Assembly: GCA_947631855.1 (NCBI GenBank)
Contig: CANRMX010000001.1
Location: 1 to 64,000 of the forward strand
Direction of reading: 5' to 3'
DNA length: 64,000 nt
DNA from: an uncultured Clostridia bacterium
Lineage (GTDB): Bacteria; Bacillota; Clostridia; Oscillospirales; Acutalibacteraceae
Shown here: piece after piece, positions 1 to 64,000 of the stretch
How the letters are laid out: every line of letters begins with the position of its first letter
Numbering within the stretch: the first letter of the stretch is position 1
The notes under the pieces: model-generated
Databases searched by the model: none
What the model saw: the letters and a program-made list of their open reading frames with translations, nothing else
What the model was told of the DNA's origin: nothing
Position numbers and translations under genes: made by a program

Positions 1-133
1 TTTTCAAGCATTCTCTTAGACGGCGTGCATGGTAAAAACGCACGCTTGGTTTACTGTCCGTTTATGTGAATGCTTGATTCTCACTAAAAATTGGATAGGA
101 CGCGTCGCAGCAGAAGACCAGCTGCGTTTTTCG

Positions 134-162
134 GTGCGCGGCTTCGGCTGCGCACTTTTTTT
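134..162 (+). terminator. Intrinsic terminator before the XRE gene
   Basis: A stem GTGCGC-G-GC with a TTCG loop and its complement (134-155) is followed by seven T (156-162). It either ends a transcript entering from the left edge or acts in the leader of the gene at 175. The 130 bases to its left show no convincing gene. Confidence 0.7.
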
Positions 163-174
163 ATTTGAAAGCGA

Positions 175-390
175 GTGAAAGGAATGAACGAGATCACCAG
201 TATTGCAGAATTGAGCGAGATCGCAAAGGCCCACCGTGTCCAGCAGGAGATCACCCAGGACGAGCTGGCCAGAAGCCTTGGCGTGACCCGCTCCGCCATC
301 AGCTATTTTGAAGCGAAGAAGTCCTTCCGTAAGTTTGACGACCTGCTGGCGCTGATCCATGCGCTGGGGTTGAAACTCTACCTTAAATAG
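175..390 (+). CDS. XRE/HipB-like helix-turn-helix regulator
   Basis: This is a 71-residue protein that is almost entirely one XRE-type helix-turn-helix. The segment with ITQDELARSLGVTRSAISYFE has the typical helix-turn-helix pattern, and the end GLKLYLK resembles HipB-type antitoxin repressors. It should bind DNA as a dimer in the cytoplasm. No HipA-like or RelE-like toxin gene is adjacent, so an antitoxin role is not supported by context. The start could be GTG 175 or ATG 184; GTG fits better because the AAAGGA before ATG 184 lies directly against it. A terminator sits just upstream and a dispersed repeat follows downstream. Confidence 0.75.
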   Translation: MKGMNEITSIAELSEIAKAHRVQQEITQDELARSLGVTRSAISYFEAKKSFRKFDDLLALIHALGLKLYLK

Positions 391-428
391 TTGAGCCGCC
401 CGCGCCTGGTTCCCCTAAGCCGTATCAC

Positions 429-463
429 AGTGCCTCCCTCCGCCGCAGGCGGAGGGAGGCACT
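429..463. repeat. Perfect 16-bp inverted repeat (hairpin)
   Basis: The arm AGTGCCTCCCTCCGCC (429-444) and its exact reverse complement (448-463) flank a 3-base loop. A relative (AGTGCCTCTCC / GGGGAGGCACT) lies at 29589-29614. There is no T-run on the plus side, so this looks like a mobile or REP-like hairpin, not an ordinary terminator. Confidence 0.75.
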
Positions 464-474
464 AGAAGAAAATA

Positions 475-530
475 AATTCCGCGATAGGGGCAGTTGTTTC
501 CAGCACGCACCAGCGCGCCATGAGCGCGCG
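475..530 (-). repeat. Dispersed intergenic repeat, copy A (core only)
   Basis: Read on the minus strand, this has the core GCTGGTGCGTGCTGGAAACA, then about 12 variable bases, then CGCGGAATT. It matches the other copies near 26.1, 26.4, 29.5 and 37.5 kb. It lies in the 337-base gene-free stretch between the XRE gene and the purine permease. The following 530-600 are very GC-rich CGCG tracts followed by an AT-rich run, with no gene. Confidence 0.65.
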
Positions 531-602
531 CTCCGCGACTTGGCCCGCGCGGCCACGCGCGCGCGTGTTTGAAATTTTTGTAAATTTTTTGTGACAGAAA
601 AC

Positions 603-631
603 TTGATTTTTGCGGCAGGAACGAGTATACT
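603..631 (+). promoter_or_regulatory. Promoter of the purine permease
   Basis: TTGATT (603-608) and TATACT (626-631) are separated by 17 bases. Downstream is an imperfect inverted repeat, CCCTAT..TTTTAC (about 652-667) against GTAAAA..ATAGGG (about 681-697), which could be an operator or a leader hairpin. Confidence 0.6.
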
Positions 632-727
632 GTGATTGTCAAAGGCGACCCTATTTTGTTTTACATACGCATGTGCACGGAGTAAAATGAAGATAGGGAA
701 ATTTTATTTTACAGGAGTGTGAATGCT

Positions 728-2152
728 TTGGACAAGTTCTTCAAACTGAAAGAACACGGTACGACCGTCCGCACGGAGATCACCGCCGGTATCACCACGT
801 TTATGGCGATGGCCTATATCCTGATGGTGAACGCCGGGATGTTCTCCGACCCCTTCGGCGATGGTTCTCAGCCTCTGGGCGTGAGCTATGGGGCAATCTA
901 CATCGCCACCGCCATTTCCGCCGTTGTGGGCACGCTGCTCATCGGCCTGCTGGCCAACCTGCCGCTGGCGCAGGCTTCCGGCATGGGGCTGAACGCCTAT
1001 TTCGTGTACACTGTGTGCGTGGGGCTGGGCCTCTCCTATGCAAATGCCCTGGTACTGGTGCTGGTGGACGGCCTGGTGTTTGTGCTGCTCACGGTCACCG
1101 GCCTGCGCAAGCTGATCTTTGACGCCATTCCCAAGGCGGTGAAGGCGGCTATCTCCGCCGGTATCGGCCTGTTTATCGCTTTCATCGGCCTGCAGAACGC
1201 AGGCATCGTGGTGGCGGACGCCTCCACCAAGGTGAATCTGGCTTCCTTCAACGTCTTCACCGGCAGCGCCACCTGGGCCACCATCTTCCCGCTGCTGCTG
1301 ACCGTGCTGACGGTGTTCGCCATCGGCGCCATGTCCAAGCTGAAAGTGCGCGGCGCGGTGCTGTGGGGCATCCTGGGCGGCAGCGTGGTCTACTATGTGG
1401 TGGGCCTGATCACCGTTCCGGATTTCTATGCCACTGCGGTGGCGCCCAATCTCACGTCCGATTTCTTCGGCGCCTTCAAGGCTTTCGGCTCCGAGGCGTT
1501 CCTGAAGGTCTTCACCGAGGGCTTTAACTTCTCCGCATACATCCAGGCCAACGGGGCCGGCGCGTTCATCGTCATGTTCCTGACGACCATGCTGGCTTTC
1601 TGCATGGTGGATATGTTCGACACTATGGGCACCCTGTATGGCGCCTGCGCCGCCGGCAATATGCTGACGAAAGAGGGCGACGTGCCCAACATGAACAAGG
1701 CCATGCTGGCCGATGCCGTGGCGACCTGCACCGGTTCTGTCTGCGGCACCTCCACCGTCACCACCTTCGTGGAGTCCTCCGCAGGCGTGGCCGAGGGCGG
1801 CCGTACGGGCCTGACCTCCGTGACGACGGCGGCTCTGTTCTTCATCGCTATGTTCCTGGCCCCCGTGGCCCAGCTGATCCCCACCTATGCCTGCGCCGCC
1901 GCCCTGATCTATGTGGGCGTGCTGATGATGGGCAACGTGCGCAATGTGGATTGGTCCGATCCGGCCGCCGCCGTGGTGGGCTTCCTCACCGTGGCCATGA
2001 TGCCCCTGACCTACAACATCTCCTATGGCATCGCCTTTGGCCTGATCTCCTACATCTTCATCAAGATCTTTACCGGGAAGATCAAGGAAGTTAACGCGGG
2101 CACCTGGATCATTGGGATCCTCTTCACCCTGATGTTCTTCCTCACCCGCTAA
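728..2152 (+). CDS. NCS2 family (AzgA-type) purine permease
   Basis: This is a 474-residue polytopic membrane protein of the AzgA-like branch of the nucleobase-cation symporters, expected to import hypoxanthine, guanine or adenine with protons. The start MDKFFKLKEHGTTVRTEI and the segment ITAGITTFMAMAYIL are hallmarks of the family, as is the region around VDMFDTMGTLYG. Length is normal. I prefer TTG 728 over GTG 719: GTG lies one base from the Shine-Dalgarno AGGAG (713-717), while TTG gives the usual family N-terminus, although its spacing of ten is rather long. No purine riboswitch was recognised in the leader. It is probably monocistronic, with a terminator directly downstream. Confidence 0.9.
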   Translation: MDKFFKLKEHGTTVRTEITAGITTFMAMAYILMVNAGMFSDPFGDGSQPLGVSYGAIYIATAISAVVGTLLIGLLANLPLAQASGMGLNAYFVYTVCVGLGLSYANALVLVLVDGLVFVLLTVTGLRKLIFDAIPKAVKAAISAGIGLFIAFIGLQNAGIVVADASTKVNLASFNVFTGSATWATIFPLLLTVLTVFAIGAMSKLKVRGAVLWGILGGSVVYYVVGLITVPDFYATAVAPNLTSDFFGAFKAFGSEAFLKVFTEGFNFSAYIQANGAGAFIVMFLTTMLAFCMVDMFDTMGTLYGACAAGNMLTKEGDVPNMNKAMLADAVATCTGSVCGTSTVTTFVESSAGVAEGGRTGLTSVTTAALFFIAMFLAPVAQLIPTYACAAALIYVGVLMMGNVRNVDWSDPAAAVVGFLTVAMMPLTYNISYGIAFGLISYIFIKIFTGKIKEVNAGTWIIGILFTLMFFLTR

Positions 2153-2181
2153 GCGGGCGGACGTCCGACTGAATCAAAATG

Positions 2182-2222
2182 CAGGAGCGGCGCGGTTTCG
2201 GCCATGCCGCCCCTGTTTTTTT
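2182..2222 (+). terminator. Terminator of the purine permease
   Basis: CAGG..GCGGC pairs with GCCGC..CCTG across a GC-rich loop (2182-2215). It is followed by seven T (2216-2222), 30 bases after the permease stop codon. Confidence 0.75.
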
Positions 2223-2245
2223 GTGGGGAATATGAAAAGCACCGT

Positions 2246-2490
2246 TTAGATCAATTGCAGTTCCATCTTCGCCACGGTATAGCGTACCTGCGCATACGGC
2301 CTCAGGCGAACCGTTTGAATGCCGAAGCTCTGGTACCACGCCCGCAGCCGGGTCGTGCTGCGGTCATGCCAAATTAGACGGCAGTGCGCAGGATATGCAG
2401 ACATTCCGGGCGCTGTTCTTTTTGGATCGCCGTGATCATAGCGCAACCCTTTTCTTGGGAAGATCCCTGTCGTTTTCCACCCCATTCTAT
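2246..2490 (-). pseudogene. Decayed GNAT acetyltransferase remnant
   Basis: On the minus strand, one frame encodes a stretch beginning with GCAMITAIQKEQRPECLHIL and stops after RTAV. Another frame then continues with RLRAWYQSFGIQTVRL and ends MELQLI. Together they resemble the C-terminal half of a GNAT N-acetyltransferase (a helix ending in a 'WYQSFGF'-like motif, then a strand ending in 'MEL'). A frameshift separates the two parts and no acceptable start or N-terminal half is present. The assignment rests on pattern only and is tentative. Confidence 0.4.
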
Positions 2491-2551
2491 CAGAGATCGT
2501 CCGCCTTGTCTACGGCTTGTCCTTGGCCGGATCGTCTCCGTGGCGGCACAC

Positions 2552-2579
2552 AAAAAGCCGGGAGCACACGCTCCCGGCC
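2552..2579 (-). terminator. Terminator of the SLH surface protein gene
   Basis: Read on the minus strand, GCCGGGAGC-GTGT-GCTCCCGGC (2557-2578) is followed by five T (2552-2556), just after the stop codon at 2597. Confidence 0.85.
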
Positions 2580-2596
2580 GTTTTGTTGGATGGGTT

Positions 2597-5500
2597 TTAC
2601 TTTTCGCCGAAACCTCTGTACAGGAAGGTCACGATCTGGCCGCGCTCGCACATCGTTTCGGGACTGAATGTGGTAGCGCTGGTGCCGTTGGTGATCTCCT
2701 GCTGCGCCGCCCACAGCACAGCCTCGGCGTACCATGTGCCGGCCTTCACGTCCGTGAAGGGATTCACCTGCGCAGGAGCGGGGGATTTTTCGGCCCGCCA
2801 CAGGAACATCGCTACTTCACAGCGCTTGCATCCCGCCTTGGGGCTGAAAGTCGTGGCACTGGTGCCGTTGGTGATCTTGTTTTCCACCGCCCACAGCACG
2901 GCCTTGTAGGAATCGTCGCTGGGGTGCACGTCGGTGAAGGGATTCACCGTGCTCACCGGCTCGGGAGAGCCCGCGGCCCGCCACAGGAACGTCACGACCT
3001 GCTCACGGGTGCAGATGCTCTTGGGGCTGAAGGTTGTGTCGCTGGTCCCGTTGGTGATTCCCTTTTCCACGGCCCACGCCACGGCGTCGGCGTAGTATTC
3101 GGTCTTCACCACATCGGTGAATTCCACCTTGGGCTGCTCCACCGGCTTTTCGGTGGGTTTGTCGGTAGGCTTGTCGGTAGGAGTCTCAGTAGGCTTCTCG
3201 GTGGGAGTCTCAGTCGGCTTAGAAGTCTCAGTGGGCTTAGAAGTCTCAGTGGGCTTAGAAGTCTCAGCGGGCTTGGAAGTCTCGGTAGGCTTGGAAGTCT
3301 CAGTGGGCTTAGAAGTCTCAGTGGGTTTGGAAGTCTCGGTGGGCTTGGAAGTCTCAGTAGGCTTGGTAGTCTCGGAAGGCTTAGAAGTCTCAGTGGGCTT
3401 GGAAGTCTCAGTGGGCTTGAAAGTCTCAGTGGGCTTGTCGGTAGGAGTCTCAGTCGGCTTAGAAGTCTCAGTGGGCTTGGAAGTCTCGGTAGGCTTGGAA
3501 GTATCAGTGGGTTTGGAAGTCTCGGTGGGCTTGGAAGTCTCAGTAGGCTTGGTAGTCTCGGAAGGCTTAGAAGTCTCAGTGGGCTTGGAAGTCTCAGTAG
3601 GCTTGGTAGTCTCGGAAGGCTTGGAAGTCTCAGTGGGCTTGGAAGTCTCAGCGGGCTTGGAAGTCTCAGCGGGCTTGGAAGTCTCGGTAGGCTTGGAAGT
3701 CTCGGTAGGCTTGGAAGTCTCGGTAGGCTTGGAAGTCTCGGTAGGCTTGGAAGTCTCGGTGGGCTTCTCAGTCGGTTGCGAACTTTCAGTGCTGGTAGGT
3801 GGTGCCGTCTCAGGCTCGGTATCCGGGCTGGTAGTGGATTCCTCGTCCTTCCCGGCGTCCGGGCTGGTAGGGGGGCTATCAGGCTTTTCTTCGTCCTGCT
3901 TGGAGTCCTCGGGCTTCTCAGTCGGTTGCGAAGTTTCAGGGCTGGTAGCAGGTGCCTTCTCCTGCTCGGTATCCGGGCTGGGAGAGGGATTGCCAGCCGG
4001 TTTCTTGTCCTGCTCTACAGACGGTTGCGATGTCTCGGGGCTGGCAGAAGGAGTCTTCTCAGGCTCGGTATCCGGGCTGGTAGTGGATTCCTCGTCCTTC
4101 CCGGTGTCCGGGCTGGTAGGGGGGCTATCAGGCTTTTCTTCGTCCTGCTTGGAGTCCTCGGGCTGCTCAGTCGGTTGCGATGTCTCAGTGCTGGCAGCAG
4201 GTGTCTTCTCAGGCTCGGGAGAGAGATCGGGCTGCGGAGAGGGCGTCGTTACCGGTTCCAAAGTGGGAGCGGTGGCCTCCACCGTCACTGTGCCGGAAAC
4301 GGGCTTGTAGTTCTCGCTGCTGGGAGTAAAGACCCAGGCCGCCTCGGTGGAGGTTTCGGTGATCTCCTGCTGGGGCTCGGCCCACGTCAGCTTGCCGCTG
4401 ACCGTCTCGCCGGTGAGGGAGCTGGTGAAGGTGAGCCCGCTCAGCGTCACGTCCTGCAGCTTCTGGCCGATCTCGGCGGGGCCCGCCGCAGGTGTGCCGC
4501 TGGCTTCCACGCTGGCGGCCACGACGGCGATACTGCCGTTGACTTTCGCCACCGTGTAGCGGCTGCCGCTGTTCACCGCGGCCTTGGCCTGATAGCTGTG
4601 CCCGGCGGCGACCTGCTCCTGAGCGCTGGTGACGGTCAGGCCGATGTCCTCGGGCGAGTCGTCGTTCACCAGGCCGTCCACGGTGTATTCGGCGGAGCAA
4701 AGATCCATGCTCTGGCCGTAGATCTTGGCGGCGTTGTCGGACACATTCACGGTCAGCTCACGGACGGGCACGGTGAGATGCACAGCGGGCTGCAAGATGT
4801 AGATATATTCACCATTGTACTGGCTGTAGGGGCTCGTGTTCTTGCCCAACTCATAATTCTGGCTGCCCGGGCCGCCAAAGACCTTCTCAGGATCCTTGAC
4901 AGTCAGTCTGATGGTGGGCATCCCATCAGGATTAATACTCAGAATTTTCGTGTAGTAGTTGTCGGGATTGACGGCGATCTCCAGATTGCTATAGTTGGCC
5001 GCAGCGGCGCGAACCGCCGGGTCGCCCAGATAGGGAATGGCTCTGACGGTGGCTCCGCCCCAGGCATAGCCGCCCTCGTCCCAATAGTACGCGCCCTTGG
5101 CGTTGGCGAACAGCGCCGCCAGATTCGTGGAGGAGTAGTCCACCACTTTCCTCTTAATAGTCAGGGTGGAATTCACATACGTCTTCGGCTCCTCCTGATC
5201 TTTCAGCGAGGCCCGCACGTCGTAGGTTCCGGCGTCCGTGGGCACGGTCTCCGTCCAGGCGGATTCATCCTCGCTGCCTTTGGGCCGATATTCCACCCGC
5301 ACTTTCTTGAGGTCCACCGGGGGCGTGTACGTGCCCTTTTCGGAGTAGGTGATTTCGGCATCCGCCAGCTTCTGGAGCTCATCCTCGGAGGGCTCCATGT
5401 CGGCGGAGGCGATCACAGTCACCTTGGCCGTGCCCTCCACGGCGGTGTAGTTGTCATCTTCCGGAGTGAAGGTGTACCAGGCCGTGACCCAGCCCAGGTA

Positions 5501-6526
5501 GGAATAGCAGTATTCGCCATGCTGCCACGTAAAGTCGCCGGGCACTTCCACACCCTGCTGATTCTTGAAGATGGCGTTGCGCTTTGCTTCGGAGAGGGGC
5601 TCGCCCGCCACCAGCGTGAACGTACTCTTCTCAGCATCCAGCACAGGCGTGGCAGGCTTGACCGTCAGGGTGGCAGTAGTGCTTGCCAGCTCGACATCAT
5701 AGTCTTCCAACTTGGGCTCGCCTTGCACGGTCAACTCGTAGGGGCCAACACCCTTGGAGCAAGCCTCCTTTGCCTCGGAGACAACCTCCAGTCCCAATTC
5801 CTCTGCAGTGTACTGCTTGCCGTTGGAACCTTTCAGCGTGACGTCTGCGGCGGTCAGTTCCTCGTCATACGCCTTGGTGGCGTTCTCCGGGGTCAGGGTG
5901 AGCTTTTCCTTGGAGATGTTCGCGGTGATGGTGATGGACCAGCCCACCCGGGCATCCTGTTCCATCAGCAGCAGGACGCCTTTTTGTTCACCGGCGCTCA
6001 CGTTGTCCTTCAAGGTGGCTTTCACCTGAATGGTGTCGCCGGTGTTCACGGAGTTGTCGCCTACAAAGGTATAGTTGAAGTCGCCGCCGCAGCCCAGGGC
6101 AAAGTGCAGGGGCGCGTTCTCCTCGGCGGATTCTTCTTGACCCCACTTGCCGAGCACGTCGCTGCGGTGCTTCTGGGTTTCCACGTTCTTGATGTCGAAC
6201 GTGATCTCCCGGGCGTCATCCGCAAGGGTGACCTCCTGGTCTACCTTCAGAATGCCGTTGACACTAGGTTCGTCGCCCGCTTCGTATTCCGATGCTTTCG
6301 TGTCGGTGACGGTGACGCCCTCCCGCGAGGAATCCGCCACAGTCACCGCAAAGGCGGCGCGGTAATCAACAAAGTTACTGCCAGTTTTCAAATCTCTCCA
6401 CGAGGTGGAGCTCCAGTCAATTTCTTCGGCGCCTCCTTCCGCCTGCACGGGGATAGCCCCCACAGCCGCGGAGAGCACCAGCGTCACTGCCAGCAGCAGC
6501 GAGGCCAATTTTTTGGTTGTTCTCAT
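2597..6526 (-). CDS. S-layer-homology surface protein with TETSKP repeat stalk
   Basis: This is a 1309-residue exported protein. The start at 6526 gives MRTTKKLASLLLAVTLVL followed by a typical signal peptide cut after VQA, and GGGAGGG sits eight bases upstream. The N-terminal 700 residues contain Ig-like and MBG-like modules (for example around residues 360-520 and 610-750). A Pro/Thr/Ser/Glu-rich segment follows, then about 200 residues of PTETSK hexapeptides (DNA about 3150-3775), which probably form an extended stalk. The last 180 residues hold three SLH domains, each with a FTDV and an ITNGT..TTFSP motif, which anchor such proteins to pyruvylated secondary wall polymer. The gene has its own promoter and terminator. 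The ligand is unknown; adhesion or a structural S-layer-associated role is likely. Confidence 0.85.
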   Translation of the reverse strand: MRTTKKLASLLLAVTLVLSAAVGAIPVQAEGGAEEIDWSSTSWRDLKTGSNFVDYRAAFAVTVADSSREGVTVTDTKASEYEAGDEPSVNGILKVDQEVTLADDAREITFDIKNVETQKHRSDVLGKWGQEESAEENAPLHFALGCGGDFNYTFVGDNSVNTGDTIQVKATLKDNVSAGEQKGVLLLMEQDARVGWSITITANISKEKLTLTPENATKAYDEELTAADVTLKGSNGKQYTAEELGLEVVSEAKEACSKGVGPYELTVQGEPKLEDYDVELASTTATLTVKPATPVLDAEKSTFTLVAGEPLSEAKRNAIFKNQQGVEVPGDFTWQHGEYCYSYLGWVTAWYTFTPEDDNYTAVEGTAKVTVIASADMEPSEDELQKLADAEITYSEKGTYTPPVDLKKVRVEYRPKGSEDESAWTETVPTDAGTYDVRASLKDQEEPKTYVNSTLTIKRKVVDYSSTNLAALFANAKGAYYWDEGGYAWGGATVRAIPYLGDPAVRAAAANYSNLEIAVNPDNYYTKILSINPDGMPTIRLTVKDPEKVFGGPGSQNYELGKNTSPYSQYNGEYIYILQPAVHLTVPVRELTVNVSDNAAKIYGQSMDLCSAEYTVDGLVNDDSPEDIGLTVTSAQEQVAAGHSYQAKAAVNSGSRYTVAKVNGSIAVVAASVEASGTPAAGPAEIGQKLQDVTLSGLTFTSSLTGETVSGKLTWAEPQQEITETSTEAAWVFTPSSENYKPVSGTVTVEATAPTLEPVTTPSPQPDLSPEPEKTPAASTETSQPTEQPEDSKQDEEKPDSPPTSPDTGKDEESTTSPDTEPEKTPSASPETSQPSVEQDKKPAGNPSPSPDTEQEKAPATSPETSQPTEKPEDSKQDEEKPDSPPTSPDAGKDEESTTSPDTEPETAPPTSTESSQPTEKPTETSKPTETSKPTETSKPTETSKPTETSKPAETSKPAETSKPTETSKPSETTKPTETSKPTETSKPSETTKPTETSKPTETSKPTDTSKPTETSKPTETSKPTETPTDKPTETFKPTETSKPTETSKPSETTKPTETSKPTETSKPTETSKPTETSKPTETSKPAETSKPTETSKPTETSKPTETPTEKPTETPTDKPTDKPTEKPVEQPKVEFTDVVKTEYYADAVAWAVEKGITNGTSDTTFSPKSICTREQVVTFLWRAAGSPEPVSTVNPFTDVHPSDDSYKAVLWAVENKITNGTSATTFSPKAGCKRCEVAMFLWRAEKSPAPAQVNPFTDVKAGTWYAEAVLWAAQQEITNGTSATTFSPETMCERGQIVTFLYRGFGEK
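3150..3775 (-). repeat. 18-bp tandem repeat encoding TETSKP
   Basis: Units of 18 bases (plus strand GAAGTCTCAGTGGGCTTG and close variants) repeat about 30 times in frame inside the SLH protein gene. PTDKPTE and PTEKPTE variants occur mainly at the 5-prime edge on the plus strand. Such arrays change length by slippage or recombination. Confidence 0.9.
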
Positions 6527-6661
6527 ATTGAGATCCCTCCCAAATGTTTGTTGTTTTGGTGCACGGATATCGGTCTTTCGGTGTTGCATGGTCTCCCGGG
6601 TTTCACCTCCCTGTGCGCCGATTGGCAGGCGATTGCAAAGCGCCTGTGCCCCTCGATACCT

Positions 6662-6690
6662 ATTATAGCGACGGGGGGGGTAAAAGTCAA
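6662..6690 (-). promoter_or_regulatory. Promoter of the SLH protein gene
   Basis: On the minus strand, TTGACT (6690-6685) and TATAAT (6667-6662) are spaced by 17 bases. The spacer contains a run of eight C. The predicted 5-prime leader is about 125 bases. Confidence 0.8.
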
Positions 6691-6737
6691 CGCCTTTTCC
6701 TGTTTTTCAAAAAGTTTTCGTGGCCTTTGACGGCCAA

Positions 6738-8963
6738 TCATTTCCGTTTCCGGGGCGCGGGTTTGCGGGTCTTGCGGTAGCAGTCGTCGCACAGCCGGCC
6801 CCGGTGGTGCAGGGGCAGGGCCTTGCCGCAGCGGTCGCAGAAGCGGATGTTGTTCCGCAGCCGGTAGAGCAGGATTTCGTTGATCTCCTCCGCCACCCGT
6901 TCCCGGCTCTCGTAGAGCTTGTCCTCGTCCACCGGGCAGTCGAAGGCGCGGGCGAAGGAATAGTACAGGTCCAGCTTTTTATAGTAGAGCTCCAGCGCGG
7001 GCAGGGTGGGGTCCTCCTCGGGGAAGCCGGGCTGCTCAATGGGCGCATCCTGCTGCCAGCGCTGCAGCAGATCGAAGAACAGCGCCCGCAGGGATTCCTC
7101 CGTTTCGTCGAAGGGGATGTTGGCCGCCCGCAGCTCCTGGTCTCTGGGGAGCAAAATCCCCATCTCCCGCATTTTGGTGATGAGGCTGATGTACCGGGAG
7201 ATATCCAGCTTGCGATAGGGCTCCACGGTGGGCATCCTGTTCCACTCGGTGAGCACCTCCAGCAGGTCGAAATCCACTTGCAGCACCAGATCGGAAAAGC
7301 CCACCACCGCATATTGCAGCGGCGGAACCACGGCCTGCAGCCCGGCGCGGATCAGGGGGAGATTCTGGATGGCCCCCACATAGCCCCGGTTGTACATGCC
7401 GTACCGCCCGGCCCGTCCGGCGATCTGCTGGATCTCCTCGGGTTTCAGTTCCCGGCGCTCGGCGCCATCGAATTTCTCGGTCTCCATGAAGATCACCCGG
7501 CGGATGGGGAGATTGAGCCCCATGCCGATGGCGTCGGTGGAGACGATATACTGCATCCTGCCCTCCAGGAAGCCTTCCATCTGCCGGCGGCGCGTGGCAT
7601 AGGGCAGGGCCCCATAGATGATGGCGGGCTCTTTGCCGTTTTGCCGCAGGTCCTCCGCCACGCTGAGCACCCCCACCTTGGAGAAGGTGATCAGAGCGTC
7701 CCCGGGCCGGATGCGCTCGTAATCCAGTGGCTGGCTCATGCACACCAGCGGCGTCTTCCGCTCGTGGAGCTGCACGGTGCAGCTGTCGCCGCAGCTTTCG
7801 ATGAGCCGCAGCAGGATATTTTTGGCCTCCGGCGCGGCGCACAGGTGGATCTCCGGCGACTGGATGCCCAAAATCGCCCGGGTCCAGGCATAGCCGCGGC
7901 TGGGGTCGGCGATCATCTGGCACTCGTCGATCACCGCCACGTCGTACCGGCGGGACAGGTCCAGCTTTTCCGCCGTGGCCGCCAGGTGGGTGTCGCCCTC
8001 CCGCATATCCGATTCCTCTCCCGTGGAGAGCCCGCAGGCCACCCCGGCGTCCAGCAGGGTCTCCTGGGCCTCCAGGGCCAGCAGGCGCAGCGGGGCCAGA
8101 TAGATGCCGTTGGCGGCGCGGATCAGATGCTGAAAGCCGATATAGGTCTTGCCCGTATTGGTGCCGCCCAGGTGCAGCACAAAGTTCCGGTGCATGGCCC
8201 GGGCCTGGGGATATTCGTCTTTGGGATTCAGGGCGATCAACAGCGACAGGCTGGAGCGGATGGCCTGGGGCACGTACCACACCGACCACACCGGGCCCAA
8301 ACCGTCGCTGAGCAGCTGCAGGGCAGGGAGATCCTCCCGGCGCAGCAGGGCGGTGAGATCGGCCTCGGGCTGGGCGGCGGCGAAGTCGCTGACCGCTCCG
8401 GCGGCCGCCGCATACAGCAGGTAGGGGTACCGGGCACAGACCTTCTTCGCCAGCATGGCGGTGGGATTCTCGCCCAGCCACGCCGCGGCCTGGACGAAAT
8501 TTTTGAGGACGCCCGGCAGCCGCTTGACTTCACACCGCTTCTCCAGCGCCAGCGCCTCGCCCAGCCAGGAGGACACCTGGGTCGTCCGCAGGCCGCGGCC
8601 CCGGGAGATCACCGGCATCCCGGCCAGCACCGCCCGGTGATAGTGCCCCGCCAGCAGCCATTCCCGGGAATCGTCCTTGTCCGCCGCGTTCCATGCGCTG
8701 GAAAGGGCCGCCGAGGCCCGCTCCACCGAGGACGCGAACCGGGTCATCACGCTTTCGCTCTGGGGAGAGGGCGCCGTCTGCTGCCCGGCGAACTGGGGGC
8801 TCCGCTCTGCGGTGAGCACGTCTTCTCTGTCCCACAGCCGGGTGGTGCGATCGCCGGAAGAGGCAAAGATGGGCTTGGGGAGGAGGTCCTTCATCAGCCG
8901 GTTTGTCCAGCCCCGCTGCTTGAGCCGGGCGGCGCTCCAATATTTTCCGCCGCTCTTTGCCAT
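6738..8963 (-). CDS. SUV3-like DExH-box RNA helicase
   Basis: This is a 741-residue cytoplasmic superfamily 2 helicase related to the mitochondrial degradosome helicase SUV3. Visible motifs are Walker A GGTNTGKT (about residue 275), the DExH-type box VIDECQM, motif V TDAIGMGLNLPI and motif VI QQIAGRAGRYG. The end carries two CxxC pairs (CDRCGK and CDDCYR), a likely zinc ribbon. SUV3-type enzymes unwind structured RNA using ATP for 3-prime to 5-prime decay. The start at 8963 is chosen because AAGGAGG lies seven bases before it and MAKSGGKYW begins there. The gene is single, divergent from the lactonase. The N-terminal 250 residues show no motif I recognise. Confidence 0.8.
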   Translation of the reverse strand: MAKSGGKYWSAARLKQRGWTNRLMKDLLPKPIFASSGDRTTRLWDREDVLTAERSPQFAGQQTAPSPQSESVMTRFASSVERASAALSSAWNAADKDDSREWLLAGHYHRAVLAGMPVISRGRGLRTTQVSSWLGEALALEKRCEVKRLPGVLKNFVQAAAWLGENPTAMLAKKVCARYPYLLYAAAAGAVSDFAAAQPEADLTALLRREDLPALQLLSDGLGPVWSVWYVPQAIRSSLSLLIALNPKDEYPQARAMHRNFVLHLGGTNTGKTYIGFQHLIRAANGIYLAPLRLLALEAQETLLDAGVACGLSTGEESDMREGDTHLAATAEKLDLSRRYDVAVIDECQMIADPSRGYAWTRAILGIQSPEIHLCAAPEAKNILLRLIESCGDSCTVQLHERKTPLVCMSQPLDYERIRPGDALITFSKVGVLSVAEDLRQNGKEPAIIYGALPYATRRRQMEGFLEGRMQYIVSTDAIGMGLNLPIRRVIFMETEKFDGAERRELKPEEIQQIAGRAGRYGMYNRGYVGAIQNLPLIRAGLQAVVPPLQYAVVGFSDLVLQVDFDLLEVLTEWNRMPTVEPYRKLDISRYISLITKMREMGILLPRDQELRAANIPFDETEESLRALFFDLLQRWQQDAPIEQPGFPEEDPTLPALELYYKKLDLYYSFARAFDCPVDEDKLYESRERVAEEINEILLYRLRNNIRFCDRCGKALPLHHRGRLCDDCYRKTRKPAPRKRK

Positions 8964-8995
8964 GGGGAGACCTCCTTTCCACCGTATTCCCAATC

Positions 8996-9024
8996 AGTAT
9001 ACCGCAGAAACCGGGATTTTTCAA
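8996..9024 (-). promoter_or_regulatory. Promoter of the SUV3-like helicase
   Basis: On the minus strand, TTGAAA (9024-9019) and TATACT (9001-8996) have a 17-base spacer. It lies back to back with the lactonase promoter. Confidence 0.7.
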
Positions 9025-9043
9025 CGGGGATTTTCCTATGGGT

Positions 9044-9072
9044 TTGTGTTTTGGGCCGGGGTGTGGTACAAT
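9044..9072 (+). promoter_or_regulatory. Promoter of the lactonase gene
   Basis: TTGTGT (9044-9049) and TACAAT (9067-9072), preceded by TGG as an extended -10, are spaced by 17 bases. Confidence 0.65.
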
Positions 9073-9108
9073 CAGAAAAACAGAAAAAACGAGCAAGGAG
9101 TGAGCAGG

Positions 9109-10170
9109 ATGCGTTGGATGCTCTATGTGGGCGGCTATACCCGGGCGGGGCGTGCGGGGCTCTATCAGCTGGCGATGGACGCCGAAACCGGGGCGCTGGA
9201 CATCGTGGCCGCCTATCCCGGGACCGACCCCAGTTTTCTGGCCCTCTCCCACAGCGGCGAGACCCTCTACGCCGTGCAGGAATACCCGCTGGGCAGGGAG
9301 ACCGTGGGCCGGGTGCAGGCGTGGCGGGTGCTGCCGGGCGGCGGGCTGGAATTTATCAATCAGCGGGAGACCGGCGGGGGATTCCCCTGCCACCTGGCGG
9401 TGGACGGGGACGACCGCTTCCTCTACTGCGCGAACTATCAGGACGGCTCCGCGCCGGTATTCGCCCTGGAGCCGGACGGCGCTCTGGGCGGGCAGACCGC
9501 TTTCCTCAGGCACTTGGGGCAGGGCCCGGACCGCGACCGGCAGGAATGCGCCCACGTCCACTGCGTCCGCTTCACCCCCGACGGGCGGTTCATCGCCGTG
9601 TGCGACCTGGGGCTGGATCGGGTGAGCCTGCTGCCCTTCGATCCCAATCTGGGCTGGGGAGAAGAAGCTGCTTTCGTCAATTGCCCGCCGGGCGCCGGGG
9701 CAAGGCACATCGCCTTTTCGCCCTGCGGACGCTTCGCGTATCTGGTCTGCGAGATGGGCGGGCTGGTGGAGGTCTATCGGTACGCCGCGGGCAGGCTGGA
9801 ATGGCTGCAGCAGGCGGCCACGCTGCCGGAAAACTTCACGGGGGAGAACACGGCAGCGGCGCTGAAGCTCTCGCCGAACGGGCGGCAGCTGACCGTGAGC
9901 AACCGGGGCCACGATTCCCTGTGCACCTTCGATGTGGGGGAGGACGGCCGGCTTTCCAACCGGCGGTTCGTCTCCAGCGGCGGCAGCTGTCCCAGAGATT
10001 TCGCCTACACCGCCGATGGGCGCTTCCTGCTGGCGGCCAACCAGGAGGGCGGCGGCCTGCGGGTGTTCGCGGTCTCGGCGCAGGGCAATCTCACCCCCAC
10101 CGGGCAGGGAGCCGATCTGCCCCATCCATCCTGCGTTCTGCTGGCGGACAAACCTTTGACATCGGCGTGA
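9109..10170 (+). CDS. Lactonase family protein (6-phosphogluconolactonase type)
   Basis: This is a 353-residue cytoplasmic seven-bladed beta-propeller of the YbhE/Pgl lactonase family, which in enterobacteria hydrolyses 6-phosphogluconolactone. The start MRWMLYVGGYT and repeated blade patterns such as DDRFLYCANY, ECAHVHCVRFTPDGRF and PCGRFAYLVCE are characteristic. The start ATG 9109 has AAGGAG eight bases upstream; an open frame extends far upstream but has no similarity. It is followed after 43 bases by the GH2 gene, whose promoter overlaps its 3-prime end. The substrate in this organism is not proven, because homologues act on other sugar lactones. Confidence 0.85.
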   Translation: MRWMLYVGGYTRAGRAGLYQLAMDAETGALDIVAAYPGTDPSFLALSHSGETLYAVQEYPLGRETVGRVQAWRVLPGGGLEFINQRETGGGFPCHLAVDGDDRFLYCANYQDGSAPVFALEPDGALGGQTAFLRHLGQGPDRDRQECAHVHCVRFTPDGRFIAVCDLGLDRVSLLPFDPNLGWGEEAAFVNCPPGAGARHIAFSPCGRFAYLVCEMGGLVEVYRYAAGRLEWLQQAATLPENFTGENTAAALKLSPNGRQLTVSNRGHDSLCTFDVGEDGRLSNRRFVSSGGSCPRDFAYTADGRFLLAANQEGGGLRVFAVSAQGNLTPTGQGADLPHPSCVLLADKPLTSA

Positions 10171-10184
10171 AAAAGCGGTAGTAT
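10156..10184 (+). promoter_or_regulatory. Promoter of the GH2 gene
   Basis: TTGACA (10156-10161) and TAGTAT (10179-10184) are spaced by 17 bases, partly inside the lactonase coding end. The GH2 gene and the chromate transporters may therefore be transcribed separately from the lactonase. Confidence 0.65.
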
Positions 10185-10213
10185 AGGGGAAGAAACCGAG
10201 AGGAGGACTTGTC

Positions 10214-12412
10214 ATGAGAAAGATCATCCCTTTGACCGAGCACTGGAAGTTCATCCGCGCGGATGCGGGCCCCGTGGAGCCTGGGGAGGCCAAGCCCATC
10301 CGGATGCCCCACACCTGGAACGCCCAGGACGGCCAGGACGGCGGCAACGACTATTACCGGGGCGCCTGCTGGTATTACTGCGCCCTGCCGGCGCTGAAGC
10401 TGGCGGCGGGAGAGCGGGCGTATCTCTCCTTTGAGGGAGCGGCCATGACCGCCGAAGTCTGGATGAACGGGGAAAAGCTGGCGGAGCACCGGGGCGGATA
10501 TGCCACCTTCCGGGTGGATATCACCGAAGCCCTGGCCAAAGGCGGCGCGCTGGCGGTCTCCGTGGACAACAGCGCCAATGGGGAAGTGTACCCCCAGATG
10601 GCGGACTTCACCTTCTATGGCGGGCTCTACCGCCCGGTGAGCCTGATCGTCGTGCCGGAGGCGCACTTTGCGCTGGAGCATTGCGGCGGCCCGGGGATCA
10701 GGATCACCCCCACGGTGGAAGATGGCTGTGCCGACGTGGCGCTGACCGCCTGGGTCACCGGCGGCGAATCCGTGGCCTTTACGGTGGACGGGATGCGGGT
10801 GCTTGCGCCGGTGGCGGAGGGCAAAGCCGAGGCCCATTTGAGCCTGGAGCACTGCCACCTTTGGGACGGTCTCAACGACCCCTACCTCTACACTGTGCAG
10901 GCGGAGCTGCTTGCCGGCGGTGCGGCGGTGGATGTTCTCTCCGCCCGGTTCGGCTGCCGCAGCTTCTCCGTGGACCCGGAAAAGGGTTTCTTCCTCAACG
11001 GCCGCAGCTATCCTTTGCGGGGCGTGGCGAAGCACCAGGACCGGGAGGCCGTGGGCAGTGCGGTGACGCCGGAAATGCTGCGGGAGGACGCCATGCTGAT
11101 CCGAGACATGGGCGCGAATTTCGTGCGCCTGGCCCACTACCAACACCCCCAGGCGTTCTATGATCTCTGCGACGAGCTGGGGTTGATCGTGTGGGCGGAG
11201 ATCCCCTACATCACTGTGCACATGGATGCCGGCGAGGCCAACACCCTCTCCCAGATGGAGGAGCTGATCGTCCAGAACTATAACCATCCCTCCATCGTGT
11301 GCTGGGGCCTTTCCAACGAGATCACCTTCGGCGGGCCCATCACCCCGGCGCTGCTGGAAAATCACAAAAAGCTCAACGACCTGTGCCACCGGCTGGACCC
11401 CACCCGGCCCACCGCCATGGCCCATGTTTCCATGCAGGCCATCGACGGCCCGGTGCTGGATATCGCCGACCTCAACGCCTATAACCTGTATTTCGGCTGG
11501 TATGGCGGGGAGCTTGCCCAGAACGAGGAATTCTTCGACACCTTCCATGCCCGGTACCCGGAGAAGCCCATCGGGCTTTCGGAATACGGCGCGGACGCCA
11601 ATCTCCAGTTCCAGACCGCCGATCCCCAGCGCAGCGACTACACCGAACAGTATCAGGCGGTGTATCACGAGCACATTCTGGCGATGCTCCCTGAGCGGCC
11701 CTATATCTGGATGACCAGCGTGTGGAATATGTTCGATTTCGCCGCCGACGGCCGGGACGAGGGCGGCGCCCACGGGCGCAACCAGAAGGGGCTGGTCACC
11801 TTTGACCGGAAGATCCGCAAGGACGCGTACTACCTCTACAAGGCCTATTGGAGCCGGGAGCCCTTTGTGCACCTCTGCTCCCGGCGGTATGTGGACCGCC
11901 CCGAGGACGTGACGGAGATCAAGGTCTACACCAACCTGCCCAAGGTGACCCTCTACTGCGACGGCAGCCCGGTGGCCGAACAGACCGGGGACAAGATTTT
12001 CACCTTTAAGCTGCCCATCACCGGGGACCACGGGATCATCGCCGTGGCGGGCGACCAGACCGATGAGATCCGCATCCGCCATGTGAAAGCGCCCAACCCG
12101 GCCTACGCCATGCAGGGCCGAAAGGTGCGCAACTGGCTGCTGCCGAAAATCGAGGGCTGCTTCACCCTGGACGACAAGCTGGAGGACGTGTACAAATCCC
12201 CCGAAGCCAGCGCCCTGCTGGAGAAGCTGATGGAGAAGGCCCGGGCCGCCCGGGGCGACGTGGCCAAGGGCGCACAGGACAATCCCATGGTGCGGCAGAT
12301 GATGGCCCGCACCACCTTGTCCGCCATGCTGGTGCAGGCAGGGGACAGCATCGCCGATGAGGAGGCAACCGCCTTTGTGGAGGCGGTGACAAAAATCAAA
12401 AAGCCCCAATGA
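10214..12412 (+). CDS. Glycoside hydrolase family 2 enzyme
   Basis: This is a 732-residue GH2 enzyme without a signal peptide, so it acts on sugars already inside the cell. The order is a jelly-roll sugar-binding domain (1-170), an Ig-like domain (about 170-260), a TIM barrel (260-560) and a C-terminal extension with an Ig-like fold. Catalytic residues visible are the acid/base Glu369 in GLSNEITF and the nucleophile Glu457 in LSEYGAD. Family members are beta-galactosidases, beta-glucuronidases or beta-mannosidases; the exact specificity cannot be read here. The start ATG 10214 has AGGAGG ten bases upstream. Its stop overlaps the next start (ATGA). Confidence 0.85.
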   Translation: MRKIIPLTEHWKFIRADAGPVEPGEAKPIRMPHTWNAQDGQDGGNDYYRGACWYYCALPALKLAAGERAYLSFEGAAMTAEVWMNGEKLAEHRGGYATFRVDITEALAKGGALAVSVDNSANGEVYPQMADFTFYGGLYRPVSLIVVPEAHFALEHCGGPGIRITPTVEDGCADVALTAWVTGGESVAFTVDGMRVLAPVAEGKAEAHLSLEHCHLWDGLNDPYLYTVQAELLAGGAAVDVLSARFGCRSFSVDPEKGFFLNGRSYPLRGVAKHQDREAVGSAVTPEMLREDAMLIRDMGANFVRLAHYQHPQAFYDLCDELGLIVWAEIPYITVHMDAGEANTLSQMEELIVQNYNHPSIVCWGLSNEITFGGPITPALLENHKKLNDLCHRLDPTRPTAMAHVSMQAIDGPVLDIADLNAYNLYFGWYGGELAQNEEFFDTFHARYPEKPIGLSEYGADANLQFQTADPQRSDYTEQYQAVYHEHILAMLPERPYIWMTSVWNMFDFAADGRDEGGAHGRNQKGLVTFDRKIRKDAYYLYKAYWSREPFVHLCSRRYVDRPEDVTEIKVYTNLPKVTLYCDGSPVAEQTGDKIFTFKLPITGDHGIIAVAGDQTDEIRIRHVKAPNPAYAMQGRKVRNWLLPKIEGCFTLDDKLEDVYKSPEASALLEKLMEKARAARGDVAKGAQDNPMVRQMMARTTLSAMLVQAGDSIADEEATAFVEAVTKIKKPQ

Positions 12413-12975
12413 GCGGCAAAAAGCCCTACGGGCAGCTGTTTTTCTCCATGCTGCGGCTGAGCGCCTGCACCTTCGGCGGCGGGTTTGTGATCATCCCCCT
12501 GATGCGCAAGCGCTTCGTGCAGGAGCTGGGCTGGCTGGAGGAGCAGGAGATGCTGGACCTCACGGCCATTGCCCAATCCTCGCCGGGCGCAGTGGCGGTG
12601 AACGCGGCGATCCTGGTGGGGTATCGGGTGGCGGGCCCGGCGGGAGCGGCGCTGGCGATCCTGGGCTCGGTGCTGCCGCCGCTGGTGATCATCAGCGTGA
12701 TCTCCCTGTTCTATCGGGCGTTTCGCAGCAACTCCATCGTCAACTTCGCCATGATGGGCCTGCTGGCCGGCGTGGCGGCGGTGATTTTGGACGTGGTGGC
12801 GACGCTGGCCCAGGGCATCTTCCGGCAGAAGCGGCTGCTGCCCGTGGTGGTGCTGCTGGCGGCGTTTATCGCGGTGCGCTTTTTCTCGGTGAACATCGTT
12901 TTGGTGATCCTGCTCTGCGGCGCAGTGGGCGCGGCGGACACCCTTTGGCGGGGCCGGAAGGAGGCGGAAAAGTGA
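12409..12975 (+). CDS. chrA: Chromate transporter family, first half
   Basis: This is a 188-residue membrane protein of the CHR family (PF02417). The N-terminal FGGGFVIIPLMRKRFV and the AQSSPGAVAVNAA motif (usually 'TPGPxAxN') mark one CHR half-domain. It has about six hydrophobic segments. Short CHR proteins work as heterologous pairs, here with the next gene, equivalent to the two halves of long ChrA. Family members export chromate, but in anaerobic Clostridia the true substrate anion is unknown. Translation is coupled to the GH2 gene by ATGA overlap. Confidence 0.85.
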   Translation: MSGKKPYGQLFFSMLRLSACTFGGGFVIIPLMRKRFVQELGWLEEQEMLDLTAIAQSSPGAVAVNAAILVGYRVAGPAGAALAILGSVLPPLVIISVISLFYRAFRSNSIVNFAMMGLLAGVAAVILDVVATLAQGIFRQKRLLPVVVLLAAFIAVRFFSVNIVLVILLCGAVGAADTLWRGRKEAEK

Positions 12976-13538
12976 TCTATCTGGAGCTTTTCTGGGCCTT
13001 CGTACAGATCGGGCTGTTCAGCATCGGCGGCGGATACGCGGCCATGCCGCTGATCCAGCAGCAGGTGGTGGACGTCCATCCCTGGCTCACCATGACCCAG
13101 TTCGCGGACGTGATGGCCATTGCGGAGATGACCCCGGGGCCCGTGGCCATCAACTCCGCCACCTTTGTGGGGATTCAGGTGGGCGGCTTGCCGGGGGCGC
13201 TGGTCGCCACCGCCGGGTGCGTGCTGCCCGCCTGCGTGATCGTGCTGACGCTGGCCTGGGTGTATTACCGCTTCCGGGGACTGACGCTGGTGCAGGGGAT
13301 TTTGGCTGCGCTGCGGCCTGCAGTGGTGGCGATGATCGCCTCGGCGGGCTTGTCGCTGCTGATCCTGGCCGTGTACGGGCAGCGCACGCTCCCGGCCGAT
13401 CTCACCGCCATCGACTGGGTGGCGGCGGCGATCTTCCTGACGGCGCTGGTGGTGCTGCGAAAGTGGAAAGTCAACCCGCTTTACATCATGGGCGGCTCCG
13501 CCGCAGCGGGCGTGCTGCTCTATCTGGTGTGCGGGTAA
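12972..13538 (+). CDS. chrA: Chromate transporter family, second half
   Basis: This is a 188-residue partner of the preceding CHR protein. The motifs IGLFSIGGGYAAMPLIQQQVV and EMTPGPVAINSATFVG are textbook CHR signatures. I start it at GTG 12972, which overlaps the previous stop as GTGA and has AAGGAGG nine bases upstream; an in-frame start at 12945 would place extra residues with no family match. A strong terminator follows. Confidence 0.87.
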   Translation: MIYLELFWAFVQIGLFSIGGGYAAMPLIQQQVVDVHPWLTMTQFADVMAIAEMTPGPVAINSATFVGIQVGGLPGALVATAGCVLPACVIVLTLAWVYYRFRGLTLVQGILAALRPAVVAMIASAGLSLLILAVYGQRTLPADLTAIDWVAAAIFLTALVVLRKWKVNPLYIMGGSAAAGVLLYLVCG

Positions 13539-13584
13539 GGAATCGTAAGACCGTATAGCTTTACAAGGTGCTTTGGCATAAAGA

Positions 13585-13617
13585 AAATCTCCCTCACGAT
13601 TTGTGGGGGAGATTTTT
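13585..13617 (+). terminator. Terminator after the chromate transporter pair
   Basis: AAATCTCCCTCAC (13585-13597) pairs with GTGGGGGAGATTT (13603-13615) and ends in a T-run. It may also serve larC on the other strand, as the A-run on the left side gives T in that direction. Confidence 0.85.
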
Positions 13618-13634
13618 TGTATAGGCGCCGCCAC

Positions 13635-14897
13635 TTATCCGAGGAGCTTTCTGGCCTCCTCCAGGCTCACGCCCTGCTCCCGGGCGACACGGGCCAGATC
13701 GTCGTACTCCACCTTTTCCCGGGTCACGCCATAGTCCGAGGAGAGCTTTCGGCGCACCGCGCCGTAGGGAGTCTCCGTGGTCTCCTCCCGGCGATCCAGC
13801 ACCCACCGGCTCAGGGTGGATTCCCGCACACCGAGGGTGGTGGTGTGCCGGAAGAGCAGCGCCACCAGCTTTTCCCGATCCTGCTCCCGGCACAGCACCT
13901 GCAGCAGGATACCCGGCCGGGATTTCTTCATCCCAATGGGAAGGGTGTACACGTCCAGAGCGCCCGCCGCCAGCAGCTGCTCCATGGCGAATCCGACAGC
14001 TTCCCCGGTCATATCGTCCAGATTGCAGGAAAGCTCCACTACCGCATCCCCGGACGCGCCGCTTTCACCCAGCATGGCCCGCACGCAGTTGGCCGCAGGC
14101 AAATCCTTTTTCCCCATACCGTAGCCGATGGCGGTGGGCTTCATCACGGGCATGGCCCCGAACCGGGTGGCGAAATGCTTCAGCAGCGCAGCGCCGGTGG
14201 GGGTGCACAGCTCGCCCTGGATGCTGCCGCCATAGATGGGCGCATCCCGCAGGATGAAAGCCGTGGCGGGAGCGGGCACCGGCAAAATCCCATGGGCACA
14301 GTGGACATGGCCGCTGCCCACATGGATGGGGGAAACCACCACCTCGTCGGGGGACAACCGATCCATCAGCAGGCAGACGGCGGCCACGTCCGCCACTGCG
14401 TCCAACGTGCCCACCTCGTGGAAGTGGATCTCCTCCACCGGCGCACCGTGAGCATGGCTTTCCGCTTCGGCGATCAGTCCATAGACGGCCAGCACATCGT
14501 TTTTCACCTTTTCCGATACCGCCAGATGGGAAACAATGTGTTCGATGTCGTGCATCCCGCTGTGGTGATGGGCATGGGTGTGCGTGTGCTCATGAGAATG
14601 CTCATGCTCATGCTCATGCTCATGTTCATGATCATGTTCGTGCTCGTGATCGTGCTCGTGGGCGTGGCCCAGAGAGACATCCAGAGATTCTTCCTCCTGG
14701 CCGTCCACGGTGACGGCGATGTGGGTGCCGGTGATGCCGCACTTGACGGCGGGTTCCCGGGCGATCCGCACGCCGGGCAGGCCCAGGGCATTGAGCTCCC
14801 GGATAAAGGCGTCGGGGTCGGGCAGCAGTTCGATGAGGGCGGCGGTGAGCATATCGCCGGCGGCGCCCATCCCGCAATCCAGATAAAGGGTTTTCAT
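13635..14897 (-). CDS. larC: Nickel-pincer cofactor synthase LarC
   Basis: This is a 420-residue LarC, which inserts nickel into the dithiolated pyridinium mononucleotide to complete the nickel-pincer nucleotide cofactor used by lactate racemase LarA and relatives. The start MKTLYLDCGMGAAGDM is the family signature. An extremely His/Glu/Asp-rich loop at about residues 78-108 (DNA 14570-14665) is a nickel-binding stretch. In Lactobacillus larC is expressed through a frameshift as LarC1/LarC2; here the whole protein is one open frame. Start 14897 is supported by AGGAGG nine bases upstream. No larA, larB or larE lies in the window. Its leader contains an intrinsic terminator, so conditional read-through is likely. 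Confidence 0.9.
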   Translation of the reverse strand: MKTLYLDCGMGAAGDMLTAALIELLPDPDAFIRELNALGLPGVRIAREPAVKCGITGTHIAVTVDGQEEESLDVSLGHAHEHDHEHEHDHEHEHEHEHEHSHEHTHTHAHHHSGMHDIEHIVSHLAVSEKVKNDVLAVYGLIAEAESHAHGAPVEEIHFHEVGTLDAVADVAAVCLLMDRLSPDEVVVSPIHVGSGHVHCAHGILPVPAPATAFILRDAPIYGGSIQGELCTPTGAALLKHFATRFGAMPVMKPTAIGYGMGKKDLPAANCVRAMLGESGASGDAVVELSCNLDDMTGEAVGFAMEQLLAAGALDVYTLPIGMKKSRPGILLQVLCREQDREKLVALLFRHTTTLGVRESTLSRWVLDRREETTETPYGAVRRKLSSDYGVTREKVEYDDLARVAREQGVSLEEARKLLG

Positions 14898-14918
14898 GGT
14901 GGGATTCCTCCTGACAGT

Positions 14919-14961
14919 AAAAAATAAAGGCACACGATCTCCCGTGGGAGAAGGGTGCCTT
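14919..14961 (-). terminator. Terminator inside the larC leader
   Basis: On the minus strand, AAGGCAC pairs with GTGCCTT (arms 14955-14961 and 14927-14933), enclosing TCTCCC-AC-GGGAGA. A run TATTTTTT follows (14926-14919). It lies only about 20 bases before the larC start codon and downstream of a good promoter, which is an attenuator arrangement. Confidence 0.75.
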
Positions 14962-15026
14962 CGTGACACGTTTCAGGGCAGGGCAAGGGTCGGGCAGGGC
15001 GCTTCGGCGCCCCATTTGCTGATAAC

Positions 15027-15055
15027 AGTTTACCACAGGCGCGGGGGGTTGTCAA
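15027..15055 (-). promoter_or_regulatory. Promoter of larC
   Basis: On the minus strand, TTGACA (15055-15050) and TAAACT (15032-15027) have a 17-base spacer. The predicted leader of about 120 bases contains GGGCGC-CGAA-GCGCCC, two copies of GCCCTGCCC-like sequence and the terminator at 14919-14961. Confidence 0.75.
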
Positions 15056-15069
15056 TTCCCCCACGCAAA

Positions 15070-15108
15070 AAGCCCTCTCGCGTGCTGCGAAAGGGCTTTC
15101 GGTTTTGC
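15070..15108 (-). terminator. Terminator of hydF and the hyd operon
   Basis: On the minus strand, AAAGCCCTTTCGC and its near complement form a stem with an AGCA loop, followed by TTTTTGC. It separates hydF from the larC promoter. Confidence 0.8.
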
Positions 15109-15120
15109 TTGGCAGGGCGC

Positions 15121-16326
15121 TCAGTCCAGCAGCTGCAAGATCTCCGGGAAGGGCTGCAGGCTGCGCTTTAAGATGCCGTGCATCTGGGCGATGGCCACAC
15201 CGTAGTTCACCATGGGCACGCCCTGCTCCACGGCCTTGGCGATGCGGTGGCCCATCTCCTTCTCGTTGAGCATGCACCCGCCGCAGTGCACCACCAGCTT
15301 GTAGGGCGTGAGGTCTTCCGGGAATTCGCCGCCGGAGGTGAAGGTGTACTGGGGCTTGGCGTGGGAGAATTTCTCGATCCACCCGGGCAGCTTCACCGTG
15401 CCGATGTCGTTGCACTGACGGTGGTGGGTGCATCCCTCGCAGATCAGCACCCGGTCGCCGTCCTGCAGCTTCGAGAGCTGGGCAGCGCCCCGCACCAGCG
15501 TGGGCAGGTCGCCCTTATACCGGGCAAACAGGATGGAGAAGGAGGTGAGGAGCACCCCTTCCGGCGTGTCCTTTGCCACGCGGCCAAAGGCCTGGGAATC
15601 GGTGATGACCAGCTTGGGCGGCTGCTTCAGGGCGGCCAGGGTGGCGGAAAGCTCCGTATCCTGACAGGCGGCGAAGAAGCAGTGGTTGTCCAGCAGCTCC
15701 CGCATGGTCTGCTGCTGGGGCAAAATCAGCCTGCCCTTGGGCGCGGATTCGTCCACCGGGATCACCAGCACCGCCAGCTCGCCGGGGCTGAGCAGATTGG
15801 AAACGATGTGCTTTTGATTCCCCGCGCCCTTGGCGAAAGCCCCCAGCTTTTCCTTGAGCTCAAAAATCCCTTCGCCGGTGACGGCGCTGACATAGAGCTG
15901 ATGGTCGCCGGGCGCGGGGCGGTCATCCAGCAGATCGGCCTTGGTGAGGGCCACCAGGTAGGGCAGCTTCCGCTCCTCAAAGAGGGCCAGCAGCTCCCGG
16001 TCCTCCTGGGAAAGGCCCAGGGCGGCGTCGGCCACCAGCACGGCGATATCGGTCTGGCGCAGGGCCTGCCGGGCCTTCTCCACCCGAAGCCTGCCCAGCT
16101 CGCCCTCGTCGTCCAAGCCGGGCGTGTCGATGATCACCACCGGGCCGATGGGCAGCAGCTCCATGGCTTTTTTTACGGGATCGGTGGTGGTGCCCTTCAC
16201 GGGAGAGACCACCGCCAGCGACTGGCCGGTGACGGCGTTCACCAGGCTGGACTTGCCGGCGTTGCGCATCCCGAAGAAGCCGATGTGTACCCGTTCGGCA
16301 GAGACGGTGGCGTTGAGATCGGGCAT
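15121..16326 (-). CDS. hydF: FeFe-hydrogenase H-cluster maturation GTPase HydF
   Basis: This is a 401-residue HydF, the scaffold on which the [2Fe] subcluster is assembled before delivery to apo-hydrogenase. The N-terminal GTPase domain shows the P-loop GMRNAGKSS, DTPGLDDEGE and TKAD. The C-terminal domain has the cluster ligands in CEGCTHHRQC and HCGGCM. AAGGAGG precedes ATG 16326 by seven bases. It is the last gene of the maturation operon, 46 bases after hydG, followed by a terminator. The hydrogenase structural gene is not in the window. Confidence 0.93.
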   Translation of the reverse strand: MPDLNATVSAERVHIGFFGMRNAGKSSLVNAVTGQSLAVVSPVKGTTTDPVKKAMELLPIGPVVIIDTPGLDDEGELGRLRVEKARQALRQTDIAVLVADAALGLSQEDRELLALFEERKLPYLVALTKADLLDDRPAPGDHQLYVSAVTGEGIFELKEKLGAFAKGAGNQKHIVSNLLSPGELAVLVIPVDESAPKGRLILPQQQTMRELLDNHCFFAACQDTELSATLAALKQPPKLVITDSQAFGRVAKDTPEGVLLTSFSILFARYKGDLPTLVRGAAQLSKLQDGDRVLICEGCTHHRQCNDIGTVKLPGWIEKFSHAKPQYTFTSGGEFPEDLTPYKLVVHCGGCMLNEKEMGHRIAKAVEQGVPMVNYGVAIAQMHGILKRSLQPFPEILQLLD

Positions 16327-16372
16327 AACGATGCCTCCTTTGCGTGTCTAAAAGTGCGGTGCTCGATGGGCG

Positions 16373-17821
16373 TTAGAACCGGAAATCTCTGCGATTGGAG
16401 CTGCGGATGGCCTCGATGTTCTCCCGGGCGATGCCGCGCACCTTCTCGTTGGGAATTTTCTCCAGCTCCTCGGCGATCATCTTGTAGCCGGTGGCCTTGG
16501 TCTCGGGGGAGGCGTAATCCTCCAGATACTCCGCCAGCGTCATCAGGGCGTTGGGGTGGCAGCAGTTGAGGATCTGCCCGTTCTTGCACAGGGACATGAA
16601 GCGGTCGCCGGTGCGGCCCTCCCGATAACAGGCGGTGCAGAAGGACGGAATGTGGCCGTTATCCATCAGCCACTTCACCACCTCGTCCAGGGTGCGCTGG
16701 TCGGAGACATCGAACTGCTCGGTGTCGTGGGGACGCTCGACCTCGGTGTAACCGCCCACGGAGGTGCGGGAGCCGCCGCTGACCTGGGAGATGCCCAGCC
16801 GCAGCAGCTTTTGGCGGGTGGCCTCGGTCTCCCGGGTGGAGATGATCATGCCGGTGTAGGGCACGGCCAGCCGGATGCAGGCGGTGATCTTGGCGAAGGT
16901 GTCGTCGTCGATGCCGTTGTCGAAGTCATCGGGGTCGATATCGTCGGCGCGCTTGAGGCGAGGCACGCTGATGGTGTGGGGCCCCACGCCGTGGACGGCC
17001 TCCAGGTGCTCGGCGTGCATGATCAGCCCGGCGAACTCATACTTGTACAGCTCCAGCCCGAACAGCACCCCCAGGCCCACGTCGTCGATGCCGCCCTCCA
17101 TGGCGCGATCCATGGCCTCGGTGTGGTAGTCGTAATCGTGCTTGGGGCCGGTGGGATGGAGCTTGAGATAGCTCTCCTTGTGGTAGGTCTCCTGGAACAG
17201 GATATAGGTGCCGATGCCGGCCTCCTTGAGCTTGCGGTAATTCTCCACGGTGGTGGCGGCGATGTTCACGTTCACCCGGCGGATATCGCCGTTCTTGTGG
17301 TGGACGGAGTAGATGGTCTTGATGCAATCCAGAATATACTCGATGGGGTTATTCACCGGGTCCTCGCCGGCCTCGATGGCCAGCCGCTTGTGGCCCATAT
17401 CCTGCAGGGCGATGACCTCGGCCTTGACCTCCTCCTGGGTGAGCTTTTTGCGCACGATGTGCTTGTTGATGTGGTGATAGGGGCAGTAGACACAGCCGTT
17501 GACGCAGTAATTGGACAGGTACAGCGGCGCGAAGATGACGATGCGGTTGCCGTAGAAGGCCAGCTTGATCTCCTCGGCGATCTGGTACATCTTCTCGATC
17601 TTCTTGGGGATCTCGCAGGCCAGCAGCACCGAAGCCTCCCGGTGGGTCAGGCCGGCGCAGACGCAGCCCGTGGCGGTCTTTTGGGGCCGGGCCTTTTCCA
17701 GGATCTGGTCGATGAGTTCCACGTTGTTCTTGTTGGCCTCGGCGTATTCCAGGGTGGCGCGAATCTCCGCGTCGTTGATGAATTCCTCAGCCTTCAGTGA
17801 TTTCGGATCGTAGATTGCCAT
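16373..17821 (-). CDS. hydG: FeFe-hydrogenase maturase HydG (radical SAM tyrosine lyase)
   Basis: This is a 482-residue radical SAM enzyme that splits tyrosine to p-cresol and makes the CO and CN- ligands of the H-cluster. The radical SAM CX3CX2C motif is in CVNGCVYCPYHH. The second, C-terminal cluster uses CTACYREGRTGDRFM...C, the HydG hallmark that distinguishes it from ThiH. Length matches the family. GGGAGG lies eight bases before ATG 17821. It sits 24 bases downstream of hydE. Confidence 0.95.
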   Translation of the reverse strand: MAIYDPKSLKAEEFINDAEIRATLEYAEANKNNVELIDQILEKARPQKTATGCVCAGLTHREASVLLACEIPKKIEKMYQIAEEIKLAFYGNRIVIFAPLYLSNYCVNGCVYCPYHHINKHIVRKKLTQEEVKAEVIALQDMGHKRLAIEAGEDPVNNPIEYILDCIKTIYSVHHKNGDIRRVNVNIAATTVENYRKLKEAGIGTYILFQETYHKESYLKLHPTGPKHDYDYHTEAMDRAMEGGIDDVGLGVLFGLELYKYEFAGLIMHAEHLEAVHGVGPHTISVPRLKRADDIDPDDFDNGIDDDTFAKITACIRLAVPYTGMIISTRETEATRQKLLRLGISQVSGGSRTSVGGYTEVERPHDTEQFDVSDQRTLDEVVKWLMDNGHIPSFCTACYREGRTGDRFMSLCKNGQILNCCHPNALMTLAEYLEDYASPETKATGYKMIAEELEKIPNEKVRGIARENIEAIRSSNRRDFRF

Positions 17822-17845
17822 GATTTTTTCCTCCCAAAATTTTTC

Positions 17846-18895
17846 TTATTTTTTGATGTCGCCCCGGTGGGTGACCACCCGGTACCCGATGGACGCCATC
17901 CGCTGCTCCAGGCAGCTCCTGCACTGGGCGGATTCCTCCCCGGTGCAGATCTTGTTGTCGTACAGCTCGTATTTTTTGCGCACGGTCACCGGCGACAGAT
18001 TGGGCATCACCACGTTGGCCCCGGCCTCGATGCCCATCTCCCTGCCCAGGGGATGGATGGTGCCCAGCGCCGTGGTGGAGGGGATCAGCATGGGCGGGTG
18101 GATCAGCCGCAGGATGGACAGCAGGTAGCAGGTCAGCTCCACCGTGCCGCCGGGGCAGTCCCGGAAGGGCGTGTCGTGGTGGGGCACAAAGGGCCCGATG
18201 CCGCACATATCCGGCTTGAATTCCTCCACGAATTTCAAATCCTCCGCCAGCGTCCCGCTGGTCTGATAGGGCGACCCCACCATGAAGCCGCAGCCCACCT
18301 GATAGCCGATCTCCTTCAGATCCCGGAGGCACCGCATCCGGTTGTCGAAGCTCATCTCCGCGGGATGGAGCTTTTCATAGTGGGCCCGGTCGGCGGTCTC
18401 GTGGCGCAGCAGGTAGCGGTCGGCGCCCTGATCGAACAGGTACTGATAGCTTTCCCGGCTCCGCTCGCCCATGGACAGGGTCACGGCGCAGTCCGAGAAT
18501 TTTGCTTTGATCCCGCGCACAACGCCGCCCAGCACAGCATCGGTGAAGTACCCATCCTCGCCGCCCTGGAGCACGAAGGTGCGAAAGCCCAGGGCGTAGC
18601 CTTCCTCCGCGCAGGCCAGGATATCCTCCGGCGTCAGGCGGTAGCGGTCGGCGTGGGGATTGCTCCGGCGGATGCCGCAATAGAGGCAGTCGTTTTTGCA
18701 GATGTTGCTGATCTCGATCAGCCCCCGCACATACACGTCCCGCCCGTAGATGGCCTGCCGCACCGGCACTGCCCGGGCCTTGAGGGCCTGGGCGGCCTCC
18801 TCGTCCCGGCCGTCCAGCAGGGCCCGATATTCGGCCAAGGAGAGGCTGTGGGCCGCCGCCAGCTTTTCGATGAGGGCAAGGACCTCCCCGGTCAT
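17846..18895 (-). CDS. hydE: FeFe-hydrogenase maturase HydE (radical SAM)
   Basis: This is a 349-residue radical SAM protein with the CX3CX2C motif CKNDCLYCG, followed by IRRSNPHADRYRL. HydE acts with HydG to build the azadithiolate-bridged [2Fe] unit. The segment FRTFVLQGGEDGYF is typical. The start MTGEVLALIEKL at 18895 overlaps the stop of the upstream regulator gene as ATGA, indicating translational coupling. An open frame continues upstream but belongs to the overlapping gene. Confidence 0.93.
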   Translation of the reverse strand: MTGEVLALIEKLAAAHSLSLAEYRALLDGRDEEAAQALKARAVPVRQAIYGRDVYVRGLIEISNICKNDCLYCGIRRSNPHADRYRLTPEDILACAEEGYALGFRTFVLQGGEDGYFTDAVLGGVVRGIKAKFSDCAVTLSMGERSRESYQYLFDQGADRYLLRHETADRAHYEKLHPAEMSFDNRMRCLRDLKEIGYQVGCGFMVGSPYQTSGTLAEDLKFVEEFKPDMCGIGPFVPHHDTPFRDCPGGTVELTCYLLSILRLIHPPMLIPSTTALGTIHPLGREMGIEAGANVVMPNLSPVTVRKKYELYDNKICTGEESAQCRSCLEQRMASIGYRVVTHRGDIKK

Positions 18896-19164
18896 GGCTG
18901 CTCCCCGTCGCCGGTGACGGAGGAGTAGGCGGTCTTCACGCTGACGCCTGCAAGCCCCCCGACCTTCCCAGCCAGCGCGGAGATCACGTCCTGGGGCGCG
19001 TCGATGGCGATGGAGATGATGTTGATCTTCTTCGCCCGGTAGGGGATGCCCATCCGCCCGATGATAAATTCGCCGTATTCGTGGAGGATGGCGTTGAGGG
19101 GTTCCACCGCTTCGCCGCTCTCCACGATGATGCTCATCACGGCCACTCTGGTCCGCATCTTCAT
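18892..19164 (-). CDS. TM1266-type putative iron-only hydrogenase system regulator
   Basis: This is a 90-residue ACT-like protein of the TM_1266 family, regularly found directly upstream of hydE, hydF and hydG and named as a putative regulator of the iron-only hydrogenase system. The sequence RVAVMSIIVES and the C-terminal VKTAYSSVTG fit. The fold is ferredoxin-like, related to NikR C-terminal domains, with no DNA-binding domain visible. The start at ATG 19164 follows AGGAAAGGA; ATG 19158 is an alternative giving 88 residues. It is the first gene of the operon TM1266-hydE-hydG-hydF. Confidence 0.85.
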   Translation of the reverse strand: MKMRTRVAVMSIIVESGEAVEPLNAILHEYGEFIIGRMGIPYRAKKINIISIAIDAPQDVISALAGKVGGLAGVSVKTAYSSVTGDGEQP

Positions 19165-19202
19165 TCTTCCTTTCCTGTGGATTTTCCTGGCTTTCCTGCA
19201 AC

Positions 19203-19293
19203 AAAAAGAGCCGCGCCCTGCGGCACGGCAACACATCCTGACCGTACCTTCCGCGGCAGGCCGGAGCCTTATAGGCCGCCTTTCACGTCAGGA
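19203..19293 (-). promoter_or_regulatory. Candidate riboswitch/attenuator of the hyd operon
   Basis: On the minus strand, a closed domain (UCCUGAC 19293-19287 pairing with GUCAGGA 19242-19236) is followed at once by the terminator GCCGUGCC-GCAG-GGCGCGGC (19229-19210) and UCUUUUU. The segment GGUACGG (19248-19242) is complementary over seven bases to CCGUGCC (19228-19222) of the terminator. This gives an antiterminator that excludes both the closing stem and the terminator. The start codon lies about 40 bases downstream. I do not recognise a known aptamer class. Confidence 0.65.
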
Positions 19294-19301
19294 ACGCTCC
19301 T

Positions 19302-19330
19302 ATTATACACGTACCGGCGGCAAATGTAAA
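19302..19330 (-). promoter_or_regulatory. Promoter of the hyd maturation operon
   Basis: On the minus strand, TTTACA (19330-19325) and TATAAT (19307-19302) are spaced by 17 bases. The predicted start of transcription falls at the beginning of the structured leader. Confidence 0.8.
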
Positions 19331-19354
19331 GAGGTTTGTGCTGGCAAAAAAATC

Positions 19355-19384
19355 GAAAAGTTGTTCTCAACAAGGCAACTTTTC
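19355..19384. repeat. 9-bp inverted repeat upstream of the holin gene
   Basis: GAAAAGTTG (19355-19363) and CAACTTTTC (19376-19384) form a perfect inverted repeat 50 bases upstream of the holin start. It could be an operator or a leader hairpin. Confidence 0.5.
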
Positions 19385-19435
19385 CGGTCTGCGGCGGGCG
19401 GGATAGCAGTCACAGTTTCGGGAGGTGAAGATACT

Positions 19436-19876
19436 ATGAATAGTGTGACGGTCAAAAACACCGTGCTGGCCGTACTGGCTGTGCTGGGCGGCGGCATCGC
19501 CCAGCTTTTGGGCGGCTGGGACGGGGCATTGCAGACGCTGGTGGCCATGATGGCAGCGGACTCCCTCACCGGGCTCACGGTGGCGGGGGTGTTCAAGCGG
19601 TCGTCCAAGACTCCGGCAGGGGCGCTGGAAAGCCGGGCCTGCTTCAAGGGGCTGATCCGCAAGGGCTTCATGCTGCTGCTGGTGTTCCTGGCGGTGCTGC
19701 TGGACCGGGCGGCGGGCACGGCGGTGGTGCGGCCGGCGGTGTGTATGTTTTTCATCGCTAACGAGGCCCTGAGCATCCTGGAAAATTTCGGCCTGATGGG
19801 CGTGCCCTATCCGAAATTTCTGAAAAATATGCTGGAGGCCCTGCGGGACCACGGCGACGAAGGAGGCGAGAAATGA
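19436..19876 (+). CDS. Phage holin family protein
   Basis: This is a 146-residue small membrane protein of the toxin-secretion/phage-lysis holin family (PF05105). There are several hydrophobic segments (NTVLAVLAVLGGGIAQLL, LVAMMAADSLTGLTVA, GFMLLLVFLAVLLD, VCMFFIANEALSIL) and the typical 'ANEALSILEN' and 'GVPYPKFL' motifs. Holins open the membrane for murein hydrolases. The start ATG 19436 has GGAGGTGA seven bases upstream. The next gene is an amidase, so this is a holin/endolysin pair with no other phage gene around, probably a domesticated or stand-alone lysis or secretion module. Confidence 0.85.
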   Translation: MNSVTVKNTVLAVLAVLGGGIAQLLGGWDGALQTLVAMMAADSLTGLTVAGVFKRSSKTPAGALESRACFKGLIRKGFMLLLVFLAVLLDRAAGTAVVRPAVCMFFIANEALSILENFGLMGVPYPKFLKNMLEALRDHGDEGGEK

Positions 19877-19958
19877 TACGCTGACGATCCGGCAAAACCT
19901 TTGCCCGCCGGAAAAGTACCCCCTCAAGTGCCCGTACACCCGGACGCCCCGGTTTCTG

Positions 19959-20594
19959 GTGATCCACAACACCGCCAACGACGCCCCGGCGGAGAATGAG
20001 GTGGCCTATATGCTTAGGAATACCGAGGAGGTGTCCTTCCACTTCGCGGTGGACGACCGAGAGGCGGTGCAGGGGCTGCCGCTGGACAGGAACGCCTGGG
20101 CTGCCGGCGACGGCACAGGCCCGGGCAATATGCAGGGGATCCACATTGAAATCTGCTATTCCCTTTCCGGCGGAGAGCGCTTTGCCCGCAGCGAAGCAAA
20201 CGCCGCCGAGCTCTGCGCCCGGCTGCTGAAACAATACGGCTGGGGGCTGGGCAAAATCACCAAGCACCAGGATTATAACGGCAAATACTGCCCCCACCGC
20301 ACGCTGGATTTGGGATGGGAGCGCTTTTTGCAGCTGGTGCGGGACAAATACGACAAGCTGGAGGAGGACGACATGACAAAAGCCGAAGTGGAGAAGATCA
20401 TCGCGGACTACCTGGCCGGGCTGGGCAAAAAGAACGCCAGCGGCTGGGCGGAGCCCGCCATTGCCGACTGCAAGGCCCGGGGCATCATGGTGGGCGACGG
20501 GGACGGGAATTTCTGGCCCCAGTCCTTCGTGACCCGGCAGGAGCTGGCCCAGGTGGCGGCGAAGCTGGCGGGCCTTACCGATCAGGACAGATAA
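19959..20594 (+). CDS. N-acetylmuramoyl-L-alanine amidase (Ami_2) with SLH-like tail
   Basis: This is a zinc amidase that cleaves the amide bond between N-acetylmuramic acid and L-alanine. Motifs are IHNTAND (first zinc His), SFHFAVDD, GIHIEICYS and KHQDYNGKYCPHRT (second His, with the Cys replacing the usual ligand region). After residue 140 there is a linker and an SLH-like half-domain (ARGIMVGDGDGNFWPQSFVTR). Family homology continues upstream of GTG 19959, through LKCPYTRTPRFLV back to about 19881. The well-placed ATG 19873 (AGGAGG six bases before, ATGA overlap with the holin stop) hits TGA after three codons in its own frame. Either a base was lost near the start or translation begins at a weak codon. 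Confidence 0.8.
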   Translation: MIHNTANDAPAENEVAYMLRNTEEVSFHFAVDDREAVQGLPLDRNAWAAGDGTGPGNMQGIHIEICYSLSGGERFARSEANAAELCARLLKQYGWGLGKITKHQDYNGKYCPHRTLDLGWERFLQLVRDKYDKLEEDDMTKAEVEKIIADYLAGLGKKNASGWAEPAIADCKARGIMVGDGDGNFWPQSFVTRQELAQVAAKLAGLTDQDR

Positions 20595-20598
20595 GCAA

Positions 20599-20635
20599 AT
20601 CCCCGGTCTGCGAAAGGCCGGGGATCGCTTTATTT
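20599..20635 (+). terminator. Terminator between the amidase and the transglutaminase gene
   Basis: ATCCCCGG pairs with CCGGGGAT around a GCGA-containing loop, followed by CGCTTTATTTT. It can serve both converging genes. Confidence 0.7.
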
Positions 20636-23179
20636 TCAGAACCATGCCAACAGGTATTTGCAGCGCAGCCGGGTCAGGCGGGGCAGGGTCTCCTCCAGCC
20701 GATGGGAGAGGGACTGGGCGTAATCGGCCAGGCGGGCCAGTTCCTCCGGCGAAAGGGCGTGATTGCTGAACCGGGCCTTCTGCACCAGCAGCAAAATCTC
20801 CTGGGGCGGGTCGGAGAAGCCATGCAGCCGCGCCGCGCCGAAGGCCGTCATGCGCAGGATGCGCTGATACAGCAGCAGCGCGGCCTTATTGGGCTCTGCC
20901 TGGGCGACTTTCGCGGCCCAGCGCCGCAGCCGCACCCGGCGGCTTGCTCCTATCGCGGCCAGCAGCCCGGGCAGGACAAGCCCCCACAGCAGCGGTCTGG
21001 GGTCGAAAGATTTTCCTGCCGCCACGGGTGGCGGCGAAGGCGAGACGGCGGGCAGCACGCCGGACGGTTCCGGGGCGTCGCTGGCAAGGTCCTCCGGGCT
21101 GCTGACGGGGTCTTCTTCCTCCTGGGGCGCAGGGGTGCCGTCGTCGCCGGATGTTCCCGTGCCCTCCGCGCCTTGGGCGAGCTCCTCGGGAGAAGCAGCG
21201 ATATACTGGGCCGGGGTGACCTCCACCGGCACCCAGCCCGCGCCGCCCCAATAGACCTCCACCCAGGCGTGGGCACAGTAATCCGGGACGTTCGTCCAGC
21301 TGCCGGAAGCATCGGGCGATACTGCATACCCCTGGGCAAACCGGGCGGGCACTCCGGCGCTGCGCAGCAGCAGCACCGCCGCCGAGGCGAAGTGGACGCA
21401 GAAGCCCTCTTTGCTTTCGGAGAGGAAATACCGCACAAAATCCTCCTCCTGGGGCGCGGCCTCCGGCGTGAGGGTGTAGGTGTATTCCGCCGTGAACAGC
21501 TCCCGTATCCGGCGGATGAGATCGTTCCGCTGCTCCTGGGCGGAGGACATGCCCATGCCGGTGGAAAGGGAAAGGCGGTGCTGTGCCCGGAACTGGTCCA
21601 GCCATCCGTCCATGCCGTCGGGCAGGGCGGTGTACCGGTCGTAGACGAAATCCGCATAGTTTTTCTCGTGGAGCAGAATGGAACGGCTTGTGCCGTCCAG
21701 CAGCCGGAGCCAGGCTTCAGGGTACGCATAGCGGTCGGCCGCGTCCACCGAGCGGATGCTTCCGGCGGTGACGCCGATGTCCATCTTCAAATCGTCGTTC
21801 TGGGAGATGCGCCCCAGCCGGAAGAACATCTCCATCCCGCTGGAATAATCGTCCCCATAGGGCAGGGGCGCGGTGGTGAACGCGTATTCGCTGGGCGCGT
21901 TCCCCATCCGCGAGGGGGCCAGATAGCCGTCCTGATAGAACTGGGCCGCGTCGGGCAGGGCGGCGTCCGGGAACAGCCCGTAGGGCAGATAGAGCGTGTC
22001 CGGGTTTTCCCGGAGATCTTTCACCGAAAGGGTGTAGCTGCCCTGGGACAGGCCGGAATCGTAATTATGGGCGTAGGCCCCATAGAGGGTCTGGGCGAAG
22101 CCGTCCGGCGAAAGGGCCGTGGCCTGCCGGGCGTCCATCCCGGTGAAATTCTCCCAGCTGTGGCCGGTGTAGACGCTGCCCGAAAAGCTCTTGAGGTATT
22201 CCAGGCCGGAGAAGGCCGGGCTGCCGGAGGAGCGGACCTTGCTGATCTGCATCACGGTCTCCCCGGTGTATTGGGGATTTTCCAGCTCCGCCAGATCCAC
22301 CACCCGGCTGGGCGCGCCCAGGCTTTTCTGGAGGGCGGCGGTGAGATCCCCGGAATGGGTGAGACCGTCCCGAAGGGCCGCCACCGCCGGAGGCCGCTGA
22401 TACCGGGAGCGTGGGAAAACCGCATACACCCCCACCATCCCGACGAGCAGCATGGGCAGCAAAAGCAGCGCGGCGGGCCGCAGGAAAGCCTCCCCGGAGG
22501 CGCGGTACCGGCGGCGGTCCTCCACCAGCCGGCGGCGCTGGCCCATGGAAGGGGCGGCCAGCAGCAGGAACATCCAGAACAGCAGGACCGCCGCCAGTGC
22601 CCAGGCGCTGGGCAGGAAGGAGATGGCCAAGGGGATGAGGAAGAAAGTGCCGGTGAGCAGGAAGCACCCCATGGCGCTGTGGAAGCGGATCAGCAGCAGG
22701 GCAAGCAGCCAGAAGAAGGGATAGGCCAGCATCAGGGCGAAAAAAGTCATCAGCTGGCTCGACCGGGTGTTGGTGGCAAAGGTGGTTTGCAGCGTGGGCA
22801 GCGCCAGGCCGAATTTATCCCGATAGGCGGAAAGGATCACGTTGGCGGTGCGCAGCGCGCCCTGCAGCAGATCGCCGAACCGCCGCCAGACGATCCCCGC
22901 CCAAAGCAGCGCCATGGGCACGGCAATCCACCCGCCGCCCCGGGCCATGGAGAACTGGGCGGCGCACAGCAGGGCCAGGAAAATCCCCACGACAAGGACG
23001 GGCACGGGATCGATGGAGAAATCCAGCCCAGTGTACAGGCTGCCAAAAGCGCCGGCGAAACCCAGCAGCAGCAGCGCGGCATACACCGAGAACCGGGAGA
23101 AAAACCCGGGCCGTGGGGTGAGCAGGCCGGGCTTGTCCAGCAGCGGAATTCGCCGGGGATCGGCTTTTCCGGGCTTCAT
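20636..23179 (-). CDS. Transglutaminase-like membrane protein (TgpA type)
   Basis: This is an 847-residue protein with about six membrane segments in the first 230 residues, an extracytoplasmic domain and a transglutaminase core at about 550-650, then one more membrane segment (LLWGLVLPGLLAAIGA) and a cytoplasmic tail with a DUF4129-like pattern. Catalytic features are Cys in EGFCVHFAS and His in DYCAHAWVEVYW; the third position lies in WVPVEVTP, where Glu replaces Asp as in many clostridial members. It belongs to the operon moxR-DUF58-tgpA, a widespread trio of unclear function linked to cell-envelope protein processing. GGAGGAAG precedes the start by four bases. Confidence 0.85.
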   Translation of the reverse strand: MKPGKADPRRIPLLDKPGLLTPRPGFFSRFSVYAALLLLGFAGAFGSLYTGLDFSIDPVPVLVVGIFLALLCAAQFSMARGGGWIAVPMALLWAGIVWRRFGDLLQGALRTANVILSAYRDKFGLALPTLQTTFATNTRSSQLMTFFALMLAYPFFWLLALLLIRFHSAMGCFLLTGTFFLIPLAISFLPSAWALAAVLLFWMFLLLAAPSMGQRRRLVEDRRRYRASGEAFLRPAALLLLPMLLVGMVGVYAVFPRSRYQRPPAVAALRDGLTHSGDLTAALQKSLGAPSRVVDLAELENPQYTGETVMQISKVRSSGSPAFSGLEYLKSFSGSVYTGHSWENFTGMDARQATALSPDGFAQTLYGAYAHNYDSGLSQGSYTLSVKDLRENPDTLYLPYGLFPDAALPDAAQFYQDGYLAPSRMGNAPSEYAFTTAPLPYGDDYSSGMEMFFRLGRISQNDDLKMDIGVTAGSIRSVDAADRYAYPEAWLRLLDGTSRSILLHEKNYADFVYDRYTALPDGMDGWLDQFRAQHRLSLSTGMGMSSAQEQRNDLIRRIRELFTAEYTYTLTPEAAPQEEDFVRYFLSESKEGFCVHFASAAVLLLRSAGVPARFAQGYAVSPDASGSWTNVPDYCAHAWVEVYWGGAGWVPVEVTPAQYIAASPEELAQGAEGTGTSGDDGTPAPQEEEDPVSSPEDLASDAPEPSGVLPAVSPSPPPVAAGKSFDPRPLLWGLVLPGLLAAIGASRRVRLRRWAAKVAQAEPNKAALLLYQRILRMTAFGAARLHGFSDPPQEILLLVQKARFSNHALSPEELARLADYAQSLSHRLEETLPRLTRLRCKYLLAWF

Positions 23180-23212
23180 GGCGCTTCCTCCTTTCCGTTG
23201 GATTTCTGTTCC

Positions 23213-24346
23213 CTAGAGCGCGAAATCTTTCAGGTCTTCCGTGAGATTCCCGGGCCGCACCCGGGTGGCCGCCCCGCCCTCTATGGGAGACGCGCTGACC
23301 GCCACCGTGCGGACCGTGGTGCCGGGAAAGGCATGGAACACCGCCGCCACCGCCTCTCTGGGGCGGCAGCTCAAGTACAGGCCGGTGGAGAGATCGGGGG
23401 GCAGATCGGCTTCCCGGAGGCCGGGCAGGTCGCCCGTGCGGATGCGCAGCAGCAATTCGCCCAGCGCCGGGGCCAGCTCCTCCGCCTCCCGAATGGCTAT
23501 CACTTCCAGCGACGCGTCCGCATTCAGATATCCCACCCGGTGGCCCACGCCCTGTTCGCTGAGCCGGGCGGAAAGGGTGGCGAACACGTCCAGCAGGGCG
23601 TCCCGCTCCTCGGGGGAGCCGTTGACTTCCAGCAGGAAAAAGGGCTGCTTTTCCACCGGCTGGCCCATTTCCTTGACCAGCGTGTGCCCTACCTTTTCCG
23701 ACAGCTTCCAGTGGATGCGGGAGGCCCGGTCGCCCTCCCGGTATTCCCGGAGGGAGAAAAGCTCCGCCGGGTCTTCGCCGGGCCGGGGCGCAAAGAGGCT
23801 GTCCGTCTCGGCGGCGGGCGTATCGGGATGGAGAAATTCCGTGGCCGCCGGGTGGATCGCCGGATAGAACAGCACCGTGCAGCCGGCGTCGGGGCCCAGC
23901 TTCACCTTGCGGGAGAACAGCCCTGCGTAGTCGTACACACGGGCTTTTGTGATCCTGCATAGGATGCGCCCGCAGGTGGGCGAGCTCAGCTTATGGGTGA
24001 AGGTCACGGGCGTTCGGGAGGCGGTGGCCCAAAGGGTCTCGTCCCAATATTCGCCGGTGAGGGCGTTTTCCGCTTTCACCTGGAGTTTCACCCGGCCGCT
24101 GGGCAGGAGGAACCGGCCGGTGACGGTGAGCAGCAGGGACACCCCCGCGCCTTTGCGGGCCGCGGCGGCGCCGGGCGCCAGTTTCGCCCGCACCCCCAGC
24201 ATCCCCGGCAGGGAGACCAGCAGGGAGAGCACGGGGAAGACCACCGCCAGAATAATGGCGTAATAGGAAAGGTAGCCATCGAAGCAGATGAAAAAAACGG
24301 TGACGCACGCCAGGATCACCAGATAGCCCACCCGCTGCCGGATCAT
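23213..24346 (-). CDS. DUF58 domain protein
   Basis: This is a 377-residue protein with two N-terminal membrane segments (VGYLVILACVTVFFICF and AIILAVVFPVLSLLV), a beta-rich region and the DUF58 signature REYREGDRASRIHWK at about 220. DUF58 proteins have a von Willebrand A-like fold and partner MoxR ATPases. The start overlaps the moxR stop as ATGA; the transglutaminase gene follows after 33 bases. The molecular role is unknown beyond this association. Confidence 0.88.
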   Translation of the reverse strand: MIRQRVGYLVILACVTVFFICFDGYLSYYAIILAVVFPVLSLLVSLPGMLGVRAKLAPGAAAARKGAGVSLLLTVTGRFLLPSGRVKLQVKAENALTGEYWDETLWATASRTPVTFTHKLSSPTCGRILCRITKARVYDYAGLFSRKVKLGPDAGCTVLFYPAIHPAATEFLHPDTPAAETDSLFAPRPGEDPAELFSLREYREGDRASRIHWKLSEKVGHTLVKEMGQPVEKQPFFLLEVNGSPEERDALLDVFATLSARLSEQGVGHRVGYLNADASLEVIAIREAEELAPALGELLLRIRTGDLPGLREADLPPDLSTGLYLSCRPREAVAAVFHAFPGTTVRTVAVSASPIEGGAATRVRPGNLTEDLKDFAL

Positions 24347-25293
24347 GACTGTACCAGCCTGGGCGCGGAAACCGCGCGCAGCACGTCCTCCAGCACCTGC
24401 CGGGCGTCGGTCTCTGTGGCACGGGCCTGGGGCGACAGCGCCACCCGATGCCCAAGCACTTCCAGGAAAAGCTCCTGCACGTCCTCCGGGATCACAAAAT
24501 CCCGGCCCGCCAGCCAGGCGCAGGCGCGGCTCACCCGGATCAGCACCTCGCCCGCCCGGGGACTTGCCCCCAGCCGGAGCAGATTGTTGTCCCGGGTGGC
24601 GGCGCAGAGTTTGGCCACATATTGGTAGAGCTCGTCGGCCACGTACACCTGGCCCACTGCCTCCCGCATCCGCAGGACTTCCTCCAGCGTGGTCACCGGC
24701 CGCACCGAATCCAGCGGACGGGGGCCTTCGGTCTGCTTGAGGATCTTCACCTCCTGCTCCAGCGTGGGATACCCGATGGAGAGCCGGAGCATGAAGCGGT
24801 CCAGCTGGGATTCCGGCAAAGGCTGGGTGCCCACGGAGCCGTAGGGATTCTGGGTGGCGATGACCGTGAAGGACGGGGGCAGCGGGCGGGTCACGCCGTC
24901 CACCGTGACCTGTCCTTCCTCCATGGCCTCCAGCAGGGCGCTCTGGGTCTTGGCCGAGGTGCGGTTGATCTCGTCGGCCAGGAACAGGTTGCAGAAGGCC
25001 GCGCCGGGGCGGTATTCAAAGTGGCCGGCGGCACGGTTATAGACGGAAAACCCCACCACGTCGGCGGGCATGACTTCCGGGGTAAACTGCACCCGGTTAT
25101 AGGAAAGGCTCATGGCCCGGGAAAAGGCCAGGGCAAGGGTGGTCTTCCCGACGCCGGGATTGTCCTCCAGCAGGATGTGCCCGCCGGCCAGGATCGCCAT
25201 GAGCACCTTGCAGATCACCGAATCCTTGCCGATGATCGCCTTGCGCACTTCGGCCACGATCTCCACGGCCTGGGGCTGGGTCAGCTTGATCAC
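24343..25293 (-). CDS. MoxR family AAA+ ATPase
   Basis: This is a 316-residue AAA+ ATPase acting as a chaperone for maturation of envelope or enzyme complexes. Walker A is EDNPGVGKTTLA (about 45), Walker B is NLFLADEINR (about 110) and sensor 1 is VIATQNP; the lid domain follows. I use GTG 25293, because an ATG nearby is in another frame; AAGGGATG lies upstream. It is first in the operon with DUF58 and the transglutaminase. Confidence 0.9.
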   Translation of the reverse strand: MIKLTQPQAVEIVAEVRKAIIGKDSVICKVLMAILAGGHILLEDNPGVGKTTLALAFSRAMSLSYNRVQFTPEVMPADVVGFSVYNRAAGHFEYRPGAAFCNLFLADEINRTSAKTQSALLEAMEEGQVTVDGVTRPLPPSFTVIATQNPYGSVGTQPLPESQLDRFMLRLSIGYPTLEQEVKILKQTEGPRPLDSVRPVTTLEEVLRMREAVGQVYVADELYQYVAKLCAATRDNNLLRLGASPRAGEVLIRVSRACAWLAGRDFVIPEDVQELFLEVLGHRVALSPQARATETDARQVLEDVLRAVSAPRLVQS

Positions 25294-25325
25294 GAAAATT
25301 CATCCCTTTATACAGAAGTACAACA

Positions 25326-25355
25326 AGTATACCACAGATTCGCCCGGAAGCGCAA
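25326..25355 (-). promoter_or_regulatory. Promoter of the moxR operon
   Basis: On the minus strand, TTGCGC (25355-25350) and TATACT (25331-25326), with TGG before it as an extended -10, are spaced by 18 bases. Confidence 0.65.
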
Positions 25356-25392
25356 GGGGAAAGCCGGGAGCGGGAAATCGGATAAAAAAGGG

Positions 25393-25422
25393 TTGACAAA
25401 ATCAACAAAAGTATGGTATACT
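25393..25422 (+). promoter_or_regulatory. Promoter of the cold-shock gene
   Basis: TTGACA (25393-25398) and TATACT (25417-25422), with TGG before it, are spaced by 18 bases. The untranslated leader of about 110 bases is long, as usual for cold-shock genes whose leader folds differently at low temperature. Confidence 0.8.
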
Positions 25423-25540
25423 GCCCATGTATCTAAAAACACGAGCCGAAGTGCGGATTCTTTTCTGTGATGTTCCTCACGCGAGATTCCCCATGCAGCA
25501 AGTGGGTGTGCAGGTACAATCTATTCAGGAGGTGCCGAGG

Positions 25541-25750
25541 ATGAACGGTACGGTTAAGTGGTTCAACGCAGAAAAGGGCTACGGCTTCATCTCCAACGAT
25601 GAAGGCGGCGAAGATGTTTTTGTGCATTTTTCCGCTATCCAGTGCGAAGGCTTCAAGACCCTGGAAGAGGGCCAGAAGGTTTCCTTCGACGTGGAGCCCG
25701 ACCCCAAGAACAGCGCGAAGCTGCGGGCAGTCAACGTTGTGAAGCTGTAA
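25541..25750 (+). CDS. Cold-shock protein (CspA family)
   Basis: This is a 69-residue single OB-fold RNA chaperone. The RNA-binding motifs RNP1 (KGYGFISN) and RNP2 (DVFVHFSAI) are intact. The start [16 protein letters not shown] is canonical and ATG 25541 has AGGAGGT seven bases upstream. It is monocistronic between its own promoter and terminator. It likely melts RNA secondary structure during cold or general stress. Confidence 0.95.
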
Positions 25751-25771
25751 GATTCAAACTTGACGAAAAGA

Positions 25772-25798
25772 AACCGGGTCTTTATGGCCCGGTTTTTT
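25772..25798 (+). terminator. Terminator of the cold-shock gene
   Basis: AACCGGGTC and GGCCCGGTT form a nine-pair stem with a TTTAT loop and six T. Very similar sequences (GGGTCTTTTATGGCCCGGTTTT and a variant) recur at about 25876 and 26041, so this terminator or its flank has been duplicated into the adjoining repeat island. Confidence 0.9.
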
Positions 25799-26062
25799 AT
25801 GTTTGTACTCGTGCTGATTTGTATTTATTTGTCCCCCCGCCCGTAGGGCGGGGGGACGGAGAAGAAAGGGCAGGGTCTTTTATGGCCCGGTTTTTTGCGG
25901 CCTGAGGCCGCTCTCACTTCGCGGGCTCCGTTCGCTCCGCTCACTTGCCGAGCAGAGGGCGCGGGGTTTTCGGTCGCGCCCGATAGAGATAGGAATGGTC
26001 TCCCCGCCCGTAGGGCGGGGAGACCGAGAAAGAAAAGGCAGGGTCTTTTTAGGCCCGGTTTT

Positions 26063-26200
26063 GCGGGCTGAGCCCGCTCCCGCGTCGCGTTTCGCACGCT
26101 TTAGGGCGTGCTGGCGTGTGCAGGAAACGGCTCTCCCGGTCGCGGAACTTCTTGCCTGCTGGCCGAGGATAGGCTTCGCTTTCACGCAACTTGCCTAAGC
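26063..26200 (+). repeat. Dispersed intergenic repeat, copy B
   Basis: The order is CGGGCTGAGCCCG, CGCGTCGCGTTTCG, GTGCTGG..GGAAACGGCT, CCCGGTCGCGGAACTT, then GCTGGCCGAGGATAGGCTTCG. It aligns along its length with copies near 26.4, 29.5 and 37.5 kb. Confidence 0.75.
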
Positions 26201-26339
26201 CATAGATACACTATCTTCCTGCCGAAGGCAGGGCGCAGGTTTTTTGGTCGCGCCCGTTAGGGATAGGAATGGTCTCCCCGCCCGTAGGGCGGGGAGGCCC
26301 TGCTATATGGTTTGAAGTAAGTTGTGCATATGCGCAGCG

Positions 26340-26450
26340 CACTCTCGGTCAGAACGCAGTGAATTCCGCGACCGGTAAAGTCGTTTTCCGATCACGTCAG
26401 CGCACGGAAACGTGCGCGAAACGCGAAGTGCCCGCAGCCTCAGGCTGCCG
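26340..26450 (-). repeat. Dispersed intergenic repeat, copy C
   Basis: On the minus strand it reads GCACTTCGCGTTTCGCGCAC, then a GGAAAACGAC segment, ACCGGTCGCGGAATTCACTG and CTGACCGAG. It ends directly against the glmS promoter at 26455. Confidence 0.75.
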
Positions 26451-26454
26451 TGCA

Positions 26455-26483
26455 TTGACAGACCGGGCGGAAGTCAGTATAAT
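26455..26483 (+). promoter_or_regulatory. Promoter of glmS
   Basis: TTGACA (26455-26460) and TATAAT (26478-26483) are spaced by 17 bases, a consensus promoter. The leader is only about 65 bases, too short for a glmS ribozyme. Confidence 0.9.
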
Positions 26484-26555
26484 AGGGATATCCTCGATGG
26501 CGGCGGGCGAGACGCGCCTGCCGGAGGAATCCACTGAAAACAGGAGAAAACGAGT

Positions 26556-28394
26556 ATGTGCGGTATTGTCGGATTTGTAGGCGGCCGTCAGGCGGCGCCG
26601 ATTTTGCTGGAGGGATTGGAGAAGCTGGAATACCGGGGGTATGATTCCGCTGGCCTTGCGGTGCGGGACCCCTCCGGGGAGGTGCGGATCGTCAAGGCCA
26701 AGGGCCGGCTGAAAGTCCTCACCGAAAAGACCAACGGCGGGCTTGCCCTGCTGGGCAATTGCGGCATCGGCCACACCCGGTGGGCCACCCACGGAGAGCC
26801 CAGCGAGAAAAACGCTCATCCCCATGTGGGGCCCAACGGCGACGTGGTGGCGGTGCACAACGGGATCATCGAGAATTATCAGGAGCTGAAAGCGAAGCTC
26901 ACCAAGGCGGGCTACAGCTTCTATTCCGAGACCGACACCGAGGTGGCGGTGGACCTGATCGACTACTATTATAAGAAGTACCAGGAGGGCCCGGTGGAGG
27001 CGCTGGGCCGGGCCATGACCCGCATCCGGGGCTCCTATGCGCTGGCGGTGCTGTTCAAGGATCACCCGGAAGAAATTTACGTGGCCCGCAAGGACAGCCC
27101 CATGATCATCGGCGTGGGCGACGGGGAGACCTTCCTGGCCTCCGATGTCCCGGCGATTTTGAAGCACACCCGCAGCGTGTACTACATCGGCAATCTGGAG
27201 ATCGCCAAACTCACTGGCGGCAGCGCGGTGTTCTACAACATCGACGGCGAGGAGATCGAGAAGGAACTGACCCAGATCGAATGGGACGCCCAGGCGGCGG
27301 AGAAGGCGGGCTACGAGCACTTCATGATGAAGGAGATCCACGAGCAGCCCCGGGCCGCCCAGGACACCCTGAACGCCTATATCCGGGACGGGAAGATCGA
27401 CTTTGGCGAAGTGGGCCTCACCGAGGAGGAGATTCGGGAGATCACGGGGATCACCATCGTGGCCTGCGGCTCGGCATACCATGTGGGCATGGCCGCCCAG
27501 TACGTCTTTGAAGACCTGGCCCGGCTGCCCGTGCGGGTGGAGCTGGCCAGCGAATTCCGCTACCGCCGGCCGATTTTGGACAAGAAGCATCTGGTGATTG
27601 TCATCAGCCAGTCCGGCGAGACCGCCGACAGTCTGGCTGCCCTGCGGGAGGCCAAGGAGCAGGGCGTTCCCACGCTGGGCATCGTCAACGTGATCGGCTC
27701 CTCCATCGCCCGGGAGGCCGACAAGGTGCTCTACACCCTGGCCGGGCCGGAGATCGCCGTGGCCACCACCAAGGCGTACAGCACCCAGCTCATCGCAGCC
27801 TACCTGCTGGCAGTGGAATTCGGCCGGGTGCGGGGCGAGATCGGCGAAGAAGCCTATGGCCGGTATATCGAGGAGCTGCTTGCCCTGCCCGGAAAGATGG
27901 ACAAGGTGCTGGAGGACAAGGAACGCATCCAGTGGTTTGCGGCCAAATTCGCCAATGCCCGGGATATTTTCTTCATCGGCCGGGGACTGGATTACGCCGC
28001 CAGCCTGGAGGGCAGCCTGAAGATGAAGGAGATCAGCTATATCCATTCCGAAGCCTACGCCGCAGGCGAGCTGAAGCACGGCACCATCAGCCTCATCGAG
28101 GACGGCATCCTGGTGGTGGGCGTGCTGACTCAGGACGGCCTGTTCGAGAAGACATTGAGCAATCTGGTGGAGGTAAAGAGCCGGGGCGCGTACCTCATGG
28201 GGCTGACGGCCTACGGCCATTACAGCATCGAGGACACGGTGGATTTCGCCGTGTACACCCCCAGGACCGATCCCCATTTCGCCATCAGTCTGGCGGTGAT
28301 CCCGCTGCAGCTGATGGGGTATTATGTCAGCGTGGCCCGCGGCCTGGACGTGGATAAGCCCCGGAACCTGGCCAAGAGCGTCACCGTGGAATGA
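26556..28394 (+). CDS. glmS: Glutamine-fructose-6-phosphate aminotransferase
   Basis: This is a 612-residue enzyme making glucosamine-6-phosphate from fructose-6-phosphate and glutamine, the first step of amino-sugar and peptidoglycan synthesis. The N-terminal class II glutaminase starts MCGIVGFVGG with the catalytic Cys2; the C-terminal half has two SIS domains (for example VIVISQSGETADS and the second around IGRGLDYAASLEG). It ends with the canonical KSVTVE. AGGAG lies nine bases before ATG 26556. It is followed 16 bases later by a GH16 lipoprotein gene. Confidence 0.97.
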   Translation: MCGIVGFVGGRQAAPILLEGLEKLEYRGYDSAGLAVRDPSGEVRIVKAKGRLKVLTEKTNGGLALLGNCGIGHTRWATHGEPSEKNAHPHVGPNGDVVAVHNGIIENYQELKAKLTKAGYSFYSETDTEVAVDLIDYYYKKYQEGPVEALGRAMTRIRGSYALAVLFKDHPEEIYVARKDSPMIIGVGDGETFLASDVPAILKHTRSVYYIGNLEIAKLTGGSAVFYNIDGEEIEKELTQIEWDAQAAEKAGYEHFMMKEIHEQPRAAQDTLNAYIRDGKIDFGEVGLTEEEIREITGITIVACGSAYHVGMAAQYVFEDLARLPVRVELASEFRYRRPILDKKHLVIVISQSGETADSLAALREAKEQGVPTLGIVNVIGSSIAREADKVLYTLAGPEIAVATTKAYSTQLIAAYLLAVEFGRVRGEIGEEAYGRYIEELLALPGKMDKVLEDKERIQWFAAKFANARDIFFIGRGLDYAASLEGSLKMKEISYIHSEAYAAGELKHGTISLIEDGILVVGVLTQDGLFEKTLSNLVEVKSRGAYLMGLTAYGHYSIEDTVDFAVYTPRTDPHFAISLAVIPLQLMGYYVSVARGLDVDKPRNLAKSVTVE

Positions 28395-28410
28395 GAGGTG
28401 TGCGAAGAGG

Positions 28411-29391
28411 ATGAAAAGAACTTGTGTGATCTTGCTGGCCGCCGCCCTGCTGCTCACGGCGCTGGGCGCCTGCGCCGGCGGACAGAACACTTCCCAGCCG
28501 GAAAGCAGTGCGCCCGAAAGCAGCACTCCCGTGAGCAGCGCCCCAGCGGAAAGCGAATCCCCCAAGGAGGAACCCACCATGACGCCCGAACCCGCCAAAG
28601 CCATCGGCTACGAATACGACCACGACACGCTGCAATATGAGCTGGTGTGGTCGGATGAATTCGACTATGAGGGCAAGCCCGATCCCGAAAAGTGGAACTA
28701 CGACACCGGCGGCAGCGGCTGGGGCAATAACGAGCTGCAAACCTATACCGCCGGGGACAACGCGGAAGTCACCGACGGCAAGCTCATCATCGAGCTGCGC
28801 AGCGAGCCCGTGGGCGAAAATTCCAAGCGGTACACCTCCACCCGGATGATCACCTTCGGCAAGGAGGAGTGGCTCTATGGGAAGTTTGAGATCTCCGCCA
28901 AGCTGCCCGCCGGGCTGGGTACATGGCCGGCCTTCTGGATGATGCCCGCCCACTCCGCCTATGGGGGCTGGCCAAATTCCGGGGAGATCGACATCATGGA
29001 GCACGTGGGCTTCGATCAGGATGTGGTCGTGCAGACGGTGCACAACACCGCCTACCACGCCGGGGACGGCAAGGGGAAATCCACCCCCACGGCAGGGGTC
29101 AGCGAGGGCTTCCACACCTACGCGGTGGAGTGGCTGCCGGATAAGCTGATCTTCTCCATCGACGGGGAGGAATCCTTCGTCTATGATCCCACCGAATACA
29201 GCGACGCGCCCACGAAAGAGATCTGGCCCTACGACCAGCCCTTCTATCTGCTGCTCAATCTGGCTTTCGGCGGCAACTGGGGCGGCGCCCAGGGCACGGA
29301 TGATTCCTACTTCCCCGTGCAGTACGAGGTGGAATATGTGCGGGTGTACCAGAGCCCGGAGATCACGGCGTTGACGCAACAGGCGGGCTGA
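28411..29391 (+). CDS. GH16 beta-glucanase lipoprotein
   Basis: This is a 326-residue secreted lipoprotein (lipobox LGAC, Cys near residue 20), followed by a Ser/Glu/Pro linker and a glycoside hydrolase family 16 domain. The active site is GEIDIMEHVG with Glu192 (nucleophile), Asp194 and Glu197 (acid/base), the ExDxxE form of laminarinases/lichenases. It should hydrolyse beta-1,3 or mixed beta-1,3-1,4 glucans at the cell surface. Residues such as GNNELQTYT and WPAFWMMP match bacterial laminarinases. The stop codon lies inside the CGGGCTGAGCCCG element of the dispersed repeat, so the repeat supplied the 3-prime end. Confidence 0.9.
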   Translation: MKRTCVILLAAALLLTALGACAGGQNTSQPESSAPESSTPVSSAPAESESPKEEPTMTPEPAKAIGYEYDHDTLQYELVWSDEFDYEGKPDPEKWNYDTGGSGWGNNELQTYTAGDNAEVTDGKLIIELRSEPVGENSKRYTSTRMITFGKEEWLYGKFEISAKLPAGLGTWPAFWMMPAHSAYGGWPNSGEIDIMEHVGFDQDVVVQTVHNTAYHAGDGKGKSTPTAGVSEGFHTYAVEWLPDKLIFSIDGEESFVYDPTEYSDAPTKEIWPYDQPFYLLLNLAFGGNWGGAQGTDDSYFPVQYEVEYVRVYQSPEITALTQQAG

Positions 29392-29580
29392 GCCCGCAGG
29401 CACGACGCGTACCAAACGCAATTTTCGCTCCGCTCAAATAGCGTTGCGCAATCCTCGCTTTGCTCGGATAGCGGCGCGCTATAAGGCGCGCTGGTGCGTG
29501 CTGGAAACAGCTTTTCCGGTCGCGGAATTTACTGCGTGCTAGACGAGGATGAGCTATGCTTGCACGTAAGGTAGCTTAAG
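29384..29580 (+). repeat. Dispersed intergenic repeat, copy D (longest)
   Basis: It starts with CGGGCTGAGCCCGCAGGCAC at the stop codon of the GH16 gene, has an extra segment with CGCTCCGCTCAAATAGCG, then GCGCGCTGGTGCGTGCTGG, TTCCGGTCGCGGAATTTACT and GCTAGACGAGGATGAGC. A hairpin AGTGCCTCTCC-AAAA-GGGAGGCACT follows directly (29589-29614). Confidence 0.75.
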
Positions 29581-29659
29581 ACAGAAAAAGTGCCTCTCCA
29601 AAAGGGGAGGCACTATTATATAAGTTCGGTCGAGTCCAGTGCGCACAGCCTACGGGCGG

Positions 29660-29770
29660 TTGTCTATAAATAAACACCCTCCACCGCCAGCAGCTGCCGC
29701 TTGCGGTCGATCCCGCCAGCGTAGCCGGTCAGTGCACCATTTGCGCCCAGCACCCGGTGGATATAACAAT
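29660..29770 (-). pseudogene. Duplicated 3-prime fragment of an ogt gene
   Basis: On the minus strand it encodes HRVLGANGALTGYAGGIDRK and ends in EGVYL. This parallels the end of the intact ogt next door (HRVIGATGSLTGYAGGLDRK, EGVYF). Similarity continues past the stop codon (AAATAAACACCCTCCA and CCTACGGGCGG on the plus strand occur in both). The 5-prime part, including the catalytic Pro-Cys, is missing and a GC-rich hairpin (29771-29799) sits at the break. Confidence 0.8.
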
Positions 29771-29799
29771 GGTCTCCCCGCCCTTCGGGCGGGGAGACC
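29771..29799. repeat. GC-rich hairpin repeat
   Basis: GGTCTCCCCGCCC and GGGCGGGGAGACC form a perfect 13-bp inverted repeat with loop TTC. The same arms occur at 25997-26025 and, with one change, at 26271-26299. Confidence 0.85.
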
Positions 29800-29835
29800 A
29801 AAAAGTTTAAGTGAACGCGGCCTACGGGCGGCGGT

Positions 29836-30327
29836 CTAGAAATAAACACCCTCCATCTCCAACAGCTGCCGCTTGCGGTCGAGCCCGCCAGCGTATCCGG
29901 TGAGACTGCCGGTTGCGCCGATCACCCTGTGGCACGGGATGATGATCGAAATGGGGTTGTGCCCCACAGCGCCGCCCACCGCCCGGGGAGAGGAATCCAG
30001 CGCCCGGGCAAGTTTCCCGTAGGTCGTCACCGTGCCGTAGGGGATCGTGAGCAGCTGCCGCCACACCCGCTGCCGGAAATCGCTGCCCATGGGGGCCAGG
30101 GGCAGCTCGACCGGGGCGGGCCGCTCGCCTGCAAAATAATCCGTGAGCCACCGGCGCACCGCCAGAAACAGCGGCAGTGTGTCCCTGCGCTCCGGGCGCT
30201 GGGGCAGGGGATCCAAAAAATATTTCTGCCCCGCCAGCCAAAGGCCCAGCAGATTTTCCTCCGTCCCAGCGAGAGTAAGGAGCCCCACCGGGGAGGGCAA
30301 TTCCGTGCAATAGACCGGGCCGCTCAC
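29836..30327 (-). CDS. ogt: Methylated-DNA-protein cysteine methyltransferase
   Basis: This is a 163-residue suicide DNA-repair protein that removes alkyl groups from O6-alkylguanine onto Cys132 in IIPCHRVIG. The helix-turn-helix RAVGGAVGHNP and the start pattern with a short N-terminal domain fit Ogt/MGMT. It begins with GTG 30327, overlapping the LysR stop (GTGA), so it is likely co-transcribed with the regulator. A truncated copy of its 3-prime end lies directly downstream. Confidence 0.93.
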   Translation of the reverse strand: MSGPVYCTELPSPVGLLTLAGTEENLLGLWLAGQKYFLDPLPQRPERRDTLPLFLAVRRWLTDYFAGERPAPVELPLAPMGSDFRQRVWRQLLTIPYGTVTTYGKLARALDSSPRAVGGAVGHNPISIIIPCHRVIGATGSLTGYAGGLDRKRQLLEMEGVYF

Positions 30328-31217
30328 AGCTGCACACCCGCCCGGTACAGCTCCACAATGTCGTGGAGGATGTCCAGCCGGAGAAAATCTTTGCCGTACA
30401 CCAGGCTGATCTCCCGGGTCATGTTCAGGTTCTCGATGGGCAGGGCGGTGAGCTTCTTCTTGCGCAGCTCGTTCATGCAGGCGCTCTGGGGCAGGATGGA
30501 GATCCCCATACCCTTGCGCACCAGATCCTTGATGGTGGAGATATTGTCCACCTCGATGGAGATGTTGAAATCCTCGATGGTCTCCCCAACGCTGGTGAGG
30601 GTGGCCTCGAACAGCTGGCGGGTGGCGGAGGAGGGCAGCCGGAGGATCATGTTCTGGGCCTTGAGCTCCTCCAGCGTGACCTGGGCGTGCCGGGCCAGAG
30701 GATTGTCGTTATCCAGCACGCAGACCAGGCAGTCGGTATCCAGCGCCAGATAATTGAACGCGCCGGGCAGGCGGGTGCCCTCCACCACGGCGATGTCGAT
30801 TTCGAAATTCGCCAGCCGCGCATAAAGATTTTTAATGGTGTCGGTGATGATCGTGATGCTCACATGATTGTTGAGGGTGCTGTACCGGGCGAGCATCTCG
30901 GTGATGGTGTTGCTTTCCGACGTGTGGGTGAGCCCCACCCGGATGTGGGTCATCTGCCGCCGGCGGTCGCGCAAATCCCGGCACATGGCCTGATACAGCG
31001 CCTTGAGGCGCAGGGCGTACCGCACGGCGATCTCTCCCTCGGGGGTCAGCTCAAAGGCGCTGTTGCCCCGCAGGAACAGTTTGATCCCCAGCTGCTTTTC
31101 CAGCAGGCCGATGTGGTGGCTCACCGCGGGCTGGGTCAGGCCCAGCGCCTGGGCGGCCCGGGTGAAATTGCGGTGCTCCGCCACCGCCAGCAGCGTCTCC
31201 AGTTTTGGGTCCAGCAT
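30324..31217 (-). CDS. LysR family transcriptional regulator
   Basis: This is a 297-residue regulator with an N-terminal winged helix-turn-helix (NFTRAAQALGLTQPAVSHHI, residues 17-36) and a periplasmic-binding-protein-like effector domain. Start ATG 31217 is supported by GGAGG eight bases upstream and MLDPKLETLLAVAEH, a standard LysR start. The effector is unknown. The divergently placed target typical for LysR is absent, because the right-hand neighbour is on the same strand. It may control the downstream ogt or itself. Confidence 0.92.
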   Translation of the reverse strand: MLDPKLETLLAVAEHRNFTRAAQALGLTQPAVSHHIGLLEKQLGIKLFLRGNSAFELTPEGEIAVRYALRLKALYQAMCRDLRDRRRQMTHIRVGLTHTSESNTITEMLARYSTLNNHVSITIITDTIKNLYARLANFEIDIAVVEGTRLPGAFNYLALDTDCLVCVLDNDNPLARHAQVTLEELKAQNMILRLPSSATRQLFEATLTSVGETIEDFNISIEVDNISTIKDLVRKGMGISILPQSACMNELRKKKLTALPIENLNMTREISLVYGKDFLRLDILHDIVELYRAGVQL

Positions 31218-31285
31218 GGCATTCCCTCCAATAACAGATCGAAATCTCAGCGGCAGCAAACATAAAGCCGGTTTATTTTAGGGAA

Positions 31286-31314
31286 ACTATACCACAGGCC
31301 GCGGCCATTTGCAA
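31286..31314 (-). promoter_or_regulatory. Promoter of the lysR-ogt pair
   Basis: On the minus strand, TTGCAA (31314-31309) and TATAGT (31291-31286) have a 17-base spacer and TGG before the -10. Confidence 0.7.
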
Positions 31315-31334
31315 GGGAAATTTTGGCGCAAATC

Positions 31335-31368
31335 GAAAAACTCCGTCCCTTTGTCATGGAAACGGAGT
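31335..31368 (-). terminator. Terminator of the cadherin-like repeat protein gene
   Basis: On the minus strand, ACTCCGT and ACGGAGT (31362-31368 and 31340-31346) form a stem followed by TTTTT. Confidence 0.75.
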
Positions 31369-31385
31369 CAGCGCGCCCGCCGCGA

Positions 31386-34300
31386 TCACGGGTCTTTTGG
31401 ATTTTTCCGCCCGATCCCGGGCAGCTTCCCTGCCAGCGGCCCGGCCACCAGGATGCTGCCGCCCAGCATCAGGATCCCGACGACCACCGGCGCAGCGGAG
31501 GCGGAATTGCCCGCCCGCAGCACGATGGGCTGTGGCGAGGCGTCTGCGGTGTTCGCGGGCGCTTCCGTGGCGGCGGATACCGGCGGTGCTGTTGCGGTAG
31601 GCGTGGGCGTTGCCGTTGTTGTGGGCGATTGGGTGGATGAATCCGGCACGACGATCTTCCCGGCCGCTGGGGTGGATTGGGGCGCGGCGGTTTTCGTACT
31701 GCCCCCAGCCGTGCTCTTGGCAGTGGCGGCGGGCTTCGGCGTGGCGGTGGATTTGGCCGTGGCCGTGGGTTTGGGGGTCAGGGCGGGTTTGGGCGTGGCC
31801 GCCTTGGCCTCCCGGTGCACCAAAACGGTGTAGGTCTGTTTGGTCTGGCCGTCCGCCGCCGTGACCGTGATCTCGAAATTGCTTTCGCTGCCGCCCGGGC
31901 CGAGATTCTTGCGGTTGACGCGGTAAGTGGCACCCTCGGCAGTCTCTGCGGAGAAAGACACCGTGGTGGTCTCATAGGGCACCGTCATGGTGTACTCCAA
32001 CTGCTCCGGCGAGAAAACGGGCGTCAACTCGCCTTCTTCGCTGTACAGGGTGATTAACGAGGCATCCGCCTTGAGTGGGTCAGGTGTGGGCGTAGGGGCT
32101 TTCGCTTCGCGGTGGACAGTGACAGTGTATTCTTGTTTGGTTGTGCCATCTTCCGCCGTAACGGTAATAATAAACTCGGTATCACTCCCGCCCGGCCCGA
32201 GATTCTTACGATTGACGCGGTAAGTGGCACCCTCCGCCGCCTCGGCGTAGAAGGTGATGCTGGTAACTTCGTAAGGCACGGTCATAGTATACTCGTGCTG
32301 GTCGGGGGAGAAATCAGGGCTTAACTCTCCGTCCTCGCTGTAAAGAGTGATCAACGAAGCGTCGGCCTTGAGCGGGTCAGGTGTGGGCGTAGGCGCTTTT
32401 TCCTCCCGGTGAACGGTAACAGTGTATTCCTGCTTTGTCTTTCCGTCCTCTGCCGTGACGGTAATAATAAACTCGGTGTCGCTGCCGCCCGGGCCTAAGT
32501 TCTTGCGGTTCACGCGGTAAGTCGCGCCCTCGGCGGCTTCGGCGTAGAACGTCACACTGGTAACCTCATAGGGCACGGTCATGGTGTACTCGTGCTGGTC
32601 GGGGGAGAAATCGGGTGTCAACTCCCCTTCCTCGCTGTACAGGGTCAGCAGTGAAGCGTCCGCCTTGAGCGGGTCAGGCGTAGGCGTGGGGGCTTTGGTC
32701 TCCCGGTGAACGGTGACAGTATACTCCTGTTTGGTCTTGCCGTCCTCTGCGGTGACGGTAATAACGAACTCCGTATCACTCCCACCAGGGCCAAGATTCT
32801 TGCGATTCACGCGGTAAGTGGCACCCTCGGTGGTCTCCGCGGAGAAAGACACCGTGGTGGTCTCATAGGGCACAGTCATCTTGTATTCGTGCTGGTCGGG
32901 GGAGAAATCAGGAGATAACTCACCCTCTTCGCTGTAGAGCGTGATTAACGAAGCGCCCGCCTTGAGTGGGTCGGGTGTGGGCGTGGGTGCTTTCGCCTCG
33001 CGGTGGACGGTGACCGTATATTCCTGCTTGGTCTTCCCGTCCTCGGCTGTCACGGTGATAATGAACTCGGTATCGCTGCCACCGGGGCCGAGATTCTTCC
33101 GATTCACGCGGTAAGTCGCGCCCTCGGCGGCTTCGGCGTAGAACGTCACACTGGTAACCTCATAGGGCACCGTCATTTTGTATTCCAGCTGTTCGGGGGA
33201 GAAGTCAGGAGACAAATCCCCTTCCTCGCTGTACAGGGTAATCAGCGAAGCGTCGGCCTTGAGCGGGTCGGGTGTGGGCGTGGGTATTTTGGCTTCGCGG
33301 TGGACAGTGACAGTATATTCCTGCTTGGTCTTCCCGTCCTCGGCTGTCACAGTGATGATAAACTCGGTATCGCTGCCACCGGGGCCAAGATTCTTGCGGT
33401 TGACGCGGTAAGTGGCTCCCTCGGCGGTCTCTGCGGAGAAAGACACCGTGGTGGTCTCATAGGGCACGGTCATGGTGTATTCCAGCTGCTCCGGCGAGAA
33501 CGCAGGATTCAGCTCGCCCTCCTCGCTGTACAGGGTGATTAACGAAGCGTCGGCCTTGAGCGGATCAGGCGTGGGCGTGGGCGCTTTGGCTTCACGATGC
33601 ACTGTGACAGTGTACTCTTGTTTGGTTTTTCCGTCCTCTGCGGTGACAGTGATGATAAACTCCGTATCGCTCCCGCCCGGGCCGAGATTCTTGCGGTTCA
33701 CGCGATAGGTCGCGCCCTCTGCCGCCTCGGCGTAGAACGTCACACTGGTAACTTCGTAAGGCACCGTCATGGTGTACTCGTGCTGGTCGGGGGAGAAATC
33801 AGGAGATAAATCCTCTTCCTCGCTGTACAGCATGGAAAGCGAAGCGTCTGAACTGGACGGCGGCGGGGTGGCTTTCGCCTCCCGGTGAACGGTGACAGTG
33901 TATTCCTGCTTGGTCTTGCCGTCTTCCGCCGTCACGGTGATAATGAATTCTGTGTCGCTGCCGCCCGGGCCGAGGTTCTTTCGATTCACGCGGTAGGTCG
34001 CACCCTCCGCCGCTTCGGCGTAGAATGTCACGCTGGTAGTTGCGTAGGGCACAGTCATGGTGTACTCGTGCAGGTCGGGGGAGAAATCGGGAGACAAATC
34101 CCCTTCTTCGCTGTACAGCATGGAAAGAGAAGCATCCGTACTCGATGGCGGCGGTGTCGCTTTCGCCTCACGATGGACGGTGACAGTGTATTCCTGCTTG
34201 GTTTTGCCGTCTTCGGCTGTCACAGTGATAATGAATTCCGTGTCACTCCCGCCCGGGCCAAGATTCTTGCGATTGACGCGGTAAGTCGCACCCTCCGCCG

Positions 34301-37283
34301 CTTCGGCATAGAAAGTCACGGTGGTGGTTTCATAGGGCACGGTCATTTTGTATTCCAGCTGCTCCGGCGAGAAAGTGGGATTCAACTCGCCCTCCTCACT
34401 ATACAGGGTGATTAACGAGGCGTCCGCCTTGAGCGGGTCGGGCGTAGGCGTGGGGGCTTTCGTCTCCCGGTGGACGGTGACGGTATATTCCTGCTTGGTT
34501 TTGCCATCCTCCGCGGTGACGGTGATGATAAACTCCGTGTCGCTGCCACCGGGGCCGAGATTCTTGCGATGGACGCGGTAAGTGGCTCCCTCTGCCGCTT
34601 CGGCGTAGAAGGTGACGCTGGTGACTTCATAGGGCACGGTCATGGTGTACTCGTGCTGTTCGGGTGCGAAAGCGGGCGTCAACTCCCCTTCCTCGCTGTA
34701 CAGGGTCAGCAGTGACGCATCGGCCTTGAGTGGGTCGGGTGTGGGCGTGGGGGCTTTTGCCTCGCGGTGTACCGTTACTTTGTACTCCTGCTTCGTCTTG
34801 CCGTCCTCTGCCGTCACGGTGATGATAAACTCGGTGTCGCTGCCGCCGGGGCCTAAGTTCTTGCGATTGACGCGATAGGTCGCGCCCTCCGCCGCCTCGG
34901 CGTAGAAGGTCACACTGGTGACTTCGTAAGGAACGGTCATGGTGTAGGCATGCTGGTCGGGGGAGAAATCGGGAGACAAATCCCCTTCCTCGCTGTACAG
35001 CATAGAAAGCGAAGCGTCTGAACTGGACGGAGGCGGTGTCGCTTTTGTCTCCCGGTGGACGGTGACAGTGTATTCCTGCTTGGTCTTGCCATCTTCCGCC
35101 GTCACGGTGATAATGAATTCCGTATCGCTGCCGCCCGGGCCAAGATTCTTGCGATTCACGCGATAAGTCGCGCCCTCTGCTGCTTCGGCGTAGAAGGTGA
35201 TGCTGGTAGTCGCGTAGGGCACCGTCATGGTGTATTCGTACTGGTCGGGGGAGAAATCAGGAGATAACTCTCCTTCCTCGCTGTACAGCATAGAAAGCGA
35301 AGCGTCTGAACTGGACGGAGGCGGTGTCGCTTTTGTCTCCCGGTGGACTGTCACCTTGTACTCCTGCTTGGTCTTGCCGTCCTCGGCTGTCACGGTGATA
35401 ATAAAATCGGTGTCGCTGCCACCGGGGCCAAGGTTCTTGCGGTTGACGCGGTAAGTGGCACCTTCCGCTGCCTCGGCGTAGAAGGTGATGCTGGTAACTT
35501 CGTAAGGCACGGTCATAGTATACTCGTGCTGGTCGGGGGAGAAATCAGGGCTTAACTCTCCGTCCTCGCTGTAAAGAGTGATCAACGAAGCGTCGGCCTT
35601 GAGCGGGTCAGGTGTGGGCGTAGGCGCTTTTTCCTCCCGGTGAACAGTAACTGTGTACTCCTGCTTGGTCTTGCCGTCTTCCGCCGTCACAGTGATGATA
35701 AACTCCGTGTCACTGCCGCCCGGGCCGAGATTCTTCCGATTGACGCGGTAAGTGGCGCTCTCCGCCGCTTCGGCATAGAAGGTAACACTGGTGATCTCAT
35801 AGGGCACGGTCATGGTGTACTCGTGCTGTTCCGACGAGAAAGCGGGCGTCAACTCCCCTTCCTCGCTGTACAGGGTAAGCAACGAGGCATCCGCCTTGAG
35901 CGGGTCAAGCGTGGGCGTAGGCGCTTTCGCCTCGCGGTGAACTGTCACCTTGTATTCCTGTTTCGTCTTGCCGTCCTCGGCGGTGACAGTGATTACAAAT
36001 TCAGTATCACTCCCGCCCGGGCCTAAGTTCTTGCGGTTCACGCGGTAAGTCGCGCCTTCTGCGGCCTCGGCGTAGAACGTCACACTGGTAGTCGCGTAGG
36101 GAACTGTCATGGTATAGTCGTACTGTTCAGGCGAGAACGCAGGTGTCAACTCGCCTTCCTCGCTGTACAGGGTGATTAACGAGGCATCCGCTTTGAGCGG
36201 GTCAGGCGTGGGCGTGGGCGCTTTGGCTTCGCGGTGAACTGTCACTTTATATTCCTGCTTCGTCTTGCCGTCCTCGGCGGTGACAGTGATGATAAACTCC
36301 GTGTCGCTCCCACCGGGGCCGAGATTTTTCCGATTGACCCGGAAAGTTGCACCTTCCGCCGCCTCGGCGTAGAAGGTAACGCTGGTAACCTCATAGGGTA
36401 CCGTCATGGTGTATTCATACAGTTCGGGCGAGAAATCGGGAGTTAATTCTCCTTCTTCGCTGTACAGCATGGAAAGCGAAGCATCCGTACTCGATGGCGG
36501 CGGGGTGGCTTTCGCCTCGCGGTGGACAGTGACAGTATACTCCTGCTTGGTCTTGCCGTCCTCGGCGGTGACGGTGATGATAAACTCGGTGTCGCTACCA
36601 CCGGGGCCAAGGTTTTTGCGATTGACGCGGTAAGTCGCACCCTCCGCGGCTTCAGCGTAGAAGGTAACGCTGGTGACTTCATAGGGCACCGTCATGGTGT
36701 ACGCGTGCAGGTCGGGGGAGAAATCGGGCGTCAACTCGCCTTCCTCACTGTACAACATCAACAGGGACGCGTCCGCGGAGGGCGGCGCTTCCACCGCAAA
36801 GGACAACTCCTGCCGCAGCTCCGTGTTGATGGGCTGGGCGGAGGGATCCACCGCGTCGTACACCCGCAGATAAAAGGAGGCTTCCACCGACGGCGCGTCC
36901 TCCCGCACCCGGAAAACGTAGGTGAAGGTTTCTCCCGCGTCGGTCAGGCTTGTCCGGGAATTGGCCATGGTGTATGCGGAACTCACCGTTCCATCGCCGG
37001 GACGGGTGACCACATAGCCCATCCCCAGCACCGCGGAGGCCTCGGTGCGCACATATTCAAAGCAGGAGGCGTCATAATCCACCCGCGTCAGGAACGCGCC
37101 GATGCTGTCCAGAGAACCGTCGTAATTGACCGTGAGGGTCACGCGATCTCCTGCGCCGCCCGCGACGGTGTTCAGAGAGCCGGAAAAAGCGAGTGTATTC
37201 CCCTGGGCCGGTTGGAAGATCCAAACGGGGCAGACAAGCGTGAGCAGCAAAGACAGCGCCGCGATGATGGCGGTTTTGCGCAT
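31386..37283 (-). CDS. Giant surface protein with 17 cadherin-like beta-sandwich repeats
   Basis: This is a 1965-residue exported protein. A signal peptide (MRKTAIIAALSLLLTLV...) is followed by a cohesin-like domain (about 30-165, 'SGSLNTVAGGAGDRVTLTV'). Seventeen repeats of 96 or 99 residues then match the cadherin-like beta sandwich family (PF12733): each holds MTVPYEVTSVTF, YRVNRKNLGPGGS and ITVTAEDGKTKQEYTVTVHRE. Two linker types (PTPTPDPLKA and TPPPSS) join them. A Pro/Thr/Lys-rich stretch, one membrane segment (VVVGILMLGGSILVAGPLAG) and a basic tail follow; there is no LPXTG motif. GAAGGAGG lies upstream of ATG 37283. It is probably a rigid surface stalk or adhesin; the partner is unknown. 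Confidence 0.85.
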   Translation of the reverse strand: MRKTAIIAALSLLLTLVCPVWIFQPAQGNTLAFSGSLNTVAGGAGDRVTLTVNYDGSLDSIGAFLTRVDYDASCFEYVRTEASAVLGMGYVVTRPGDGTVSSAYTMANSRTSLTDAGETFTYVFRVREDAPSVEASFYLRVYDAVDPSAQPINTELRQELSFAVEAPPSADASLLMLYSEEGELTPDFSPDLHAYTMTVPYEVTSVTFYAEAAEGATYRVNRKNLGPGGSDTEFIITVTAEDGKTKQEYTVTVHREAKATPPPSSTDASLSMLYSEEGELTPDFSPELYEYTMTVPYEVTSVTFYAEAAEGATFRVNRKNLGPGGSDTEFIITVTAEDGKTKQEYKVTVHREAKAPTPTPDPLKADASLITLYSEEGELTPAFSPEQYDYTMTVPYATTSVTFYAEAAEGATYRVNRKNLGPGGSDTEFVITVTAEDGKTKQEYKVTVHREAKAPTPTLDPLKADASLLTLYSEEGELTPAFSSEQHEYTMTVPYEITSVTFYAEAAESATYRVNRKNLGPGGSDTEFIITVTAEDGKTKQEYTVTVHREEKAPTPTPDPLKADASLITLYSEDGELSPDFSPDQHEYTMTVPYEVTSITFYAEAAEGATYRVNRKNLGPGGSDTDFIITVTAEDGKTKQEYKVTVHRETKATPPPSSSDASLSMLYSEEGELSPDFSPDQYEYTMTVPYATTSITFYAEAAEGATYRVNRKNLGPGGSDTEFIITVTAEDGKTKQEYTVTVHRETKATPPPSSSDASLSMLYSEEGDLSPDFSPDQHAYTMTVPYEVTSVTFYAEAAEGATYRVNRKNLGPGGSDTEFIITVTAEDGKTKQEYKVTVHREAKAPTPTPDPLKADASLLTLYSEEGELTPAFAPEQHEYTMTVPYEVTSVTFYAEAAEGATYRVHRKNLGPGGSDTEFIITVTAEDGKTKQEYTVTVHRETKAPTPTPDPLKADASLITLYSEEGELNPTFSPEQLEYKMTVPYETTTVTFYAEAAEGATYRVNRKNLGPGGSDTEFIITVTAEDGKTKQEYTVTVHREAKATPPPSSTDASLSMLYSEEGDLSPDFSPDLHEYTMTVPYATTSVTFYAEAAEGATYRVNRKNLGPGGSDTEFIITVTAEDGKTKQEYTVTVHREAKATPPPSSSDASLSMLYSEEEDLSPDFSPDQHEYTMTVPYEVTSVTFYAEAAEGATYRVNRKNLGPGGSDTEFIITVTAEDGKTKQEYTVTVHREAKAPTPTPDPLKADASLITLYSEEGELNPAFSPEQLEYTMTVPYETTTVSFSAETAEGATYRVNRKNLGPGGSDTEFIITVTAEDGKTKQEYTVTVHREAKIPTPTPDPLKADASLITLYSEEGDLSPDFSPEQLEYKMTVPYEVTSVTFYAEAAEGATYRVNRKNLGPGGSDTEFIITVTAEDGKTKQEYTVTVHREAKAPTPTPDPLKAGASLITLYSEEGELSPDFSPDQHEYKMTVPYETTTVSFSAETTEGATYRVNRKNLGPGGSDTEFVITVTAEDGKTKQEYTVTVHRETKAPTPTPDPLKADASLLTLYSEEGELTPDFSPDQHEYTMTVPYEVTSVTFYAEAAEGATYRVNRKNLGPGGSDTEFIITVTAEDGKTKQEYTVTVHREEKAPTPTPDPLKADASLITLYSEDGELSPDFSPDQHEYTMTVPYEVTSITFYAEAAEGATYRVNRKNLGPGGSDTEFIITVTAEDGTTKQEYTVTVHREAKAPTPTPDPLKADASLITLYSEEGELTPVFSPEQLEYTMTVPYETTTVSFSAETAEGATYRVNRKNLGPGGSESNFEITVTAADGQTKQTYTVLVHREAKAATPKPALTPKPTATAKSTATPKPAATAKSTAGGSTKTAAPQSTPAAGKIVVPDSSTQSPTTTATPTPTATAPPVSAATEAPANTADASPQPIVLRAGNSASAAPVVVGILMLGGSILVAGPLAGKLPGIGRKNPKDP
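31800..36770 (-). repeat. Seventeen tandem 288/297-bp coding repeats
   Basis: The cadherin-like modules repeat with periods of 297 bases (PTPTPDPLKA linker) or 288 bases (TPPPSS linker), with high nucleotide identity, and synonymous variants are shared between non-adjacent units. Confidence 0.9.
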
Positions 37284-37320
37284 CTGCGCGCACCTCCTTC
37301 ATTTTTGATTGCATGAAATA

Positions 37321-37349
37321 AAGATACCACAAACGTTGTCTTTGTGCAA
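37321..37349 (-). promoter_or_regulatory. Promoter of the cadherin-like repeat protein gene
   Basis: On the minus strand, TTGCAC (37349-37344) and TATCTT (37326-37321) are spaced by 17 bases, with TGG before the -10. Confidence 0.6.
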
Positions 37350-37429
37350 TTTTTTTGGGAATTTTTTCGTGATTTTTTTTCGGGCAGGGCCCGCGGCCAC
37401 TTCGCGGGCAAGCGACTGACAGCAGCCCA

Positions 37430-37535
37430 CCCTCGTCCAGCACGCAAAAAGTTCCGCGACCTGTAAAGTTGTTTCCAGCACGCACCAGCGCACGCAAACG
37501 TGCGCGAAACGCGTCGTGCCTGCGGGCTCAGCCCG
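37430..37535 (-). repeat. Dispersed intergenic repeat, copy E
   Basis: On the minus strand it begins CGGGCTGAGCCCGCAGGCAC, five bases after the stop codon of the solute-binding protein gene, then TTTCGCGCACGTTTGCGTGC, GCTGGTGCGTGCTGGAAACA, CAGGTCGCGGAACTTTTTGC and GTGCTGGACGAGG. It matches copy D closely. Confidence 0.8.
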
Positions 37536-37536
37536 A

Positions 37537-38916
37537 CTATTCTGCGATCTCGATCTTCATGCGGCTGTAGGCTTCGTGGATCACCTTGTCAAGGTCCGCG
37601 TTGGGGTTGCGCTGGGAGATGGCCGAGCAGTCGCTGTACAGGGTGGAAAGCTCCCGGGTGAGCTCGCCCCGGAACTGCGTGTGGGTGATCTCCCGCCGTA
37701 TCCGGGTGAATTCCTCAAAATTTCTTTCGCTCAGGGCCATCGCCAGCGGGGGCGATACGCCGCGCCATTCCGTGGGATGTTTCTCTCGATAGTTGCGCAG
37801 GTAGTCCCGGACAAAATCCTGGGAATACGACTCCTCGAACACGGGCACAGAGGTATACGCCACCTGGTCATAGAACCGCAGGTTGAGCAGCGCATCCCGG
37901 CTGAGCAGGGCGTCCAGCACGAAAAAGGCGTCATCGGGCCGCCGGGTGTTGGCGTTGATGGCCGCCCAGGCGGCCACGGAGACCTTCACGCCGCCCTCGT
38001 CGCAATAGGTGGGCAGCATGGTCAGCGAAGCCCTGGGGACATTCTCGGGCGCTATGTCGGAGATCCAATGGCAGAAACTGGCATAGTTCCACGCTCCAAA
38101 GTTACCGCTAACACCGTCGGAAAAAAACTCCGGCAGTTTCCAAAGGTTCTTCCGGGTGTTGGTGTCGATCTCCAGCATCTGGTCGATGCGCTCCCGCAGC
38201 TCCTCCTCGGTGAAGGCAAGCGCCCGGTGGTCGGATTCATAATTGGCCAACGTGCCAAAGGTGAGGCTCAAACAGTTTTTTCCATCGACCACCCCGTTAG
38301 AAACTAAGGCCCGCATCAACGAGCCAGTCACCTGCAAAAAGCCGGTGTCGTCGTCCACCACATCCTGCCAGCTGTTGCCCGCGGGCGCCTCGGGCAGCTC
38401 CTCCTGCCGGAAGCAGGTCACAGAGAGATCATAGGCCAGCGGCAGCACCACCTGCCCGTAGGTTTCGCTGCGGCCCGCCGCCATCACCTCGGCGGTCAGC
38501 GCGTCCTGATCCATAAACTGGGCCTTTTCCAGATAGTCGTCCAGGGGGTAAAACTGGCCCAGCTCCATGTTCTTTTCCGGGGTTAAAAACAGGGAATCTC
38601 CGTTGTCGATGATGAACACGTCCGGGCCCTCTCCCGCCATCATCTCCGTGCGCACCCGGGTAAAGAGGGACTGCCGGGCACTCTCATCGTATCTCGGCAC
38701 CACTTCGATCTCCACATCCTCGGGCCCGCCCATCTCTTTCAGAAATTTTGCCAGATCGCCCGCATACATACTATCAGAGGTTGTATCATTAATAAGAGCC
38801 CCATTCAGTTCCAGAAGTACTTGAAGGGGCTTTTCTTCTTTTTTGCAGCCAGACAACCCGCCCAGACTGAAAAGGGCAAGGGCGGCGCAAAGGAACAGGG
38901 ACGCCCCTTTTTTCAT
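37537..38916 (-). CDS. Extracellular solute-binding lipoprotein
   Basis: This is a 459-residue lipoprotein (lipobox LSGC, Cys24) of the sugar-type ABC solute-binding fold. The pattern MMAGEGPDVFIID and the periplasmic-binding architecture fit bacterial extracellular solute-binding proteins (family 1-like). No permease or ATPase gene lies nearby, so it is an orphan; it might share a distant transporter or act as a sensor. GGGAGGAAT precedes ATG 38916 by about seven bases. A dispersed repeat begins directly after the stop codon. Confidence 0.8.
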   Translation of the reverse strand: MKKGASLFLCAALALFSLGGLSGCKKEEKPLQVLLELNGALINDTTSDSMYAGDLAKFLKEMGGPEDVEIEVVPRYDESARQSLFTRVRTEMMAGEGPDVFIIDNGDSLFLTPEKNMELGQFYPLDDYLEKAQFMDQDALTAEVMAAGRSETYGQVVLPLAYDLSVTCFRQEELPEAPAGNSWQDVVDDDTGFLQVTGSLMRALVSNGVVDGKNCLSLTFGTLANYESDHRALAFTEEELRERIDQMLEIDTNTRKNLWKLPEFFSDGVSGNFGAWNYASFCHWISDIAPENVPRASLTMLPTYCDEGGVKVSVAAWAAINANTRRPDDAFFVLDALLSRDALLNLRFYDQVAYTSVPVFEESYSQDFVRDYLRNYREKHPTEWRGVSPPLAMALSERNFEEFTRIRREITHTQFRGELTRELSTLYSDCSAISQRNPNADLDKVIHEAYSRMKIEIAE

Positions 38917-38951
38917 AAAAGAATTCCTCCCTCAAAATAATATGATATATG

Positions 38952-38988
38952 AAAAAATCCGCAGTCTGCAAACTGAAAAGACTGCGGA
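38952..38988 (-). terminator. Terminator of the small secreted protein gene
   Basis: On the minus strand, TCCGCAGTC and GACTGCGGA (38980-38988 and 38958-38966) form a stem followed by TTTTTT (38957-38952). A T-run on the other side makes it potentially bidirectional. Confidence 0.85.
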
Positions 38989-39030
38989 CTTTTTCTACAT
39001 TAGACTATTACAAATCTACGTTAGGGTATT

Positions 39031-39327
39031 TTAGGCATAAGGACAAGTTTCTTGGTACTTTTTGAAAACATCAAAATACCCGTCATAGCGGCAGTTCCAA
39101 TGGTAGAAGGTACCATACAGAGTATGCTCATGCGGACCATTGTGATTTGCGCATATAGACACAGATACTGTTTGCTTACCTGCGGATGTGGTATAAGTTG
39201 ACTCAGTACCGCAGCGCGGGCAAGGCCCACCGGGAGTATTGACAACAGCACTGACAGGTGTTGCGATCACCCCAGCGCACACGGCCATGGACAGTAAAGC
39301 TACCTTTACTTTACCCAGTTTCTTCAT
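39031..39327 (-). CDS. Small secreted Cys-rich protein of unknown function
   Basis: This is a 98-residue protein with a clear signal peptide (MKKLGKVKVALLSMAVCAGV... cut after VSA). The mature part of about 70 residues has a CPRC pair, then CANHNGPHEH, then WNC and a final ETCPYA, so six to seven Cys/His positions could bind zinc or form disulfides. I do not recognise the family. The gene and its flanks are markedly AT-richer than the neighbours, and it has its own consensus promoter and terminator, which suggests acquired DNA. Confidence 0.7.
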   Translation of the reverse strand: MKKLGKVKVALLSMAVCAGVIATPVSAVVNTPGGPCPRCGTESTYTTSAGKQTVSVSICANHNGPHEHTLYGTFYHWNCRYDGYFDVFKKYQETCPYA

Positions 39328-39423
39328 TGCTTGTTCCGCCTTAAAAATTAATAAATTATATTTCTACAACAGGAAAACGAGCACAAATCCTGTTGGAAAT
39401 ACCAAAATCTTCCTTATGAACAA

Positions 39424-39452
39424 ATTATACTTCATGTCAAAATCATTGTCAA
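39424..39452 (-). promoter_or_regulatory. Promoter of the small secreted protein gene
   Basis: On the minus strand, TTGACA (39452-39447) and TATAAT (39429-39424) are spaced by exactly 17 bases, a perfect consensus promoter. The leader of about 90 bases is AT-rich. Confidence 0.85.
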
Positions 39453-39497
39453 GTCTTTTTTTAAAAAAATATGATGTTTATTTCTTGAACGCCCATC

Positions 39498-39527
39498 TTG
39501 ACAAGGATCGACCGAACGGCGTACAAT
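39498..39527 (+). promoter_or_regulatory. Promoter of the M42 peptidase gene
   Basis: TTGACA (39498-39503) and TACAAT (39522-39527) are spaced by 18 bases. Confidence 0.75.
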
Positions 39528-39609
39528 GGGGGCGGTTCTTCTCCGGCTGGCGGATGGGATTCCCCCAACCCCGCCGCGAACACATTTGACGAAGAAAAGA
39601 GGAATTTGC

Positions 39610-40665
39610 ATGAACCGGGAATTTTTGAAGGAGCTGTTGGCCACGCCCTCCGTCAGCGGCTATGAAGAGGCGATCCAGCGGAAGGCGCTGGCCTTTGGCA
39701 AAGGATTCGCCCACACCCAGCGCACCGATCCCAGCGGCAATGCCATCTCCGTGGTGAATCCCCAGGCGGCCCATAAGATCCTGCTGTGCGGCCATATCGA
39801 CGAGATCGGCTTTGTGGTGACCCATATCGATGGCTCCGGCCTGCTGCATCTCACCGGCGCGGGCGGCGTGCGGCCCCGGCTGTATATCGGCTCTCCCGTG
39901 CAGGTGATGCACGGCGGCCAGCGCGTCAGCGGGGTGATCGCCACCTCCTCCGACCTGCTGCGCAAGGAGCGCACCGAGGCCTCCGACCTGCTGGTGGATA
40001 TCGGGGCGGATTCCAAAGAGGAGGCCGCGAAGCTGGTGTCCATCGGCGACCCGGTGTGCGCGGATGTGGCCATGACCGAGCTGCTGAACGACCGCTTCAC
40101 CTGCCGTGCGCTGGACGACAAGACCGGGGCCTTCGTGGTGCTGGAGGCCGCGAAAATGGCCGCCGAAAAGGGCGCCACCATGGGGATTTACGCCGCCACC
40201 ACCGTGGGCGAGGAGACCAGCGGCCGCGGCGCGTACTATGCCTCCACCCGCATCAAGCCGGACTGCGCCATTGCCGTGGACGTGACCTGGGCCAGCGACG
40301 CGCCGGGCGCCACGCCCACAACCACCGGCGAAGTGAAGCTGGGGGCCGGGCCGGTGCTGTGCAGGGCATCGGTGGTCAACAAGCCCATGAACGCCCTGCT
40401 GGAGCAGGTGGCCAAAGAGGAAGGCATCGACATCCAGTGGGAGATCGCCACGGGCCACACGGGCACCGACGGCGACACGGCCAACCGTGCCGGCGAGGGC
40501 GTGCCCATGGCGCTGGTGTCCATTCCCCTGCGGTATATGCACAGCTCTGTGGAGGTGGGCAGCTGGAAGGACCTGGACGACTGCATCCGCCTGCTGAGCG
40601 CGTTCCTGGTGCGCTTGTCCGCAGAGATGGAGAAGGGTTTCGATTTCTGCGCGCTGACCGTGTAA
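39610..40665 (+). CDS. M42 family glutamyl aminopeptidase
   Basis: This is a 351-residue dinuclear-zinc aminopeptidase (PepA/FrvX/YsdC type) forming large tetrahedral complexes that trim peptides in the cytoplasm. Metal and catalytic motifs visible are GHIDEIG, the LDDKTGAF segment, TTVGEETSGRGA (catalytic Glu pair) and VDVTWASDAPG, with a final SIPLRYMHSSVEV metal His. Start ATG 39610 has AGAGGAA five bases upstream. It is monocistronic with its own promoter and a strong terminator. Confidence 0.92.
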   Translation: MNREFLKELLATPSVSGYEEAIQRKALAFGKGFAHTQRTDPSGNAISVVNPQAAHKILLCGHIDEIGFVVTHIDGSGLLHLTGAGGVRPRLYIGSPVQVMHGGQRVSGVIATSSDLLRKERTEASDLLVDIGADSKEEAAKLVSIGDPVCADVAMTELLNDRFTCRALDDKTGAFVVLEAAKMAAEKGATMGIYAATTVGEETSGRGAYYASTRIKPDCAIAVDVTWASDAPGATPTTTGEVKLGAGPVLCRASVVNKPMNALLEQVAKEEGIDIQWEIATGHTGTDGDTANRAGEGVPMALVSIPLRYMHSSVEVGSWKDLDDCIRLLSAFLVRLSAEMEKGFDFCALTV

Positions 40666-40692
40666 GGTATACCATTTATAATAGGAACAGAC

Positions 40693-40725
40693 GCGGGGGA
40701 CTTGGGAAAGTTCCCCGCTGTTTTT
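40693..40725 (+). terminator. Terminator of the M42 peptidase gene
   Basis: GCGGGGGACTT pairs with AAAGTTCCCCGC and is followed by a T-run (40720-40725). Confidence 0.85.
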
Positions 40726-40754
40726 GTGCCGCCGGCGGGCGCCAGGATTTACCC

Positions 40755-40783
40755 TTGCATTTTAGCCGTGCCTATGGTATCAT
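40755..40783 (+). promoter_or_regulatory. Promoter of the signalling operon
   Basis: TTGCAT (40755-40760) and TATCAT (40778-40783) are spaced by 17 bases. Transcription would begin near 40790, which argues against translation from ATG 40793 and for the start at 40892. Confidence 0.6.
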
Positions 40784-40891
40784 AAACTGTGTATGACCGT
40801 CCCTATGCCCTGCGGCAAGCGGGGCCGGGAAACGGAAAAAAATCGGGCGGCAGAACTGCGGCCGCCTGTGGGTGCGGGGGCGATAGATCGC

Positions 40892-42961
40892 ATGGCAAAG
40901 GAAAAGATCCTGATCGTAGACGACTCGGAGATGAACCGGGCCATTCTGGCGGATATGCTGGACGATCAGTATGAAATTTTAGAGGCGGAAGACGGGCTGC
41001 AGGCGGTGGCCGCGCTCCAGAAGCAGGGCGCGAACATCTCGCTGGTGCTGCTGGATATCGTCATGCCCAGGATGGACGGCTTCGGCGTGCTGGAGATCAT
41101 GAACCAAAACGGGTGGATCGACGAGATCCCGGTGATCACGGTGTCGGCGGAAAGCAGCTCCACCCAGGTGCAGCGGGCCTATGAGCTGGGGGTCACGGAT
41201 TTCATCATGCGCCCCTTCGATGTGTTCATCGTGCGCCGCCGGGTGGTGAACACCCTGCTGCTGTACGCCAAGCAGAAGCAGCTGATCGGCATGGTGGAGC
41301 AGCAGATTTACGAAAAGGAACAGCGGAGCAACCAGATGATCGACATCCTCAGCCACATCGTGGAGTTCCGCAACGGAGAGAGCGGCCTGCACATCCTGCA
41401 TGTGCGCAGGCTGACGGAATTCCTGCTGCGGAAGATCCGCCAGCGGACGGACCGCTATCCCCTGACCGACGCGGATATCTCCACCATCAGCGTGGTCTCC
41501 GCCCTCCACGATATCGGGAAGATCGCCATCGACGAGGCGATCCTCAACAAGCCCGGGCGGCTGACGGACGAGGAATTCGCGGTGATGAAGACCCACTCCC
41601 TGGTGGGCGCGGAGATGCTCCAGAGCATCCCGCGGTGGGGAGATGGGGAAAAGGTGCTGAAAACGGCCTATGAGATCTGCCGCTGGCACCACGAGCGCTG
41701 GGACGGCCGGGGCTACCCGGATGGGCTGAAGGGCGACGATATCCCCATTTCTGCGCAGATCGTGGCCCTGGCGGACGTGTACGACGCCCTGACCAGCAAG
41801 CGGGTGTATAAGCCGGCCTTTTCCCATGAGAAGGCCATCGAGATGATCACCGGCGGCGAATGCGGGGCCTTTAACCCGTTGCTGCTGGAGTGCCTTTCCA
41901 CCTATTCCGAGGAGCTGCGGGACGTGCTGGCCAGGGACGAGAGCGAATCCTCCACCGCCACCCGGGATGTGCGCAGCGCCGCCGACGCGCTGATGCAGAC
42001 CAGCGGCGCCGGGGTTTCCCAGCGGACGCTGCGGCTGCTGGATTACGAGCGGATGAAGCACAACTTCTTTGCCGCCATGACCGAGGAGATCCAGTTCGAG
42101 TTCACCGTGTCTCCGCCCATGCTGACCCTGTCGCCCTGGGGCGCGAAGAAGCTGCGGCTGGAGGAGATCATCATGTCCCCCAAGGAGAACGACGCCCTCC
42201 AGCAGGTGCTGGGCCCGGGCGGCTGGGACGACGTGGGCCGCGCCCTGCGGGCCACCACTCCGGAGCACCCGGAATACACCTGTGAACGCCAGGTGCGCTG
42301 CGCAGGTGAACTGCGCTGGCACCGGATCATAGCCCGGTCGGTGTGGTCGCAGGACGATCCGCCGGTGTTCCAGGGCGCCCTGGGCAAGGCCATCGATATC
42401 GAAGCCGACAAGGCGGAGCGGGAGGACCTGGTGCGCAGGGCCACCCGGGATCCCTTAACGGGGCTGCTGAACCGGGTCAGCTTTATCGAGCGGATCTCCC
42501 ATCGGATGTGGGAATATCCCGAGAGCCATTTCGCCTTGGCAGAGGTGGACATCGACGACTTCAAGGAGGTCAACGACACCAACGGCCATATGTTCGGCGA
42601 CGAGGTGCTCCACGAGCTGGCGATGCACATGAAGAACAGCGTCCGTAGTTCGGATATCTGCTGCCGGGCGGGCGGCGAGGAATTCTTCTTCTTCCTCCAG
42701 TACAATACCGATATCGAGCGGACCATCGACCGTATTTTCCACAGCCTGTGCTTTCAATATAAAGACTGGCCCATCACGGTCTCCGTAGGCGTGGCCCTGG
42801 GCGAGGACGTGGGGCTGTCCTATGAGGCCCTGTACCGGGCGGCGGACCAGGCCCTGTATGTGGCCAAGGGCTCGGGCAAGAACCAGTACCGGTTTTACGA
42901 TCCCTCCATGGAAGGGGTCGCCACGGATACCAACGGCCAGGGTGAAAGGAGCGCACCATGA
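40892..42961 (+). CDS. Response regulator with HD-GYP and GGDEF domains
   Basis: This is a 689-residue cytoplasmic output protein. A CheY-like receiver (about 1-125, LIVDDSEMN, phospho-Asp in LLDIVMPRMDG, Lys replaced by Arg in MRPFDV) is followed by an HD-type phosphodiesterase domain (about 150-330, HDIGK with His206/Asp207, HHERWDGRGYP), a PAS-like region (about 400-510) and a diguanylate cyclase domain (about 520-680) with RAGGEEFFF. Both synthesis and breakdown of c-di-GMP are thus possible in one protein. The start MAKEKILIVDD at 40892 is preferred; an in-frame ATG at 40793 adds residues without similarity. The stop overlaps the Hpt start (ATGA). Confidence 0.88.
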   Translation: MAKEKILIVDDSEMNRAILADMLDDQYEILEAEDGLQAVAALQKQGANISLVLLDIVMPRMDGFGVLEIMNQNGWIDEIPVITVSAESSSTQVQRAYELGVTDFIMRPFDVFIVRRRVVNTLLLYAKQKQLIGMVEQQIYEKEQRSNQMIDILSHIVEFRNGESGLHILHVRRLTEFLLRKIRQRTDRYPLTDADISTISVVSALHDIGKIAIDEAILNKPGRLTDEEFAVMKTHSLVGAEMLQSIPRWGDGEKVLKTAYEICRWHHERWDGRGYPDGLKGDDIPISAQIVALADVYDALTSKRVYKPAFSHEKAIEMITGGECGAFNPLLLECLSTYSEELRDVLARDESESSTATRDVRSAADALMQTSGAGVSQRTLRLLDYERMKHNFFAAMTEEIQFEFTVSPPMLTLSPWGAKKLRLEEIIMSPKENDALQQVLGPGGWDDVGRALRATTPEHPEYTCERQVRCAGELRWHRIIARSVWSQDDPPVFQGALGKAIDIEADKAEREDLVRRATRDPLTGLLNRVSFIERISHRMWEYPESHFALAEVDIDDFKEVNDTNGHMFGDEVLHELAMHMKNSVRSSDICCRAGGEEFFFFLQYNTDIERTIDRIFHSLCFQYKDWPITVSVGVALGEDVGLSYEALYRAADQALYVAKGSGKNQYRFYDPSMEGVATDTNGQGERSAP

Positions 42962-43314
42962 CACTGAAGGAATGCTACACCGCGCTGGGCGGCGACTATG
43001 AGGACGTGCTGGGCCGGCTGCGCAGCGAGCGGCTGGTGCAGAAGTTCGTGCTGAAATTTCTGGACGACGGCAGCTATGGGCTGCTGTGCGATTCCTTCGC
43101 GGCGGGCAACTGGGAGGAAGCCTTCCGGGCGGCGCACACCATCAAGGGGATGTGCCAGAACCTGAGCTTCACCGGCTTGGGCGCATCCAGCCACGCGCTC
43201 ACCGAGGCCCTGCGGGGCGGCAAAAAGCCCGGGGCGGAGGAACTGCTGGAGCAGGTGAAGGCCGATTACGCCGCCACGGCGGAGGCCATCCGGGCCTACC
43301 AGGCGGAGCTTTGA
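42958..43314 (+). CDS. Hpt phosphotransfer protein
   Basis: This is a 118-residue all-helical histidine phosphotransfer protein with the motif AAHTIKGMCQNLSF, whose His is the phosphate carrier. It would shuttle phosphate between receiver domains of the hybrid kinases encoded next to it and the receiver of the HD-GYP/GGDEF regulator. It is translationally coupled to that regulator by ATGA overlap. It has no other domain. Confidence 0.9.
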   Translation: MTLKECYTALGGDYEDVLGRLRSERLVQKFVLKFLDDGSYGLLCDSFAAGNWEEAFRAAHTIKGMCQNLSFTGLGASSHALTEALRGGKKPGAEELLEQVKADYAATAEAIRAYQAEL

Positions 43315-43339
43315 GGACAGTTTGAGGGGAGAAGCGCAA

Positions 43340-45940
43340 ATGGGTAACAAAGTACTGAAAAAACTCCGAAGCAAGGTGCGGCAGGAGGGCAACGTGATGG
43401 TCACGGTGGTGCTCATCGTGATCGTGGTGGTGCTGTTCGTGACGGAATTCTTCATCATCAGCGACCACCTGCGGGACCGCTCCCTGGGGCGCATGGAGGA
43501 GGGCGTGCAGACCGTCATCAGCGAGGTGACCGCCAAGCTGGAGCGGGAAAGCAGCATCCTCAACGCCACGGCGGACATCATCTCCTCGGCGGACAACTTC
43601 GACCTGGAGTCCACCCAGGAGATCATGCGGATGGTCTCACCGCTGCTGGAGACCATGGAAATCCGGCTGCTGATGCCCGACAACACCATCATCACCGCCA
43701 AGGGAGAGACGTTCACCATGAGCGAGACGGGCATCCTCTCCTTTGACGAGGAGTTTCCTCTTGGGGAGCATGTCTCCGACCGGATGTACAGCGCCGATGG
43801 CGCCTATGTCCTGCGGCACTTTGTGCCCCTCACCCAGGATGGCAAGCCCGCGGCGATCCTCTACGGCATCACCCGGCTGAACGAGCTGCCCGACGCCCTC
43901 AATATCGACAACATCTACAACGCCTCCGCCAGTGTGTATATCGTGGACACCCGTACCGGCGATTTGCTGCTGGATACCTATCCCAGCCACAAGGAGCTGG
44001 GCAACATCCAGAAATTCAATTCCTCCGACCGGCAGGTACGGGGCGACAAGAAGTGGGAGGAATACATAGACGATCTGATGAACCAGGGCACCGGCTATGT
44101 GGTCTACCGCACCGGTGACACCCGGGGCTGGGACTACATGTACTACGCCCCGGCGGGCATCAACCAGTGGTCTATCGCCGTCTCCGTGCCGGAGCGGGAA
44201 GCCTTTGCCAGCGTGTACGCCGTGCGCACCGTGTGCGCGGTGATCGGCGCGTTCATGGCGGTGACGGTGCTGGTGTATTATCTGATCATCCACGCCCAGT
44301 CCAAGCGGGCCACCTCCGCTGCGGTGGAGCGGGCCGTGCTGGAGGAAAAGCTGAAAAAGGCCGAGGCCGCCGAGCGGGCCAAGACCACCTTCCTCTCCAA
44401 TATGAGCCACGATATCCGCACCCCCATGAACGCCATCATCGGCTTCACCACGTTGGCCGAGGCCAATCTGGACAACAAGGAGCGGGTGCAGGAATATCTG
44501 GCCAAGATCATGTCCTCGGGCAACCATCTGCTCAGCCTCATCAACGACGTGCTGGACATGAGCCGGATCGAGAGCGGCAAGCTGAATATTGAAGAAAGGC
44601 CCTGCACCATCTCCGATATCTTCAAGGATATGCGCAACATCATCCAGACCCAGATGCAGAGCAAGCAGCTGAACTTCTTCATGGACACCATGGACGTGGT
44701 GGACGAGGAGATCTTCTGCGACAAGCTGCATGTCAACCAGGTGCTGCTCAATCTCCTTTCCAACGCCATCAAGTTCACGCCGGCGGGCGGCTCCGTGGCC
44801 CTGACCATCCGGCAGATGCACGGGGCGCCCACGGGCTACGGCCGGTATGAGATCCGGGTGAAGGACACCGGCATCGGCATGAGCCAGGAGTTTGCCAAGC
44901 GCATCTTCGAGCCCTTCGAGCGGGAACGGAACTCCACGGTGAGCGGCATCCAGGGCACGGGCCTGGGCATGGCCATCACCAAGAGCATCGTGGACACCAT
45001 GGGCGGCACGATCTCCGTGGAAACGGAGCAGGACAAGGGCACCGAATTTATCATCGTGCTGGATTTCCGCCTCCAGACGGAGAGCAGGCAGGTGGAAGTG
45101 GTGAAAGAGCTGGAGGGCCTGCGGGCCCTGGTGGTGGACGACAGCTTCTCCACCTGCGACAGTGTGACCAAGATGCTCACCCAGATCGGCCTGCGGGCCG
45201 AGTGGACCATGCACGGCCGGGAGGCGGTGCTCAGGGCGCGGCAGGCGGTGGAGATGGGCGACGAATTCTGCGCCTATATCATCGACTGGGCCCTGCCCGA
45301 CCTCAGCGGCCTGGAAGTGGTGCGGCAGGTGCGGGCGGTGATCGGCAACAGCACGCCCATCATCATCCTCACTGCCTATGACTGGACTTCCTTCGAGGAG
45401 GAGGCCAAGGCCGCCGGCGTCACGGCGTTCTGCAACAAGCCCATCTTCCTTTCCGAGCTGCGGGGCACGCTGGTGAACGCCGTCAGCAACCGGCAGCCGG
45501 AGGACGAGGAGCGGGCCCAGGTGCTGCCCAAGACTGCGGAATCCGTCAAGGGCGCCCGGCTGCTGCTGGTGGAAGATAACGAGCTGAACCGGGAGATCGC
45601 CGTGGAGCTGCTCAAGGAAAGCGGCTTCGTGGTGGAGACCGCGGAGGACGGCACGGTGGCCGTGGAAAAGGTGAAGGCCTCCGAGCCCGGCTGGTACCAG
45701 CTGATCCTGATGGATATCCAGATGCCCAAGCTGGATGGCTACGGCGCCACCCGGGCCATCCGCGGCCTGGAGAACCCGGCCCTGGCCAACATCCCCATCG
45801 TGGCCATGACGGCCAACGCCTTTGAGGAGGACCGGAAGCGGGCCATCGAATGCGGGATGAACGACCACGTGGCCAAGCCCATCAACGTGGAGACGCTGAT
45901 CCGGGTGCTGAACGAGCAGCTGCGGGATCCCGCGAACTGA
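43340..45940 (+). CDS. Hybrid histidine kinase with Cache-like sensor
   Basis: This is an 866-residue membrane kinase. The order is one membrane segment (VVLIVIVVVLFVTEFFII), an extracytoplasmic Cache-like sensor (about 45-295), a second membrane segment (about 300-320), a HisKA domain with His357 in NMSHDIRTPMNA, HATPase_c (NAIKFTP, GIGMSQEF, GTGLGMAITK) and two receivers (about 590-710 with IIDWALPDLSG; 735-860 with ILMDIQMPKLDG). Both receivers keep the phospho-Asp and conserved Lys. Start ATG 43340 follows GGGGAG. The signal is unknown. Confidence 0.9.
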   Translation: MGNKVLKKLRSKVRQEGNVMVTVVLIVIVVVLFVTEFFIISDHLRDRSLGRMEEGVQTVISEVTAKLERESSILNATADIISSADNFDLESTQEIMRMVSPLLETMEIRLLMPDNTIITAKGETFTMSETGILSFDEEFPLGEHVSDRMYSADGAYVLRHFVPLTQDGKPAAILYGITRLNELPDALNIDNIYNASASVYIVDTRTGDLLLDTYPSHKELGNIQKFNSSDRQVRGDKKWEEYIDDLMNQGTGYVVYRTGDTRGWDYMYYAPAGINQWSIAVSVPEREAFASVYAVRTVCAVIGAFMAVTVLVYYLIIHAQSKRATSAAVERAVLEEKLKKAEAAERAKTTFLSNMSHDIRTPMNAIIGFTTLAEANLDNKERVQEYLAKIMSSGNHLLSLINDVLDMSRIESGKLNIEERPCTISDIFKDMRNIIQTQMQSKQLNFFMDTMDVVDEEIFCDKLHVNQVLLNLLSNAIKFTPAGGSVALTIRQMHGAPTGYGRYEIRVKDTGIGMSQEFAKRIFEPFERERNSTVSGIQGTGLGMAITKSIVDTMGGTISVETEQDKGTEFIIVLDFRLQTESRQVEVVKELEGLRALVVDDSFSTCDSVTKMLTQIGLRAEWTMHGREAVLRARQAVEMGDEFCAYIIDWALPDLSGLEVVRQVRAVIGNSTPIIILTAYDWTSFEEEAKAAGVTAFCNKPIFLSELRGTLVNAVSNRQPEDEERAQVLPKTAESVKGARLLLVEDNELNREIAVELLKESGFVVETAEDGTVAVEKVKASEPGWYQLILMDIQMPKLDGYGATRAIRGLENPALANIPIVAMTANAFEEDRKRAIECGMNDHVAKPINVETLIRVLNEQLRDPAN

Positions 45941-45969
45941 AAAAGCGCGGACGTAAATTATACATTTTA

Positions 45970-45997
45970 CCGGCGGCGTCATTGAAGATACCGCCGG
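45970..45997. repeat. Short inverted repeat between kinase genes
   Basis: CCGGCGG (45970-45976) and CCGCCGG (45991-45997) form a stem in the 73-base gap. Without a T-run it may be a processing or attenuating hairpin. Confidence 0.45.
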
Positions 45998-46013
45998 ATG
46001 ATCGGGGGAATGG

Positions 46014-48137
46014 ATGATGATTCGTAAACTGTTTGGGCGCGTGGTGCTTGGGGCTCTCTGTTTAGGGCTACTGCTGGGGATCTGTCTCCCCGCGGCCGCC
46101 GAGGAATCCCCTGTTGCGCGGGCGGGCATCCAGCTTTCGGAGGAGGAGCAGGCGTTCGTGGACGCCCACGGCCCCTTCCGGGTGGGCTTCGTGCAGGATC
46201 GCATCCCCGTGTCCTTTTCGGACGAAAACGGGGAGCTGGCCGGGGTCTCCCGGTACCTGTTCGACCGGCTGGCCCAGCTCAGCGGCCTGACCTTTGAATA
46301 TGTCCCGCTGCCGGCGGGCTCCATCACCTACGATTTCTTAATGGACCAGAAGCTGGACCTGGTCACCAGCGTGGAATACAACAAAGAGAATTTGAACGCC
46401 CGGGGCATCGTCATCAGCCAGCCGTACCTGTCCAGCCGGAAAGTGGTGGTGGCGCGGCAGGATTTGGAATTCGACACCAGCAAGCATTTGAAGGTGGCCG
46501 TTTCCACCGGCTCGCAGACCCTGCGCAAGGTGCTGGGCAGGCTGTTCCCCAATTTCGAGCTGGAGGATTACGCATCCATCACCGACTGCTTCGACGCCCT
46601 GCTGCGGGGCGAAGCCGACCTGCTGATCCAGAACCAGTTCGTGGTGGAATACTGGATGGCCAAGCCCGCCTATGAAAAGCTGAAAGTGATCCCGGTGATG
46701 GGGCTGGAAGACGAGCTGTGCTTCTCCGCCGTATTTTCCTTTGACGGCGGCGACGGCCCCACCGAGGACGACGGCCGGCTGCTGGTGGGCATCCTCAACC
46801 GGGCCATCGACCTCATCACCGAGGATGAGTCGGGCAGCTATATCATCCAGGCGGTGATGAAGAACCAGTACAACTACACGCTGGGGGATTTCCTCAGCCG
46901 CTACCGCTACGCCGTGGGGATATTCATCGTCTCCGTCATCATCATCGTGGTGCTGGCCACCATCCTGATGCGGCTCAGGCTCCGCACCCTGGCGGACCAG
47001 GCGGACGCCAAGGCCAAGGGGCAGTTTATCTCCGCCATGAGCCATGAGATCCGCACGCCCCTCAACGGGCTGATCGGCCTCAATTACCTCATCGCCCAGC
47101 GGTTGGACGACCGCGCCCAGCTGGAGCGGTATTTACAGCAGTCCACATCCACGGCCCGGTACCTGCTGCGGCTGGTGAGCGAGATGCTGGATATGTCCAG
47201 TATGCAAAAGGGCGCGCTGAAGCTCTCGCCCGCGCCCATGGATCTGGCCCTGTCCGTGTCCACGGTGGAGGCCCTGGCGGGACGTTCCATGTCCGACCGC
47301 GGGCTGGAGTTCCACGCCGACGTGGAGCTGCCCTATCCCCATATCCTGGGCGACGCGGTGCGGGTGCAGCAGGTGCTGCTGAATCTGCTGGACAACGCCC
47401 GGAAGTTCACCTCCGCCGGCGGCAAGGTGTCCCTCACCGCCCAGCAGACGCTCCAGGAGGACGGGAGCATCCGCACCCGCTTTGCGGTGGAGGACAACGG
47501 CGTGGGCATGAGCGAGGAGTTCCAGAAGCAGGTCTTTGATACTTTCGCCCAGGAGCGGGAGACCGTCTCCCAGGGCAACCAGGGCATGGGATTGGGGCTG
47601 CCCGTCAGCCACAGCCTGGCCCAGCTGATGGGCGGGGACATCACCTTCACCAGCAAAAAGGGCGAGGGCAGCACCTTCTATTTCACCTTCACGGCCCAGC
47701 CCGCCAAGCTGCCCAAGGAGCAGCATACGCTGCCCACGCCCGCCCAGCCCGAAAAGGGCCGGCCTCACGTTCTGGTGGTGGAGGACAACGATCTGAACCG
47801 GGAGATCATGCAGGAGCTGCTGGAGGAAGAAGGCTTCCCGGTGACGCTGGCCGAGGACGGCCAGGAGGCGGTGGAGCTGTTCCGGAATTCTCCGCCCAAC
47901 ACCTATGAAGTGATCCTGATGGACCTGCTGATGCCCCGGATGGACGGCTATGAAGCCACTGCGGCCATCCGCGCGCTGGGCCGGGAGGACGGCAAGAAGG
48001 TGCGCATCATCGCCTGCACCGCCAATTCCTCCGGGCAGGAGCGGAGCAAGGTGCTGGCCAGCGGGCTGGATGATTTTATCTCCAAGCCGGTGGACCGGGA
48101 CCTGCTGCTGGAGAAGCTCGCTCTCAGGAACGAGTGA
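46014..48137 (+). CDS. Hybrid histidine kinase with solute-binding (SBP_bac_3) sensor
   Basis: This is a 707-residue BvgS/EvgS-like kinase. A signal peptide, a family 3 solute-binding domain (about 40-290, 'FRVGFVQDRIPVSFSDENGELAGVSRYLFD'-type start of lobe 1) and a membrane segment (VGIFIVSVIIIVVLATIL, near 310) come first. HisKA has His344 in AMSHEIRTPLNG, then HATPase_c (GMGLGLPVSHSLAQLMGG) and one receiver (VVEDNDLNR, LMDLLMPRMDG). The sensor suggests direct binding of an amino acid or other small solute outside the cell. ATG 46014 is followed directly by a second ATG. Confidence 0.9.
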   Translation: MMIRKLFGRVVLGALCLGLLLGICLPAAAEESPVARAGIQLSEEEQAFVDAHGPFRVGFVQDRIPVSFSDENGELAGVSRYLFDRLAQLSGLTFEYVPLPAGSITYDFLMDQKLDLVTSVEYNKENLNARGIVISQPYLSSRKVVVARQDLEFDTSKHLKVAVSTGSQTLRKVLGRLFPNFELEDYASITDCFDALLRGEADLLIQNQFVVEYWMAKPAYEKLKVIPVMGLEDELCFSAVFSFDGGDGPTEDDGRLLVGILNRAIDLITEDESGSYIIQAVMKNQYNYTLGDFLSRYRYAVGIFIVSVIIIVVLATILMRLRLRTLADQADAKAKGQFISAMSHEIRTPLNGLIGLNYLIAQRLDDRAQLERYLQQSTSTARYLLRLVSEMLDMSSMQKGALKLSPAPMDLALSVSTVEALAGRSMSDRGLEFHADVELPYPHILGDAVRVQQVLLNLLDNARKFTSAGGKVSLTAQQTLQEDGSIRTRFAVEDNGVGMSEEFQKQVFDTFAQERETVSQGNQGMGLGLPVSHSLAQLMGGDITFTSKKGEGSTFYFTFTAQPAKLPKEQHTLPTPAQPEKGRPHVLVVEDNDLNREIMQELLEEEGFPVTLAEDGQEAVELFRNSPPNTYEVILMDLLMPRMDGYEATAAIRALGREDGKKVRIIACTANSSGQERSKVLASGLDDFISKPVDRDLLLEKLALRNE

Positions 48138-48174
48138 TCCCGGCGCGCCAAATCCGTAAGAAGGGGACGAGGGG

Positions 48175-51126
48175 ATGAAGAAGAAATTATTGCGCTCCAT
48201 GTGGGTCATCCTGATCTGCGTGGTCGCCACAATATCGATATTCGTGGCTTATTTCCGGTTTATTTCCCAGCGCATCTATGAGGACAGTACCAGACAGCTG
48301 CAGGAAATTTACAGTCAGGTAAACCATTCCTTCGGCGCTTTCGTGGAGCGGAACTGGGGCCTGCTGGACGGCTGGGGAGAATACCTGGCCCTGGCGGGCG
48401 ACGGAGAAAGCGGCACCGTGGCGGATTTTGTCGCCGGGGAGCAGGAATACTGGGGCTTTTCCCAGTTCTATTTCCTGGCCGAGGACGGCTCCTGCGTCAC
48501 GACGGCCGGCGAAGAAAACACCATGGGGCTGGACGGCGCACTGGACAGCCTGTTCAAGGACCAGGAGAACGTGATGGCCGGGGAGACCCTGGCCACCGGG
48601 CAGGAGGTCACGGTGTTTGCCGTGCCCGCACCGGCGGGCAGCTACCGGGGCTTTGCCTATGACGCCATCGCCATCAGCTATACCAACGGGGATATGGCCA
48701 ATTCCCTGAACGTGGACGCCTTCTCCGGGAAGGCGAGGTGCTTCGTGCTCCACAGCGACGGCAGGGTGCTGCTCTCCACCCAGAGCGGCGGCGGTGTGTT
48801 TGAAAATTATCTGGTCTATCTGCAGGCGGCGTCCGATCTGGACGACGCGGCGCTGGCCCGGCTCCAGAGCAGCTGGGAGGGCGGAGAGACCGGCCTGCTG
48901 CGGTGCAGGATCGGCGGCGTGGATCACTGCGTCCTGTACCAGAGCGTGGGCTATCAGGATTATATTCTGGTCAGCGCGGTGCCCCAGAGCGTCATCAGCG
49001 AGGGCTTCCTGTCGGTGCAGGGCATCACCATGGCGGTGCTCATCGCGATCTTCCTGGTGGTGGTGGCGCTGCTGATCTTCCTGTTTATCGCCCGCAGCCG
49101 CAGGCAGTCGCAGATGGCCCAGATGGAGCTGCAGCACCGGGATCTCATGTTCGATGCCCTTTCCAACAGCGTGGACGATATTTTCCTGATGCTGGATATC
49201 GACAATCAGCGGGCGGATTACCTCAGCCCCAACGTGGAGCGCCTGCTGGGCATCCCGGTGCAGGCCGCCCGGGAGAGCCTGCGGGTGATGGAGAAGTGCG
49301 TCCTGGACGGCGACCGGTTTATCCCAAGGGAAGAGCTGGAGGCCATCCCGCTGCAGGGCAGCATCTCCCGGGAGTGCGAATATATGCACCAGACCACCGG
49401 AGAGCGCCGCTGGTACCGGCTGATGGTGTACCATACGGGCATCCAGGATGTGGAGAAGTATATCATCGTCATGTCCGACCGCACCGAGGAGCGGAAGATG
49501 AACCGCAATCTCCAGGAGGCATTGGATGCTGCCCAAAGCGCCAACGAGGCCAAGAGCAACTTCCTCTCCAATATGTCCCACGACATCCGCACCCCCATGA
49601 ACGCCATCGTGGGCTTTTCGGTGCTGCTGGAGAAGGACGCGGACCAGCCCGACAAGGTGCGGGAATATACGCGGAAGATCAAGGCATCCAGCCAGCATTT
49701 GCTGAGCCTGATCAACGATGTGCTGGATATGAGCAAGATCGAGAGCGGCAAGACCTCGCTGAACGTGGACAGTTTCCGGCTGCCGGAGCTGCTGTCGGAG
49801 CTGAATATCATCCTGCTGCCCCAGGCCAGGGCGAAGCGCCAGACCCTGGAGGTCCATGTGCAGGGCACGCCGCCGGAGCAGCTGGTGGGCGACAAGCTGC
49901 GCCTGAACCAGATTTTGATCAACCTGCTGTCCAACGCCATCAAGTACACCCCCGAAGGGGGCAGGATCGACTTTCAGGTGTGCGAGCTGCCCCAGCCCTC
50001 GCCCCAGTATGCGAAGCTGCGCTTCGTGGTGCGGGACAACGGTATCGGCATGAGCCCGGAATTCACCAAGCGGGTGTTCGCGCCCTTTAGCCGGGAGATC
50101 AATTCCGTCACCAACAAAATCCAGGGCACCGGGCTGGGCATGGCCATCACGAAAAACCTGGTGGACCTGATGGGCGGGATCATCCAGGTGGAGAGCGAGC
50201 CCGGCAAGGGCAGTACCTTTACCGTGGAGCTTTCCTTTAATCTGCCTGAGCAGGACGCCCAGGAGCAGGAGGCCTGGCTGCGCAGCAAGGTGACCCATGT
50301 GCTGGTGGCGGACGACGACGAGGCGGTGTGCGTGAACATCCGGGAGCAGCTGCGGGATACCGGCGTGGACGTGTCCTTCGTGACCAGCGGCGGCGCCGCC
50401 GTGGAAGCGGCGATCCAGGCCCACGACCGCGGGGAGGGTTTCCACGTGATCCTGCTGGATTGGAAGATGCCCGACATCAACGGCGTGGAGGCCGCCCGGC
50501 GTATTCGGGAACGGATCGGCGCGGATGTGCCCATTCTGGTGCTGACCTCCTACGACTGGTGGGACATCGAGGAAGAAGCCCGCAGCGCAGGCATCGACGC
50601 CTTTATGTCCAAGCCGTTCTTCGTCTCCAGCTTCATGGAGGTGATCCGGCCCCTGCTGTTGGAAGCGCCCAAGCCGATCGAGCAGCCCCAGGCCGTTTCG
50701 GATACCGTGTTGCAGGGCAGGCTGTTCCTGGTGGTGGAGGATAACGAGCTGAACGCGGAGATCCTCACCGAAATGCTGCGCATGGAAGGGGCCAGCTGCG
50801 AGCTGGCCGTCAACGGCCGAGAGGCCGTGGAGATGTTTGAAAATTCTGAGCCCGGCCACTATGACGTGATCCTGATGGACGTGCAGATGCCGGTGATGAA
50901 CGGCTACGAGGCCACCCGGGTTATCCGCACGGGCAGCCACCCGGAAGCCCGCACCATCCCCATCGTGGCCATGACCGCCAACACCTTTGCCGAGGATGTG
51001 CGCAACGCGCTGGACGCCGGGATGGACGGCCATCTGGCCAAGCCCATCGACATGGACGCCGTGCGGGAGACGGTGGGCAGGCTGCTGAAACGAGGCTCTG
51101 AGGAAGGGGGAGAGGAGCGCCCATGA
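48175..51126 (+). CDS. Hybrid histidine kinase with PAS domain and two receivers
   Basis: This is a 983-residue membrane kinase: membrane segment, extracytoplasmic Cache-like domain (about 40-280), membrane segment (ITMAVLIAIFLVVVALLIFL), a PAS domain (about 325-440), HisKA with His469 in NMSHDIRTPMNA, HATPase_c (NAIKYTPEGG, GTGLGMAITKNLVDLMGG), and two receivers (about 700-820 with LLDWKMPDING and 845-965 with LMDVQMPVMNG). It is close in architecture to the first kinase of the block, suggesting duplication. The stop overlaps the next start (ATGA). Confidence 0.9.
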   Translation: MKKKLLRSMWVILICVVATISIFVAYFRFISQRIYEDSTRQLQEIYSQVNHSFGAFVERNWGLLDGWGEYLALAGDGESGTVADFVAGEQEYWGFSQFYFLAEDGSCVTTAGEENTMGLDGALDSLFKDQENVMAGETLATGQEVTVFAVPAPAGSYRGFAYDAIAISYTNGDMANSLNVDAFSGKARCFVLHSDGRVLLSTQSGGGVFENYLVYLQAASDLDDAALARLQSSWEGGETGLLRCRIGGVDHCVLYQSVGYQDYILVSAVPQSVISEGFLSVQGITMAVLIAIFLVVVALLIFLFIARSRRQSQMAQMELQHRDLMFDALSNSVDDIFLMLDIDNQRADYLSPNVERLLGIPVQAARESLRVMEKCVLDGDRFIPREELEAIPLQGSISRECEYMHQTTGERRWYRLMVYHTGIQDVEKYIIVMSDRTEERKMNRNLQEALDAAQSANEAKSNFLSNMSHDIRTPMNAIVGFSVLLEKDADQPDKVREYTRKIKASSQHLLSLINDVLDMSKIESGKTSLNVDSFRLPELLSELNIILLPQARAKRQTLEVHVQGTPPEQLVGDKLRLNQILINLLSNAIKYTPEGGRIDFQVCELPQPSPQYAKLRFVVRDNGIGMSPEFTKRVFAPFSREINSVTNKIQGTGLGMAITKNLVDLMGGIIQVESEPGKGSTFTVELSFNLPEQDAQEQEAWLRSKVTHVLVADDDEAVCVNIREQLRDTGVDVSFVTSGGAAVEAAIQAHDRGEGFHVILLDWKMPDINGVEAARRIRERIGADVPILVLTSYDWWDIEEEARSAGIDAFMSKPFFVSSFMEVIRPLLLEAPKPIEQPQAVSDTVLQGRLFLVVEDNELNAEILTEMLRMEGASCELAVNGREAVEMFENSEPGHYDVILMDVQMPVMNGYEATRVIRTGSHPEARTIPIVAMTANTFAEDVRNALDAGMDGHLAKPIDMDAVRETVGRLLKRGSEEGGEERP

Positions 51127-52412
51127 GAACGAAAATTCGGCGATTTTTCGCGCTGCTGCTGGCGTGTACCGCAACGGTGCTTCTTTCCGCATGCGCCACC
51201 TCCGGGGATTCGGAAAGCCAGCATACCCTGACCCTGATGGGCAAGAAGACAGATTTGGAAAAGAGCTACATGATCCGGCTGTTCAAGCAGTATGAGGCTG
51301 CCACCGGCAACCGGCTGGAGATCATTTCCTTTGAGGATGCCGCATACGAGGACGAGGCCGCTGCCCGGTTTGAGCGGGGAGACGTCCCGGATGTGTTCCT
51401 GCATTTTAATAACGCCGAGCTCACCCGCTTTGACGTGCCCGCCAATTTCCGCTACCTCAACGATGAGACGTGGGTGGGGGAGCTGACGGACAGCGCCAAA
51501 GCCTACTGTCTGGATGGGGACGGGAATCTGCTGGGCCTGCCCTTCTGGGAGAGCTCCGTTTCCGGGTGCTACTACAACAAGACCATTCTGGACAGTCTGG
51601 GGCTGAAAGCCGCCACCACCCAGGCGGAATTCGATATGCTCTGCGAGACTCTGGCGGAGACGGGCTATACCCCGGTCTGCTGGCCCGTCGATGGGTGCTC
51701 CTGGATGCCGCAGTTCGGGCTGGACCCCATCTTTGCCGACGACCCCGCCCTGCTGGAGCAGCTCAACCGCAACGAGATCGGCTATGCCGACATCCCTGCG
51801 GTGACGGCCATGGTGGAGTGGATCGCGGCCGCCGCGGACAAGGGCTGGTTCGGGGACGACTATGCCGAGACCGGCTGGGATCAGATCGCCCCGGCCCTGG
51901 CCTCCGGCGACGCGGTGATGACCTTTATCTGGGACACCTGGTTCTATACGGACTTCAACGCGAAGGGCCCCTATACGGTGGAGGATTTTGCCCTGATGCC
52001 GGTTTTCATGAATACCGTGGAAGGCGGCACCTATGAGGGCGGCAACCTGAACATGATGATGGTCAACAAGAACAGCGGGCAGCTGGAGACGGCGCTGGAT
52101 TTCCTCGCTTTCTGCGCCGACCCGGAGAATTACAACATGGCCTTTGAGGGCGTCTCCACCGTCAGCTGCTTTCAGCGGCAGACCACCAACATCCAGTCCC
52201 ACATGGTTTCCGACGCCAGCGCCTCCGTGGCGGAAAGGGAGCGGGTCTCCACCGCCGCCACCCGGATCGTGGGCTACAACGCGGAGGACGTGATGGCCGC
52301 CCTGGACAGCCTGCTCAGCAAAAAGACAGACGTCCCGGGCTGCGTGGAGATGATGGGAGCCAGCCGCGCGCAGCGGATGACGCAGTCGCAGGCCAGCGCC
52401 CCGGCGGAATGA
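51123..52412 (+). CDS. Sugar-type solute-binding lipoprotein
   Basis: This is a 429-residue lipoprotein (lipobox LSAC) of the carbohydrate ABC solute-binding family (family 1). PFWESSVSGCYYNKTIL and the ALASGDAVMTFIWDTW motif are typical. It is translationally coupled to the upstream kinase and no permease gene follows, so it is more likely a ligand-presenting partner of a kinase sensor domain than part of a transporter. The ligand is unknown. Confidence 0.85.
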   Translation: MRTKIRRFFALLLACTATVLLSACATSGDSESQHTLTLMGKKTDLEKSYMIRLFKQYEAATGNRLEIISFEDAAYEDEAAARFERGDVPDVFLHFNNAELTRFDVPANFRYLNDETWVGELTDSAKAYCLDGDGNLLGLPFWESSVSGCYYNKTILDSLGLKAATTQAEFDMLCETLAETGYTPVCWPVDGCSWMPQFGLDPIFADDPALLEQLNRNEIGYADIPAVTAMVEWIAAAADKGWFGDDYAETGWDQIAPALASGDAVMTFIWDTWFYTDFNAKGPYTVEDFALMPVFMNTVEGGTYEGGNLNMMMVNKNSGQLETALDFLAFCADPENYNMAFEGVSTVSCFQRQTTNIQSHMVSDASASVAERERVSTAATRIVGYNAEDVMAALDSLLSKKTDVPGCVEMMGASRAQRMTQSQASAPAE

Positions 52413-52476
52413 CCGGCGCGAAATCCACAAACAGGTAAATAAATTGCCCGCGATTTACCGGCTTTTCTTTTCGCAT

Positions 52477-52510
52477 TTGACGCTTCTTTTGACCGGATGT
52501 CTGGTACACT
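52477..52510 (+). promoter_or_regulatory. Tandem promoter module 1
   Basis: TTGACG (52477-52482) and TTGACC (52489-52494) form a direct repeat of 12-base period, followed by an extended -10 TGG-TACACT (TACACT 52505-52510). The same spacing recurs in modules 2 and 3. Confidence 0.65.
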
Positions 52511-52516
52511 GAAGCC

Positions 52517-52600
52517 AGATCGAGGACCTTCTCCAACGGGTGGCCCCAATGGGACAACTTGCATACACTGGATTGTGGGGAAGGACCTCCCGGTCAAGCG
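52517..52600 (+). ncRNA. Candidate small RNA 1
   Basis: Just downstream of module 1, GAGGACCTTCTCC (52522-52534) is nearly complementary to GGGGAAGGACCTC (52577-52589), closing a domain of about 68 bases. No coding frame with a ribosome binding site is visible. It is predicted from structure and promoter position only. Confidence 0.4.
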
Positions 52601-52641
52601 TCAAAGAAATTTTCGTACTTTACCGTTTTTTGCTTTTAAAA

Positions 52642-52675
52642 TTGACGCTTCGTTTGACGATGGTCATGGTATACT
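52642..52675 (+). promoter_or_regulatory. Tandem promoter module 2
   Basis: TTGACG (52642-52647) and TTGACG (52654-52659), then TGG-TATACT (TATACT 52670-52675), with spacing identical to modules 1 and 3. Confidence 0.7.
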
Positions 52676-52682
52676 GTAGTCA

Positions 52683-52828
52683 CGATCAAGACACGAAACC
52701 GAACGCTTCTCTCCCCTGTACCCTTCCAGAGGATCCACGGAGACGCGGGCTGGAAAGAAAATTGGAGAGAAGACCCCTTCCCGAAAAAAGCGACAAAAAG
52801 CCGGGGGGGGGTTACCTGTTTTTCTATT
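52683..52828 (+). ncRNA. Candidate small RNA 2
   Basis: After module 2, CTTCTCTCC (about 52709-52717) and GGAGAGAAG (about 52763-52772) are perfectly complementary. Inside them TTCCAG pairs with CTGGAA. A CCCCTTCCCG / CGGGGGGGG stem and a T-rich tract (to about 52828) could end the transcript. No coding frame with support is seen. Confidence 0.45.
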
Positions 52829-52833
52829 AATTT

Positions 52834-52867
52834 TTGACGGTTCCTTTGACCGCCCGCCTGATATACT
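52834..52867 (+). promoter_or_regulatory. Tandem promoter module 3
   Basis: TTGACG (52834-52839) and TTGACC (52846-52851), then TGA-TATACT (TATACT 52862-52867), again with the same spacing. The following 60 bases are purine-rich and weakly structured. Confidence 0.65.
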
Positions 52868-52926
52868 GAATGTACGATCAGACAAGAGAAAAAGGGCGAA
52901 AGCACAAAAAATCTCCAAATTTGCTG

Positions 52927-52955
52927 TTGATTTTGACGAAGATACATGGTATACT
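52927..52955 (+). promoter_or_regulatory. Promoter of the pilus operon
   Basis: TTGATT (52927-52932) and TATACT (52950-52955) with a 17-base spacer and TGG before the -10. A TTGACG sits inside the spacer, a partial echo of the three modules upstream. Confidence 0.7.
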
Positions 52956-53017
52956 ATTCTTTAAAAATTCGATAGGGCGGTGCGCGGAGCCCCCTGAATG
53001 TTGGAGTTGAGGACAGC

Positions 53018-53707
53018 ATGGATGAGAAGGAATTCCGCAAGTTGCGCAAACAGGATTTTCTCGAACTGCTTTTGACGCAGGGACAGGAATTGTCGGAGCT
53101 TCAGCAGAAGTACGATGAGACGCTCCAGGAACTGGGGCTTACCAAGGAAAGTAATGAGCGGATCAAGATTCGCCTGGACGAAAAGGATGCGCTGATCGAA
53201 CGCCTCAAGGAACGGCTGGATGCAAAGGACGCGGAGATCCAGCGGCTGCACGACAGGCTGAACAGCCGGAAGATCGAGCTCCGGGAGGCCGGTTCCATCG
53301 CGATGGCGGCCCTGCAGCTCAACGGGATCTTCGAGGCGGCGCAGAAAGCGGCGGATCAATATCTTGAAAATGTCACAAAGCAGACGGATTCGGCTCCGCC
53401 GAGTCCCGACAGCGAAAACGGGGACGTCCCCGTTCAAGCTCCTGTGGAACAGGAGCTTGATGGAGACCTGACCACCGATCCCGAGGAGGAGGCCGCCGAG
53501 CAGGATCTGGCAGAAAAGCTGGAGCTCAACCGACAGCACGATCTGGAGGCGAAGGCCGAGGAGGAGCAGGAGCAGGAGAAAGCGGCAGCCCCCGCAGCCA
53601 CGGAGGAGCCGGAGGCTCCCGCCGAATCAGAGGGACAGAAACCCGGAGAGGAAAAGAAAGCGGAGAGTACACAGGCGGTAAAGAAACATTGGTGGCTCCG
53701 CAAGTGA
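53018..53707 (+). CDS. Coiled-coil protein with acidic tail, unknown function
   Basis: This is a 229-residue soluble protein. Residues 5-90 are a long heptad-type coiled coil (ELSELQQKYDETLQELGL, DEKDALIERLKERLDAKDAE). A short hydrophobic helix (SIAMAALQLNGIFEAAQKAA) and a Glu/Ala/Pro-rich acidic tail follow, ending in basic HWWLRK. There is no signal peptide or catalytic motif. As the first gene of the pilus operon, 34 bases before the signal peptidase gene, it may be a cytoplasmic or membrane-proximal assembly factor; this is inference. I do not recognise a named family with certainty. Confidence 0.7.
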   Translation: MDEKEFRKLRKQDFLELLLTQGQELSELQQKYDETLQELGLTKESNERIKIRLDEKDALIERLKERLDAKDAEIQRLHDRLNSRKIELREAGSIAMAALQLNGIFEAAQKAADQYLENVTKQTDSAPPSPDSENGDVPVQAPVEQELDGDLTTDPEEEAAEQDLAEKLELNRQHDLEAKAEEEQEQEKAAAPAATEEPEAPAESEGQKPGEEKKAESTQAVKKHWWLRK

Positions 53708-53741
53708 GCGGGGACGGGATCTTCATACAGAGGGACGCAGC

Positions 53742-54332
53742 ATGAGCGAGAACAAAAACCAGGGGATATCCGTACCGACCAGAGGACAGCTGGAAGAGGC
53801 GCTGCAGAAGGAACGGTACAAAAGGCGTTACGGCAGTGTGCTGAGAAGCACCATCTTCTCCCTGATCGCTGTGGCGGCCGTGGCAGTCCTGATCGCAACG
53901 CTGCTGGTGCCGGTACTGCAAATCACCGGCAGCTCCATGACAGAAACGCTTCAGGACGGCGACATCGTGGTGGCGATCAAAGGCACCTCCTACAAGACGG
54001 GCGATGTGGTAGCTTTCTATTATAACAACAACATCCTGGTCAAGCGGGTGATCGCGACGGCCGGACAGTGGGTGAACATCGACGAAGACGGGACGGTCTA
54101 TGTGGACGATGTGGCGCAGGATGAGCCATACGTCAGCGAAAAAGCCTTTGGGGATTGCGATATCGATCTCCCCTATCAGGTGCCGGACGGCAGGTGCTTC
54201 GTGATGGGCGACCACCGGGCAACCAGTATCGACAGCCGGAACACGGCACTGGGATGCGTAAGCGATGAAATGATCCTCGGCAAGATCATGCTTCGGGTCT
54301 GGCCGCTGGAAACCTTAGAATGGATCAATTGA
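53742..54332 (+). CDS. lepB: Signal peptidase I
   Basis: This is a 196-residue type I signal peptidase with a single N-terminal membrane segment (STIFSLIAVAAVAVLIATLL). The catalytic Ser65 is in GSSMTETL and the Lys101 in LVKRVIATAGQ; the GDHRATSIDSR box is present. Being inside the pilus operon, it probably processes the pilin precursors, as in many Gram-positive pilus loci. Confidence 0.93.
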   Translation: MSENKNQGISVPTRGQLEEALQKERYKRRYGSVLRSTIFSLIAVAAVAVLIATLLVPVLQITGSSMTETLQDGDIVVAIKGTSYKTGDVVAFYYNNNILVKRVIATAGQWVNIDEDGTVYVDDVAQDEPYVSEKAFGDCDIDLPYQVPDGRCFVMGDHRATSIDSRNTALGCVSDEMILGKIMLRVWPLETLEWIN

Positions 54333-54384
54333 CGAGCAGAACAAAACGAACGCAGTACGGTATAAATCGGAAGGAGGCAGCAAA

Positions 54385-57300
54385 ATGGAACAATCCTTTT
54401 TGAAGCAGATGTCAGGGTTTTTGCGTGACAAGAAAAACCGTAAGCGCTACATCGCGGTTTTCCTGTGCCTGGCGTTGGTGGTGTCGCTGACGACCTTCGT
54501 GTCGCTGACGATGTCCGGTAATGCGCAGAATCACATGGTGAAAGTCCTTGACTGCAAATACGAGGCGCACAAGCACACCGCCGATTGCTACGACAAGGAG
54601 CATCCGGATCAGCTGATCTGCGGGTACGCCGATTACGCGGTGCACATCCATAACGACGACTGCTATGACGCCTCCGGCGTGCTGGTGTGCCAGCTTCCTC
54701 AGATCGAGCCCCACACCCACGATGAGACCTGCTACACCGAGGAAAAGACGCTCACCTGCGAACTGCCGGAGAGCGAGGGCCATGTCCATACCGAGGCGTG
54801 CTACACCACCGAACAGGGCGAATTGACCTGCACCGTGGAAGAACATACCCACAGCGAGGAGTGCTACGACGAGAACGGCGAAGTGATCTGCGGCAAGGAA
54901 GAGCACACCCATAACGAAGCGTGCTACGAGCAGATCCAGACCCTCACCTGCGAGATTCCCGAAGGCGAGGGCGCACACACCCATACCGATGACTGCTACG
55001 TCACGGAGAAGGAGCTCACCTGCGGCAAGCTGGAGCTGCACACCCACACCGAGGAGTGCTACCAGCATGACGAGGACGGCAAGCTGGTGCTGGCCAACGA
55101 CGCCGAGCTGGTGCTGGACGACGAAGGCAATCCCGTGTTCGACGAGGAGCATCAGCCCATCGTGATCTGCGGCATCCCGGTGCTGGAGGAGCACGTGCAC
55201 GGCGCGGACTGCTTCAAGACTGTGGAGCTCACCGACGAGGAAGTGGACGGCTTCGATACCCCCGAGACTTCCGAGGCTCCCGCCGAATCCGAAAGCTGCT
55301 ACGATGCAGAGGGCAATCTCATCTGCACCAAGGAAGAACATACCCACACCGAGGAATGCTACGACGAGGCCGCCGCTGAGATCGTCTGCGGCATGGAAGA
55401 GCACACCCACACCGCGCCCGCTCCCGCAGAAGCGGAGAGCTGCTACGACGCAGAGGGCAACCTCACCTGCACCAAGGAAGAACATACCCATACCGAGGAA
55501 TGCTACGACGAGGCCACCGCTGAGATCGTCTGCGGCAAGGAAGAGCACACCCACACCGCGCCCGCAGAGGCTCCCGCAGAAGCGGAGAGCTGCTATGATG
55601 CAGAGGGCAACCTCATCTGCACCAAGGAAGAACATACCCATACCGAGGAATGCTACGACGAAGACGGTACCCTGACTTGCGAGAAGGAAGAGCACGCCCA
55701 CACCGGGGCCGGCGAATCCAACGAGCCGGAAGAATTGACCAAGACCTATCAGGATAGCGGCGTGGTCATCACCGCCACCTACACCGAGGCGGCCAATATC
55801 CCCGAGGAGGCCGAGCTGATCGCCAAGGCCGTCACCAGCGAGACCGATCCCGAGCTGTATGCCCAGCGCATGGAGGAGGCTCTGCAGCACGTCACGCTGC
55901 CGGAGGACGCCGAAACGCCCAACATGCTGCTGTACAACATCGGCTTCTACGTGGACGGCGAAGAGGTTGAGCCCGCCGCGCCGGTGACCATCACCGTGCA
56001 GCTGCTCAACGCCGAAGGCTTCGCGGTAGGCGCGCCCATCACGGTGGTGCACTTCGCGGACGACGGCACCGAGGTGCTGGACGGCACCGCCCTCAACGAG
56101 AACAGCGAGACCACCTTCACCACGGATGGGTTCTCGGATTATGGCATTATGCCTGCGGCAAATGAGCCCACACCGATTGCTGAGACTCCCTCGTCCGGCG
56201 ACGCGAAGGGTTCTGGAACCTTTGCAGGTTTTATCACCGGCGTGGATTACTCCGGCGTAACCTATGACCCCCTGGCCGATGAGTGGTCGACCTGGTTCTC
56301 CATGTCCTTTAGCGCGAGTAAAGAGGAGCTTGCAAACGGGGGCTATGAATTCGACTATTACTTCCCCGAGGGATTTGAAGTTCCGGATTCGCTGTTGAAT
56401 AAGAAATATGATGATAGTGTAACTCCACCTCGGTTTACCTACGAGTTTTCTTATGACAATGAAGCCCACCGGTACAAAGTGCACTTGAAGTTTAATGAGA
56501 ATCAAATAGGGCCAACGGTTGGCGGCACGCTGTCGTTTGAAGCCAACGGCGGTCGTAAGGAAGGCTCGGGCGATCTGCACTATGATTTTAACGACCATGT
56601 TTCGATGGACGTACCCAGCCAAAATATCAAGCAGGAATACGACATTTCCGTCCGCAAGGAAGGCCACTACGATGCGGCGACAAAGACGCTCAAGTACACC
56701 ATCTATGTGGAGTCTCCCCACGGCACGGATGGCCCGATTGATTTGAATGACTACCTCCAGTGGGAAAGCAATAGCAATGGTTTGAAATTCACCGAGCTTA
56801 AAAGCGTCACAGTCAAAAAGCAAACTTATGCCTATCAGGACAATAGTGTAGAGCCTAAAGATATTGACTATTATCCGTCGGAACCAGGTGCAAGTGGTGA
56901 TGGCAATAGCCGCAAGTTCAACTTGCATCTGGAGCAGCTCCAGCCTCAGGATGGCTTGTCCACCCGGTATGTGATCACCTATGAATATAAGGTCGATGGT
57001 GACGTCACTGCGGATGCTGCCAAAGCGAAAAACAGCGTCGAGGCCAAAACGCCCGGCAAGGGCGGCGGCGGTTCCTCCTCCGTAGAGGTGAAGAACGATG
57101 TGCTCAGCAAGACGGCCTGGCAGAATAACAATGACGGTACCATCACTTGGAAGCTCTATGTAAACAAGTCTGGAATCAATATCGCGGGTTATACCCTGAA
57201 TGACGAGTTCTTTACAGAGTATTACATTAATCCTGCTAATATTGTTATTAGCCCTGGAGACAATGTTAGGGTTCTAAAAGATGAGAAGGGGAATCCGTAC

Positions 57301-59916
57301 ATTCAGTTCTATCCCATCGATGGTTCTGGGGAAAACCACACTACCTATGAGATCACGTACACTACGAAGATTGAGGATGACGATTACGGCAAGGAACTTG
57401 TCAACCACGCTGGAATGGTTGACCCAGAGGGTAAACCCGACTACAATACCGAACACGGCTTTACCCCGTCTAAACCGCCGGAGACCACAACGGAATACAA
57501 GCCACATGCTGAAAAGACCTGGGATAATGCGGATCATCTGTATCCCACCGAGGGTGGCAAGATAGCCCAATGGACCGTGAGGGTCCTCTTCCCTGATGAA
57601 TACGGTGGTATTTTCCCGAAAGGCGCTGTCTTTGAGGATAAGTTAGGCAATGATAGTGCAAATCAGTATATGACGTATGTTCAGTTTCTGGATCTTCTCA
57701 ATACGTTAAAAGAGCTGGGTATTTTGGATCATGTGAATACATTTGAGATCACTTGCGAGACGTATGGTCAGTCCATAGGGAGCGAGTGGACCCACGGAGG
57801 AAATAAGACGTCGCATCCATTTGATTTTAAAAACCGCAAGTCTTTAGACAGCCATGTTTTCAATGAGGACTGCACGATCAGTGGATTTAAGTTTACACTC
57901 CAAGACGATGTCACTCCTGACATGCTTAATGGCGGTAAATTTGAATTCACATACAAGAGCACTGTGGTGGTGCCCATAGACGACAAGACGGGCGAGCCGT
58001 CAGAAAATGGGGATGTTTGGTTCCTTAACGACTTTAATGGTGGTACAGCAGGTTATACACACCTCTACTTCGACACTGTAGACAAGAGCGATGGCAATGG
58101 TGTTGACAACAACGCAGAGGTGATGGTCGACAAAGAAGGCAACCTGGTTTGGAAGGTGCACATCGTTGTCAACAATGATCATAAAACGATTGTTGTAAAG
58201 GATAACCTGCCCACCGGAGAGGGTACTGAGGGCGGCCTCCAGTTGAAAAAGGTGGAGTACAGTTCTACGCACACTGGAAGTGGCACAACAGAAGAGCAGC
58301 CTGTCACTGACCGCTGGGAAGTCTCTGGCAGCCCGACTAAGGATGGCCTCACGTGGAAGTATGATGGAGGTACCGGCGAGTCGGTGCTGACGATCACAGA
58401 CCCTCAGAACACGACCAAGAAGACCGTCATCGAGGTGGTCTACACTTGCCAGATCACGGATAAAGGTATGCTGGATGCGCTGAACAATGGCACCTTTACG
58501 TCGCAGAAATACCAAAACACCGTGACGGTCTACTTCGACGACGACCCCACCTCCGATGAGGATACCCAGACCGTAGTCGGCAAGGTCGATGGCTTCAGCA
58601 AAGACAGGGTCGTGCAGAAGGCCGGCGAGTACGATGAAGTTGGGAGTAAGTTCACCTACAGCGTGCAGCTCAACCCCACCGGCGCAGATTTGCTTGAAGA
58701 CGTAGAGTTGCTGGACTTTGAAGACGAACTCAGCTACCAAGAGCAAGTGAAAATTGTTAACGACTACCAATTTACAACTGCAATTGTAGACGGGACGTTG
58801 GCCACTGCTCCAAAGTTGGAACCAGGTAAGTGGGAGGCATATAAGGTTCACGTATACTTTGAGCAAGCTTACGAGATAGATCCCTATTCGGTCAAGTTCT
58901 ATGAAGCTACGTTGAATCCTGACACCGGCGAATTGAAGAAGACGGGCGAAGCACTGACGGATATCGCCTGGTCCATCGACGAGGTCTATGACAGCGAGAC
59001 GGACACGGTCAAAAAGTATATTCGCGCCCAAGTGCCGGATGGAAAACCGTTGATCGTGGAGTATCAATACACTGCTAAAATGCTGGGATTCTATGCACGC
59101 GTGGATGATGATCCTACAAAATATAAAATCAATTATGGAGATATGAAAAAGTTCGTTGAAGAATTCCAAAAAGACAAATGGAACATAAGTGGTGATTTTA
59201 AATTCAATGTGAGCAACACCGCTAAGTTGACTGCCGACTTGACCGATAATTGGAAAGATAAAGTGGACTGGAAGTTCGCAGAAACCTTCGCCGTTTCCTG
59301 GACCGACGGCTTCAACGTGTACAAGGTAGACAGCGTCAACGCCAGCAACTTCCTTGCAGGCGCGGAGTTCACCTTGTATGATGAGGATGGCAAGCCGGTA
59401 GATGACGCCAAGGGCATCACCACCGACTGGAGCGGCAAGATCGTTGTGAGCTGCGAGGTTGACAGTAGTAACAACAAAATAAAGTACAAGTTTACTGACG
59501 CTAAAGACGATGTTCAACAAGATTGGGAGGTCGACGCCGAGAAGGATGCGTACTACTTCCTGAAAGAAACCAAGACCCCCACCGACTATAAGATCCCCGA
59601 GAAGGAGCGAATCGTTGTTCTGTGGTATCCTGGCAATGACGACACACCACTGAGTAATGAGCAAATTCTCGAAAAACTGCCGGATAACTTGAAAGAGGAC
59701 GGCCACACCTACGAAGTGATACTCATGCGGATGGACGACCCGAAGACGAACGCGTTCATCTACAACGAGCCCTCTCCCAACCCGGGCTACACCCTCCCCG
59801 AAACGGGCGGGGAAAGCACACACATGTATATGCTGGGCGGCGCGATGCTGCTGTTGCTTGCCGCGGCCCTTGCGTATAAGGCCAAGATTTCGGGAAGGAG
59901 GGTTTTCAGGGGTTGA
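54385..59916 (+). CDS. Giant LPETG pilus adhesin with HxHxxxCY repeats
   Basis: This is a 1843-residue wall-linked protein. A long signal peptide (membrane part YIAVFLCLALVVSLTTFVSL) is followed by an N-terminal region (about 50-450) with about a dozen HTHxxxCY units, each often followed by a Cys (LTCG or VICG). Large beta-rich domains with Ig and isopeptide character follow (about 590-1640), then a SpaA/CnaB-like domain (about 1640-1770, 'FNVYKVDSVNASNFLAGAEF'-type). The sorting signal LPETG is at 1804-1808, with a hydrophobic stretch and a basic tail. AAGGAGG lies upstream of ATG 54385. It is probably the tip or major adhesin. From about 56.2 to 59.7 kb the DNA is AT-richer than both gene ends. 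Confidence 0.88.
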   Translation: MEQSFLKQMSGFLRDKKNRKRYIAVFLCLALVVSLTTFVSLTMSGNAQNHMVKVLDCKYEAHKHTADCYDKEHPDQLICGYADYAVHIHNDDCYDASGVLVCQLPQIEPHTHDETCYTEEKTLTCELPESEGHVHTEACYTTEQGELTCTVEEHTHSEECYDENGEVICGKEEHTHNEACYEQIQTLTCEIPEGEGAHTHTDDCYVTEKELTCGKLELHTHTEECYQHDEDGKLVLANDAELVLDDEGNPVFDEEHQPIVICGIPVLEEHVHGADCFKTVELTDEEVDGFDTPETSEAPAESESCYDAEGNLICTKEEHTHTEECYDEAAAEIVCGMEEHTHTAPAPAEAESCYDAEGNLTCTKEEHTHTEECYDEATAEIVCGKEEHTHTAPAEAPAEAESCYDAEGNLICTKEEHTHTEECYDEDGTLTCEKEEHAHTGAGESNEPEELTKTYQDSGVVITATYTEAANIPEEAELIAKAVTSETDPELYAQRMEEALQHVTLPEDAETPNMLLYNIGFYVDGEEVEPAAPVTITVQLLNAEGFAVGAPITVVHFADDGTEVLDGTALNENSETTFTTDGFSDYGIMPAANEPTPIAETPSSGDAKGSGTFAGFITGVDYSGVTYDPLADEWSTWFSMSFSASKEELANGGYEFDYYFPEGFEVPDSLLNKKYDDSVTPPRFTYEFSYDNEAHRYKVHLKFNENQIGPTVGGTLSFEANGGRKEGSGDLHYDFNDHVSMDVPSQNIKQEYDISVRKEGHYDAATKTLKYTIYVESPHGTDGPIDLNDYLQWESNSNGLKFTELKSVTVKKQTYAYQDNSVEPKDIDYYPSEPGASGDGNSRKFNLHLEQLQPQDGLSTRYVITYEYKVDGDVTADAAKAKNSVEAKTPGKGGGGSSSVEVKNDVLSKTAWQNNNDGTITWKLYVNKSGINIAGYTLNDEFFTEYYINPANIVISPGDNVRVLKDEKGNPYIQFYPIDGSGENHTTYEITYTTKIEDDDYGKELVNHAGMVDPEGKPDYNTEHGFTPSKPPETTTEYKPHAEKTWDNADHLYPTEGGKIAQWTVRVLFPDEYGGIFPKGAVFEDKLGNDSANQYMTYVQFLDLLNTLKELGILDHVNTFEITCETYGQSIGSEWTHGGNKTSHPFDFKNRKSLDSHVFNEDCTISGFKFTLQDDVTPDMLNGGKFEFTYKSTVVVPIDDKTGEPSENGDVWFLNDFNGGTAGYTHLYFDTVDKSDGNGVDNNAEVMVDKEGNLVWKVHIVVNNDHKTIVVKDNLPTGEGTEGGLQLKKVEYSSTHTGSGTTEEQPVTDRWEVSGSPTKDGLTWKYDGGTGESVLTITDPQNTTKKTVIEVVYTCQITDKGMLDALNNGTFTSQKYQNTVTVYFDDDPTSDEDTQTVVGKVDGFSKDRVVQKAGEYDEVGSKFTYSVQLNPTGADLLEDVELLDFEDELSYQEQVKIVNDYQFTTAIVDGTLATAPKLEPGKWEAYKVHVYFEQAYEIDPYSVKFYEATLNPDTGELKKTGEALTDIAWSIDEVYDSETDTVKKYIRAQVPDGKPLIVEYQYTAKMLGFYARVDDDPTKYKINYGDMKKFVEEFQKDKWNISGDFKFNVSNTAKLTADLTDNWKDKVDWKFAETFAVSWTDGFNVYKVDSVNASNFLAGAEFTLYDEDGKPVDDAKGITTDWSGKIVVSCEVDSSNNKIKYKFTDAKDDVQQDWEVDAEKDAYYFLKETKTPTDYKIPEKERIVVLWYPGNDDTPLSNEQILEKLPDNLKEDGHTYEVILMRMDDPKTNAFIYNEPSPNPGYTLPETGGESTHMYMLGGAMLLLLAAALAYKAKISGRRVFRG
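55280..55690 (+). repeat. Near-identical tandem units in the adhesin His/Cys region
   Basis: Three units of about 144-150 bases begin near 55290, 55434 and 55584, each with AGCTGCTACGATGCAGAGGG (or a one- or two-base variant) and ending in GCACACCCACACC. They encode SCYDAEGNL, CTKEEHTHTEECYD and CGxEEHTHTAP. Confidence 0.85.
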
Positions 59917-60004
59917 CCGCATCCCGGAATCGCGGTGAAGCACCACAGGCACCAAAGAAGAAGCACGTACACAACACATTTTTCTCATGAAAGGAGAAAC
60001 AACA

Positions 60005-61771
60005 ATGAAAACCATGAAGAAACTGTTCAGCATCGTTCTGGTGCTGGCGCTGGTTCTCAGCCTTGGCATTTCTGCCATGGCGGCTGGGGAGAAGGTCTCC
60101 ATTAAGGTTGGCGTTCAAACCGATGAGAACGATGACAACGTCCACGAGTACAGCATTTTCCAAATCTTCAAGGGCACCCAAGCAGCAGGTGACGCAGAAG
60201 AGAAGCTGGCCTCTGTTGAATGGGGCAATGCCTTTACAGGGGATAATCTGAAAGCACTGAAAGAAGCATTAGCGGAAAAATGGCCCGATTACTTTGTGTC
60301 AGACACGCTGGCAAAACTGGCCGCTGAAGCGGGCATTCAAAGCCCAAATGAAGCCACCCAGTATGCTGCAGTTATTTCAAAGTACTTCCAGGGTGACTTG
60401 ACGAAAGCTACTGAACTGGCACACATTATTGCTAAATATGCTACCATTGCCCAGGGAAAGAAGATTAAGAGCGACGCTACTTCGGACGAAGACAAAACTG
60501 TTGAAGTTGACCCCGGCTTTTATCTGATTGTTGATACGACGATACCTGGTGCGGATGCAGAAGGTTTCGTATACAACGAGACTATTCTTCAAGTAACGGG
60601 TAACATCACTATCAAGGACAAATATGACGTTCCTTCTTCCAAGAAGAAAGTGCTGGACAATAATGATAGCGAAAAGCCTGTAACCGAAGTTACGCTCAAC
60701 AATGAAAATGGATTAGAGTGGCAGGACAGTGCTGACCATGATGTTGGTGATATTGTTTGGTTCAAATTGACCGGCACAATGCCTGAGGATCTTTATCGCT
60801 ATGACAAGTATGCGGTTACTTTCCACGATAAAGAAGGCGAGGGTCTCATCTTCAATTCGGCAAGTGTAAAGGTCAAAGTAGGAGATACTGAAATTACCGA
60901 TGGGTTTACAGTATTGACCCAAACAACTGACCCCAAGGCAAAAGATGCAGATTGCACTTTTGAGGTTGTCTTTGATGATGTTAAGGCTCTTAAGGGTGTA
61001 ACCGTAACTGATGGTACAGTTATCACTATTCTGTATTCTTGCACATTGAGTGGCGACGACGTTAAGTACGGCAAAGAAGGCAACCCCAACGAGATGCAGA
61101 TGGAATATACCAACAGCAGCACTAATGAAGGCACAGGCAAAACCCCTTGGGACAAAGTTATCGTCTTTACCTACAAACTGAATACCAATAAAGTTGATGG
61201 TCACAACGAGGCATTGGGCGGCGCTGGCTTTATCCTGCTGAAGGAAGTAGCTGAAGGTACTGAAGGCTATGCTGATGCAGTGGCAGTCGAGTGGAAAGAC
61301 CTTCATACCCAGGAGAACAATGCGCTTATCAAGTACAATGATGTTGTATACAAAGTTGTAAAGAATTATGGTGAAGTTAGCGCAAACACCAAGTTCGGTT
61401 TTGATGGGATTGATGATGGCAACTATCTGCTGGTCGAATCTATTGTGCCGGATGGGTACAACAAAGCTGACGATATGGAGTTCGTGGTTGGGGCTACCCA
61501 TGATGATGATTCAGAAAAGCCTGAACTGAAGGCGTTGACTGTCAAAGACAAGGCAGGCAATGATCTCGCTGCTGATGAGGAGACCGGAGCTTTCACTGTT
61601 GATGTGAACGCAGGTACAATCAGCAACGATGTTGTGAACCAGAGTGGCCTCCAGCTCCCCGAAACCGGCGGCATCGGCACCACCATCCTCTATGTGGTGG
61701 GCGGCGTCCTGGTGGCGGTCGCGGTGATCTTCCTCATCACCAAGAAGCGCATGGGCAAGGCCCAGCGCTAA
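60005..61771 (+). CDS. LPETG major pilin (isopeptide-forming fimbrial subunit)
   Basis: This is a 588-residue pilin precursor. The signal peptide starts MKTMKKLFSIVLVLALVLSL and is cut near SAMA. The N-terminal domain (VHEYSIFQIFKG...YLIVDTT-like pattern FYLIVDTTIPG) fits Gram-positive pilin backbone proteins, followed by CnaB-like domains (about 370-545). The sorting motif LPETG is at 551-555, then a membrane segment and KKRMGK tail. AAAGGAG sits eight bases before ATG 60005; an upstream in-frame ATG at 59987 overlaps that site and is less likely. The likely polymerising shaft subunit is joined by the downstream class C sortase. Confidence 0.9.
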   Translation: MKTMKKLFSIVLVLALVLSLGISAMAAGEKVSIKVGVQTDENDDNVHEYSIFQIFKGTQAAGDAEEKLASVEWGNAFTGDNLKALKEALAEKWPDYFVSDTLAKLAAEAGIQSPNEATQYAAVISKYFQGDLTKATELAHIIAKYATIAQGKKIKSDATSDEDKTVEVDPGFYLIVDTTIPGADAEGFVYNETILQVTGNITIKDKYDVPSSKKKVLDNNDSEKPVTEVTLNNENGLEWQDSADHDVGDIVWFKLTGTMPEDLYRYDKYAVTFHDKEGEGLIFNSASVKVKVGDTEITDGFTVLTQTTDPKAKDADCTFEVVFDDVKALKGVTVTDGTVITILYSCTLSGDDVKYGKEGNPNEMQMEYTNSSTNEGTGKTPWDKVIVFTYKLNTNKVDGHNEALGGAGFILLKEVAEGTEGYADAVAVEWKDLHTQENNALIKYNDVVYKVVKNYGEVSANTKFGFDGIDDGNYLLVESIVPDGYNKADDMEFVVGATHDDDSEKPELKALTVKDKAGNDLAADEETGAFTVDVNAGTISNDVVNQSGLQLPETGGIGTTILYVVGGVLVAVAVIFLITKKRMGKAQR

Positions 61772-61927
61772 AAGTCCAAAACTTTAAGTGCAGGCGGGTG
61801 GCGCTTGCCCGGTAAAAAATCAAGCGTATAACATCATTTCTCCTTAACCCACTCGCCCGTGCCCTTTCACACACTCGGGGCGCGGGCGGCGGGAGGAGAG
61901 AAGCACCGTTTTTCTTTTCGAGTATAA

Positions 61928-62054
61928 GGTCTCACCGTACGCCCCGCCGCGGCTCCAGCTGGGCACGGCGGCGGGTTTGAGACCGTTGGAAGCGTATCTG
62001 CTTCATCCACAAAACAGGCGGCGCTCCCGTGTGGGGGCGCGGCCCGTGGATGAA
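61928..62054 (+). other. Two large hairpins between pilin and sortase genes
   Basis: Hairpin 1: GGTCTCA (61928-61934) with TGAGACC (61978-61984), enclosing CCCGCCGC / GCGGCGGG. Hairpin 2: TTCATCCAC (62002-62010) with GTGGATGAA (62046-62054), enclosing GCGCTCCC / GGGGGCGC. Neither has a T-run. The rest of this 310-base gap (61772-61927) shows no gene. Confidence 0.65.
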
Positions 62055-62081
62055 AAGATACATTGGTAAGGAGCGTCTCGT

Positions 62082-62969
62082 ATGGCAAGATTTCTCAAGA
62101 GACACTGGTCCACCATTCTGTTGGGGGCCATATTGCTGGCGGGGCTTTCCTTACTGCTGTATCCCACCGTTTCCGATTGGTGGAATTCCTTCCACCAATC
62201 CCGCGCGGTGGCCAGCTACGTGGAGCAGGTGGCCAATATGTCCGACGCTCAGCGCGAGGCCACCATGGCCGCCGCCGAAGCATACAACAAGCGCCTGGCG
62301 ACCACCGGCACCCATTTCATCATCTCCGAAGAAGAGCAGGCCGAGTATGATTCTTTGCTCGATCTCACCGGCACCGGCATCATGGGCTATATCCAGATAC
62401 CCTCCATCAATGTCAACCTCCCCATCTACCACGGCACCGATGAAGCCGTGCTCCAGGTGGGCGCGGGGCACCTCACGGGCACATCCCTGCCCATCGGCGG
62501 CGAAAATACCCATTCGGCCATCTCCGGCCACCGTGGATTGCCCTCGGCCCGGCTTTTCACCGATCTGGACGACCTGGTGGAGGGCGATACCTTCACCGTC
62601 ACCGTGCTGGATCGTGTCATCACATACAAGATCGACCAGATCCGCATCGTCCTCCCCGAGGAGGTGGAGGGGCTCTCCATCGAGCGCGGCAAGGATTATT
62701 GCACGCTGATCACCTGCACGCCCTATGGCATCAACAGCCACCGTATGCTGGTGCGCGGCGCGCGCATCGAGAACGAAAAGGAAGCCGTGGTCATCGTGCC
62801 CGACGCCACGCGGATCAAAACCTATATCGTCATCGTATTGGTCGCGGTGCCGCTGATGTTTATTCTGCTGCTGGTGCTGCTGATCACGTCGAGCATCCGC
62901 CGCCCGAGAAAAACCACCTCGGAGCTGCTGGAAGCAGTTCAAGAAGAATCCCGAACCCAAAGAAAGTGA
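62082..62969 (+). CDS. srtC: Class C (pilus) sortase
   Basis: This is a 295-residue transpeptidase that polymerises pilins through their LPXTG motifs. Catalytic residues are His150 (SAISGHRGL), Cys212 (TLITCTPYG) and Arg225 (MLVRG). N- and C-terminal membrane segments and the C-terminal hydrophobic extension are the class C pattern. AAGGAG lies upstream of ATG 62082. The gene sits between its two kinds of substrate. Confidence 0.95.
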   Translation: MARFLKRHWSTILLGAILLAGLSLLLYPTVSDWWNSFHQSRAVASYVEQVANMSDAQREATMAAAEAYNKRLATTGTHFIISEEEQAEYDSLLDLTGTGIMGYIQIPSINVNLPIYHGTDEAVLQVGAGHLTGTSLPIGGENTHSAISGHRGLPSARLFTDLDDLVEGDTFTVTVLDRVITYKIDQIRIVLPEEVEGLSIERGKDYCTLITCTPYGINSHRMLVRGARIENEKEAVVIVPDATRIKTYIVIVLVAVPLMFILLLVLLITSSIRRPRKTTSELLEAVQEESRTQRK

Positions 62970-62981
62970 GGATGAGCGCCA

Positions 62982-64000
62982 ATGAAAGGAAAATGGAAGG
63001 TACTGACCGCGCTGTTGATGGTATGCCTTTTGGTGATTTGCACCCCGCGATTGACGGGCCCCGCCCGTGCAGTCGATCTGGACGCGGCCTGCGCCCTGAC
63101 GGTCACCGCCGGCAGCCAGGAAATGGCGGAGGATATCGCGGAGGCCGGGGTGGTCCTGGACCTGTATAAGGTGGCGGACGCCGTACCGGTATCCGGCAGC
63201 GACGCCTATGCCTACGAAGCGGCGGCGCCGTACAGCGGGCTTGTCATCCCCGCCCAGCCCACCCAGGAGGATTGGGCAACCCTGGAGCAGCAGGCGGCGG
63301 CCATTGCCCTTTCCGGCGGCGATACGCCTTTTGCCGCCGAGCAGCAGCCCAATGAAAAGATCGAGAGCCTTTCTGCGGGGCTTTATCTGGTGGTGGCCCG
63401 GGGCGCCGGCCTTGAGGAATACACCACCACCGTCACCGGCGACGACGGCGTGGAAAAGCTGGGCACCCTGGCGGAATCCCGGGTGAACCGCTACACCTTC
63501 CTGCCCGAGCTGGTGTCCCTTCCCGGCAAGGCCGCGGATGAGGACGGCGTGTTGAATACGGCGAATCCCGGCGACTGGCTCTACGAGGTGGAGATCACCC
63601 TCAAGCCCGAGCAGGATTCCCGCCTGAGCAGCATCGAGATCGTCAAGACCCTGACCGGCTTCAATGGCACGGAGCCCGCCACCTTCGTCTTCTCCGTGGA
63701 GGCGACGTACCGGGATCAGCCGGTGTACAGCAACGTGGTGCCCATGGTGTTCACCGGCGCGGGCACCCAGCGCGTCACCGTGGAGGGGCTGCCCATCGGC
63801 GCGGAAGTCACCGTCACCGAGGTCTATTCCGGCGCGTCCTATGCGCTGGTCACGGCGGATTCTCAGAACGCCGTGGTCTCCGCCGAGGAGATCGTCTCCG
63901 TAGAATTCACCAATACGCCTACCACGGAACGGAAGGCGGGCGGCTCCATCACGAACCGTTTTGCATACGACGCGGAGGGCGGCTGGACTTGGACGCCCAT
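62982..64000 (+). CDS. Pilin-like surface protein, cut by the window edge
   Basis: The first 339 codons of a longer gene; no stop occurs before the end of the window. A signal peptide (MKGKWKVLTALLMVCLLVIC, cut near RAVD) is followed by a pilin-like N-terminal domain ending with 'GLYLVVARG' and a module from about 185 with IEIVKTLTGFNG and ATFVFSVEA, a pattern seen in FctA/DUF7601-type isopeptide pilin domains. The start ATG 62982 is 13 bases after the sortase stop. It is probably an accessory or basal pilin. The missing C-terminus should contain a sorting signal. Confidence 0.8.
   Translation, partial: MKGKWKVLTALLMVCLLVICTPRLTGPARAVDLDAACALTVTAGSQEMAEDIAEAGVVLDLYKVADAVPVSGSDAYAYEAAAPYSGLVIPAQPTQEDWATLEQQAAAIALSGGDTPFAAEQQPNEKIESLSAGLYLVVARGAGLEEYTTTVTGDDGVEKLGTLAESRVNRYTFLPELVSLPGKAADEDGVLNTANPGDWLYEVEITLKPEQDSRLSSIEIVKTLTGFNGTEPATFVFSVEATYRDQPVYSNVVPMVFTGAGTQRVTVEGLPIGAEVTVTEVYSGASYALVTADSQNAVVSAEEIVSVEFTNTPTTERKAGGSITNRFAYDAEGGWTWTP

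Follow-up and report, generated by a model that had tools for sequence, protein, structure and literature searches.

Three tandem modules in the 64-kb stretch of DNA analysed here (the window) are probably SARP-type operator-promoters that drive the pilus operon beginning at position 53018, and this operon would probably be autoactivated by a SARP-like regulator encoded at its end. The repeated promoter architecture, with its TTGAC direct repeat, can be read directly in the sequence, as the preliminary description had reported. The pattern TTTGACG-N5-TTTGACS-N10-TAyACTG has three exact matches in the window, starting at 52476, 52641 (there ATTGACG) and 52833, against a mean of 0.01 matches over 100 shuffles, none of which held three. 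The repeat unit measures 59 nt (family D1, 52455-52870), and its second and third copies are 68% and 75% identical to the first. Each module comprises two heptamers 12 bp apart, ten bases, an extended -10 and then a G, with TTACC 22 nt upstream of the first TTGACG together with a T-rich tract. The heptamer pair is TTTGACG-N5-TTTGACC in modules 1 and 3 and ATTGACG-N5-TTTGACG in module 2, and the extended -10 is present in all three (TGGTACACTG, TGGTATACTG and TGATATACTG). Module 1 (52455..52513, forward strand; matrix score 41.7) has TTTGACG at 52476-52482 and TTTGACC at 52488-52494 (TTGACG at 52477-52482, TTGACC at 52489-52494), the extended -10 TGGTACACT with TACACT at 52505-52510, a putative start at A52517 and GATC at 52518. 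Module 2 (52620..52678, forward strand; score 40.6) has ATTGACG at 52641-52647 and TTTGACG at 52653-52659 (TTGAC repeats at 52642 and 52654), the extended -10 TGGTATACT with the -10 at 52670-52675, a putative start at A52682 and GATC at 52684. Module 3 (52812..52870, forward strand; score 43.1) has TTTGACG at 52833-52839 and TTTGACC at 52845-52851 (TTGAC repeats at 52834 and 52846), the extended -10 TGATATACT with the -10 at 52862-52867, a putative start at A52874 and GATC at 52876. The starts are placed at these adenines because a purine is conserved seven bases past the -10. Measured from them, the heptamers lie at about -41 to -35 and -29 to -23 and so overlap the -35 region, and the hexamers found at 17-nt spacing (GCTTCT, GCTTCG and GGTTCC in modules 1, 2 and 3) are non-consensus, as had been claimed. 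The search spacing suggested earlier, N15 between TTGAC and TAYACT, has to be corrected: it recovers none of the three modules because the real gap is N11.

All three modules point toward the pilus operon, whose genes are likewise on the forward strand. The first (53018..53707) codes for a coiled-coil protein, the relatives of which start M-TEKEFRKLNRREVLQLLL; it is followed by genes for a signal peptidase I (Peptidase_S26, 109 bits; 53742..54332), an 1843-residue Cys/His-rich LPXTG surface protein with a SpaA fold domain and repeats like HTHTEECYD (54385..59916), a pilin-like LPXTG protein (by eye, LPETGG; 59987..61771), a sortase (92.5 bits; 62082..62969) and a further pilin-like protein (62982..63998) that runs off the window, the cluster continuing on contig C1. 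Type IV pilus or secretion-like genes (GspF-like, pseudopilin-like and a PilT-like ATPase, by eye; L075:4546-9212) separate the sortase pilus genes from the SARP gene. An ordinary-looking extended -10 promoter, TTGATT-N17-TATACT (52927..52955, forward strand), lies nearest the first pilus gene. Upstream of the modules, three genes were judged by eye to encode hybrid histidine kinases and another encodes a binding protein; the imperfect hairpin with a T-rich tract at 52429..52464 (forward strand; inverted repeat I2, 83% complementary; fold z -1.01; no call in the terminator scan) is possibly their terminator. Elsewhere in the window, a cspA thermoregulator at 25412-25800 (82.7 bits, gathering 78) is the only Rfam match at gathering, and a 1965-residue protein of many near-identical repeats (MLYSEEGELTPDFSPDQHEYTMTVPY...), encoded on the minus strand at 31386-37283, is probably a surface protein.

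A scoring matrix was built from 25 sites, some from the same or sister genomes and not all independent of one another; the own-genome site C10:35533 was left out. The 12-bp repeat unit occurs at all 25 aligned sites, where it is imposed by the search pattern. Columns left free in the patterns are also conserved: T precedes the first TTGACG (position -1) in 24 of the 25 sites, C follows it in 19, G closes the second heptamer in 18, and the T and G of the extended -10 are found in 19 and 20, respectively. Further upstream, A at -20 occurs in 18/25 sites and C at -18 in 19/25, and the position seven bases past the -10 (+1) is a purine in 23/25 (18 A, 5 G). On reversed sequence no score exceeded 8.1 in 285 kb, and none reached 10 in 1.43 Mb. 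Four sites were found by the matrix rather than by a pattern: L190 (26.7), which lies 15.5 kb upstream of a regulator paralogue and has a coiled-coil gene directly after it, L154 (20.2), and L218 (23.8) and L219 (19.3), which adjoin dif-like repeats and were located through those repeats.

The link to the pilus operon is borne out in other genera, where the same element adjoins genes for pili or surface proteins. When one genome per species (84,980 species; no control was run for that collection) was scanned for exact matches, 13 were obtained, 11 of them in nine genomes of the Lachnospiraceae, the family of Lachnotalea and Acetatifactor. Every one of these 11 sites adjoins sortase-pilus or giant surface-protein genes as in the window: the neighbours code for coiled-coil, signal-peptidase or giant proteins like the window's, except at L049, where a different giant surface protein comes first and pilin-like genes after it. 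Neither of the other two, from Bacteroidota (L050) and Enterococcus (L052), adjoins a pilus operon. Scanned whole, the nine Lachnospiraceae genomes held 20 sites, against none in the reversed control. Seven of the nine new sites are at pilus or surface-protein genes (L112, L116, L117, L121, L123, L124 and L125); L122 is not at such genes and L118 lies inside a gene. In G863's family (298 genomes), a search tolerating one mismatch gave 11 sites in eight genomes, against nine in the reversed control, and six of the 11 are credible (L111, already known, L143, L144, L146, L148 and L149). The one-mismatch pattern thus has a chance background, from which gene context, judged by eye, separates the signal; L118, L141, L142, L145 and L147, all inside genes, were rejected as chance. 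The site L122 (score 37.6) precedes a gene for a 233-residue membrane protein.

Altogether, 32 distinct sites outside the window score at least 25, and 26 of them were judged, by eye, to lie beside pilus or large surface-protein genes. Four are not at such genes (L122, C10:35533, L052 and L118), and the remaining two, at a contig end (L065) and in a virus (L059/L060), were counted in neither group. Most sites were found through the motif, so that its presence is selected in this sample and its gene context is not. Gene calls in the relatives come from our own ORF and codon-bias scripts and are a guide, not an annotation, because the scripts missed the regulator gene of the window's genome and misread frames in L156. 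Two observations count against a strict association: relatives of the first pilus gene have no motif within 1.5 kb in 21 other genomes, and C10:35533, a strong site of the window's own genome, precedes no recognisable gene. On this comparative evidence the element is a conserved promoter of pilus operons. A phage origin of the element was considered and set aside. Five viral contigs match a looser pattern; two of them, L059 and L060, are the same sequence (score 28.6) and may carry a chance match or a captured promoter.

Closer to the window the element is sparse. The own genome is a single MAG (1.84 Mb, 81% complete), and the triple repeat is known from its assembly alone; tandem copies of the promoter were found at no other locus examined. 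With the looser -10 form this genome has four exact matches, the three modules and C10:35533, and the reversed control none. The fourth strong copy, C10:35533 (L004:1501, L074:9533; score 35.2), is directed toward a convergent gene, release-factor-2-like by eye, whose 3' end it faces, and no gene is clear between the two; the stretch downstream of the copy has GCCAGATCGAGG in common with module 1, and the copy possibly drives a regulated RNA. Among 29 genomes of the genus, the own genome included, a scan with TANACTG and one mismatch matched only the own genome and, once and chance-like, G010, with no matches in the controls. The family scan (398 genomes, own included, up to one mismatch) gave 13 sites in ten genomes, four of them own, and most of the other nine may be chance because the reversed control gave six. 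Context was read for three of these family sites: L066 lies before a coiled-coil gene, a signal peptidase and a giant protein, L062 before a large secreted protein, and L065 at the end of a contig. The sites L066 and L062/L224, from other genera of the window's family, adjoin pilus or surface-protein genes.

The candidate activator is encoded outside the window, on the same contig and about 21 kb downstream of module 1 (C1:73218-74444, that is L075:9218-10441), and is followed by a companion gene (C1:74441-74929) that matches nothing in Pfam or NCBIfam. Its product has an OmpR-type winged helix (Trans_reg_C, 26.5 bits, cut-off 26.2), a BTAD domain (42.7 bits, cut-off 22.1) and a degenerate GGDEF domain, detected below threshold (19.5, cut-off 23.8); this conserved C-terminal domain is possibly a nucleotide sensor. 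A SARP-like gene ends all eight pilus operons that could be read through, the window's included, and the companion was called in seven; several other operons ran off the contig or the fetched DNA. In L129, L134, L137, L150, L151 and L152 the operon finishes with a relative of the regulator (50-60% identity), and in L220 with another. On shared contigs the site and the regulator gene are 12-21 kb apart. When 74 genomes were searched with a profile, the regulator scored at least 510 bits in 14 of the 15 motif-bearing genomes (G1005 being counted through a split match of 394 + 161 bits), and the relatives in the 59 others reached at most 347 bits. These 59 comprise 28 members of the genus, the 30 consecutive genomes G864-G893, which are no random draw, and G107, in which only the pilus contig was checked for the motif; G010 and G870, also among them, have one one-mismatch match each, counted as chance. 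Genomes of the family that carry a site, G461 for example, lie outside the test. Without the seven genomes used for the profile, seven of eight motif-positive genomes still reach at least 510 bits.

Several cases count against a strict pairing of regulator and motif. G856 has the motif but only 279-bit relatives of the regulator; the operon G858:C15 has a strong regulator but a degenerate site (7.4); in G264, 15.9 kb upstream of a strong regulator gene were read without pilus genes (L195); and where the motif accompanies a giant surface-protein gene that stands alone (L154, L158, L221 and L223), no regulator gene follows. Approached from the regulator side, the DNA upstream of 20 relatives, 11 in motif-bearing genomes and nine in others, contained one convincing site, L190 (26.7), and a match of 17.3 within a gene in a motif-negative genome (L202). 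Genes were read in nine of the 20 regions: L191 contains a pilus operon whose site is degenerate (7.4), L189 is cut off by the contig edge just ahead of its first pilus gene, and in L195-L198, L200 and L202 no beginning of a pilus operon was seen. The test is thin in this direction because one of two testable operons was positive.

The factor that reads the modules could be another one. That they are promoters of the pilus operon whose direct repeat is bound by a kinase-driven response regulator or some other activator seems to us rather unlikely. The three hybrid histidine kinases and the binding protein directly upstream would suit such a factor, and the promoter assignment itself is independent of which protein binds; however, the response regulator examined in that cluster is an HD and GGDEF protein with no DNA-binding domain by Pfam, which also speaks against the earlier suggestion that the modules and the c-di-GMP locus have a regulator in common. 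Strong relatives of the upstream binding-protein gene turned up in just two of 147 other genomes, G004 and G124, of which G004 lacks the promoter site. The SARP-like gene tracks the motif across families. Recognition by an alternative sigma factor, in place of sigma-A and an activator, is very improbable. The strict spacing and the conserved element around -35 could be so explained, but TGnTATACT is the standard extended -10 of sigma-A, the type found here, and the element is a direct repeat reaching TTACC near -60, more like an activator site. A Spo0A-like box was also considered and rejected, the core of the Spo0A box being TTGTCGAA and the heptamer TTTGACG. The proposal that these are activator-dependent promoters, in which the direct repeat replaces the -35, is supported, with a SARP-like protein as the probable activator; the regulator at the cluster end belongs to a family known to bind such repeats.

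It had further been proposed that modules 1 and 2 may give rise to small RNAs that are paralogous, co-controlled with the pilus operon and closed by long complementary arms. As a whole this is distinctly unlikely, and its parts fare differently. Module 2 has stable arms of its own: the segment 52768-52832 folds at -23.1 kcal/mol (z -3.9 vs mononucleotide shuffles), with a G+C-rich hairpin at about 52774-52811 (forward strand, between modules 2 and 3, also seen in an earlier fold) before the T-rich tract TTACCTGTTTTTC. A terminator scan of 52300-53100 returned no sites; it missed this hairpin because it accepts only loops of 3-8. With a stable hairpin and a T-rich tract so placed, transcription from module 2 may terminate or be attenuated at that point, so that a short RNA or an attenuator is possible. 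Module 1 does have complementary arms, a perfect 10-bp inverted repeat (52476-52485 / 52596-52605), but one arm sits in the promoter, upstream of the start; the other belongs to the inverted half-operator TTTGACGCTTGACCGG (52590..52605, minus strand; inverted repeat I3 with a 10-bp perfect core), which is complementary to module 1 and lies downstream of its start. The strong fold of 52470-52612 (z -4.65) likewise uses promoter DNA absent from the module's own transcript. Folded from near their putative starts (52511, 52681 and 52869), modules 1, 2 and 3 gave z -0.68, -1.97 and +0.44, and the mononucleotide-shuffle folds of modules 1 and 3 gave z -0.68 and +0.72; module 2 is modestly stable, and modules 1 and 3 fold like shuffles and show no terminator hairpin. 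Rfam yields no match to the intergenic stretch at gathering, and the matches below that threshold are at chance level; the seven of 147 other genomes that matched this stretch did so over 20-43 bases (E 0.003-0.008), none compellingly. The site C10:35533, facing a short stretch before a convergent gene, would fit a small-RNA promoter, but in other species the promoter is single and at coding genes. Leaders of a similar kind occur in G862, where all four that were folded (L124, L121, L116 and L053, in which the promoter precedes giant surface-protein genes) carry a hairpin and U-tract about 165-180 nt past the putative start, a candidate attenuator or antitermination element; leader attenuation may therefore be a wider theme. 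Terminator scans of the leaders of three relatives gave one weak match.

We infer binding, activation, autoregulation and a role for the triplication from sequence, and the mechanism that we favour can be outlined as follows. The SARP-like regulator would occupy both heptamers as a pair, on the same face of the helix, stand in for the missing -35 contact and recruit sigma-A RNA polymerase, with transcription starting at the A seven bases past the -10. The loop would be positive because the regulator gene ends the cluster that its product would activate. Three operators in series might increase expression or lend more cooperativity to its onset. Transcripts begun at modules 1 and 3 would continue into the pilus operon as leaders, and the hairpin at 52774-52811 may attenuate the one begun at module 2.

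In relatives, the same promoter often appears to be invertible. Eight Lachnospiraceae sites (L043, L044, L046, L047, L048, L049, L117 and L123) lie between inverted repeats of 22-30 nt, mostly of the dif-like type ACCNCATAATNNNNATTATGNGGT; the promoter points toward the operon in L043 and L117 and away from it in the other six. A tyrosine recombinase gene is adjacent in seven of the eight, and in the genome of L046 its relative is on another contig. Among 15 genomes, the six with the repeat pattern all have a recombinase relative of at least 318 bits, and the nine without it reach at most 274 bits. An invertible element in the window itself was ruled out: positions 52300-53100 contain no flanking inverted repeats of 18 nt or more, and the dif-like pattern, with up to one mismatch, is absent from the own genome (G000). 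Elsewhere in that genome, contig C37 (L217:10098-11300) holds a candidate inverton, with a related tyrosine recombinase at C37:10119 and 20-bp perfect inverted repeats 231 bp apart, followed by another adhesin-like gene; this contig has no site of the SARP-type promoter. In G1056 (L222 and L223) promoter sites lie beside genes that, by eye, encode resolvase-type serine recombinases and surface proteins; this may be an inversion switch of another type. A pilus switch of the Clostridia can tentatively be imagined, in which a SARP at the operon end acts on a TTTGACG operator-promoter at its start that a recombinase flips in many Lachnospiraceae; in the window's species the flip might have been replaced by three fixed tandem operators, with cooperative autoactivation, perhaps nucleotide-tuned through the degenerate GGDEF domain, giving the on/off behaviour that elsewhere comes from inversion of the DNA. 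We regard this broader scheme as possible, if well short of probable.

Lachnospiraceae are common gut bacteria, and to our knowledge little is known of how their surface is regulated. An unexplained repeat becomes a testable regulon, with one promoter code and one candidate activator, which would cover sortase pili and giant surface proteins in the Lachnospiraceae and in the window's own family; it would tie together two layers, DNA inversion of the promoter and an operon-encoded activator, and comes with a scoring matrix of low background in the DNA searched. The literature matches listed for SARP or BTAD with sortase or pili, and for inverton with pili or Lachnospiraceae, do not describe the system.

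The Lachnospiraceae sites resemble the invertons of gut bacteria in that eight of them lie between dif-like inverted repeats, in both orientations and mostly beside a tyrosine recombinase gene. The window differs, since it has no such repeats and its three promoters all face the operon, and the candidate inverton of its genome is separate (C37) and without a promoter of the SARP type. The activator cII of phage lambda binds a short direct repeat straddling a poor -35. The modules would be activated in the same manner, by analogy of mechanism only, for the protein family, the period and the repeat are all different. The closest likeness is to SARP or AfsR-type promoters of Streptomyces, in which two direct heptamers (or three), separated by spacers of 4-15 nt, overlap the -35 region and a regulator with an OmpR-type winged helix and BTAD domain is encoded in the cluster that it controls (PMC10972967, PMC5930380). 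PimR needs two heptamers, with one monomer on each (PMC5930380). The modules share these features, having a 5-nt spacer, heptamers over a non-consensus -35 and, in L075:9218-10441, a cluster-encoded protein with winged helix and BTAD domain. The classical repeat unit of 11 bp is usual and not obligatory, PimR also using 10 (PMC10972967, PMC5930380); that of the modules is 12 bp. In contrast to the Streptomyces systems, the heptamer here is TTTGACG, the regulator has a degenerate GGDEF C-terminus, the promoters lie beside genes for sortase pili and giant surface proteins and not in antibiotic clusters, and in the window's genome three complete promoters stand in series.
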